The position numbers and the translations under genes were made by a program. Under the pieces are notes generated by a model. The model was not told the origin of the DNA and did not search any database. It was given only the letters and a program-made list of their open reading frames with translations. A DNA stretch of 64,000 nucleotides from Clavelina lepadiformis (lineage: Eukaryota > Chordata > Ascidiacea > Aplousobranchia > Clavelinidae), in contig NC_135245.1 in the NCBI RefSeq assembly GCF_947623445.1, forward strand, positions 19,847,501 through 19,911,500, read 5' to 3'. This document shows positions 1 to 64,000 of the stretch, in pieces; position 1 is the first letter of the stretch; every line of letters begins with the position of its first letter.

Positions 1-250
1 TTCTTCAGTTTTTTAAATATCATCCTCATGGCAATGATGCAAGAATTTACACAAAACGTTTTTGTTGAACCCGATTAGACTCAATTGAAGGATCTTAACA
101 ATAAAATTTTGAGTTTTTGAGACTTTTTGAAATTCTTTTTGAGTTTTTTTTGAAATTTTGAGAACCGAACCTGTTATCATGACTTAGATGTGATCTTGAA
201 GCATTGAAGTTTGCAAATTAAAATATAAATTTTTACTATTTACATTGCAG

Positions 251-9033
<8,783 letters not shown>

Positions 9034-10154
9034 CGTCACTGTCATATAAATATAATTGAAACACAGCAGGGTGCTGACGTCATATAGACCTCACTTGTCT
9101 TCAATGAGCGTAGTACAGCGGTTGCCTTTAACTTTTCTTTTCCATGACTAATTCATGTGCTATGCTCAACTATTTTCTAATTATGTTGATCTACCATTTA
9201 ATTCTGCTTGTGTTTGTCGGCACAGATCTGTCAGAGTTCAAATATCTCTTTAATATTTCCAGAAACTTAAAAGCCTTGCTTGCATCTTTTTGAGCGGTTT
9301 TTGTTGTTCTGTTCCCTTTGTTTTTATTTTGTATTTCCCTGTTTTTCTTCATTATGAAATGATTCCAAAGTATTTCTAGACTGTATGGTCAAAGCGATTA
9401 AGCTGATAATATTTTAAACGTGGGTCATCAAACAACTTGTTACAGTTGAGTCGAATCCAACTGGTTACTTTATTGGAAAAAGTGTTAGAATTTACCGTGA
9501 TAGTATCAACAGTTTTCCAAGAAGCACAACGAGTTTTGTAGTTTGCAAGAAGCTCAGTTTACGCCGGAAACTAATTTTGTCCAAAAAAAAACTCTGAAAG
9601 CACCAGTGAAGTTTTATCTAAAGTAGTTTCGACTACAGCTACTTCGTGTTAGTAATATGTGTTAAATGTACTCTACGTTTGAAACAGAAATGGACAAATA
9701 AGTTTCAATCTGTGCGTATTCTCAAGATTCTAGGGGAAATGGGGTCGCGATTTCGAACGAACTCGCGACGAATGAAGAAGCGTTGGTCAGGAAAAATTAA
9801 AGGTTGTCTTTCTGTATATTGTGACCAACAATCATGTTAGAAATTTATTGCCCAAAGCTGTGAGGTTCAAGGCCTAACTACTAACCTCAACAACTAGCTC
9901 ACACTTAAGAGCTGATGATAGACGAGCGAGTGAAAATGCAAAAAAACGCTTTTTTTAATTTCTGCTATTGACTGCTGACTCCATATACACTACGACTCGT
10001 AATTTTCCCAACAACTTCCTGCATATGTCTTACAATGCACAGTTTGACAGATCACGATATTATTTACCACAGTCATGGCTCCAGGCGATGTAGGCTTTAC
10101 AGTCACTTCGAACTACATCGGCAAAACTTTTAGCGAGACAGAACTCTTGTGGAC
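9034..10154. other. Intergenic: ABCC 3' UTR and SDR-1 upstream region
   Basis: No coding exon, RNA gene or repeat with clear ends was recognised. The left part must hold the ABCC 3' UTR and the right part the 5' leader of SDR-1. Short open frames here show no family motif. Confidence 0.6.
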
Positions 10155-11664
10155 ATGAGCGAATTTGAGTCGAAGGTTGTATTGGTTACAGGTAAGCTTT
10201 TTGATTCAATTGGGTGGTAGAAACGTTTTCACAGATTCGTATCGTTTATTTTATTCCACTTAAAACATTCATTCAGAAAATATTTTAAGTCAATGGACTG
10301 AACTGTTAGCAAACAAGCCCATTCTTATAGCTCGGAGTAAAGTTTTTAATTATAGGCCTACTTTTGGTGTTGCATTCAATGAATTAAAAAGAAGTTTTAA
10401 ATATTAAGGCGCATCCAGTGGTATTGGAGCAGCCACAGCAAAAGGATTTTCCAAACATGGAGCTTTGCTTAGCCTGACTGGTCGTAATGAAGAAAGACTT
10501 GCTCAAGTTGCCGATGAATGTAAGAAGCTTGGAGCAAAAGATGTAAGAAACTCTTAGAACTAAACACATTTTGGAGATTACCAACAATAGAAAAGATTAA
10601 GATTATCGCCCAACATGACGCTTTATATAGGCTTGTACATGTTAAGTTAATACCGATATTAACTTTACAGGTCTTGGAAGTTGTTGGTGATGTTTCAAAG
10701 CAAGATGACATGGAAAAGATTATAAAAGAGACCGCTGATAAGTTTGGGGAAATGCATGTTTTGGTCAACAACGCTGGTTGTTCCGAATGGACTCTAATAG
10801 AAAACGTAAAAACATTCAACTCAATGAATTTGAGTTTGATCGTTGGAAGTAAACGAATTCTTTTCCTAGTTTGAACTGGATAAATTTGATCGATGTTTCA
10901 ACGTCAATGTCAGAGCTGTTCTTTATCTCACTAAACTCGCTCTTCCATATTTGGAAAAATCCAAAGGTGGGAAGACAACAACAAAACTTAATTCATAAAA
11001 AGCTCACAGCTAAAATTTTTAATTTTCTACGCAATTCAGCTATCTGGTGCAATTTAACGTTTTTATATGACAGGTTGTGTGGTGAACGTATCCAGTATAG
11101 CGAGCAACATGTATTGCTTGCCACTAAATATCATTTACACCACAAGCAAAGCTGCTTGCGATCATTTAACTAAAGCTGCAGCTTTCGGTAAGTTCGTTGA
11201 AAAAGAACAGCCTAAAAGCTACAATTTGTCACTGTTACTGAGACACAGGCCCATAACCTAACATTTTTTTCAGCAGAACTCGCTAAAGATGGGATCAGAG
11301 TAAACGCGGTCAAGTAAGTTGCAAAAGAGCCTAACCCAGACATGCATGAAATAATGATGCTTTTGTATGATGATGTGGCTTGTACTTAGCCTTATGTTAA
11401 TGGAGAATGTTAAATTTACAGCAATTTTTATTGTAAAACAGCCCAGGAACAGTGGAGACCGACATTCTGTTAAAAGTTGGCATTTCAAAGGAGCAAAATG
11501 ATGAAATATTCAATCAGCAAGCCAAGCTCTATCCACTCAATGAGAGAAATGTGGAAGTTGAAGAAGTGGTCGACGCCATCTTGTTCCTGGCATCAAACAA
11601 AGCAACGATGATCACTGGAAGTTGTCTGAGAGTGGACGGTGGTCGTGAATTGACTGGGCAGTAA
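10155..11664 (+). CDS. Short-chain dehydrogenase/reductase, copy 1 (most diverged)
   Basis: Classical SDR oxidoreductase, 259 residues, NAD(P)-dependent by family; substrate unknown. Coding exons: 10155-10191, 10409-10542, 10671-10805, 10870-10966, 11074-11187, 11274-11313, 11442-11664, all GT-AG and in phase. Seen: start MSEFESKVVLVTG; cofactor loop GASSGIG split by intron 1; VLVNNAG; catalytic serine in VSSIAS; catalytic pair in YTTSK; C-terminal LRVDGGRELTGQ. Exon sizes 37/134/135/97/114 are identical in the three paralogues downstream, while exon 6 is 40 nt here against 37 and the last exon 223 against 235, so this copy split off first. Looks functional. It resembles FabG/DHRS-type enzymes, but exact orthology cannot be told from the sequence alone. 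Confidence 0.93.
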
Positions 11665-12271
11665 AATCCTTGATGTGTCAAACCTTTATAAACTAAACAT
11701 TTTGCTAAATAAACACTAGATAGTATTTTCACGAAACCAAACAAATTTTCTTATTCAAACGTAATTGCAACAACAACAACAAAGGTAGCATTTATAGCCT
11801 TTATAGGAAAAGTTTTGGTTACAAGCTCTTTCTAAACTGTTCTTTAGAAAGAAAATAAAGCCGAGTTTTCTTATGGAAGAAACTGCAGTAAAACGATGTT
11901 AATTGCAAACATAAGCACAGCAAAATGTCACAGAAGTTTTCTTCGAAAGCAAGAAGTAGCTTTATATGTGGTTGATTGATAAAAAAAAGCAAGCTTAGTA
12001 ACGAATTTGAATATCATGGGTGGCCTACAGATTTTTATTTTTATTTTTTGGTCATGTATTCGGAAATTAGTTAGGGCAAACTCTGATTGTATGAAAGAGG
12101 TTCTGACATAGCATGACGTAATAACTAACCTAACCGCGTACTGGATGCGCGGCAACTTTGTGATTAACAAACAAACCTTTATTTGTGACGATTCTTATTG
12201 TACATTGCTGAGGTTATTTTGCCTTTGAGATAAAGAACCCGTTAATGATATTCTATTGTGAATGTATTTCC
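11665..12271. other. Intergenic AT-rich DNA
   Basis: After the presumed SDR-1 poly(A) site no exon, RNA gene or element end was recognised up to the modular repeat element that begins near 12272. Confidence 0.5.
11708..11713 (+). terminator. Candidate poly(A) signal of SDR-1
   Basis: AATAAA lies 44 bases after the SDR-1 stop codon, a usual distance for a short 3' UTR. Cleavage itself was not assessed. Confidence 0.5.
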
Positions 12272-12976
12272 CGGGATCACGAGAAGTGACCGTGAACAAA
12301 CTCACCGGCGACAACTGGTAGTGGACAACTGACCGGCAACAAATTGGCTGGCGATCAAATTAACCGTGACGTAAATTGGCCGGCGATGTAATTAACCGTC
12401 GATAAATTGGCCGGCGATCAAATTAACCGGCGACAAATTGGCCGTCAAAAGGTCAAAATTCCAATTCACTATCTAGTCGCTATCTAGTCACTATCCAATT
12501 TAGTATGTGTATTGCAGTCAAGGTTGCCACTCGTAGAGTTTTTTGGCCCCTTGTAGGGTGTAGGGTGACCCTACGGGTTTTTCACCTTTATTCATAGATT
12601 TCCTATTGTTACATGCATTTTCCCGGTCTAGACGAGTTGTTTGATGAGATTATGAAACAATGCGTTGTAGCCTATCTCATGTTGTAACAATGGACTCATT
12701 GCAATAACAATGGACACTTTAGTTAAGTAAATTGTCAGATTGAAGCTGTACGTATCATACGTATCATTACATATCATATACTACCATCAACTTAAACACA
12801 ATAATTCAGCACTTGCACGGTCAATTTACCTCCCGGTCAATTTTCATTCCGGTAAGTCTGTTCCCGGTTAGTTTGTTCGCGGTCAATTTACATCACAGTC
12901 AGTTTGTTCGCCGTCAATTTACGTCACGTTCAGTTGTCCCCGGTGAGTTTGTTCGCGGTCATATGTCGTGGAACCG
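12272..12976. mobile_element. MITE-like element with modular inverted terminal arrays (about 0.7 kb)
   Basis: The left arm repeats short units such as GCGATCAAATTAACCG and GACAAATTGGCC. The right arm carries the same units in reverse complement (CGGTCAATTTACGTC type). The core ACAAACTCACCGG followed by GACAACTG occurs near both outer edges in inverted orientation. About 300 bp of unrelated AT-rich sequence lies between the arms. There is no coding capacity. Ends are given to within about 10 bp and no target duplication was found, so the superfamily is open. Confidence 0.6.
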
Positions 12977-13315
12977 TATTTTCCCACCAGTCCAGGCGCA
13001 ATTCGTGCGATGCGTGCGCCAAAGGTCAGCTTGCTGGACATTAGGTACACGCCGAAGGCGTTATGCCATCTGCGATCTCAGAAAGAAGACACAGTGCACT
13101 TTTCTGTCTAAACGCGCCAAGACGTGAACTGAATAAAGTTGTCGAGGTCTACCGTGTAATTTTAATGGAATAAATTTGTAATATAACTTTCTTATACATT
13201 TATAATATTTGCTTCAGGCAATGCAATTCATTTGAACGTCGCAATGCATAAAGAGAAAACTTTACCACTGGTAGTTTCCAAGTGGTACTGATAATGGCAA
13301 AAAATTGTGGTTGTT
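12977..13315. other. Spacer left of the SDR tandem duplication
   Basis: No gene or repeat with definable ends was recognised. The left breakpoint of the duplicated unit lies at the right end of this stretch. Confidence 0.5.
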
Positions 13316-13569
13316 CTCTCACTGTCATCGAGTTAGTTGTGCGTGAATGATTAAACGAAAACGATACGCTATAATGCGCTCATGGAGGCAGCAGAGAGCA
13401 AAAATTGTGAAAATATGTCAATATCTCAAAAATTACAAAATCAAACTTTATAAAACAACCGTGGATAGACAGCTGAACATTTTTTAGGAAAAGTCACCAA
13501 ATTAACTGTACGCCATGTTTTGCTGTGACCGTGTCCAGGGTCGGCCACACAAAGGCAAGATAGGATTAA
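13316..13569 (-). mobile_element. Truncated piggyBac-like MITE (unit 1)
   Basis: The reverse complement matches the first part of the complete MITE at 22617: GTGGCCGACC, CACAGCAAAAC, GTGACTTTTCCTAAA and GCGTATCGTTTTCGTTTA occur in the same order. The outer end is the TTAA at 13566-13569 (terminal triplet changed from CCC); the other end is lost at the duplication breakpoint. Confidence 0.75.
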
Positions 13570-13869
13570 CCCTTACCAGCTAGAAACTCTTTGTTATAAA
13601 GCCAGAAATATCACCAATATGATGACAGTCATATATAAGTTATTAATTCAATTAGAATGTAATCAATTGTAAAACTTTTCTATTCGTCTATCATCATAAC
13701 ATTAAAAATCAAATGAATTTTACTTCCATTCAACAAAAAAAGTAAAACTTTGAAACTTTACATTTGAAAACAAGGAAAGACTCATACAAATATATTCTGA
13801 ATAAGCTGAATAAACTTTAATATGAGAAGATCTTTAGTTGGGAAGATTACGAAATAATTTGTAAGGATC

Positions 13870-16259
13870 TTATTGTCCGGTCAGTGTACGACCACCGTCC
13901 ACTCTCAGACAGGTTCCAGTGATCATCGTTGCTTTGTCAGATGCCAGGAACAAAATGGCGTCGACCACTTCTTCCACTTTGATGTTTCTTTGATTGAGTG
14001 GATGGAGCTTTTTGTTTTCTGCCCATGTTGCTTGAATTTGTTCTTCATCCAAGCCCATTGGTGTCAGGGCAACCGTTCCAAAGTTAGTTTCCACTGCTGC
14101 AGGACTGTACACAAATTGCCGATTTTTTGAACGAGATTTTTGAAAGTTTTTTGAAGTGCGAACTTGTGTAAAGTTGTTTACTGATTACCTATTGTTTTCC
14201 TTCAACTATTTATGACTTATTGATAAAGACCTTCACCTCTAAGCAAATAAACAAATAATTAACTAGAGTACTTTATACTGGTAACCAACTTGTAATTTCA
14301 ACTTACTTCACCGCATTCACTCTTATTCCATTCTTTGCAAGTTCTACAAATTAACAATCAATATTAAACAACAGAGGTGTAAGCTCCTAATCTGGAAGGT
14401 TAATATCTTAGTCATGACGAATGTAACGTAAAGCAACAACAACAAGGTATGACAATTACAGTATAAGCCAACCTAACGCTGAAGCCTTGGTGATATGATC
14501 GCTGGCAGCTTTGGTGGTGCCGTAGATGATAAAGCCAGGTATGGTATATACAGAGCTTGAAATGCTCGATATGTTGACGATGTTGCCTAAATGGAACAAA
14601 CGTAGTCATACGACAACTGAAATTAAGATAGAAAATTTCTAATCATCATACCTTTAGTTTTCTCCAAATATGGAAGAGCAAGTTTGGTGAGATAAAGAAC
14701 AGCTCTGACATTGACGTTGAAACATCGATCAAATTGATCCAAAGTAAACTAAAAAGTGAAAAATGGAATAAGTGATGTTTGGAGAAAAACTTTGGGACAA
14801 GTTGAAAATTTTATTCTTCAAATTACAGACGACATAGCATTTGAATTTATTCTTAATCTCACGTCAGCAATCGGCGACATCGCAGCAAATCCAGCGTTGT
14901 TGACCAAAACATGGATTTCTCTAAACTTATCAGCAGTCTCTTTTATAATCCTTTCCATGTCATCTTGCTTTGAAAGGTCACCGACAATATGCAAGACCTA
15001 CAAACACAGTATAATTTTATATTTCATACAGCAAAATATGAAGGAAGTGGACTTTAATCGGTTCAGTATTTGCTACGTATGCATGTGTGTGTTGGACTGA
15101 CTGTAGAGCCAAATGTTTTCAGCCTCACGGCTGCTTTCACAGACGATTAAACATCCAATTTTTGATTTTTGGTTTGCTGTTAGGTAGCTTATGTTAAGCA
15201 TTGCCACTGGAAGAACAAAAAACAAGTGTTATTGCTTGTGTAATGTCATTTCATGCAACATTCAGTATTTGAATTATGAATGCAAATTTAAAACTAGTTT
15301 GTCATACTCACATCTTTTGCTCCAAGCTTCTTGCATTCATCGGCAACTTGAGCAAGTCTTTCTTCATTACGACCAGTCAGGCTAAGCAAAGCTCCTTGCT
15401 TGGATAATTCCTTTGCTGTGGCTGCTCCAATGCCACTGGATGCGCCTTTAGAAAGTATTCATTGCAAAACATAACGAAAGACTGCACTGTAAATTGAGAT
15501 ACCTAGTTACATTCCAGCCTGGTCTGGAATCCCGCTAAGCATCAGGTTGTTATACGCCTGTATAACTGTGTTTTAACTAACTCTAAACTTATTTACACAA
15601 ATTCCAAATATCATTGACACAACGTTGGAGATACGCATTTTACAAAATTAAATACAACAACGGATTATATGCTCTAGCTATGTACGTGGCATATATTGGT
15701 GTACCGACACTTAATCACGCGACACTTAATGTCCAAGTGATTATGTGTCGCGTGATTAAGCGTCGCGTGATTAAATGTCCTAGTGATTATGTGTCGGTGA
15801 TTAAGCGTCGCGTGACTGACTAAGTATCGCGTTATTAAGTGTCACCAAACCGCATATATTAACAGAGCTCTCATAACATGTTTAGAAACTGGAGCTACTA
15901 CGACCTTCTCACAAGCCCGAGGTTCGGAGGCCGCAGGCGTTTATCATCTTTTAGCGTCTTTCATCTTTTACTGTACGTTTATCACTTTTTTTTAATTGTT
16001 TTTCATTCTTTATCGGTTATAACCTTTGGAGTTTTGGGCAAAGTTCTATTTTCAATCTGTTACATCACATGCAGTGGGACTACACCTGCGTATAATGTGT
16101 TCCCCTTTTAATCATTACGGTTTTGATTTGTGTTATTGCGATTCAACACTGCTGGGGCTTTATAGTGCCGTAGAGTTTACATGAACCACCAACATATTTC
16201 ATCAAGCTTGTATGCATCTCACCTGTTATGACGATCACTTTTGAAGCTAATTCACTCAT
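13870..16259 (-). CDS. Short-chain dehydrogenase/reductase, copy 2
   Basis: Classical SDR, 262 residues. Coding exons from the start: 16223-16259, 15312-15445, 14863-14997, 14652-14748, 14473-14586, 14307-14343, 13870-14104; all joins keep the frame. Seen: start MSELASKVIVITG, GASSGIG loop across intron 1, VLVNNAG, ISSISSS with the catalytic serine, YGTTK with catalytic Tyr and Lys, and the C-terminal LRVDGGRTLTGQ. The start is supported by the same MSE/FASK start in copies 3 and 4. It lies in duplication unit 1; intron 1 holds the 156-bp insertion at 15696. Apparently intact. Substrate unknown. Confidence 0.93.
15696..15851. mobile_element. 156-bp insertion with inverted repeats and a 7-bp target duplication
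   Basis: Starts TTGGTG and ends near CACCAA, with direct repeats GCATATA on both sides (15689-15695 and 15852-15858). The inside is built from inverted units of the type CGCGTGATTAAGTGTC. Unit 2 and the SDR-4 intron have a single GCATATA and no insert, so both show the empty site. No open frame. The family is not recognised. Confidence 0.75.
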
Positions 16260-17634
16260 TTTCTCTGGGTATGAATATTTTCCAGAAGAAACAATAAACT
16301 GTTTTGACCACTAAGGCGTCCACCTAATGACGATATTCTGCAACGAAATAGATTTGGAGTTGTGTGTTTTAAAATTGTAATGAAAGAACTTTCGAATCAG
16401 AGTTAGAAACCCTTCAACAGGAACAGTGCGTAAGATGCTGTTTATGTTAAGAAATTCAAAACTAACGGACTATCGCTTTTTGAAGTGCGCTAAAACTAAA
16501 TGCACCACTATCACTTCAGAACCGATCTATGACCGGCCACCTCGCTGTACGTACTGTTGGCTGTAATAATGCGCATTGTTTAGATTCTTCATACCACACT
16601 GCTAGTAGTAGGCTAGCTTAAGTACAACTTGAAACATATATTAACGAAGTGATCGCTATAAAGCTTATGGGTTCTTGGTAATGCAGGCAAATTGTTTTAG
16701 GAACATGGAATCGAGATCACATACTGACATTTCAAAAATAACCCCAAAACCTTTAAACTTTGATCTGAATCAGAATCCTACTTGGTCCCTAATGGCGAAG
16801 ACTGTGTGAGAACGCCACGATGGGGTAAATAGTCAGAAGAATGCTCTGGTGCCATACAAAGTGAGTTACTGTATAAATGTCAAATACTGCTTTTGACGTC
16901 AGTCCATTGTCCACCAAGAAGCGCTCCCTTGCATAATATGAGGACATGCCATCTACAAAGGTTATACAGAAGAAGTTTCGAATAGAGCTTTCAAATTACA
17001 ATCTTTGCTCAGAAAATGTAATGCTTGTTAATAACGCATATAGCGGCTTGTCGTGCGTTTGCTTCCTTATTGCTAGCCTGCGCCTTGCAAAACGCCTTCG
17101 GAAGCTATATGGCCTATATATATATACGCTCTTCAGCTTGGTACAATCACCGTTTTATATGAGCCTATGTACACAGAGACGTCGGAAGTGGCCTAAGCAA
17201 ACAGTATAGCGAGCTTAGCATATAGGGGAATCATCGCTTTGAGCCGAAAGTCACACGTTTATAAAATGTGAAATATTTTCACCCAATTTCTCAACTGCTT
17301 ACGCTGTTTGACGAGTTGGGTTAGTATCAAATCTCGATCAAAGGTGTTAAACAATCGTGCAATTACCGCCTTTAGTTACTAAACAAACGTTTGTTAAATT
17401 CAATTGTACCATAGCTAGACACTTTAATAAGATTTTAAAAAGTTATAATTTTAACAGTATAACCTTCAATGTAGGTATATTTTTTCTGACCAATACGGGA
17501 TAGCCAACGATGGCGAACATCTGTTACAAGCTTCAAGCACTTGCATAAGAGACACGACGTGTGCCTTAAAGTACTTGGCGCTTCTCTGAGGTAACCTGCT
17601 TGAAGCACAACAAAACAAAAGCGCACAACGCAAG
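16260..17634. other. Upstream region of SDR-2
   Basis: Holds the SDR-2 promoter side and a shared non-coding segment, repeated in unit 2. Its first part also recurs inverted ahead of SDR-4 (GATAGTCCGTTAGTTTTGAA there), so it is a good place for conserved promoter elements. A TATATATATATA run lies near 17116. No coding exon was identified. Confidence 0.55.
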
Positions 17635-18066
17635 TGCAATAGAGCAGAGGCCACCAAAGCTCCTGACAGTGTCTGTACTGGAGAAGGCGGTAAATGCCGT
17701 AAGTGTCGTTAATATATTCCCCCTTTAATTGTGCGGAGAGAAAACGACGGCGCTAACCAGTACAGTAATATCAAGGACTGGCGATGTGCAATGGATCGAT
17801 TTTTAATTGAGTTTTTGTTTGAGTTCACGTTCCAGTTCAGTAACTCCGAGATTTGCATTTTCAATTATTCGAGCTTGGTATAACTTATTAGTTCTGTTAA
17901 TTTCTGATAATTTTTGGAAGTTTATGGTAACGTGAGCTACGAAATTTGTTGGCATTTTATTGCAATTATCAAGCTTAGCTTTAACTCAACATATTTTTCT
18001 GCATTTGCAGCGGTTCCAGAACCACATGACTTTGTAAAAAAATTGGTTAAAAAACCAAGCGATTAA
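17635..18066 (+). CDS. Candidate terminal exons of a small unknown gene (unit 1)
   Basis: Two exon-like blocks, about 17635-17698 and 18011-18066, with a good donor (AATGCC|GTAAGTG) and acceptor (TTTGCAG|C). In one frame they read ...CTGEGGKC|PVPEPHDFV...KKPSD and stop. In the other frame they read ...LEKAVNA|RFQNHMTL and stop. Differences from unit 2 favour the first frame: mostly silent or conservative (K to E, L to M, V to L). A preceding block at 17515-17590 ends in a donor-like GAG|GTAACC but would need an intron of only about 44 bases. No family recognised; start codon not found; could be non-coding. Confidence 0.25.
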
Positions 18067-18450
18067 GTTGTAGGTGTTTTTTATTAATTCCTGCTCCTTT
18101 CTTGTCCATTATGTCCAAAAAGAAGAAGATAGATATTTATATTGATTAATTTAATTAATTAATTAATTATTAGATTAGCCTCAGTTTCAAAGATTGGTGA
18201 GCAAATGTTCCTACAGGATTTCTAAAGAAAAATTAGTCTATGCTGTGCTCATCCTGTCGCATCCATAAACATTTGGCAAACGCTTTGGTCAGTTTTTGAT
18301 TGTGCGAGCGACTTGTACGGGGGAGATTGTCGTTTACCTATCAAACGAGTTTCCCTGCTTAAAGCTCAGATGCGTTCCTTGTCAGTATGATTATCACTTA
18401 TGAGTGTATCCTATTGTTGGATAGTTGGATCCCTTTAAAGAACAACCACT

Positions 18451-18704
18451 CTCTCACTGTCATCGAGTTAGTTGTGCGTGAATGATCAAACGAAAACGAT
18501 TTGCTATAATGCGCTCATGGAGGAAGCAGAGAGCAAAAATTGTGAAAATATGTCAATATCTCAAAAATTACAAAATCAAATTTTATAAAACAACCCTGGA
18601 TAGATTGCTGAGCATTTTTTAGGAAAAGTCACAAAATTAACTGTACGCCACGTTTTGCTGTGACCGTGTCCAGGGTCGGCCACACAAAGGCAAGATAGGA
18701 TTAA
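18451..18704 (-). mobile_element. Truncated piggyBac-like MITE (unit 2)
   Basis: Sister of the truncated copy in unit 1, with the same truncation point and the same altered end at TTAA 18701-18704. It was therefore present before the segment was duplicated. It is much more diverged from the full-length copies than these are from each other. Confidence 0.75.
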
Positions 18705-19021
18705 CCCTTACCAGCTAGAAACTCTTTGTTATTTAGCTGGAAATATCACCAAAATAATGACAATCATATATAAGTTAGTAAATTTAATTAGAATGTAATC
18801 AATTGTAAAACTTTTTAATTCGTCTATCATCATAACATTAAAAATCAAATGAATTTTACATCCATTCAACAAAGACAGTAAACTTTGAAACTTTACATTT
18901 GAAAACAAAGAATGCCTCAGACAAATATTTTCTGAGTAAGCTGAATAAACTTTAATATGAGAAAAATTTTAGTTTTGAAGATTAGGAAATAATTTGTAAG
19001 GATCTTATTTTTGTAAGGATT

Positions 19022-21498
19022 TTATTGTCCAGTCAATTCACGACCACCGTCCACTCTCAGACAACTTCCAGTGATCATCGTTGCTTTGTCAGATGCCAGG
19101 AACAAGATGGCGTCGACCACTTCTTTCACTTTGATGTTTCTTCGATTGAGTGGGTGCATCTTTTCGTGTTCTGCCCATGCTGCCTTAATTTGTTCTTCAT
19201 CCATGCCCATTGGTGTCAGGGCAACCGTTCCAAAGTTGGTGTCCACTGCTGCAGGACTGTGCAAAAATTGCCGATGTTGTTTGTTTGTTAAACGACATTT
19301 TTGCGAGTTTTTTGAAGCAAGAACTTGTGTAAAGTTGTTTACTGATTACCTGTTGTTTTTCTTCAACTATTTATGAATATTTATTGATAAAAACCTTCAC
19401 CTCTAAACACATGCACAAATATTTAACTAGAGTACTTTATACTGGTAACCAACTTGTATTTTCAACTTACTTCACCGCATTCACTCTTACTCCATTCTTT
19501 GCGAGTTCTACAAATTAACAAGAAATATTAAACAACAGAGGTGTAAGCTCCTAATCTGGAAAGTTAATATCTCAGTCATGACGAATGAGTGGATTATGAA
19601 CCATGACGTTTGTAATGTAAAGCAACAACAACAACAAGGTATGACAATTACAGTATAAGCTAACCTAACGCTGAAGCCTTGGTGATATGATCGCAGGCAG
19701 CTTTGGTGGTGCCGTAGATAATAAAGCCAGGCAGGGTATACACGGAGCCTGCAATGCTCGATATGTTGACGATGTTGCCTAAATGGAACAAACGTAGTCA
19801 TACGACAACTGAAATTAAGATAGAAAATTTTTAATCATCACACCTTTAGTTTTCTCCAAATATGGAAGAGCAAGTTTGGTGAGATAAAGAACAGCTCTGA
19901 CATTGACATTGAAACATCGATCAAATTGATCCAATGTAAACTAAAAAGTGAAAAATGGAAGAAGTGATGTTTGGAGAAAAGCTTTGGGACAAGTTGAAAA
20001 TTTATTCTTCAAATTACAGATAACATAGTGTTTGAAGCTATTCTTATTCTCACGTCAGCAATCGGCGACAACGCACCAAAACCAGCGTTATTGACCAAAA
20101 CATGGATTTCTCCAAACTTATCAACTGTCTCTTTTATGATTTTTTCCATGTCTTCTTGCTTTAAAAGGTCACCGACAACATGCAAGACCTGCAAACACAT
20201 CATAAATTTAAATTTCATACAGCAAAATGTAAAGGACGTGGACTTAACCAGTTCAGTATTTGCTACGTATGCGCGTGTGTGTTGGACTGACTGTAGAGCC
20301 AAATGTTTTTCAGCCTCACCGCTACTTTCACAGACGATTAAACATCCAATTTTTGATTTTTGTTTTGCTGTTAGGTAGTTTATGTTAAGCATTGCCACTG
20401 GAAGAACAAAAAAACAAGTGATGTTGCTTGTGTAATGTCATTTCATGCAGCATTCAGTATTTGAATTGTGAATGCAAGTTTGAAATTAGTTTGTCATACT
20501 CACATCTTTTGCTCCAAGCTTCTTACATTCATCTGCAACTTGGGCAAGTCTTTCTTCATTACGACCAGTCAGGCTAAGCAAAGCTCCTTGCTTGGACAAT
20601 TCCTTTGCTGTGGCTGCTCCAATGCCACTGGATGCGCCTTTAGAAAGAATTCATTGCAAAATATAACGAAAGTCTACACTGTAAATTGAGATACCTAGTT
20701 ACATTCCAGCCTGGTCTGGAATCCCGCTAAGCATCAGGTTGTTGTATAAGCCTGTATAACTGTGTTTTAACTAACTCTAAACTTATTTACACAAACAACA
20801 AATATCATTGATACAACGTTGGAGATACGCATTTTACGAAATTAAATACAACAACGGATTATGTGCTATAGCTATGTACGTAGCATATACATAACATAAC
20901 TGCCATAATATGTTTAGAGGCTGTGGCTACAATGATCTCACAAACCTGAGGTTTGGAGGCCGCAGACGTTTATCCGTCTTTAATCTTTTACGTTTATCAC
21001 CTTTTTTAATTGTTTTTTATTCTTTATCGGTTATGACCTTTGGAGATTTGGGCAAAGTTCTATTTTCAATCTGTTACATCACATGCAGTGGGACTACACC
21101 TGCGTATAATGTGTTCCCCTTTTAATCATTACGGTTTTGACATGTGTTATTGCGATTCAACACTGCTGGGGCTTTATAGTCAATGTTCCCTCTAAGCTGC
21201 GCGCGTGCGCAAATGCGCACTGCTGACACGGTCTCCGCGCACAAGAAAAAATCCAACCTGAATTGAAAATAAAATAAACGCATAATAATGGCTACAGTGC
21301 GCACGTGGCTCGTCTGATGTTGCTCACAGTGGTCCAAGGGACTGCTCAGGGAGTTAGTGTGTTTGCTCAGACTCGTGAAAAATTAGAGAGAACATTGTTT
21401 ATAGTGCCGTAGAGTTAACATGAAACACTAACATATTTAATCAAGCTTGTATGCATCTCACCTGTTATGACGATGACTTTTGAAGCAAATTCACTCAT
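19022..21498 (-). CDS. Short-chain dehydrogenase/reductase, copy 3
   Basis: Classical SDR, 262 residues, sister of copy 2 by tandem duplication. Coding exons from the start: 21462-21498, 20504-20637, 20054-20188, 19844-19940, 19665-19778, 19471-19507, 19022-19256. Exon sizes are the same as in copy 2. Seen: MSEFASKVIVIT start, GASSGIG, VLVNNAG, ISSIAGS, YGTTK, and the LRVDGGRELTGQ end. Differences from copy 2 are scattered amino-acid changes, for example LLKQEDMEK for LSKQDDMER in exon 3. Intron 1 carries the hAT MITE at 21181. Apparently intact; substrate unknown. Confidence 0.93.
21181..21397. mobile_element. hAT-type MITE, 217 bp, in intron 1 of SDR-3
   Basis: Terminal inverted repeats CAATGTTCCCTCTAA and (reverse complement) CAATGTTCTCTCTAA. 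It is flanked by a perfect 8-bp target duplication TTTATAGT (21173-21180 and 21398-21405). The matching position in unit 1 (16159-16166) has a single TTTATAGT and no element. An 8-bp duplication and CA...TG ends are hallmarks of hAT transposition. No coding capacity. Confidence 0.93.
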
Positions 21499-22612
21499 TT
21501 TCTCTGTGTATAAATATTTTCCAGAAGAAACAACAAACTGTTTTTGACGACTAAGACGTCCACCTGATAACGATATTCTGCAATGAAATAGATTTGGAGT
21601 TGTGTGTTTTAAAATTGTAATGAAATAACTTTTGTATCAGAGTTAGAAACCCTTCAACAGTAACAGTGCGTAAGATCCTGTTTATGGGAAGAAGTTCAAA
21701 ACTAACGGACTATCGCTTTTAGAAGTGCGCTAAAACTAAATGCACCACTATCACTTCAGAACCGATCTATGACCGGCCACCTTGCTGTACGTACTGTTGG
21801 CTGTAATAATGCGCATTGTTTAGATTCTTCATACCACACTGCTAGTAGTAGGCTAGCTTAAGTACAGCTTGAAACATCTGTTAACAAAGTGATCGCTATA
21901 AAGCTGATGGGTTCTTGGTAGTGCAGGCAAATGGCTTTAGGAACATAGAATCGAGATCACATACTGACATTTTAAAAATAACCCCAAAACCTCTAAACTT
22001 TGATCTGAATCAGAATCCTACTTGGTCCCTAATGGCGAAGACTGTGTGAGAACGCCACGCTGGGGTAAATAGTCAGAAGAATGCCCTGGTGCATACAAAG
22101 TGAGTTACTGTATAAATGTCAAATACTGCTTTTGACGTCAGTTCATTTTCCACCAAGAAGCGCTCTCTTACATAATATGAGTACACGCCATCTACAAAGG
22201 TTATACAGAATAAGTTCTTTCTTGTCATTCTTCGCCGACAGATCTTTCAAAATACTCAGAAAGAGATGTAACGCTCAGAAGATGTAACGCTGGTTAACAA
22301 CGCATATAGCGCCTTGTCGTGCGTTTGCTTCCTCTTTGCTAGCCTGCGCCTTGCAAAACGCTTTCGGCGGCTGTATGGCCTATATATATATACGCTCTTC
22401 AGCTTGGTATAACCACGGTTTTATTTAAGTCTATGTACTCATGGACGTCCGAATTGGCCTAAGCAAACAGTATAGCGAGCTTAGCATATACGGGAATCAT
22501 CGCTTTGAGCCGAAAGTCACACGTTAATAAAATGTGAAATATTTTCACCCAATTTCTCAACTGCTTACGCTGTTTGTCGAGTTGGGTTAGCATCGAATCT
22601 CGATCAAAGGTG
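21499..22612. other. Upstream region of SDR-3
   Basis: Counterpart of the SDR-2 upstream region, nearly collinear with it, with the TATATATATA run near 22380. No coding exon was seen. Confidence 0.5.
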
Positions 22613-22616
22613 TTAA

Positions 22617-23171
22617 CCCTATTTTCACTAGGTGTGGCTTCTCCTGCACACAGTCACAGCAAAACGTGGCGTACAGTTGCATTGTTGGCTGTAGAAACTT
22701 GAAATTTGGTGACTTTTCCTAAAGCATGTTCAGCTATTTGTCCATGTTTGTTTTATAGAGTTGGATTTTGTAGTTTTAGAGATATTGTCATATTTTCATA
22801 ATTTTGCTCCTTCTCAGCATTGAAGCGTATCGTTTTCGTTTACTCATTTACGCACCACTAACTCGACTAAGTATTCTCTTGCGTTCTCTTCTCGCGGTCA
22901 GCTGGCTTTCCGCACAGCAGCGACGCGGCGTAACAAGAAAAATTTCTAGAAATGTATCACTTTTACGAATATTTTAATTTACACTAAATTCACTTTCTTT
23001 AGTTTTACAATTATGATATATACAGGAGGCCAGATGTTTTTGCTTCTAACCTGTAAAAATCAGATTAGTTGACGACATATAGTTTTCGAGTAATTAACGA
23101 TTGAAAATGTGTGTGCGGTGTCGGCCACACCTAGTTAAAATCGTTAAGTCGCGAGCCCGGTCTGGATAGGG
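22617..23171 (+). mobile_element. piggyBac-like MITE, 555 bp, TTAA-flanked
   Basis: Begins CCCTATTTTCACTAGGTGTG and ends GGATAGGG, between two TTAA sites (22613-22616 and 23172-23175). Inner inverted motifs ACTAGGTGTGG and CCACACCTAGT lie near both ends. Unit 1 has one TTAA at this place (about 17348-17351, GGTGTTAAACAATCG), which is the empty site. TTAA duplication with CCC...GGG ends is typical of piggyBac. No open frame of note, so it must have been moved by another element's transposase. Confidence 0.88.
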
Positions 23172-23454
23172 TTAAAATATCGTGCAATTGCCGTCTTTAG
23201 TTACTAAACCAACGTTTGTTTAATTCAATTGTACCATATTTAAACACTTTCATAAGATTTTAAAAAGTTATAATTTTAACAGTATAACCTTCAATGTAGG
23301 TATATTTTTTCTGACCAATACGGAATAGCCAACGATGGCGAACATCTGTTACAAGCTTCAAGCACTTGCATAAGAGACACGACGTGTGCCTTAAAGCACT
23401 GGGCGCATCTCTGAGGTAACCTGCTTGAAACAAAACAAAAGCGCACAACGCAAG

Positions 23455-23886
23455 TGCAATAGAGCAGAGGCCACCAAAGCTCCTGACAGTGTCTGTTCTG
23501 GAGAAGGCGGCAAATGCCGTAAGTGTCGTTAATATATTCCCCCTTTAATTGGGCGGAGAGAAAACGACGGCGCTAACCAGAACAGTAATATCAAGGACTG
23601 GCGATGTGCACTGGATCGATTCTTAATTGAGTTTTTGTTTGAGTTCACGTTCCAGTTCAGTAACTCCGAGATTTGCATTTTCAATTATTCCAGCTTGGTA
23701 TAACTTATTAGTTCTGTTAATTTCTGATTATTTTTGGAAATTTATGGTAACGTGAGCTACGAAATTTGTTGGCATTTTATTGCAATTATCAAGCTTAGCT
23801 TCAATTCAACATATTTTTCTGCATTTGCAGCGGTCCCAGAACCACATGACTTTGTAAAGGAAATGCTTAAAAAACCAAGCGATTAA
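23455..23886 (+). CDS. Candidate terminal exons of a small unknown gene (unit 2)
   Basis: Duplicate of the candidate in unit 1: exon-like blocks of about 23455-23518 and 23831-23886, the same donor AATGCC|GTAAGTG and acceptor TTTGCAG|C, ending FVKEMLKKPSD and a stop in the favoured frame. The block before it differs from unit 1 by a 5-base length change near 23430, which argues that the DNA just upstream is intronic or non-coding. Very uncertain. Confidence 0.25.
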
Positions 23887-24245
23887 GTTGTAGGTGTTTT
23901 CTATTAATTCCTGCTCCTTTCTTGTTCGCTTTGTCGAAAAAGAAGACGATAGATTGGTAGATTGACTGCCTTTAGATTGTTAGCCTCAGTTTCAAAGATT
24001 GGTGAGCAAATGTTCGTACAGGATTTCTAAAGAACAATTAGTCTATGCTGTGCCCATCCAGTCGCATCCACAAACATTTGGAAAACGCCTTGGTCAGTCT
24101 TTGATTGTGCGAGCGACTTGTACGGGGGAGATTGTCGTTTACATATGAAACGAGTTTCCCTGCTTAAAGCTCAAATGCGTTCCTTGTCAGTATGATTATC
24201 ACTCATGAGTGTATCCTATAATTGGATAGTTGGATCCCTTTAAAA

Positions 24246-25363
24246 GCAAAGGTTTATCAAATTTAACTTGGAAAAATCAGCCACACACTCAAACTTGTCT
24301 CAAATGACGAGGTAGTGATCTGTAAAAGGAAAAAGTCCCCAAACAAAGAATAGCTCTAATCAGCTACATTAATCAACTATGCATCATTATTGACAAGTCA
24401 TGCCGGAAATGTCTAGTCAACCATTACTTTTGTCACGACTTACCTTTCCATGCAAAACACAAACAAAAATTAGTTTTGAATAGCCAGCTCGTTGCTTGTG
24501 TGCGTTCGACAGTAGAAAGATTATAAGTAAATGAGGTTATAACTTATAAGTTTCAATTTATTTTGCCAATATAGTAGCGTGAATGGCATATACATGATGA
24601 AACTTAAGGGTCAGCTCGCCGGTTTGAAGTCACAGCTTGTGGATTGTAATAACAAAAATCTCTGAAAAATAACTTCGAACCTACGATTTTTTCCGGTGAA
24701 ATAGTGACTGCCTTTCCTGTATCCAGTAACTTTTCTGCAAGTGTAATTAGCGGCTTCCAACACTTCTGGGTGATCATCTACTTGGCGCAATGCTTTTGGG
24801 GAAATGTTTTGGATTAATGAGACATCACTGTATGGTATGTGAAGGTCATTCACAGAATCGTTGCAATCGATTTTACTCCAATTACTATTAGTCTGGTTGA
24901 TAAATAGTATTGTGACACTATATGCTATATATAATATATAATTAGCAAAGTAGACCAGTAGCCAAGCATGAATACGTACTTTTCGTGAACCTAGTTTTAA
25001 TGTTTGCAAACTTTGTCAAGTCACGACGAAAATGTCTCGACAGCAGTTTTACGTATCGTGACGTATTGTCATGATTGTAATCGGTGCCTTTTTCTCTTTA
25101 ACAGAAGAGATCTTTGGTGAGAGAACGAGATCGGTTCTGGAGTGATAGTGATGCATTTAGTTTTAGCGCGCTTCTTAAAGCGATAGTCCGTTAGTTTTGA
25201 ATTTCTTCTTATAAACAGTATTACTGTTGAAGGGTTTCTAACTCCGATTCGAAATTTATTTTATTACAATTTATTGCTTTGCAGAATATCGTTATTAGGT
25301 GGACGTCTTAGTCGTCAGAAACAGTTTGTTGTTTTTTCGGAAAAATATTTACATCCAAAGAAA
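24246..25363. other. Spacer between unit 2 and SDR-4
   Basis: The right part (from about 25180) is homologous in inverted orientation to the upstream regions of SDR-2 and SDR-3 and probably holds the SDR-4 promoter. The left part holds one open frame, described separately, and no other gene signal. Confidence 0.55.
24611..25009 (-). CDS. Uncharacterised single-exon ORF, 132 residues
   Basis: Uninterrupted frame starting MQTLKLGSRKVRIHAW, with one hydrophobic stretch at residues 15-36 (LLVYFANYILYIAYSVTILF) that could be a signal anchor or TM helix, then a polar part with two NxT/S sites and three cysteines. Longest intergenic open frame here, but with no recognised domain and no second copy in the sister units. 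It may be chance or a remnant of a gene. Confidence 0.15.
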   Translation of the reverse strand: MQTLKLGSRKVRIHAWLLVYFANYILYIAYSVTILFINQTNSNWSKIDCNDSVNDLHIPYSDVSLIQNISPKALRQVDDHPEVLEAANYTCRKVTGYRKGSHYFTGKNRRFEVIFQRFLLLQSTSCDFKPAS

Positions 25364-27638
25364 ATGAGTGAATTCGCTTCAAAAGTGATCGTCATAACAG
25401 GTGAGACGCGTACAAGCTTGATTAAATATGTTGGTGGTTCCCTAAAATCTGTAGCATTATATAGCCCAAGCAGTGTTAAATTGCAATAACACAAATCAAG
25501 ACTGTAATGATTAAAAAAAGAAACACATTCTACACAGGTGTAGTCCCACTGCATGTGATATCACAAACTAAAAATAGCAATTTGACTAAAACTCCAAAGG
25601 TTATAACCGATAACGAATAGCAAACAATTAGAAAAGGTGATAAGCGTAAAAGAATAAAGACGGATAAACGCCTGCGGCCGCCAAACCTCAGGTTTGTGAG
25701 GTCATTGTAGCCACAACCTCTAATCATGTTATGACAGCTATGTTATGTATATGCCACGTACATAGCTAGAGCATATAACCCATTGTTGGAATTAATTTCT
25801 TAAAATGCGTATCTCCAACGTTGTGTCAACGATATTTGGTGTTTGTGTAAATAAGTTTAGAGTTAGTTAAAACACAGTTACACAGGCGTATACAACAACC
25901 TGATGCTTAGCGGGATTCCAGACCAGGCTGGAATGTGACCAGGTATCTCAATTTGCAGTGCAGTCTTTCGTTATATTTTGAAATGAATTCTTTCTAAAGG
26001 CGCATCCAGTGGCATTGGAGCAGCCACAGCAAAGGAATTGTCCAAGCAAGGAGCTTTGCTTAGCCTGACTGGTCGTAATGAAGAAAGACTTGCTCAAGTT
26101 GCCGATGAATGCAAGAAGCTTGGAGCAAAACATGTGAGTATGACAAACTAATTTCAAACTTGCATTCATAATTCAAATACTGAATGTTGCATGAAATGAC
26201 ATTGCACCAGCAACATTAGACTTACTTGTTTTTTTGTTCTTCCAATGGCAATGCTTAACATAAGCTACCTAACAGCAAAACAAAAATCAAACATTGGATG
26301 TTTAATCGTCTGTGAAAGTAGCATGCCGTGAGGCTGAAAAACATCTGGCTCTACAATCAGTTTAACACACACACGCATACATAGAAAATACCCAACCGGT
26401 TAAGGTTCACCTCCTTTATATATTGCTATATAAGATTTAAAATTATTTTGTGTTTGCAGGTCTTGCAAGTTGTCGGTGATATTTCAAAGCAAGAGGACAT
26501 GGAAAAGATTATAAAAGAGACCGCTGATAAGTTTGGAGAAATCCATGTTTTGGTCAACAACGCTGGTTTTGGTGTGACGTCGACGATTGCTGACGTGAGA
26601 TTAAGAATAGCTTCAAATACTATGTTGTCTGTAATTTGAAGAATAAATTTTCAACTTGTCCCAAAGCTTTTCTCCAAACATCACTTCTTTCATTTTTCAC
26701 TTTTTAGTTTACATTGGATCAATTTGATCGATGTTTCAACGTCAATGTCAGAGCTGTTCTTTATCTCACCAAACTTGCTCTTCCATATTTGGAGAAAACT
26801 AAAGGTGTGATGATTAAAAATTTTCTATCTTATTTTCAGTTGTCGTATGACTACGTTTGTTCCATTTAGGCAACATCGTCAACATATCGAGCATTTTAAG
26901 TTCCATGTATACCCTACCTGGCTTTATTATCTACAATACCACCAAAGCTGCGTGCGATCATATCACCAAGGCTTCAGCGTTAGGTTGGGTTATACTGTAA
27001 TTGTCCTACCTTGTTGTTATTGTTGCTTTACATTACAAACGTCATGGTTCATAATCCACTCATTCGTCATGACTGAGATATTAACCTTCCAGATTAGGAG
27101 CTTACACCTCGGTTGTTTAATATTGCTTGTTTATTTGTAGAACTTGCAAAGAATGGAGTAAGAGTGAATGCGGTGAAGTAAGTTGAAAATACAAGTTGGT
27201 TACCATGCAGTATAAAGTACTCTAGTTAATTATTTGTGCATGTGTTTAGAGGTGAATTTCTTTATAAAAATATATTCATAAATAGTTGAAGAAAAACAAT
27301 AGGTAACCAGTAAACAATTTTACACCAGTTCTTGCTTCAAAAAACTCGCAAAAATTTCGTTTAACAAACAAACAAACAAACAACATCGGCAATTTCTGTA
27401 CAGTCCTGCAGCAGTGGACACCAACTTTGGAACGGTTGCCCTGACACCAATGGGCTTGGATGAAGAACAAGTTAAGGCAGCATGGGCAGAACACGAAAAG
27501 ATGCACCCACTCAATCGAAGAAACATCAAAGTGGAAGAAGTGGTCGACGCCATCTTGTTCCTGGCATCTGACAAAGCAACGATGATCACTGGAAGTTGTT
27601 TGAAAGTGGACGGTGGTCGTGAATTGACTGGACAATAA
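25364..27638 (+). CDS. Short-chain dehydrogenase/reductase, copy 4 (inverted)
   Basis: Classical SDR, 262 residues, opposite strand to copies 2 and 3. Coding exons: 25364-25400, 26000-26133, 26460-26594, 26708-26804, 26870-26983, 27141-27177, 27404-27638. Sizes equal those of copies 2 and 3. Seen: MSEFASKVIVIT, GASSGIG, VLVNNAG, ISSILSS, YNTTK with catalytic Tyr and Lys, and the DGGRELTGQ end. Introns are also homologous to the other copies, e.g. the shared CCAGCCTGGTCTGGAATCCC block (here reversed). Exon 2 ends AKH instead of AKD. Apparently intact. Confidence 0.93.
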
Positions 27639-28139
27639 AATCCTTACAAAAATAAGATAAAATTATTTCGTAATCTTCCCAACTAAAAATCTTCTCATAT
27701 TAAAGTTTATTCAGCTTATTCAGAATATATTTGTCTGAGGCATTCTTTGTTTTCAAATGTAAAGTTTCAAAGTTTTACTGTCTTTGTTGAATGGATGTAA
27801 AATTCATTTGATTTTTAATGTTGTGATGATAGAAAAATTGAAAACTCTTTCAATTGATTACATTCTAATTGAATTAATAACTTATATATGATTGTGATCA
27901 TATTGGTGATATTTCTGGATAAATAACAAAGAGTCTCTAGCTGGTGGAAGTCAACTTTAAACAAACGTTTTCTGAATTTGACGATTTAATTCAAATTATC
28001 ATTAGAATTGTCTTGGTACCCATGTATGCGTGTATGCGTTGTATTTCGCTTTTGCAAAACTTTGTTTTAAGAAAGGTAATAGGTAAAGAAGTTTTTTCTT
28101 CACGTCAGAACCGTCGTAACTTGGTTCTAATGTGCTTAA

Positions 28140-28687
28140 CCCTGTTTACACTAGGTGTGTTTTCTCCTGCACACAGTCACAGCAAAACGTGGCGTACAGT
28201 TGCATTGTTTGCTGCAGAAACTTGAAATTTAGTGACTTTTCCTAAAAAATGTTCAGCTATTTGTCCATATTTGTTTTATAAAGTAGGATTTTGTAATTTA
28301 TGAGATAATGTCATGTTTTCATAATTTTGCTTTCTCTCCGCATCGAAGCGTATCGTTTTCGTTTACTCATTTACGCACCAATAACTCGACTAACTATTCT
28401 CTTGTGTTCTCTTCTCGCGGTCAGCTGGTTTTCCGCACAGCAGCGACGCGGCGTAACAAGACAAATTTCTAGAAATGTATCACTTGTAGAAATACTTAAT
28501 TTTACACCAAATGCATTTTCTTTGGTTTTACAATTATGATGTATACAGGAAGCCAGATGTTTTTGCTACCAACCTGTAAAAATTCGATCAGTTTAAAGTT
28601 TTCGAGTAATTAACGATTGAAAATGTGTGTGCAGTGTCGGCCACACCTAGTTAAAATAGTAATGTCGCGAGCCCGGTTTGGATAGGG
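28140..28687 (+). mobile_element. piggyBac-like MITE, 548 bp, TTAA-flanked
   Basis: Same family as the copy at 22617: starts CCCTGTTTACACTAGGTGTG, ends GGATAGGG, flanked by TTAA at 28136-28139 and 28688-28691. The interior is closely similar over its whole length. No coding capacity. Confidence 0.88.
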
Positions 28688-29094
28688 TTAATACTGCGTA
28701 TAGTGTTGTTTATTTTTCGCTGTAAATAAAAGCATTACCTACTCAAATAAATTCTAAAGTTATGCGTTCACTTTTGTGTACTCTATTTGTGATAAAAGTT
28801 AAAAATCGACTTTTTTAAGCAAATTGTTGGTGATGAAAATAGCATTGGTCCAAAGTACCTTTGTTGCGTTGATCCAATGAAAGAAATCCCAGTCACGTTA
28901 CAGCTTGTGGATTGTCGTCCTGCAATTTTCCCACAGCGCCATGACCCATGACTTCCTACCAGCGCAATTTTTGTAAAATTACTGTTGTTCACTATTTTGC
29001 AGCCAAACTGTGCAAGCGAAGCATCTCGCAAGAAAAGCATTAACCGTTGTTAACATCTAATCGTTATTTAAATTATTTCAACCTCATCTGTTAT

Positions 29095-29430
29095 TAAGTA
29101 TCAAAACTCTAACCAACGGCAACGGAGACCTCCTCAACAGCAGAGGTTCATATGTTTGTGTAATTGAGTGCCGCCATCTAGAAGAGGCGCAAAATGTCAG
29201 AGGTCCCTACCCTAATATTGACGGCACTTTGTACTTCCTAGGATAGGGTTGAGAGGGTGCAGGCTAGTTTAAGGGCGCGAGAACAAAACGTTGGTAAAAA
29301 TTGGGCCGGGCACGCTGGGTTGCTTTGGGCTTTGCGAACCCGGTGCTGCATCAGGTCCTGCACCTTCCCGACGATACAACCCAGTAAACAACAACAAAAT
29401 AAGAAAAAGACTAACTAACTAACTAAAAAA
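29095..29430. repeat. GC-rich repeat-like block with an ACTA tail
   Basis: A GC-rich stretch inside AT-rich DNA, closing with AGACTAACTAACTAACTAAA at about 29410-29428. A short simple-repeat tail is what 3' ends of many LINEs and SINEs look like. No second copy is in the window, so the family cannot be fixed. Confidence 0.35.
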
Positions 29431-30154
29431 AAAATAGTCACTAATTCAAACTATGATCATCCAAACCCACACTGAGATAAATGAAACAAAAAGCATTGCA
29501 ACAATAAAAAACACAACAATCCCAATACGGAGAAAGTCATTATGCCTTCGACTGCTGTACGTGTGTTATTAATTTATTATTGTTTGTATATGGTAATGCC
29601 AGTAGAGTTGTTACTGGTACTGGACAACTAATTTTTGGCAAAACTGCAAACAATTTATGTTCAAATTTAATTACCTTTAACAAAAACTATTTCCTCATTT
29701 GATAAAAGTATAAATTTCTTATTAAATCTAGTTTTTAAAAACATTTAAAATAAACCAGGCTTTTTTAGCTCCCATTGACATAGAAATGTGTTAAAATTAG
29801 AAACATAAATATATCCATTATGTCAAACAAAGTTACCATCGCATTTGTATTGACGCTCTCCGCTGACGACAAACAATATAAGAGAAAAGAAAAAGTAAGG
29901 AAGTAAGAAACGCACAGAAATACAAAACTTACGCTTATAAAAGCTATTTAGTCCAATAGCAGAATGTCCCTTTGGTACGACAACATAATTACGTCAATGT
30001 TTCTATTTTGAAGTTTATTGCATCAACTTGTTTAATTTTCATTTCTTTTTCTACAGACATCATAGATTGCAGGTTTAATCTCAAAATTACTCCTTAGCGC
30101 TTTACGTGGATAATTTTGGAAGGAAACTAGACTTCAATTAACGCGCCGCCCGGA

Positions 30155-30310
30155 ATGCCAGGTGACGTCACAAATAAAGAAACTCGTGGTCATTTTATTT
30201 TGGCGGTGGCTGAGAAGGTCGCAGCTGTGAGAAGTTGTGCGTTGGCTTGGTCAGTTCCATATTACAGCGCAGAGTGAAAGCTTGCTCTTATAAGTTTGGT
30301 GAGTTGAGCA
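30155..30310 (+). promoter_or_regulatory. Promoter-like block with CRE and donor-like sites
   Basis: Contains GTGACGTCAC (a CRE palindrome), then a GC-richer segment around GGCGGTGGCTGAGAAGG, and ends with a donor-like TTTG|GTGAGT. This is how a promoter plus untranslated first exon looks, but no downstream coding exon was found before the LINE remnant. Confidence 0.25.
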
Positions 30311-31364
30311 TTCAATATTTTGTTGACGGTGAGTAAGATGCTTATGAGAGTGGCAAATTTTGTCTAAACTTGTTAGCTTAACTTATTTTGTTGATTTGGT
30401 GGTCAAACCAACTTAGTATTGTTGTAACACAATTGCATTATTGCCATCTTGCCTGTTTTGTAAAACTTTGGGTTTTTTCACTTTTTCCTTTTCGTTAATT
30501 GTACGTGAGCAAGTTCTTTATTGTGCTATGACTAAATGGCTGAAGATTATGAGACTATCAGTTTGAGATTTTGGTTTATTGAGTATATTTTCGGTTAAGG
30601 TCTATGTCAGTCATTTAAACTGGTTTATAGCTTGCTAGGTCGTATAAGTACAAGTTAGCTTTCTAACTGGTTTTGGCTTGTTATATTTTTGTAAACAGAC
30701 ATCCTGTGAATAAAGATAAAATTTTGTAAGCTACTATTATAGGCTTATAAGTTTTTGTCATAACGTATAATATGTGTTTAACTTGTAAACTTTAGATGCA
30801 AAATATCGTAAACGACATTTTTAATCGAGCCATTATGTTTGTAGGTTCGAGCGATGATTCTCGGATCAACAACCCGCCAATGACGAACACTTTCTAGAAA
30901 GGTTCTCTGTCTTCCAGCGGAACAAAGTTTTCATTCTTATGAAGCTACTTTTCAGAATTAGGGGCTGGAATGCAAACATTTTATTATAAACAGTTCACAA
31001 ATTTAAACTTTGTTTTGCAGTGGATCAGCTTTGTTCATGTGATTAGTGAAGTTCTCCAATCAAAATGTTTTCATGGAATTCATATTATTTTTGCATTTGT
31101 TTTTGGGCTGTCGCTATTTCAGCAAAAATATCATACGTTCATGATTACCTTTCCATACTTCACGTTAAATGAACTTAAATGTCACCTTCTCGTGGAAACG
31201 CCTTGTGATGGAAACACATGAGAGATCCACCAATGGGCCTGGATCTAGAGATGAGTTCACCGTGAATATAGGGATATATAGGGATATCGACGGTCATGTC
31301 CTAACTTTTGAGCTATAGCGTACGTTCATCTAACAGGGTAAAGAACTGCAGCCAGTGCGCTCCA

Positions 31365-32067
31365 TCACACTGCTATTGCTGATCTTGTTGCGCCACGTGA
31401 CCCCTTAACTATGCCACAGGCAGCGCCTATTAAAGCGTTCAACTTTCTCTCCGGTATATGTAAGACTTCACATATTCTAGGTTGTTTGCTTTCGATTTCG
31501 TGGCAGATGTTGAGCATCTGTTGCTTGAAAATTGCTTCTTGTTGCTGATGAGTGATGACCATTGGACCTCCCGCATTCGTTTGCAAAATCATTCATCAGT
31601 TTCTGAAGGACATTGATCAAGGAAAAGTTCTCTGGAATAGATCCTTTAATTGTTCTCCAACTTCCGCGCTGTCATTTAATGCTCTGATGAACCGTCCTTG
31701 ATCTCGATATTTTTCTGAGATAGTCGGATAGAAAAATGTAGTCAATAGAAGACGTGCTGTTTCTATAATGCCGCTTTGTGATTCGGGGTAAGAACAGTTT
31801 GCTAGGAATTATAAACGCGCAAACTGTATACTCTGGCAAAACTTTGCCAACAACACTGAGCAAAGACATATCTCTGCAGTTGTTACAATCACCCTTACCA
31901 ATTTTTACGATCTCTGCGTGTCTCATGCTTGGGTATTCCAACATTTGCACAGGACCAGGGATGACGTCACTTTCGGGAATCAACCAGGGATGCCGTCCAA
32001 ACCAGGAGCTTTTCGAGAAGCTGGTCTTGCCATCTTTCAGCTTCTCCAGACTTGGCAATTTTATCAT
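31365..32067 (-). mobile_element. Broken LINE fragment (reverse transcriptase N-terminal part)
   Basis: The frame ending at 31672 reads MSLLSVVGKVLPEY and then RNSTSSIDYIFLSDYLRK. These fit the reverse-transcriptase block RGISLLSVxGKVL and RSTIDxIFxxRQLxEK common in metazoan LINEs. The YxDD region and the endonuclease are absent. A second open frame (31365-31592) follows and may be unrelated tail sequence. Truncated and inactive. Confidence 0.6.
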
Positions 32068-33112
32068 CCGTGAACAACTTTAGTGTTTTGCATGTGATGA
32101 ACTGTCTGAAGGGGACGAACGCTTTTAGAGCAAATACAGTTGTTTTTAAGGCTCAGATCTAAAGCTCATTAATCGCCAGCGTTTGAAGTATATTCGGTTT
32201 CATCAGTTATATTTCGAAGTTATTTGCAAAACAACCTTTTGCGTGCTCGGAAGTTGGTCTGTTTCCTCGATACTCCGCCTACTCCCCTTTTATAGATGTT
32301 AATGTGCAGTTGTCTTGCTATCGATGGCAGCTTGGAGCGGTTGTAAGTTTTCTATGATCCAGTTATTTTCTGCGGCTTTAGGCAGTCCTATTTTATCGGG
32401 CTGAGGATACATAGACATAAAATCGATTGACAGTTAAGATAGGTTCAGACATACGTAGCCTACAAGCAGACGACGGCCACATCAGTAAAAACTGGCAGGA
32501 TGGGTGTCTAGTTTACGAAAGGGCCTGCTAACCCAAGCAGTTGAGCTAGCGATCAGTCAACTTTTAGATCAAGGTCGGTAAGGATTATAAGGCTACCTTA
32601 GCTATAAATGGTATAAAAATCTACATTTATTATGCTCGTATAATATGATTAAAGACTTGAAGGAAGAAAAACACCGGTATATGTCTGACATCACAGGCCA
32701 TTAATACTGCGAGTTAATCTTTTGTAACTGCAAGCTCAGATGACCCTAAATTACTGGAACATTTATGGCTCCCGTGAAAAGAAAACTTTTCATAGATACA
32801 AGTCGAGTTATGATAAAAATCTATGTTTCAAAAACAAACACTAAATTTCAGCTTAATTACATTCAAGAAAATGATGCACGGACACTCGAGCTCCAAGTCG
32901 ACCAAGAGCAAACACAGTCAGACATCCGTCAGTCAGACACAGTTAGGCGTTTACATGTTTTAATTGTACAAAGTAATATTTAAACTCAAGCAAGTCTGAG
33001 TGGTTCTGGATTTGCCACTGAGTTTAACATCTGAGCACAAAGCAGTGTAAGTGCTTAGAACAAATAACATAATAACATCAACAGACGCAGGTTTTTTAAC
33101 ACCTGCACTACA
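32068..33112. other. Intergenic region 3' of the RNase L-like gene
   Basis: Likely holds the 3' UTR of the minus-strand kinase-KEN gene at its right end. No other gene or repeat was recognised; an open frame at 32765-32983 shows no family motif. Confidence 0.5.
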
Positions 33113-36100
33113 TTACCTTGAAGGTAACTTGATGTTGTTACGTTTCAAAAGCTCAAACAAATGAGCTAAGAGATGCGGGTAGGGTCCAACTAATGAATCC
33201 AAGAAAGTGTCATAATTGCAGTGACCAATGCCAGAATAACCGAGGACTTCTTTAGAAATCTTCTTCTTCTCATTTATATGAGCATCCTTTGAGTAAAATA
33301 TTTCCAGATTTCAATTCTTATGAAATAACGAGCGACCAGGTTATAATCAAGTCGATAATGAAGTCACTTAGTTGGGTCAATTTAAAACAAGTTTTCAGCT
33401 CATAGTGCAATATTTAATATCAGACTTAATACATATATCGTATTTGCAGCATTATACCGATGCTATGTGGAAGAACAATACAGTTATGATCATACAAATG
33501 GTTGTTACATGTTAATGTTACATGACATACATTAATATTACATGCTTGCATGATGTATCTTTCAGTTAAACAAAACAAACGTACCATATCCCTTATAATT
33601 TTAACAAGGTCAAAGATGTCTTCACATTTTGAGATTGAAAACTTTTTCTTTTCTTCTTTCAAGGGAGTAGGAATATTTTCAAGTTTAATTTCAAATTCTT
33701 TTTTCTCTTTGTCATCAATATCAAATGTTACTAACGCCGAATCAAAAAATTTCACAGTTGTTTCGAATTTTTTTGACTTTTTTCGTTCATCACGCAAAAA
33801 ATCATCGGCAGTCTGTAAAAGCACATTCCAATGTTTCTCTTTATAAATAATACATTTATCAGCAAACTACATCATCATCAAGCAACAAACATAGGAAAAA
33901 CACTGTAGGTAATAAATCAATAATTACCCAGTAAAAATTTATTTTTTCATCAGAGTTCCAAAACAAAGGATGATTAAAGACTTCTTCTATGCTTGGACGC
34001 TTTGTAGGATCTACTTGCAACATGCTCTTTATGAGGATAAAAGCAAGCACTTTGTGTTCTTCAGTTGGAAAACCTAGAAAATTGAATATAAAGTGATTTC
34101 AGTTGCCATAAAGACGAAGCTTTGGCTGACAAAAAACGATCTAATGCTTAAAAAATTTCAATGTTTACCAAAACATTCAAGAAAAACTTCAAAGGAAGGT
34201 GGTTTCTCATCTTCAATGTTGGAAAGCTGTTTGGCATAAGTTTTGCCAAACGGATGTTTACCGCTAGTAAAAATATTGAAAAATAGAACGCCAAGGGAAA
34301 ATATATCTGCTGATTTTTTCTGCAAGAAAAAATCTTTTTAGACACTTTTGCTGTTTCTGTAAATGACTGACTCTGACTTTTTAAACTTACCCAAGAAGTT
34401 GAGTTTTGATTATCCACTGGATGATGCTCTGGAGCCATGTATGTAACTGTGCTGTGGGAGGTGGTGGGCGCGCTTGACTGACCAAGATCTAAGACTTTAC
34501 TCAAACCAAAGTCGCTGACTTTTACCACCAGATCACAACCATCTTCTCGAATCAAGAAATTCTTTGGTTTGATATCTCGGTGAACTAAGAAAAGAACAAC
34601 ACGCATTGATTACAGTTCTGGTTCCTGACTTATTCCAACATACTACAGTCTATGAAGAAAACCTGAAGAGTGTAGGGACGTTAGTAGGGATATTTGTAGG
34701 GACATTACGGCATTTCACATTTCAAAAAACTCATAACTTTGGCATCGCAGCAACATTTAGAAGTCAAAGATTTGCGGAGGCACTGGTTATCTTAACTTAT
34801 GCTATTCGGTCTTAGTTTACCTGCCGAATTAATGATCTGACTCCGTGGTTGCGTGCGGTTAGAAATCTCCAACCTTAACGTGTTACTACTGCTACTAGCC
34901 GAAAGCTATTACGATTAACAGATACAGTGTATCAGAAAACAATCCTTTATTGTAGGAACTGTACAGGTTCCGATTAACGTAATACGTTCGTACGATTCGA
35001 TATCTCTCTGTCTGCGCTGCTACTCGCATATTAGCACGAGTTTATACAGCGGAGCGATGTGAGCGGAAGTATTCAACAAAATATACACAAATAGGTCAGA
35101 AATCGCAAACGATAAACTAAGCGTTGGGCAATGGGGATTATACACAGTTTAAACTCGGATGCTATGAAATCACCTGGTAACGTACTAAACGGCGCTTTCA
35201 CATAAAGTTGTTTAGGGAAAGTTTCCAAATATTAAGCGACAATTGCAGTTTCATCAACAAACAACATTTCAATAAACAACTGGCGAATACTTTCCCACGA
35301 ATGATATATTGGTATCGGATGTGGCTCCCAAGCCACTACAGATTTAATATAATTCTTCATTGAATAACCTGCACTTAGAGGCCTTGACAAGCTTCTACCG
35401 AGCAAAACGGAAATTAAAAAAATTGATCTTCATATGAAACAAAAATGAAAGAAAATGTCAAGACAAATGGATTTTCACCATGGTCAGGAATTTAAAAATA
35501 TTGACCACAGAAACAGCTCACAGCATGTACGAGGACAAACCACACTATCACCGCTAGAGGGCAGTGTTTTTACTCTAGCTTCATTTATTCGATCATTGCT
35601 AAGCATTAACATCCATTTTAATGAAAAGAAATCATCAAACTTAATTGACTATTAGAGGGCAAAGTGATAGATAGTGATAGACTTCTCTTACAATCTTCCC
35701 ACTAAAGCATCTTCATCATACACTTTAATGTGCTTTAAGTTACTTAGTGAGATCCAGCTCCAGGTTGACATGGTGGAGTACCCTGGGGCCCAGTTTGATG
35801 GGGACACTTTCATTGGTAAACATTTTATAACTAGATTAAAGCCAGTATGTTAAATACTTGGACAAAAACTTAAGTAACAGCGACGGCTTAAAGAAAGATA
35901 GCACCACTATAAAAATCATATATATAGGCTTAATCTTGCGATTGCAACTCCAAAATATTAAAAACAATAAACAGGTTCTAGTGCCATACTTGTCAAATGA
36001 AAATGGTAAGGCTGTTGTCTATTACACGCTGTTATGCAGGCATTGTGATTACTGATTACATATTAACAAAATAAGCTTGCATCTTTGGCTCCAAATTTTT

Positions 36101-39100
36101 AGTTCAAATCATTAAGTGATAAATGTGAAGTATTTTTCTCGGAGAATATTGCTCTGCATGCTCCATTGCTTTCAAAATGTGTAGAGTGCAAAAATTTGCT
36201 TTGCAAGAGTTGTTTGAAAAACTGCTTAAAAGGCCTTGAAATGAACATATTCTTATATTTACAATTACTTGCACTTGCAATTTGGATAAAGCTTTCATAG
36301 TAGCTTCACATAGCTTTCACTTAATATTGTAATGGTTACAGCTGATACAATTTCACAAACAAGAAAACACAATAAATGAAAAAGACATGAAAACACCAAA
36401 ACTTGGTTTGTGAGGGGTATCGTCCCCCTCCCAAAATACGCTAGAGTTTGATAAATCTAATATCTATAATAGATATTTCTTGAGTCATTGACCTGTGCAG
36501 CCAATTTTCGATCAGTTTTGTTTTAGAAAAACAACATTTTTCAGTGCATTTTAAAGCCGTTAACGCCAAGTACGCAATGTAAATTAAATACTTGGAAAAG
36601 TAAAGATTAAATAAAGGCAAAATTTTAACTTTGATGAACATTTTCGCACATTGCAGTGTGTTTCATTTGTGGCACAAAAGCAGCCGATCAGAAAAAAAGT
36701 GGTGAAAAAAGCCCTTTAACTCTCATCAAAACCTGACCCTGCCAGGATCCACTTGATACGGCTCAAGAATGCACTCATACACCAAAGCCTCCAACTTTTG
36801 ACTTGAGACATGCATTATCGAGTAATCATCTGCTAAGACCAAAAACAATGAAAAATTGACTCAATCTCTACATGGATTGAAGTTGGGAGAAAGGTACAAT
36901 GATCAAAACAAAAGCATGTTCACCGTGGATCGGACACGGAAGTATTATAATACCCATAGAAATGATTTTAAGAAACAAACTCATACGCATAGCACAATTA
37001 GAAGGTGGTTGCCTCGAGGATGACCATTTTGTTACCATTACCATTTTCGGTACCAAGTCATGGCAAAGAAACAAATACCGCAAAGCGTTAAGCAGGCAAA
37101 AAATGCCCTGAGAGGTTATTGAAAAATTTATCCTTGCAAATTGTCAAAATGACAGTTGTTAGAATAGGGTGAGATGCACCAATCCTCTTCCACAGAAACA
37201 AAATATTAGTCGAATTAGTTTCAAGCAATGTCAGTAAGCTCTTTGGTGCTTTTTCTTTGTTTTTAACTGTTAGGAAAATTGGAATAATGATCTTTTTAAC
37301 TTTGCTACCACACACAAGGAATACCCTAAACCATCATTTTATTCATTATCTTCAAATAACTCATCTGATCACTAAGAAAGAAACGAGATAGAAGGAAGAA
37401 AACTATTGCAAATAAACCTTTTTGAAAAATAAAGTTTTCATATCAATGGAACAGAGAAAGAAAGTCTTACTCATGTTGCATTCCATGTGAAGATTGTAAA
37501 TCCCTGTTGCTGCTTGCTCACACAACTCCAGCAGTGTAGTCTTATACTTTTTGCTTCCATCTTCCATTGACCAGTACTAAAAATACATCACATAACAACA
37601 AAGTGCCAAATACAAAATAAAAACAATGATATGAAGAGTTTTTTCCATCAGCTTTTCCTCTCAAAAGAGTCACAAAAGAATTTATCCCAGCTCAAATTTA
37701 ATTTAATCGATTTCCAGAATAGCAAACACCATTCATGTCGTGTCAATGCTCAAAAATCCATTTTTAAGAAGTTGAATAAATGCCTCAGTTTAAAGTCCAG
37801 CTATACAGTTATAGCATAACAGCATTAAAAATATAATTTCAAAGAAAGAAAATATTGAAATTAAAACATCTACAAACTGATTTTCAATGACAAACGAAAC
37901 TACCTCTAAAAGGTACTGAGTATAAACGTTTAACGAATGACTAAGTTTAAATTTCAAGCAAAACTCAAAGCCTGAACGAAATTTCCTGTCGAGTTTGATA
38001 GCGTTCAAGATCTGACATACCATGTCACATTTGACATGACCAGTAACAAAAAGTTTATGCACACAGCAACGGACTCACAACTTGCTCAAAGTTGAACAGT
38101 AAGTTGGAATCTTACTATAGACACTTGGTCTCTATTTAGCATTCACACAGTACATAGTGCTCGAATAAACGCACAGCTATAAACAGATTAATTTACAATT
38201 TTACATTAATTTACAATGCAAGCAAGGCACATCACTCCTTACTAGTGCTTTGTAGCTAACCAACTTAACAGTAAGAGCTAAAAGTCAGCAGGTTGTAATA
38301 AAGACTAGTGAAATAAGTAAAATACAGATTTATGAATTTAACCAGGTCAAAGTCACTTTGAAGAAGTCCACATTATAATATTGCCTGGGCCAAGAGGAAC
38401 AAATATATCCGGCTCGGTCTCACCATGATATCAAACTTAAACTTGTAAAAGGTATTTTTGATCGGAAAATAATTAATCCAGGGGATTCTTAAACACCAAG
38501 TGACTCTTTTGCAAAGAAAAAGAACAGAATTATTCAACATATATATTAATGGTATGGCTAGCATACCTCATCAATTGTGCCGTCACAAAGTTCCATGTAA
38601 AATGAAATGTCACTGTCCTCCTTTAAAACATAACATATTTTACAAGCAGCAAGTGTTTTACCGTCTACTACTTTCTTACCACTGAAATGCAGATCTGTTC
38701 ATGAATAGGAAGTAGTATTCTAGGCCAATTATTTTAAATACATACTAAATCTAGGTTCTGCAATTGCTAGATTGCGAGCGCAACAACATCTTTATAAATG
38801 ATCTATCTTATTAAACTGAGTTAGAGTTTTCAGTCATTAAGTTCAAATGTGTTGTCAGATGAAACGGGGCCATAGACGTCATTGCCTATAGTTCAAGCAG
38901 TGCGCACTGATGGTTTGGCATGATTGCCTTTATCCTCGGACTGCTTGAAATTTTTCAGATTGTGCAAATTTGAATATTTGTAGCAACGATTCCAACAAAT
39001 CAGGCAGTTCTAAGCAAGAAACAAGGAACACTCTACTATAAAGATTCTTTAAAATAAGCAAATTTGATTCTACTTTATTCATTACAACACCAACCAAGTG

Positions 39101-40033
39101 AGTTCAAACACGGTTTAACAGACACAGAGTAACAAACAAACCATCAGTCAAGAAAACATAACCTTTTTGGCGGAGATAATTATATCTGTAAACTATATAT
39201 TGTATATATGCTATTAGTTAGGAAAATAGAGCTTACATCCGGCTTATCTGAGTCATAATACTGGATGACGTTGTCAGGAGGATGAGCTCCTCGGGTGATT
39301 CTCTTGAATGATTCTAGCTCATTTTCAATATTCTTGTACGCACTCTTTCTAACGCACTTCTCAACAATTACGGTTCCGTCCCTTTTGGAACACCTGCAAT
39401 GAAATTATTTAAACCAATCTGTGGCCATACACCAGTAGTATATGAGCTTAACACAGCACGTGGACTGTGTGGAACAATAATCAGTATCAGTAACTAAACT
39501 AAATTTTGGTCTAGTGTAGAAGTGCACAACCACAGGATGCATTTGTATACTAGATCTCAACTACTCACATTGTGACGTCATCTAGTTGTGCACTTCTACA
39601 AAAGACTTTACTTAATATAATAATTAATATAATAATACCTAAATTTACTTAATATAATAACAACATCACGTACTTGTAAATACGAGCAAATGCTGTTTCC
39701 TTAAACGGTTTTGAATCTTCTCGAAGAAAAAGCTTTCCAATATGTCCTATAATATGAAAATAAAAATTGTGGCATCTTTTCAATACTTTAGGCCAGGATA
39801 GGGCAGTCAGGCAATATGGTTGTACTTTTACGTAACCTGCTACAGGTGTCCAGTTAGCAAAATTATACTGTACTTCCATTTTACAATTACAAAAACGTAG
39901 GAATCTATGTACCTGGTGCCGCATTTTTTTGGTCCATTATCTGATTCTGTCATCGGCGTACCATTAACTAACACATCAAAATACTCTTTAAACCTGTTTT
40001 TCATAGGTTGTATTGAACGCGTTTTTCGAGCCT
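33113..40033 (-). CDS. Protein kinase with C-terminal KEN ribonuclease domain (RNase L/IRE1 family), 5' end not identified
   Basis: Coding exons in order: 39913-40033, 39674-39775, 39237-39393, 38567-38620, 37471-37576, 34391-34584, 34169-34319, 33928-34073, 33585-33812, 33113-33286; joined in phase to 476 residues. Kinase: IGKLFLRED at the N-lobe, probable ATP lysine in VIVEK, hinge [35 protein letters not shown], and HPLFW at the end, as in IRE1 and RNase [22 protein letters not shown] keeps the D, R and H spacing of the RNase L active site (D661, R667, H672); [11 protein letters not shown] matches the IRE1 KEN end. Role by family: dimer-dependent RNA cleavage in stress or antiviral response. 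No ankyrin repeats or lumenal domain were found upstream. The acceptor at 39775 was chosen for phase; one at 39746 looks stronger but breaks the frame. Confidence 0.88.
34585..37470 (-). other. Large intron of the kinase-KEN gene
   Basis: A 2.9-kb intron between the segment ending NLHMEC and the HRD exon, far longer than the other introns here. Apart from the orphan exon-like block and a possible old LTR stretch near 34.9-35.1 kb, nothing was recognised. Confidence 0.6.
35748..35815 (+). other. Orphan exon-like block inside the kinase intron, opposite strand
   Basis: A GC-richer 68-base block with an acceptor (TTACTTAG|TG) and donor (TTCATTG|GTAAAC) on the plus strand. It reads [19 protein letters not shown] in one frame. 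It lies in the 2.9-kb intron of the minus-strand kinase gene. No other exon of such a gene was found nearby, so it may be a relic or an exon of a nested gene. Confidence 0.3.
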
Positions 40034-40616
40034 CTAAAACACCATTTTAACAAAAAATACATGAGTGTATGATTTAAAAATTATCTCATAACCCTAATTT
40101 TCAATCTGCCAAAAACCAACACCCTATCTCCATTCTCCACTGTAACCCCTCAAATTCGGAGAAGACGGGTTGCCAAATTAATTTTTGTCAACCCGGAGAA
40201 ATTACAATGGAAAATTGCCAGACAAAGGGGAATCCCAATTACATGGCGTCAAGCAAACGCCACCATTAAAATCACAAATCAAGCAACACTCCTTTTCCAT
40301 TTTCACATATCTCAAAAAAAACTTGGCGCAAAAGTACAAGAATACACAGAAATGTAGGCGAGAAAAATTTCCATTATTGTCTGATAAAATTTACGTTGTC
40401 AAAATTTGTCAAATTTCGGACTCTGTGGGATGCGCTGTGTTAGATTTTTACTAAATTAATTGCCATCATCGGCGAGATAAATTCTTCATAAAATTGGCAA
40501 TATCACGTTTGTTTTCATCGGTAAATTTTGAGCGGAGCTGTGCATCATACACCGGGGTCGAGTTGGTTGTGCATTTGTACACTAGGAACTAATGTTGTAA
40601 TGACTCCAGTCATGGT

Positions 40617-40915
40617 TTTAAATTACTTGACTTGAGTCGAGTCAATGCTTGAAATGACTTGACTCGAGTCTCGGAAAGTAAGTTGACCAAGTCATTAAAT
40701 CTTAGTTGTTAATTTATCGACCAACTGAATTACAGACATTTGATTTCGATGCGAACGATCGGTTAATGTGCAGCCAATGGCATGACTTGATTTGACTTGC
40801 AGTATACTTTAGCTTGACTTGACGTGAGCCAATTAGTAATTTGACTCAACTTGACTTAAGTTAACTTTCAAAATCACAAGATTTGACTCAAGTTTAAAAA
40901 AAATTCCTTGGTTAC
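40617..40915. repeat. Degenerate GACTTGA/GAGTCAA repeat
   Basis: Many interspersed copies of GACTTGA, GACTCGAGTC and TTGACTCAA in both orientations, such as ACTTGACTTGAGTCGAGTCA. This is a low-complexity, partly palindromic array of a kind seen in many marine animals. No ends could be set. Confidence 0.6.
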
Positions 40916-41601
40916 AGGCTTACAGCACAGCTAAGAACACATCTCATGCGTTCTTATGGCGTTGAAACTGTACGGCAGCTGCTGTGTAGAAAAAGCACGA
41001 AGTATGTCTTACCGTCATTTGTCATTGAGACAATTTTTGCTGTTCAGTGTATTTTTAAACATTAGGTTTTTGTACAAGCATAAGAATGCTCGATCAGTGT
41101 CCAATTTGAACTTACCGAGAAATGTTCTTCATTGATCAAAAGTCGATAGTTGACAGAAGAATAAACTCAATTATAGCCATAAAGTTTTTGATTGAAGTTG
41201 CAATTATAATTACTTTATTAAGTGTTTCAAAGAAGATTCGTAGCAAATACTGTAGCCTGCTTTGTGCAACTGCTAAAACTCAAAAGGGCAACACGTTATG
41301 AGGATTCATGCAATCTACGAACTCTAGATGTCGCACAGGAGTACACCAATACTGTGAACGCAACGAGCCAGCAATCCAGGATTTTGTTTATTATCGACCA
41401 CATTAGTTGAGTGGGATTGACAAAATAATAAATGAATCTGAAGAAACATGACTTATTAAAATGATCACATTCGCACAGAACTCGTGAACAAATCACTAAA
41501 TAGGTCACGGATAAAGATAACGGAAGTGGAAGAAGAGGAATAATCTCCACACAAGAAATTCTGTCCCAGCGGCAAAGTGAGGAAAGTAAATAAATAAAGA
41601 T

Positions 41602-41649
<48 letters not shown>

Positions 41650-41650
41650 A
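41602..41650. repeat. (AAAT)n microsatellite
   Basis: About twelve uninterrupted copies of the tetranucleotide TAAA. Confidence 0.95.
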
Positions 41651-42266
41651 GATTATTTACAGATAATAGATAAAAATTTTTTATTTGTTTTGAACAAATT
41701 ACTAACAAATATTCTTTCTAAAACTACTTTCTTGCAATCATAACAGGCAAGCAGCAATGACGGCAGCTTGCAGTAATATATCCAGCAGAAGGAATTTGTT
41801 CATTGCAAATGTCACGTTCAACTACATTGCATTATGACATCAGGTTTCATCCTACTGCGAATGATTACGAAAGCAGTAGGCAACAAACGGTATCAGCTAC
41901 ATTCAAATTTAAGTGAAGATTTTTCATTTGGCACTAAACTGCATATTTTGTATTTTCGGAAAGATCATTTTTGGCCGCGTGACGTTTCCATGTTGGATTG
42001 TTTTCAAAGTTATGTTTCGTCATATTTTGACTTTTTCCGTCAATATACGCAACGATGCTCTCTTGTGATAACAGTTAAGCACAGGATCAGTAACAATTGT
42101 CTCTTCACCTGACACTTTATACGATCAATTCCAGCAGTCTTTTGACCGGCGTAGGTTTGCATTTGGCCCAAGGTTTAACTCAACCTGAACAATCAAACCA
42201 TTTGAAGTTAGAAGTTAAAACTCATGGAAATGTTTCTTCGCAACATTCACAATTCCACTTTGAAGC

Positions 42267-44696
42267 TTATCCTCCATCTGAAGAGTCGCTATCTTCAGAG
42301 TGGACTTCACCAGGGAAGTGATCCCTCACTAGATCAGCGTATGTGATCCATCCTTCAGCGATGCAGACGTCGAAGATGCGCTGAGGATAGAAGTGCTCCA
42401 CCCCGTGCTTCACCAGAACTTGAAAGAGGCGGATGAACCGTTCTCGTGGTGTCTCTAAGCAAGACATTCTAGTTTAACTAATATTTACATTACTGAGTTT
42501 TTGTCACCAGCTTAACTCTTTGAAAGAACTTATGTTCTATTAAGTAACACGGCATTTACCTGGTTTATTGACGTTGTTTATCTCCGTCTCAGGATTACTA
42601 AGAACGGTAAGTTTGCGAAAGATCCAATTCACATCATCTTTATCAACCTTTTTAGCCCATTTATAGCCGAAAGCATACACTAAAATAAAAAAGAATTAAG
42701 TCTATAAGACGACCGATGTCTCGATCATTTTCTCAAATCCAGCAACAGCAAGTTGCAGCGTAGCCAATTATAGCCATTTTCAAAGTCGTGATTAGAGTAT
42801 TTTCTTACTTTCTTTTTCACGTTCAGTGCAGTTTGAAATGTCGTCAGCTCGTGTTTCTATTTCTGGAGGTGGAAGGCTTGAGCTCTGTTGAATACCACTT
42901 TGAACTGGAACGACGTCAGTTTGTCCTCTGCATTCCACGATTCGGATTGGTCCACGCTTATTCTAAATTCAACATGATTTTTATTTATTGAAAAAGGAAC
43001 CGCAAGAAAAGTGTCCTTAAAAATCAACGGAGTTAAGAGTAGGAGACATGGCACTTGTAGTGGCGGCCATCTGCCATTTGGCTACATCTATTATTATAGG
43101 TGATGCATCTGTTATTGTGAGGCCAGTTTGAAAAACTGCTTTTAAAAGTTATTGACCAAACCAAACACATTGACAAATAGGCTACATATGTTTTAGATCT
43201 AACATGAATGACAGGACCACTAACCGTTTCAGTAACTAATTCCGGCAATTGATGGCTCAAATTCTGCGCCAAGTCCACACTACTTCTTCTTAGGGTTGAA
43301 CAAATCAAGTCAGGCTCAAGATCCAAATTTGGAAGCCTAAATCGCAACACGTGTCATCAAGTTGCATAAATTCAGTCGATCTTTATGGAAGTTGGATGTA
43401 GTTATGATAAAACTGTCTTAAAAGAAGTTTATCCTGTGAAAATCACTCACAAAGTGACGGTTTCATCTCGAAATGACGCCCTTGGTGAGGCTTGTGGCGC
43501 GGTCAGGCGTTCGATGGCTCTTCCTCTCTCCTTCAGTGAAAAGAAAAATGAAAGTTAATTGAATAACTCAAAGTTGGGGAAACTTCATGAAATAAATATC
43601 TGGCGATTCTGTACAACAGTAAAAACCATAGTTTCTTCTTCGCCTTCAGCATTCACTCGAGTTTTAGCTTTAAAACATTTTAAACGCCTCACCTTGTATT
43701 TTTTATAATAAAAAATCCCAAACACTGCTCCAAATATAACAATAACAATAAAAACGGTCAATCCACCAATCAATAGCCAGAAAACCCAACCTGAAACAGC
43801 AAGATCTGGTTTGTAATTACACCTCAGAATCAACATTTACAGTAGTCAGCAACAATTCGAACAATGTTGTTCATAAACACGACGCTTACTTGGAAGAGAA
43901 GTTCCAGATTGGTCAGGTTTCGTTGAATAACTGACTTTCGGCGTTAAGTGTTCGTTGTCTTCATTGTCTGTATTTTCCTCGATAGAATGATTATCTTGTC
44001 TAAAAAGCATTGTTTTCATGAATAGACGTTAAGATCAATTTAACCATTCGAATTTGACGATGCAAAATAAAGTGAATTTAACACATAAATGAATATAGAA
44101 CATTTCGCTTCTGGCCTGTCATCACCGAAAGCAAACAACAAAAATGTTTTCGTTTACTGACCGAGGCTGGACGATCTCGGTGCAGCTTTCAGTTCTTGAG
44201 TTTGTGAGTGAGTCGAAACCCGGCTGACATTTCTCACACTCTGTGTCGTCGGTGGAGTTTCCCGGCCCCTTCACCCCGTAGTGGATGGGGCAGTTTGAAT
44301 GAGGTTTGCATCGAGGTTCGATGTGAACTTTCTCGTCCATGAACGTCCCAGTGGGGCAGGGTAAGTACTGAGTTGTGCTCGGGAAATCGGGGCTGGAAGA
44401 ATAAAACAAAGTTACGTCACTTTATGACCCAAGTCCTCCTTCATTCATTAAGTTACTGCTGGTGTTGTTATGTAAACACAAGATGGCGCTCACTTGCAGG
44501 GTCCTGTATAATAGAAACCGGGGTTCAACCCGCAGCACATGATCTCGACTCCGTCAGGGGTTAGGACCCCGCGCATCTTGTAGGGGTTTATTCCCTCAGG
44601 TTTTAACGTATCAGGGCACTGATCAGGTTCATTTGTTTCTGGGGGTCGACTCTGGCAACCTTGGAGTGCCGACACCAGCAAAGCAAGGATGAACAT
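42267..44696 (-). CDS. TNF receptor superfamily-like death receptor A
   Basis: Type I membrane receptor, 429 residues. Coding exons in order: 44494-44696, 44162-44392, 43890-43999, 43693-43790, 43451-43530, 43225-43336, 42809-42956, 42560-42679, 42267-42454; all joins in phase. Signal peptide MFILALLVSALQG; cysteine-rich domain at about residues 25-140 (CCGLNPGFYYTGPC, PCPTGTF, NSTDDTECEKCQPGF); acidic stalk; TM at about 182-210 (WVFWLLIGGLTVFIVIVIF); C-terminal death-domain-like region at about 327-415 (WIFRKLTVL, ETPRERFIRLFQVL, YPQRIFDVC). The upstream ATG at 44714 overlaps a likely acceptor (GCGCAG|G), so the start after it was chosen and a 5' UTR exon is expected. By family it would bind a TNF-like ligand and recruit death-domain adaptors. 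Ligand unknown. Confidence 0.88.
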
Positions 44697-45784
44697 GCGT
44701 TGCCTCCTGCGCATTTAAAAAGGATTTCGATAATTCCGTTCTTTTAGATGCAAATCAACACTTTACTAAACGTTGGCAAAAAAGGATTAGTAGAAGAAGC
44801 ATAAAATATAGACAATGTACGAAGCGAGGTATCGTGAATTACTTTTTATGGACCACCTACCATTGCTCGAGCTTACAGGTTAACAAGATCATCTTGTGTA
44901 ATATGATGGTTATGGATGGATGAGGAGGATGTAGATAAATGCGCTTCAATTCACTTTCGAGCTGTAAAAAACTTATCCTGTCAACCTCGCCTGTTTAAAC
45001 AGCTTAAAAGTTTACTTTTATCGATCCTAGATGAGATGAAAACAGGTTCATATATTTATTGTGCTTTAAGATATTTCAATTACAAGAACAACTGAAACGC
45101 GCAATTTCTGAACCAGAATGAACTTCTATTACAGATCTCATCTATCAAGTAATCAATAGATATGAGGCGATTACGGCATAAAAGTTTTCAATTGTTGTCT
45201 TGGGTTGCTCAATTCTAGAAGAGCGCGAAAACCACAACCACGCGAGCGCGATTCGACGCAAACATGATTTCCGGAATTGCGCAATTTACGTCAACACGAT
45301 TTGTAGTTTTCCACTGATTTCAAACCGATAAACAGGTGCTTAAATTGAACAAAAATAAGACAAAGAGAAAATTCGCACACCGTGCGTTATTCCTTCCTTG
45401 CAGGACAAGAAACTTTAAAAATGTCGACACTCTGCTCTTTCTAAGCTTGTTGCACTCGACACGTCAATCTATAGCAAATACAAACATTTTCCATTTTTTT
45501 CTGTTTTCTGCGCGTTTTGATTTTTGTTTCAAATTTATTCCTTTCATGTTTCGATAAAAGCAACTATGAGCACGACCGGCCAGATGGGTCACTTTGTGGC
45601 TGTTTTACTGCAGGTATCTTTTGCAAACAATCTAAAAGTTGAGCTGACATACAATGCAAAACATCTCACCTGTCATCACATTTGCACTTTTCATGTAGCA
45701 CCTACACTAACTGGTCTACATTCGCAATGAGCAGAGTTACGCCACAGATGGGCGCTGAAAGATGTTTACAAACCAATAAGACTT

Positions 45785-46449
45785 CAGTGGTTCTCAACCG
45801 GGGGTCCGCGGACCCCCAAGGGTCCGCGTAACGTTTTCAGGGGGTCCGTGAGAACTTCGAAATTTGCAACATAAAGTACGAGTTTTTAAAAAGTTTTTGC
45901 TGTTTATCATTGCTGTTTGGAATAGGCTTGAACATTTGCTTAATTGCCTATTGTGATGGGACAATACAAAAGCTTATTGAGATTTATCACCCGCAGGGAA
46001 GGCCTATTGTGATGCAATAGATTGCGGATTATACGAGAAGACAGCTGGATACAGTGATTTTAAGTTGCTGGAGATTGCACATAATCGCTTTCTCAGTTTC
46101 TGCTCTCGTTCATATAAAATCGAAGGCACGTAACCAACTAAATGTTGAAGACGACATGCGACTATCGATTTCGAAAACACAACCCCGTATTTCAAGACTT
46201 GTTTCTAATATGCAACAGCAAAACTCCCATTAAGTGTATTCGCTTTGAAATAAATAAAAATATCCGCATAGTTTGATGTTATTTTGATTGAATAGCGCAG
46301 TTGTGCACCAAGACTATTAAGTAAAACTAAGCAAAGAAACATTTAAGTGCAGTCTCAGAACCCTTAGTTTGCTTAAACTTCAGGGGTCCGCCAACTGCTT
46401 TGACAGCACCAAAAGGGGTCCGCCAAGATCAGAAGGTTGAGAACCACTG
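45785..46449. mobile_element. hAT-type MITE, 665 bp
   Basis: Ends CAGTGGTTCTCAACC and GGTTGAGAACCACTG are a perfect 15-bp inverted repeat. GGGGTCCGCGGACCCC sits next to the left end and related GGGGTCCGCCA motifs near the right end. This is the classic end pattern of Charlie-like hAT elements. No clear 8-bp target duplication remains (TAAGACTT against CTTTAACC). No coding capacity. Confidence 0.85.
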
Positions 46450-49400
46450 CTTTAACCAGATCATGCGAAAGTGGCGTGATTATGCGGTTTCTTAAAACTT
46501 CTCTTAAACTTCTTCGTGTCGACCTGAGTCATCTTAGGTCAAACAAAACGCCGATCAAATAACCTGTTTTTCGCTACTTCGTTGTTCGCTTGAATGCCGA
46601 GCTGTAAATTAACCTGACACACTTCACAAAATCCCCTCCAATCGCATCCCAGAGTGATATGACGTAGTTTTCAGCAATCGTTATTGACACTGACGTCATA
46701 AGGATCAGGCGAACTACACGGAAACATATCCACGCTACAGTAATCAAATTTCAATATTTTTACGTTTAATTCGTAACAGTCAGCAATTAACAAAAACCTC
46801 ATAGAATTCATGTCAAGCATAAAGCAGATTTTAAACCCTGTCTTTTATGAAATCGTCATTTCCATTTCGCGCAGAAATAATTAACAGTTTGGTCTACCCA
46901 GTAAGCTTCCAAATAATGACGTATTAACATCTTTTGTTACTTGACCTACAACGTCGATAAAAGCTAAGTATTGGCGGCGATTAGGAGTGTTTTGATAAGA
47001 TCAATTTACTTCGAAAGAACGCAGCAAGTGCGGTCTGTGTTGGGTGGGATTTACACTCGGAAGCCCCATCGTGACGTAACAAAGGCCATCCTCACTTTAA
47101 ACCTGGTTTAGCAAACACCTGACAAAAGAAAGTCACTCAATGCTGGATTTCGATTGATCGTTTAAGTAAGAGGCGGGGTGGGGTCATGATTGGAGAGACG
47201 CCATAAAAGAAACATCTATTATTATTTATCGTTATCAAATCATATTAGATTACTCTACACGCGCCCACTCGAACAGTTTCATTTGTTCTGCTTTTTGAAT
47301 GGCCAAATAGTTGTCAATGTTACGTCATTAATGCAGCAATTATTATACAGCAAATTAAACGCGATGATAGGTCTGTTGTATTATAGTTCAGGTCTAAACC
47401 GACAGCAGGAAAGCAAATAATTAGCAAACAATGGAATAAAGTTTACAGAAAATGTTTGCAATGTCTCATACAAACAAATGAGTACACACTTTAGTGCACA
47501 TCACTGTACAAGATGGAATACAAATTTTAGGAGTACAGCAACATAAAATATAAGCAGTGTAGAAGTGCGCGATTATAAACAAGGATATAAAGAAGTGTCG
47601 CAATTCAACTTTATGAATCATCGCAGAACGATTTCTTACATGGAGTAAAACGACCGATTAATTTATCACCACGCAGTTTGTGGATCGATCCGGCCGAACC
47701 AACAATAAAGAGATAAAGTGCCGAGCATCACTCACTAACTACACAACTTCTGGCATTTATACTCACTCTTGCAAAATTAAAGTTTCTTTTAATACAACTC
47801 CCGATTATATGAAATATTATCCAAACCACAAAAAGATTTAAACTTTTCAACATAATTAAATTTCGAAATTAATCCTGAAAGACATTTCTCGACAAAACAC
47901 TCATCAACAAACTGAAAAACGACAACTTTCCTTCAAATAGCATCTCAATAAGCAATAGAATAAAAAGACAACCTAATTACTTATTTATATAAACTTGTTG
48001 TCTAGCACTCAATCAAACAATACAAACTTGGCTGCGACCTTTTCCTGGGCAACTACACCTGAACTAATCATAGCACGATTTCGCTACGATTCTCTTTGTT
48101 TAGGCGAGATCAAATTCGAAAAAAGCGTTCTACGTCATTCTCTCTTGTATTACTTAAAGTAATTCGATAAAAGCTTAACGAAGATTTATCAACACCGTGG
48201 TTAGTAATTGATCAATAACCTTAGCAATTAAGAAGTTTTCTATCACATGTTGTTATGGAATTATTAAAATTTTCCATGATAATGATTGTCGTCAATTAAC
48301 AGAGTCATAATTGCTTCAAACTAACATTAACCATATGATTGATGCCAATCAAAGAACATCAATCAATCAATCATTTTATTTCTCGTCAAAAGCGCGGTGG
48401 CGACGAAAAGATCAATCCAGTTGTTACTAATATGCGACAATGAACAGGAAAAAATGACAAAGCCGAAAAGGCTTAAAACGTTGTTAAAAACATAATCAAG
48501 GTAAGAATTGCAGGTAACAACTATCACGGCCATTAAATCTATGTCCAACACTTTATGAGAATAATACAATAAAGTTTACTTTTAATCTTTATCTAAAGAC
48601 GTATTTGGAGGTAAAACTAACTACCGGTATAGGACCTTTCACTCTCAGCCTTTCCAACTCTCTCAATATGAGGTTCTTTTCGCGCCCGCTTTCTCAGGCG
48701 GTCATATGATCGTCTACGTTATAAAGAGAGAAATATTGGAACGTCTCCGGATTTTTTCTCTCCTTTTTCTCTTTTTTAAAAAAGTGAATTTTTGACGTAA
48801 GTTCGGAATGTTCTCGAACTTCCGTCCTTTTCTCCTTTCTTTAAAATATAAAACGCGACCGCAATAAAATAGGACGCAAAGTAAAGTATTTCCATGATCG
48901 CCCTTTGCTTTGTAAACTGAGCCTTGTCGCGTAAAAATTGTTATTTTAGAAACTGTTGAACAGTTAATTGCATTCAACGTCTGTCCAAAGAAAAACAACG
49001 TAGAGGAAAATTTCAAATCCTTTTAACAGTTGTTGCCCAAAATTGTTTACCAGTTTCACTGAATAGGAACAAGTGCGGTTATTACGTTGACCATTGGTCT
49101 AAGCGAGTTTCGCGACGCTGTGTATCGAGCCCATGGCGTACGAGTACGGGGGACAACATAACAGAGAGCTTTAAAATCTGAGTTATTTTGTCGACTTTTA
49201 CCTGATAAAACAACTTAAAGCTTTCAAAATCTTGTCCCAATAAACCAAAGTTATCCTCTGAAGTGCTGTTATTATGCTGTTGTCTTCATTTTGTTATTAT
49301 TTTAAATCGTTATTTATGGTTCAGTTTCAATCATTGTTCTTAGTCTATTGTCCTTCTTGTTTTTATCGAGTTGTTACAGACTCCCTTTATTTACAGCGGT

Positions 49401-49852
49401 ACTGTGTATGGGCGCCCGTAATGAAACCAGAAGAGATGGCTTCATAAAAAATCTGACAAAACAAACAAATCTGTGTGTCTCGACAACTGCATTTATCAGC
49501 CGCTAAAATTACAGAAGCCCGTTTAAGTTAGTCTAAGAATTTCGAACATGACACGAGCCGAACACGCGTTTGCTTTCTGGGTTTTAAATGTTTTGTAGCG
49601 GCGAATAATTACGCAAGGATATTTGCACTAGAGCTGACCGGATTGAGATTGACTGACACAAGTCTTTGAGTCGCCGATAATTTTAAATTATAGAAATATC
49701 AACGCAAAAAACTTGGGAAAACCAATAAGTTTTTGTCGAATACGAACATAGCATATTTTCAACATAATTCGATGACATTGTATTTATAGAACTTATCACT
49801 CTTAATAGCGATAACGGTCCAAGAAATTTCTTTCCGCAACACATCTGATGCA

Positions 49853-49990
49853 AACGATTGCGCAACGATGACATCACCCGAAAAGACGTCACAAGGTTGT
49901 TCCCCAACTTAATTTCCCATGGGTTAGATTATGGGAGATTTTTTTCTTTTTTGCCGTGATTGGTAGAGACGTCGCGTCGCACCCAATCAC
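49853..49990. promoter_or_regulatory. Conserved upstream block of TNFR-A with CRE and C/EBP-like sites
   Basis: Contains GATTGCGCAAC (C/EBP-like palindrome), ATGACATCA and AGACGTCAC (CRE/ATF-like), then TTCCCATGGGTTAGATTATG. Two CCAAT-box-like motifs, ATTGGT and CCAATCA, follow. The first half is clearly similar to the block at 63365-63475 upstream of TNFR-B, at a similar distance from the gene once transposons are subtracted. This suggests a retained control element or a distal promoter. Confidence 0.45.
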
Positions 49991-50029
49991 CTCAATGAAT
50001 TGTTTCCACATCGTGCTGGAAATAAGAAA

Positions 50030-50580
50030 TATTGGAAGCGACAACCGACCTATTAATTATGATCTGCTTTCCTGCGGCCGGCTCATAAAGTGCGAGTCTT
50101 GTTTGCCAACCTGTCATTGACAGGCAATTAATCAGGGTCAAACAGACAAAAAGTTACCGACAGCCAACACCATTTTTAAGCAGAGTAGGTCCAGGCAGCT
50201 CAGCGGCTGAAGGTGACTTGGTTCAAAGAGATATTTTTTACCTTGGAAAGATGTCAGTTACAATGAAACCTTTGATCGCGCTTATTGCCGACTTAACAAC
50301 CTAAATATAACACAAACTTACCTCATAACTTATATGATGTTTACACAAAGGTAATGCGCCGTTAACGAAACTTTCTTTGATCTAACATCACTCATTTGAT
50401 GTGGGTCGCTCTAATAAACAAGTCGCACTCTAAAGATCTAACGCGGCATTTATAGAATTATCTACTTATTTTGTAATTAGTTCGTAGCCGGGAGTTAAAA
50501 GCATGCTGCCGAGTATTTCGAAATATCTGACTGGGCATAATTTAGCAGTTGGAAATTTGGAATGTTTCTAATGTTTAAGT
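50030..50580. repeat. Duplicated non-coding segment, left copy
   Basis: Aligns with 52400-52920 on the same strand. Shared stretches include CTCATAACTTATATGATGTT, GAAACCTTTGATC and TGGAATGTTTCTAA in the same order. No open frame is conserved. Confidence 0.7.
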
Positions 50581-51224
50581 ATTGCAGAACAGCTTGTAAA
50601 AACACCAATCAGATGGCATCAACTTTAGCTCATTAAATATTTTAAATGAAATCAATCAGGTGGCCATTGGCCGAGTCTCAGCCACATACAAGAAAGTGAA
50701 AATGTTAAAACATAAAACACTTATTACAAGTTAATTAGTAACCCGAGCTGGCAATGAAAGACAGACTTTAACTACAAAGATCAGTATTTATACAATTTTA
50801 TGTGTTTCTTGTACTTTTATCGTATTTATCTATATTCATAAATCTAATTCTTTATTATAGGGAATTTATATAAACGCCTTACGATTTGGGAAAACCTTCA
50901 TCTTATTCGATCTTTCAAAGAGTTTTCAGAAACCAAAAGTTGAATTAAGCGAACCAGTAAACCAGGTCGATGAATCAGGTCGGATGTGTCGAGTCATACC
51001 CGCCAAGGCGCGACTCAATCTATTATCATCAGCACGAGCGGCGGAATAAACCCCATAAATCTGATAAGGTGCCGTTCACGTGTCGACTTCAATTTGAAAC
51101 AATGACTGTTGCTAGATGATTTATGTTACGTAATACATACGTAATACATACGTGGGCAATAGTAAAGCTTCAAATTTGATTCTTGCCAAACCCTAAGCTC
51201 GCACAAAAGAAAATGTAAATACGT

Positions 51225-51846
51225 CAGTGCTCTTCAACCTTTTTGTCAACGCGGAACCCCTCTTGTACTTTCGCGTTTGTCACGGAACCCACTAACAAAA
51301 GCTTAGAAATTACGAATTGCTTGGTCAGAAAATAAAATATTTCGTTATTACACTGTTACACTTCAAAAAATAATTACACATTTCAAAACATAAACAGTTA
51401 TTACAAAAGTTATAAAGTCAGACATTTAATGACTCTGTTATTGTTGCTTTTCTTTTACAATCTTCTTAAATCGAGGCTCAACGTTGCTTAATGCAATTGT
51501 CATACACATATCGACACCCTTCAAGCAACTTCTGTTTTTGTTCTGTTTATGATTGTGATGCAACAATAACGTTCTTGTTAACAGCAAGTGACGCAACAAT
51601 TATATTAATGTTTTGTTCGGTTGTTGACTGCACTCAACTTCTTGTTTAACAAACTTGCCTACTTGGAGTATGAATGCTGTGCAGTGATCGAAAAAAAAAA
51701 CGGAATGACGCATCAAAATGCTGAAGCAAGAAATCAATTTCCCTAAATAAACGAGGAACCCTCGCGCAACCCTTAAAACTCACGGAACCCCACTACATGT
51801 TGCGCGGAACCCTAGGGTTCCGCGGAACCCCTGTTGAAGAGCACTG
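51225..51846. mobile_element. hAT-type MITE, 622 bp
   Basis: Inverted ends CAGTGCTCTTCAAC and GTTGAAGAGCACTG, flanked by a perfect 8-bp target duplication AAATACGT (51217-51224 and 51847-51854). GCGGAACCC motifs are repeated near both ends. No coding capacity. Confidence 0.93.
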
Positions 51847-52399
51847 AAATACGTGGAATAAAATTTCAAAAACGATAACAAACAAACAAACAAAGTATTA
51901 TTACAAATAAATATCATTATTTTAAACTGTTCCTTCATCTCTCTGGCATCCCGCGAAAGTTATCATTGAAAAAGCTCACGAATTCCAATACAGAGAGTAT
52001 CTTTCTGTATCTAGTCCAGTGGTTCTCACCCAAACACCACAAACTCGCTTATCTCTGCTTAACCACAACAACTAAATCAGTCAAATAGTTTTTTAGTGGC
52101 CGGCAGCACCCTGGCACCTGCTTTCTTCTGTTGCAATCTCTAAAACTTCATGTTAATCTCATATTGTACGTCATCGCCAGAGATTTGTTTTACAAAGCTA
52201 TTATCCGGTTCGAAGGACTCTATGACGCACATTGCAGCCAGTGTAGTTCAAACAAAGCAAAACGACAATGTCCGATCTGGTATCAGCGTGAAAACTAGGC
52301 ACCTATTTCGGGAAAGTTAATTGTTTAACTGTTGAATTGTTAACGGGCTGTTGAAGGACGCGAAAAGCCACTTTGAAGGTCATTGTCATTGTTTCCGCA

Positions 52400-52920
52400 T
52401 CGCACTGAGAATAAAAAATTGTCAGCGGAACTGACTTGTTGTTATCTGCTTTCTTATACAGGTGGCTTGCTCGGCGCCAGACGTGTTTCGCGAAACTGTC
52501 AGTGAAAAACGATTAATCGGGGTCGAACAGACGTAAAATTGCTGAAAACAATCTCTGATCTCTTGCTTTGGTTAAAGAAATATTTTTGAGCTTGGCAAAA
52601 TGTCAACTACAAGGAAACCTTTGATCTCGTTCATTACCCGGGAAAATCACTTAAATAACACATAACACAGGCTTATCTCATAACTTATATGATGTTTACG
52701 CAAAGGTATTGCGTCGTTGACGAGACTTCCTTTGATCTGACATGACCCCCCTTTTGATGTCGGTTGTTCCAATAAGCAAGTCACGCTTCAATGAGCTAAC
52801 GTGGCGTCCATAAGATTTTTTCAACTTATTTCGTATCCGTGACTCAAAAGCACACCACCAGGTACTGCAACAAAAATAATCTGTTTCGATTAAGAAACTG
52901 GAATGTTTCTAACCTTTATC
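52400..52920. repeat. Duplicated non-coding segment, right copy
   Basis: Counterpart of 50030-50580, about 2.4 kb away in direct orientation and clearly diverged, so an old local duplication or a conserved non-coding element. The hAT element at 51225 lies between the two. Confidence 0.7.
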
Positions 52921-54136
52921 TATGATTGGTGCAGCTTATCTGAAACATCAGTCCCTGATTGTGCCGCTTACCGATTGGTTAAAAGACAATACCCTTTATT
53001 ACAGCACGATTGCCCACCTGTGTTAAAGTTGTTTTTTAAGGGCGGCAGCGGAAGTTCACTTATGTGCGGCACGTGCGGCTTTTAGTAACGTGGAAGATTT
53101 AAATTCCAAGCTCTGTGTCACGTCCTTTTCTATCGCCTGTTTGCTGTTCAATGAACACTGAACACAAATAAAAGGTTTGAAGCCGTTTGACAAAGTGTGA
53201 CGTGAGCATGGCGTTACTTGTTACTGCGTCACGACGTAAGTATCACGTTACTTGATAGTCAAAAGAGAAATAATATAGACTGCTAAATGTGTATTAATGC
53301 GTCCAAATACCGGGGCACTTGACATCATTATACTAAGCTCATAAAATTTAAACCAAGTCATTATAAAGATCAAATACGTTAAGAATTAAAACCCAAAACG
53401 GTTTGGAAGTAATCTAAGCTGGAATTGAAAAACTATAAGTTATCTTGTTGGGAAGATTATTTTTGTGCTTTGATCAAAATTCTAATAATTTTTGAAATTC
53501 TAGATCTTTCCTTGGTTGTGTTTCCAATGATTGACATTTTTTAGTTTTGCTCATGAAATAGTTGCGGCTGGTTAAATATTCCGTTTACAAAGTAGTTAAC
53601 CCATAGTAAGTATCATCACCTTTATACAATTACGCCAATTGCCTATAAAAGTGACGTAAATACTTGTGTGTCACATCAAATAAACAAATAAATACTGTTG
53701 TTAAGTGGACAGAAATTATGCCTTTGCTTCATTGAGATGCTCATAAAGATGCTTTTAAATCGCTCAGAAGTAATCCGTATTATAATGTCTGGTATAATCT
53801 CAGTAGCGCCGGCAGCAGCTTTTCAACACAGGGTTAAAACATGATGTTTTTAAATCAGCTTCTCAACGTCGCAACACAAGAACTACTTGTGTACATGGAT
53901 ATATGCAATCTTACAGCTTGTGCGCGATTGCCTTCACTAGCTACGAATACTTTTATTGCATAACTTTTCGGTTCAATTTTGGCAATTCATCGGAGCTCAA
54001 TTGTTTTATTCGTGCATCGGGATTTGAAACAAGACAAGCCCACTAACTGGGGCTCGAGTGGCTTTTGTCGTTTTGAATCCTAAACTGTCTAATTCATCAA
54101 ACACTTGATTACTGTTCACGTTCGAATCCCCTAAGA

Positions 54137-54152
54137 CCCCCCCCCCCCCCCC
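54137..54152. repeat. Poly(C) run of 16
   Basis: An uninterrupted run of 16 cytosines, G-quadruplex-prone on the minus strand and liable to length error in sequencing. Confidence 0.95.
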
Positions 54153-54653
54153 ATCATCTTTAGACAAGGTTTTACAGGCACAAAACACGCGTTCCAATAA
54201 ATATAACTTGTTTCATATAAATAATAAGCAAAAACAGATTTCCTATAAGCTATAAGCAATGATTGAATGCAAGCAATATAATAGCAGCATTGCAAGCGAG
54301 ACCGGTAAAAGCAGTAAACAAAAAGTTAGGTGTTTAGAACAAACTATTCGGATATTACTTGCAGTACCACGTTACATCAGTAACGAGCTTTGAGTTTGAG
54401 AACGATCACGGAAGATCAAAACGGGCAAAGCACATAGAAAACCGACCAATATTTCATAATTTATACAAAATTTTGAACCGATATATATTTTGGCATAGAG
54501 CCGCCTATTTGGCTTGGTGACGATTTTATTCAGGATTGACTCGGAAGAAATTCTGGTGCATTCTCGGCCTAACAACTTACAACAACCTTCGGCGCTATAC
54601 GGACATCCCTTGCTTTTTGATGGCTTGCTTCTGTTTTGAAATTTATCAGGAAC

Positions 54654-57272
54654 TTAAACTGTCTGATATACTTCAAGGCAAACTTCATCAGGGAAATGAT
54701 TTTTCACAAGACTGGCGTATGTGTTCAACGCTAACTCCTGGCAGACGTCAGCGATACGTTGTGGATTGACAAACGCCTCTCCGTGTTTGATCAGAATTCT
54801 GAAGAGTCGAATGAATTTTTCACGAGGTATCTCTGAATAAAATTACAAATGTTAGGAATTTTTTTGGTTGTAGTTTTACCTCACTGCCTTACTGCATGTG
54901 CTTTAATTTCTTTTGATACTTACGAATATTGCTACATTATATATTTTTGCTATATTGGAGACATGCTAGTAGGTTTTTATTGCTTCCGAGAAGTACTAAG
55001 TGCAATAAAGTTTATCTGTGCTTACTCAAAATACGAAATAAATTATATAATGAAAAAATAAAAACTTTCTTTTACCGGGTCCTTCGATGTTGTTTATTTC
55101 AACGTCAGGATCGGGGTGAATGGTAAGTTTGCGGAATAAGCGATCTATGTCGTTTTTGTGAACCACATCGGCCAATGCACAGCCCATATCGTACACTGAA
55201 ATGAGATAATTGCAACCTTAAAGCAGCAGCAGCATACACCGAGTTACGGTTGTGGTAGTGGAACCAGAACTTTGCTTAAAAGCATTTATTTATTATTTAC
55301 TTTTTCGTTTACGCTCAGGGGAGTATTCTGTTTGTGTTCCCACATCTGCGGTTGAACTCCGTAGATGACTGTTTTCAAAATGTTCATGACCGAGTTGTCC
55401 ATCCCTTCTAACGACCACCAACGGTTCCAATGCAATCTAAACCATGAAAACTTAGTCGTAACAAGATTAATAGAGATTATCGAGGATAAAACCGTTCGCT
55501 GTGAAGTTTATTCATTGATTCGGCCTTATTGAAAGATATTCATATTACAGTATCATGTAAAGTTATAATATTATCTAATATATTCATCGTTATCGTCTTG
55601 CTACAGCTAGTACAAGAAATAACTTTCAAGAATCAAATCTGTCTGAAGCCCAACGCAAGTAAACCCGCAGAAGTTTCCAAAAATAGAATTTCAAGTTGCT
55701 ACGCACAACAAGCAGGGAACAAGTAACAACCAACTTACAGCGACAGTCGACCTAGGAGGCGCTCGAGGGCTCAAACTCAGTGCCGACTCCATGTAGTTTC
55801 TGCTCATGGTCGAGTAACTTGAATCAGGTTCACGGTTGGGTCTCGGAAGCCTAAACACAAACGAAATGCACGATCATACTGAACCATTACGCCAGTGCAA
55901 TGTGTTCGAATTTAAACAGATGTTTTTCTCCAATAATAACTCACATTCTGGAAATTTCACCAGACGAGACAACATCCCTTGATGTCTGATTTGAATTCCT
56001 TAACATTTTAATCCTCTTTCCTCTCTCCTTCAACATTAGATATTAACATATTGTGTAAGTGACAGTTAGTTGATTTTGGCTCAACAAATATTTTACAAAT
56101 TCATATGATACTCAATGCAATGTTTGTTATCTACTCATGTGCGGGTTTCAAAGCGACGGAAACAACTTCCCTATTCAGACTACTCACCTTATATTTATAA
56201 GCCAAGGAAACTAACACTACCACAAGTGCAACGATGAGTATTACCGACACCGTTGCCAATACTATTAACACCACCATCAGATTTTGACCTGTAGCAAAAT
56301 GAAAATCAAAAGCCAGATCAATGTTATCCCATAAGCTATCGAAGAAATAAACAATATAATCGGAATAGACTTTACCAAAACAAATAAAATGAAATGCGAA
56401 TACCTTCAGATCCATTCTCCGTAGAAACTGGGGACTTTACGGTGACGTCATCTATTTTTGGCTTTTGTTTGCTTTCACCGTCTACGTCATCAGTCGTGGT
56501 GCGATGATCTGATTTGCTGCTCAATTATATTTGCATAGAATTAGGCAATGACGTTGGTAAGCACCCAATGAAATAGTCAGAAGAAGATATAAAGTGAAGT
56601 AATAAATACGTTGCATGAGCAGCTATAAAGAGAGCGGGTGTCATGTTGGTGCTCAACCACTACTGAAATTGCAATTCACTTAGAACAAAAATGTCCTCTT
56701 AACTAACTTAGGTTGTCCGATCTCGGTGCAGCTTTCAGTTCTTGAGTTTGTGAGTGAGTCGAAACCTGGCTGACATTTCTCACACTCTGTGTCGTCGGTG
56801 GAGTTTCCCGGCCCCTTCACCCCGTAGTGGATGGGGCAGTTTGAGTGAGGTTTGCATCGAGGTTCGAAGTGAACTTTCTCGTCCATGAACGTTCCAGTGG
56901 GGCAAAGCAAGTACTGAGTTGTGCTCGGGAAATCGGGGCTGGAAGAATAAAACAAAGCTACGTCACTTTATGACCCAAGTCCTCCTTCATTCATTAAGCT
57001 ACTGCTGGTGTTGTTATGTAAACACAAGATGGCGCTCACTTGCAGGGCCCTGTATAATAGAAACCGGGGTTCAACCCGCAGCACGTAATCTCGTCTCCGG
57101 CAGGGGTTAGAACAAGGCCCATCTTGTAGGGGTTTATTCCCTCAGGTTTCAACGTATCTGGGCACTGGTCTCGTTCATTTTCTGGCCAAAGTGAAGTTTG
57201 ACTACTTTGTTGGGCAAACGTCACCATGACGTAGAAAATGATGAAAATGTATGAAACATCATCAACAGCCAT
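54654..57272 (-). CDS. TNF receptor superfamily-like death receptor B
   Basis: Tandem paralogue of receptor A, 436 residues. Coding exons in order: 57040-57272, 56708-56938, 56404-56519, 56188-56288, 55945-56027, 55739-55850, 55301-55436, 55076-55195, 54654-54832; intron phases equal those of A. Signal peptide MAVDDVSYIFIIFYVMVTFA; cysteine-rich domain nearly identical to A (CCGLNPGFYYTGPC, NSTDDTECEKCQPGF); stalk unlike A; TM at about 195-223 (LMVVLIVLATVSVILIVAL); death-domain-like end (LFRKLTIHPD, REKFIRLFRIL, NPQRIADVC). The cytoplasmic part is only moderately similar to A. The start is supported by a likely acceptor CTGTAG|GCGACG just ahead, as in A. Ligand and adaptor unknown; the near-identical ectodomains imply the same ligand class. 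Confidence 0.88.
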
Positions 57273-60169
57273 GATGGAAATTCGTCGCCTACAGGCAGAA
57301 AATGAGTTGGTGATATTATACCAAACCCAACATTTACAAAACTACGCATAAACGCCAAAATATGAGTTTGAATAAACCTTACCTTTGCTTGTGGTGAGCT
57401 ACCGATGTCACCTTGCACTACTTGGATTCGATTTAGAGAAGAAATATCCAACTTGACACCAAGTTCATTATGTATTTGCACTCAGTAAATTAGAATGATT
57501 TCGTTGTACAACATATGTAGGGCAAAGGCGTTTCATTTACCACCTACCCGTGGGTATCTATTAAAACCAAAAATACAGTCAGGAGTCCTGTGATAAGGTT
57601 ATCAATTACAAGACTACTTTAGTTTAAGAGCGATTTCACGTAATAATCTTCATAAAACAATACGTAGACAAATAAAGTTGGTTACAATATCCACATCCTT
57701 GTTTGTTTATCTCGTTTTTAGCGATTTAAGCACGCTAAGGTTGTAGAGAAAATTGTTTCCAGAGGTAAACCAGATAAAAGAAATTTTATGCTTTCATCAC
57801 ATGTTGTCATCATCACAAAGCTGTTCCGATCGAAACTAACATTAAAACACTTCATAAAGCAATTGAGAAAGTTCTCATTGAATCTCACACAAACAACAAT
57901 GTGTTGGTCGCGATCTGTAAAAAAAACGCTCAAAGGCGCTAAGTTTACTCTCGTTGTTCTCTTAAAGGTTTGTTCCAAAAATGGAAAAAATGTCAAGCCT
58001 TTATGACGACTACAGATCTCTGCCCTGGCTTCTGTGACCTCTGAACTCTTCATTTCTCAAGCTATTGAATGAAATAACGATGCGCGATGGCAACGTTTTC
58101 GTGAACTTTGAACAGATTGTGCCTCGAGAAAGCAGAACGTGATGGCATGTGAGGTCTGTTGTTAAACGGGTAATTTAACTGTTTTATGAGATATTAGAAG
58201 CTTTCCAGTCTGTATACGTTCAGCCAATGTCATAACAACGTGTCCTCCATAAAAGTCAGTTTATAATTATACGATACCATACGAGCTGAGCTTTACTACA
58301 GGGAGAAATAATCTTATGGAGATATATGAAATTGCCCATACAGCCTTTATGTCAAATAAACAACAAAAGACAAACAAAACGAAGAAAGAAAAGATAAATT
58401 TCATTCATAAATGTCGCAACATCGTTTGTTACGAAATATGGTGGCACGAAAGGGGTTTTATTTCATGAAAGCTTTTCTCTGGATTTTGACCCCATCACCC
58501 CATTCGCTCTCAATGTCATACGTCATAATGGCACTGACGGTAGAACAGATTGACTCAGATAGAGTCAATGCCACAAATCCTGATGGGTGTCTGCAGTGAG
58601 AACTTAAATAAAACCATGTTATGTGAATATTAGCTCCCTGGCATTCTGTTAGTTTGAATATTACACTCAATCAAGTTGACAACGGCTTTAGAAAGTCTTG
58701 CAAAGGTCTGAGCAAAAGCGGTTAAAGATACAAAGTAAACAAAAATGTTATAGCATCGACAACGTATATCACGTGATATCATGCAAGCTCTAGTCTTGTG
58801 TCTACACTGATGACGAATATGTAAAGTCCTGTCTGAGTATTCAAAGTATGAAAGACTTGAAAATCCAACCTTACGTAGAAAAGGAATTTCTTGCAAAACA
58901 GTTTTCGGTAATCTATTCCACTGAACAAGTTACGACGTTTATCAAGTCATTAATCATCATCATAATCACAATCATCGTCACCATTATGCAAGTCAATATG
59001 ACCACGTTCATGCTGTAGCCCTGATATAAACGTATTGTTATTAATATCAACAGTCCTGGCTCTAAATAATTGTAGATATCAAGTTATACCCAACGCCACT
59101 CAAGTCGAACCTACAAAGCTCACAATTTAACTTTAAATGATAAACACGTTTTGTTATCATCAGCATCATAAACTGGAGTCAATGACTCACAAAAGTGACC
59201 ACACATATAACAATCTTCTTACATACAAGTGTACTAGTGTTACCAGATAACCGAAAATCGGCATCGTTTTACTCAGGTTCTCAAGAACACATGAACATGT
59301 TTGGCTTTACCACAACAATCGTCACGAGAGGCAGCGTCTCAGAAAATATTAGAAACATAAAATTTACAAGTCAAACCACTCCATCCAGCTATACAAGGTA
59401 ATGTGTGTACACATTTCTGTATCTTCCTTTAACAGTACTTTTTATTCCTATTCATAAAGTTAGTTATTTGTTATAACTTGCATGTGCGATATATCATTTA
59501 GGAAATTTATGCATATCATTTTGCTATGTCATACACATGGCGATATGGCGAGTAAAAGAAAAACTCCGCCGAAAGATTTATTGGAAACTGACAGTAAAGC
59601 TTACATATAACCATACAGCACTTAAAGCAAAGCATAGCGAAGCGATGATTCATCGTTTAATGTTTAACATGGCGCAATTTAAGCGGCGATCAGACGCGAA
59701 GTTGGTGGCCCATAAATCTGGTCAGGCGTCTCACGTCACCGACAATAGCAATTGCCATAATTCCTGGCAACTATAATAATCAGCTTGATAAAAATTTCCA
59801 AAAATTCTGAACAATGAATACAACATGACGCACAGAATCGCTTTCGTTATGAGAATTTTCGCATAACTTCGTACTTAATTTTGTCCATTTCTTACTTATC
59901 ATTGATAAGTACCTCAAGATAAATTCTGCAACTGAAAAAACTTTTTCCTTTTCTACTGGCTAGTAAGTTGATGACGTTTTTATAAAAGATATCGGAAGGT
60001 ACCTTGAAAAGCTTTTTACATCCAGTTCTCACCCTAAGTTAACAAGCATCCTAACCTCAGGCTGACTATGAAAACTAACAAGCCACCATCGTTGAGCGCA
60101 GTTTATATATAAGCCGCGTGCTTTTTTTCTTTATCAAACAAGACGAATTATGTGTTAGAGACTCTAAGT
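57273..60169. other. Gene-poor region upstream of TNFR-B
   Basis: No coding exon with family support on either strand. A CATCATCATAATCACAATCA-type low-complexity run lies near 58.95 kb. It probably holds the promoter side and 5' UTR exon of TNFR-B. Confidence 0.5.
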
Positions 60170-60379
60170 CAGTGGTTCTTAAACTGGGGGGCATGTAACA
60201 TTCATAAGGGGGGCGCGAGAGATGACAAACTGTCTATTATATGAGCTATGTCTAAACATGCTTTCTTGACTTTCGCTGTAGGTTCAGTTTTACTAAAATT
60301 TTAAAGTGTGTCACGATGGCAATTGTATTTTTGAAATTTGGATTCTGAAATACGTCAATGGCTACGTCATAATATTTGG

Positions 60380-60741
60380 TGTCTCTCCGCATTGAAGCGT
60401 ATTGTTTTCCTTTACTCATTCACGCACTCCTAGCTCGACTAACTGTTCTCTTGTGTTCTCTTTTAGCGGTGACCTGTTTTTTCTCACAACGGGGGGCGGT
60501 GTAACAAGAAAAACTTTTACAAATGTATCACTTGTAGAAATACTTAATTTACACTAAATGCATTTTCTTTAGTTTTACAATAATGCTGTATACAGGAAAC
60601 CAGATGTTTTTGCTACTAACCTGTAAAAATCCGATCAGTTTACGACGTATAATTTTCGAGTCATTAACGATTGAAAATTTGTGTGCAGTGTCGGCCACAC
60701 ATAGTTAAAATAGTAATGTCGCGCACCCGGTTTAAATGGGG
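60380..60741 (+). mobile_element. Degenerate piggyBac-like MITE nested in the hAT element
   Basis: Matches the right two thirds of the copies at 22617 and 28140: TCTCTCCGCATTGAAGCGTA, CACGCACTCCTAGCTCGACTA and GTGTCGGCCACAC in the same order. The end is ATGGGGTAA instead of ATAGGGTTAA. The left boundary could not be set. Confidence 0.7.
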
Positions 60742-60851
60742 TAAAACCAACGTCAGCCAATATTAAAACTGTAAAATGAAGTAAAACTTAAATTTAGTAT
60801 TGATTTAATAACCAGGTATTTTAGTAATTAAACTTATTGTATTGACACAAA

Positions 60852-61028
60852 ATGAGTGGAAAAAAGAGAAAGTATGACCAAAATTATCTGAAGTATGGCT
60901 TTATAGATACCACAGTGAACGGAAAAGTCGTTCCGCAATGCGTGATATGCTTAGAAAAGCTAAGCAACGACGTTTTGAGACCAAGTCGTTTGCAGCGTCA
61001 TCTTCATGAATATAAAGACAAAACCTAG
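60852..61028 (+). pseudogene. hAT transposase N-terminal fragment (BED-type zinc finger)
   Basis: 58 residues starting MSGKKRKYDQNYLKYGF, with PQCVICLEKLSND and RPSRLQRHL. This is the BED-finger start of ZBED5/SCAND3-like hAT transposases (CxxC then H). The usual second zinc histidine after RHLxxxK is not in its place and a stop follows soon. The catalytic DDE domain is missing, so it cannot be an active transposase. Confidence 0.75.
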
Positions 61029-62338
61029 GAACAAACTTGACTGTGAAGCCGACCTAAGATGTGCTTTATCTTCTACAAAACCTCGAATTAAACGTTTGGT
61101 TTCCCAAAAACAACTACATCCTTCACATTAATGAAAGTTAATTGAAAATAAATTGTTGTTTTGTTTAATGCTTTTTTATTTTGCAATGAGGTGGGGCGCG
61201 AAATTTTTAGGTACCGTCAAGGGGGGCGTGTGCCAAAAAGTTTAAGAACACCTGCTCTAAGTTAAAGAGTTAACAAAGCGCATCTCTCTACCTTCTCAGC
61301 AGCGATATTTCGACACCATAGCTTTGGTATATCTCGCATACTTTCTACCTTTATGATTAGACAATTGAAAATGGTTGATTCTAAGATTTGAGTAGAGCAA
61401 CGTCATAAACCTGTACAAACTGCTACGACGTGGACGTTTTAAAATAAATTAATTCAAATGCCGAGCAATTTATCGGTCAAGTTAACAGCAAAATTATCCC
61501 CAGACTTTTTGACAACATGATACGGGAGCACCGGCTAGCAAGAAATGTTTGATTTATGATGAATGTGTTCATTAAATCTCTTCGTTCTGCATACGTCGTT
61601 CGTAACCAGTGAAGCGTGAAAGGCGCTTTCGCCGGCCCCAGCAGCATGAATTTCTCACGAGAGAAATATCTATTTGCTGAAGCATGATTTCATTTGCGCA
61701 ATCAAAGCTGTGACGTCAGATGTTGAAACTTATTACTTGGTGGCCAGGGTCAAATCAAGATTAATTCTGTAAAGTATCTTTGCCTTTGTGTCTTATCTGA
61801 GCAAAGCAAACTTCATCCTTAAGCTTTGAGCATCAAAAACGCCCGATTGTCTTCCACCAATCGCATTAAAATGCTCCAGGTATTAATAAGGCTCTTATCC
61901 GGGTTTCATAAGACGAGGCATTCATATTTTTGAATATGTGTATTAACAAAACAAACATTGATTTTATAAAAGAGATCATTCTCGTAATATGTGTTGCGAA
62001 CACCGCGCTTCACTAATTTCATGGTCTCAGATTACCTAAAACTTTAATGCTACATGTCTCGAAGAATGCAATCTCGACTGTCAAATTATAGGAATTTGAG
62101 AGCGGGACAACTCAAATCAAAAGCTGGTTTACTGGAGTTGGGCAAAGGTTTTGGCTGGCACTATTTCACCGGAATCGTCGATTCGAAGCTGTTTTTTTTC
62201 ACAGTTTCTCGTTGACCTCACTTAAATTTTATAACATAGCAACTTAAACCTAATCTACATCTTTCTTGCTTATTTAAATCCAACTCCAATGAAACTTCAA
62301 TCAACTTTTGCTAAATCAACTTTTGCCTATACCGTAAC

Positions 62339-62569
62339 CAATGTTCCTTCTAAGCTGCGCGCGTGCGCAAATGCGCACTGCTGACACGGTCTCCGCGCAC
62401 AGAAAATCTGTGCTGTGCACAAGAAAAACATCCAACCTGAATTGAAAATAAAATAAACGCATAATAATGGCCACAGTGCGCGCGTCTGATGTTGCTCACA
62501 GTGGTCCAAGGGACCGCTCAGGGAGTTAGTGTGTTTGCTCAGACTCGTGAAAAATTAGATGGAACATTG
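62339..62569. mobile_element. hAT-type MITE, 231 bp, same family as 21181
   Basis: Ends CAATGTTCCTTCTAA and (reverse complement) CAATGTTCCATCTAA. Perfect 8-bp target duplication ACCGTAAC at 62331-62338 and 62570-62577. Nearly the same interior as the copy in SDR-3 intron 1, including CTGCGCGCGTGCGCAAATGC. Confidence 0.93.
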
Positions 62570-63364
62570 ACCGTAACCGTTTTTCTTAACCTCACCGCCT
62601 ATCTTTAACAACAGGTGAAATCGTCACTTTGTTAACTTGTTGTAACTATCTGAAGAAAATGTAAGAAGACAACCTGGTGTACCGATGCTACCTACAATTG
62701 ACGTTCACTGCTGTCCACTGTACAGTACATCTTTTTCTATAATGGCTTAAAACGCTGTAAGTGTCTCCGCAATGGACTTTGAATTGGGCTATAGTCGGCT
62801 GTGTTATACACCTGTCCAGACAGTTTTTTATTGGTTCGTTCTGGAGGCGTGCAAATGGGCGTTGTAAAAGTAGAAAGTCAGAGAAGCGAAGAAAACGGGC
62901 GATTGTCAAATGACGTAGAGTTATGAAAACACGTCATTGTCAAACCCATAGAGCAGCGGAGACCAACCAGGGATCCACGAGTTACACTGTGATTCCTCAT
63001 AAATAGCCTCATAAGTCATAACTAACAATTGTGAATGTGGGATTTTCCATTTTCTTCATGCTGCATTGCTCAGATGCCAAGATCAAAATTTCTGTTATTC
63101 TACGTTGTAGAATATAATTTGTAAATGTCATCTTATGTTCTCAGCAAGCCAGGCGAGGAAAACGAGAAACTTTCATCCAGAACCTAACATTTATGACGAA
63201 CAAAATTCAAAATCTGCTACACTGGCTATAAAAAGCCAGGGCCAAGGAACAAACAATTTTGCAAAGAAAACAACCACAGTTTCAAGTCATGCGTGATATG
63301 ACGTCAGTACCTGGGAACAATCACTGCCAACCGCAAATAATGCTTTGCCACGAAGTCACTTCTG

Positions 63365-63475
63365 ACGTAAACGGTTATGCAACGATTGCATCATTCTCAG
63401 TGACGTCAAAAGGTATTTCCCAAATCGCTTCCCCATGGGTAAGATTAGGCGGAAATTTTTTCTTTGTTCGAGGTT
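63365..63475. promoter_or_regulatory. Conserved upstream block of TNFR-B with CRE and CARE-like sites
   Basis: Contains CGATTGCATCAT (matches the C/EBP-ATF composite TTGCATCA), GTGACGTCAA (CRE) and CCCCATGGGTAAGATTAGG. Aligns with 49853-49960 upstream of TNFR-A on the same strand with small indels. One frame open here is closed in the other copy, so conservation is more likely regulatory than coding. Confidence 0.45.
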
Positions 63476-64000
63476 TTTTAATTGTTTTGTACCATGTGCG
63501 ACACCTACCGGCCGTTTATTCACGTCGTGTTTTACACTCGAGAAAACATTTTTCTTGATGTTTTCTAAATATAAAAGTATAGGCAGTCGCGTAACTTTAC
63601 AAGATGTACATTCTTGGCATTTACGCAATTAATGACCTCTGTTGCTTAAACAAAGAAACTTTCTGCCAGAGCGATCGAGGGGTCTAGAACGAATTTATTC
63701 CTATGTGATAAAGCACCAAAATACTGAAATGCGACGCCCGAATACATACATTCTGTCATTTATTTCTTTTATCTTTCATTATTACAGATGGTGATCGACG
63801 TGATAGTAATTTCAATATATAGCTTTGTACAAGAAGAACAGGGAAGCTTCCAGCTTTCATAAACGGTGACAATTCTATGTTAAAGAAAATAACTAGCACT
63901 CCTATTATTACCAAATAATCTAAAATCTTGTATGTGATAATTGCTAGTTAAAGTTTACAGAGGTTTAGACAAAACGTTTCTAGGAAACATGCAAATCAAC

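Follow-up and report, generated by a model that had tools for sequence, protein, structure and literature searches.

Between 33113 and approximately 40004, the minus strand of the window (the whole stretch of 64,000 nucleotides that was analysed) carries a gene of 10 exons with an open frame, which encodes a protein kinase followed by a KEN ribonuclease domain. Pfam recognised Pkinase in the window protein with an E-value of 4.4e-37, and Ribonuc_2-5A with an E-value of 4e-5 at 24.2 bits, barely above the cut-off of 23.3. The kinase N-lobe starts in exon 2 (39674..39746; 25 residues), which lacks the Gly-rich loop, has similar exons in the C4a, C2 and C9 copies of the gene and closes with a phase-2 intron like that of the resident IRE1 gene, as read by eye. 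Exon 3 (39237..39393) contributes the VIVEK lysine and the helix-C glutamate, exon 4 (38567..38620; 18 residues) the hinge, and exon 5 (37471..37576) the part up to the I|HRD junction. An 11-residue stretch, the Ser/Thr-rich activation loop and the MAPE motif follow in exon 6 (34391..34584), ADIFSLG in exon 7 (34169..34319) and the end of the kinase (15 residues) in exon 8 (33928..34073). The first half of the KEN domain, down to the D-x5-R element (DLVKIIRDM), lies in exon 9 (33585..33812), and the second half in exon 10 (33113..33286), with the catalytic histidine (DAH...), a 10-residue stretch and the stop codon TAA.

A reading made from the sequence only (hereafter the sequence-only reading) had offered a continuous model of 476 residues, of which the kinase-KEN gene and its motif text stand, but the exon 1 junction does not. 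In that model a first exon ending in KKCGT was joined in frame to exon 2 at ACCA|GGTACA, a junction that lacks a GT donor and was discarded on that account. The start of exon 4 is most likely at 38620, since the paralogous exons begin at the same place, and any model starting this exon earlier therefore loses about 20 residues. An acceptor at 38681 is out of phase, and another near 38674 would be in phase but is unsupported. Two coding options were found for exon 1. The first (39962..40004; 14 residues plus G) uses an in-frame GT donor at 39962 (ATG|gtacgc) and gives a product of 441 amino acids, the start of which was read over 19 residues. Its donor scores 6.8, the 48 donors of the family spanning 2.0–11.5, and its peptide has no second occurrence in the genome. 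An acceptor-like TTTTAG ends about 30 nucleotides 5' of its ATG and is possibly a spliced-leader site. The second option (39913..39937; MDQKNAAP plus G) uses a GT donor at 39913 (CAG|gtacat, score 6.2) in frame with exon 2 and gives 435 amino acids, with a start read over 13 residues; should it hold, the upstream ATGs would act as uORFs. Exon 2 of the window gene itself contains no ATG.

A spliced leader of the Ciona type occurs in the genome as a 745-bp tandem array, from which the host was concluded to be an ascidian, in agreement with the tunicate origin proposed earlier. Glycosyl hydrolase 6, sought as a tunicate marker, gave no match, but as no control responded either, this has no bearing on the origin; a cox1 search aimed at the ascidian mitochondrial code met no mitochondrial sequence. 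The genome contains 18 KEN-bearing kinase genes, 13 of them in the C9 array, where they alternate with Zic-like genes, and five dispersed. The genome-wide count of KEN last exons is likewise 18, and in none of them is the match interrupted by a stop. Resident IRE1 is a separate gene on contig C4 with a TM-like stretch upstream, so that the window gene was not taken for resident IRE1; one OAS gene is present, and RNase L was not detected in the genome.

The kinase had been described as apparently active, with all catalytic motifs. The 16-residue motif text was verified in the window gene, and the VAIK lysine, the helix-C glutamate, the HRD aspartate, the catalytic lysine and asparagine, and the aspartate and glycine of DFG are conserved in 18/18 copies, the HRD histidine in 17/18. 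The description holds in part only, however, since the Gly-rich loop, which belongs with VAIK, HRD and DFG to the set expected of an active kinase, is lost: none of its three glycines is left in the window gene, and the loop is absent from all 16 copies in which an exon similar to exon 2 was found, 11 of these having [F/W/I/M]-K-x-T at the position of GxGxxG.

In the KEN domain, the D-x5-R-x4-H spacing seen previously was verified across the exon junction (13 residues). With RDMDAH and a Ribonuc_2-5A match above the cut-off, the window gene shows the R-x4-6-H pattern of the KEN/HEPN ribonuclease superfamily. The KEN arginine is present in all 18 copies and the R-x4-H spacing in 17, C4a having R-x2-H; the last exon of C4a has no AG acceptor that would provide two extra residues at its start. 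The residue after the arginine is asparagine in 16 copies and aspartate in two, including the window copy, versus asparagine in IRE1 and RNase L. The window copy and C4b2 are alone in having an aspartate five residues before the arginine, and the tryptophan common to the KEN rows of IRE1 and RNase L is a gap in 18/18 family rows. Among five other copies compared with Ribonuc_2-5A, C4b2 (30.0 bits) and C9b (25.1) exceeded the 23.3-bit cut-off; C2 (23.0) fell just below it, and C4a (17.4) and C9 L035 (15.6) were also below. Given the altered Gly-rich loop, KEN tryptophan, aspartate before and asparagine after the arginine, and the lost spacing of C4a, some of the copies may be weak or inactive as nucleases and kinases.

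Such alterations raise the question of whether the copies are pseudoenzymes in decay that tandem duplication has merely carried with it. The alternation of the C9 copies with Zic-like copies, the missing KEN exons of C4b1, the lost spacing of C4a and the altered residues near the active site speak for this, and the C9 copies may indeed have multiplied as passengers of the Zic-bearing array. However, the frames are open in the window gene, and exons 3–10 could be joined without internal stop in 17/18 other fetched copies, although by a script that imposed the phases of the window gene. Furthermore, purifying selection was measured among the copies, with dN/dS of about 0.41 in C9 (78 pairs) and, for the C4a/C2 pair, dN of 0.18 and dS of 0.74. 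The dispersed copies have diverged to 40–46% identity to the window gene, yet their frames are open. Decay is an improbable explanation.

It had also been claimed that the KEN domain is of RNase L type and that the KEN of IRE1 is less like it; the reverse was found. Profile comparison of the KEN domain gave 97.0% probability for IRE1 (E 8.4e-11, 119 columns) and 59.8% for RNase L (E 8.8e-5, 56 columns), and the window protein is 28% identical to IRE1 versus 17–19% to RNase L, so the gene is not an established RNase L. In the tree with IRE1 and RNase L, the family forms a clade of its own with support of 100/100, distinct from resident IRE1 and not placed firmly inside IRE1, as the proposal of a separate branch had anticipated. 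A sister branch, weakly supported at 83/65, appeared when two unsupported residues were added to the C4a row, and the tree without them gave no clear sister. The stem of the family is long (1.63 changes per column), and the family is no nearer to resident IRE1 than to human or yeast IRE1. Neither the topology joining the family to RNase L (p-AU 0.37) nor that joining it to its own IRE1 (p-AU 0.18) was rejected, and the suggested intermediate between IRE1 and RNase L is accordingly neither supported nor contradicted.

One possibility deserving serious weight, if short of the favoured reading, is that the genes are fast-evolving duplicates of resident IRE1 that lack the lumenal and TM parts and act in the unfolded protein response, for example as helpers or dampeners of IRE1. 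The KEN domain is nearest to that of IRE1, the topology with resident IRE1 is among those retained, and kinase-KEN homology is accompanied by an IRE1 gene structure, seven of eight intron phases being common to both when read by eye; the long, separate stem and the equal distance to resident, human and yeast IRE1 argue against it. A lineage of RNase L-type nucleases answering 2-5A from OAS, with ankyrins on unseen exons or preceding their acquisition, appears quite improbable. The single OAS gene, the local resemblance IRN[LM]xEH and the retained topology with RNase L are consistent with such a lineage, but the KEN profile and the identities favour IRE1, ankyrin repeats were not seen, and in the C9 and C2 copies there is no space where they could lie.

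The 5' ends of the copies also bear on a different sensor, which had been suggested for the gene. No ankyrin, TM or lumenal part was seen between 40004 and the upstream neighbour, in agreement with the sequence-only reading, when the frames were read and exon 1 and two upstream frames were searched with Pfam. This neighbour (42267..44714, minus strand) is an apparently separate TNFR-like gene, whose exons and stop (about 42267) were read by eye, with a TNFR_c6 match of E 1.1e-6 (29.3 bits versus a cut-off of 29.4), and it limits the room for further 5' exons to about 2.2 kb. A CD225 match at 41296–41601 (E 3.3e-4, below its cut-off) was judged to be probably due to chance. In all 13 C9 copies the first methionine after the last in-frame stop lies 24–30 residues before the end of exon 2; in four of them (L025, L026, L028, L032) the stop is two codons before that methionine, and the C2 copy has an in-frame TAA six nucleotides before its own methionine. 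Translation thus seems to start 20–40 residues ahead of the first kinase intron. Since the copies with readable 5' ends, those of C9 and C2, have stops close upstream and no room, the different sensor is probably no sensor at all.

For the window copy this absence is inferred, and it or C4a may have an upstream coding exon. That an N-terminal sensor lies on upstream exons is unlikely, even if exon 2 without an ATG and the acceptor-like site ahead of exon 1 would suit it, as would the partial Pfam coverage of the upstream stretch. No 5' end was found for C4b1, C4b2 or C9b either, a small profile having detected no exon similar to exon 2 in C9b and C4b. Against it stand the in-frame stops of the C2 and C9 copies and the TNFR-like gene; the spliced-leader genes of this genome, moreover, would explain the acceptor without upstream exons.

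The window gene is therefore probably best regarded as one of 18 ascidian members of the IRE1/RNase L superfamily without a sensor, namely a soluble, probably cytosolic Ser/Thr kinase with a C-terminal KEN endoribonuclease. The protein may be catalytically active, with a possible cellular role in stress or antiviral RNA decay. In the likeliest mechanism the monomers would gather by concentration, through a partner or through a ligand in the altered ATP pocket, would phosphorylate one another on the Ser/Thr-rich activation loop, and their KEN domains would then pair and cut RNA; control would be exerted via expression level or partner proteins rather than by a built-in lumenal or ankyrin sensor. 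More tentatively, the kinase-KEN ribonucleases of chordates might comprise a third class, represented by this sensorless family, multiplied in the ascidian and with a remodelled nucleotide loop, serving as inducible RNA-decay effectors under dose or partner control, possibly downstream of OAS. If so, this class would show a kinase-KEN protein with neither the sensor of IRE1 nor the ankyrins of RNase L.

RNase L and the 2-5A pathway have their greatest importance in vertebrates, to which tunicates are the sister group. In the unfolded protein response, the sensor of kinase-KEN type is IRE1 (ERN1). A KEN-kinase family beside ordinary IRE1 and OAS, in a genome in which RNase L was not detected, is a natural comparison for a kinase-KEN nuclease freed from the ER sensor and a useful one for the origin of the antiviral nuclease RNase L; if active, it would show the kinase-KEN module working without a fused sensor. 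No ascidian kinase-KEN family appears in the part of the literature surveyed, which includes PMC3710099, PMC6307210, PMC6836712, PMC4536996 and PMC4510121.

Like IRE1, the window gene has the kinase followed by the KEN domain, with the VAIK lysine, HRD, DFG and the KEN R-x4-H in common, and agrees with resident IRE1 in the intron phases noted above. It differs from IRE1 in that no lumenal domain or TM was found for the family in the frames read, in the missing Gly-rich loop and KEN tryptophan, in the shifted last intron and in its separate clade. With RNase L it shares the KEN arginine and histidine, the local IRN[LM]xEH text and, presumably, a soluble kinase-KEN architecture without TM; however, it keeps the HRDxK lysine and DFG, which are replaced by HQDLQ and DFD in RNase L, and ankyrin repeats were not seen in the frames read. 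In the tunicate Oikopleura, an expansion of solo KEN domains separate from the kinase is described in PMC3710099; there, as in the present family, KEN genes have multiplied within one tunicate lineage, whereas here the kinase has been kept.

Exons E2–E10 of the kinase-KEN gene (39746 to 33113, minus strand) have GT-AG borders with matching phases and encode 427 residues without an internal stop. With exon 1 starting at 40004 (donor at 39962) the protein would comprise 441 residues, and with a start at 39937 (donor at 39913; both on the minus strand) 435 residues; the two donors score 6.8 and 6.2, respectively, both within the range of 48 further family donors (2.0–11.5). Pfam assigned a protein kinase domain (E 4.4e-37) and the KEN domain Ribonuc_2-5A (E 4e-5; 24.2 bits vs a cut-off of 23.3), and given this together with the open frame the gene proposed by the sequence-only reading is considered real. 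Human IRE1 chains are the best solved relatives of its product (E 1.5e-36), RNase L being absent among the best 60 listed. The protein shares 28% identity with each of three IRE1s (resident, human, yeast) and 17–19% with RNase L; since the resident IRE1 lies elsewhere (contig C4, 5.50 Mb), the window gene is a different KEN kinase.

Searching the whole genome (209 Mb, 95 contigs) with the window protein returned its own locus exon by exon, an array on contig C9 and further places at C9 10.63 Mb, C4 23.85 and 23.93 Mb and C2 2.81 Mb; the remaining matches were general kinases. Eighteen other copies were fetched, 13 from the C9 array and five from the other places (C9b, C4a, C4b1, C4b2 and C2). 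In 17 of these 18, eight exons E3–E10 join at GT-AG borders in the window phases without an internal stop, although the joining script imposed those phases and picked borders near the expected ends, so that the joins are model fits and may not be the sole ones. Exon E7 is shorter in C4a and C2 than in the other copies. At C4 23.93 Mb two KEN-kinase copies lie about 4 kb apart (L041+L040); the first, C4b1, carries kinase exons E3–E7 and ends after E7. No KEN exons were found for it, and it is either a kinase-only copy or a pseudogene. A single KEN last exon used as genome query recovered 18 places, namely the 17 other copies and the window, the window protein being 40–46% identical to representatives of the five other subgroups.

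Within the array (C9 13.79–14.40 Mb; loci L025-L037, L043, L048) the 13 KEN kinases alternate, one neighbouring KEN pair excepted, with a zinc-finger gene that we take, from its sequence and not from a family scan, to be Zic. It has 15 strong copies in the genome, 14 of them on C9 (13 within the array, the 14th at 14.98 Mb). Because of this interleaving, the number of KEN kinases on C9 may reflect a large-scale duplication shared with the Zic-like genes. The 16-base Ciona spliced leader gave 1671 genome sites at no more than one mismatch vs 8 for the reversed control, with exact copies on contig C6 forming an array of 745-bp units (G000:C6 12.139–12.206 Mb in the part listed, and onwards). In Ciona robusta, Zic-r.b is present as six tandem copies and the spliced-leader genes lie in arrays (PMC6836712). 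The leader array and the Zic-like copies on C9 bear out the tunicate host that had been proposed; the host is an ascidian and very probably uses spliced-leader trans-splicing.

The gene had also been called RNase L-type. Comparison of KEN profiles gave 97.0% probability for the family with IRE1 (E 8.4e-11, 119 columns), 59.8% for the family with RNase L (E 8.8e-5, 56 columns) and 93.2% for IRE1 with RNase L (E 2.9e-7, 114 columns); KEN identities of seven family rows, one of them edited, were 18–28% to three IRE1s and 13–19% to two RNase Ls. In a tree of 14 rows (nine of the 18 complete family members, including four of the 13 C9 copies, plus five references) the family formed a separate clade (support 100/100, stem 1.63) with no resolved sister, animal IRE1 taking that place at 83/65 when the C4a row carried an edit. 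RNase L itself is on a long branch (2.98). Constraining the family with RNase L cost 1.50 log units (p-AU 0.37), and with its own IRE1 1.58 (p-AU 0.18). Profile and identities lie nearer IRE1 and do not support the name RNase L-type; the tree rejects neither pairing. By eye, seven of eight intron phases across E2–E10 are equal between the family and the resident IRE1, whereas for the last intron IRE1 has phase 2 (AIR|NKK) and the family has phase 0 (RNM| or RDM|); this comparison covers these two alone. The Pfam KEN model matched only two exons in the genome, both of the resident IRE1, whose kinase and KEN pieces are 43–77% identical to human IRE1 and upstream of which a reading frame carries a hydrophobic, TM-like stretch (by eye). 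No RNase L matched this model, whose sensitivity is low, as it also misses the family; one of ordinary conservation should nevertheless have been picked up.

All 18 copies retain the VAIK Lys, helix-C Glu, HRD Asp, catalytic Lys and Asn, and the Asp and Gly of DFG; the HRD His is replaced by Tyr in one (L031). A Gly-rich loop was not found in any of the 16 E2-like exons identified, 11 of which have [F/W/I/M]-K-x-T in its place; judged from these exons, the family kinase has an unusual nucleotide loop. The activation loop is Ser- and Thr-rich (by eye). A Trp important in the KEN domain of IRE1 and RNase L, found in 5/5 of their rows, is a gap in all 18 family rows. Among the 18 family sequences the KEN Arg is invariant and the R-x4-H spacing occurs in 17. 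The exception is C4a (L039, 8862–8890), where the last exon has no AG acceptor in its normal position and the only open in-frame AG found gives R-x2-H; the cause is either a genuine functional loss, a splice of unusual kind, or an error in assembly or model. The residue following the Arg is Asn in 16/18 and Asp in two (window and C4b2); five positions before the Arg, Asp occurs only in these two, Glu in C4a and C2, and Gln in the other 14. PMC3710099 describes the His as essential and, for KEN, the Arg as necessary, with an apparent contribution of the residue that follows it. The Pfam KEN model exceeds its cut-off in the window protein, C4b2 and C9b and stays below it in C2 (23.0, just under), C4a (17.4) and L035 (15.6), the one scanned of the 13 C9-array copies. 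The family KEN is thus a plausible nuclease by sequence, less certainly so in some copies.

In each of the 13 C9 copies an upstream stop is followed by a first Met 24–30 residues before the end of E2; in four the stop is two codons ahead of that Met, and in C2 it is 6 nt ahead. The nearest upstream in-frame stop of C4a is not close (186 nt), and a search with a small profile turned up no E2-like exon in C9b or C4b. In the window gene the first candidate Met has an in-frame stop 45 nt ahead of it, and a TTTTAG resembling an acceptor lies between the two. Inspection by eye of the roughly 2.2 kb upstream, which is bounded by the end of a TNFR-like gene, revealed no domain; in the two frames submitted to Pfam the sole match was a weak CD225/IFITM-like one, possibly due to chance (41296–41601, minus strand; a 101-aa frame lying between that gene and the KEN kinase; E 3.3e-4, under the curated threshold). 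The TNFR-like gene (42267–44714, minus strand) begins with a signal-like stretch, matches TNFR_c6 in a cysteine-rich part (29.3 bits vs a cut-off of 29.4), and has a TM-like segment and a short last exon. Given trans-splicing in the host, the simplest reading is that family transcripts start in the region of E1/E2 and their products start with the kinase, which for the window copy we infer. The data do not establish an RNase L intermediate with another sensor; the 5' ends of the C9 and C2 copies suggest no sensor.

Elsewhere in the window, features noted by eye only were a reverse-transcriptase-like frame (31675–32079, minus strand; NCRDMSLLSVVGKV), probably a LINE remnant, an ABC-transporter-like frame (3049–3513) and two short-chain-dehydrogenase-like frames with VLVNNAG (10524–10871, plus; 20012–20437, minus), this pair spanning about 10472–20437.

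With kinase and KEN taken together, pairwise dN/dS over the first 1000 nt of the 13 C9 copies was about 0.41 (78 pairs), and 0.42 for the 12 of equal length; C4a vs C2 gave dN 0.18 and dS 0.74. These values speak against plain decay. The genes are best described as a sensorless kinase-KEN family of many copies in an ascidian. The host genome has one OAS gene; OAS is reported from several invertebrates including Ciona, and RNase L was not found in the 12 lower Metazoa tabulated in the same source (PMC6307210). In Oikopleura a KEN expansion without kinase is described (PMC3710099): there KEN multiplied alone, whereas in the ascidian family kinase and KEN are joined.
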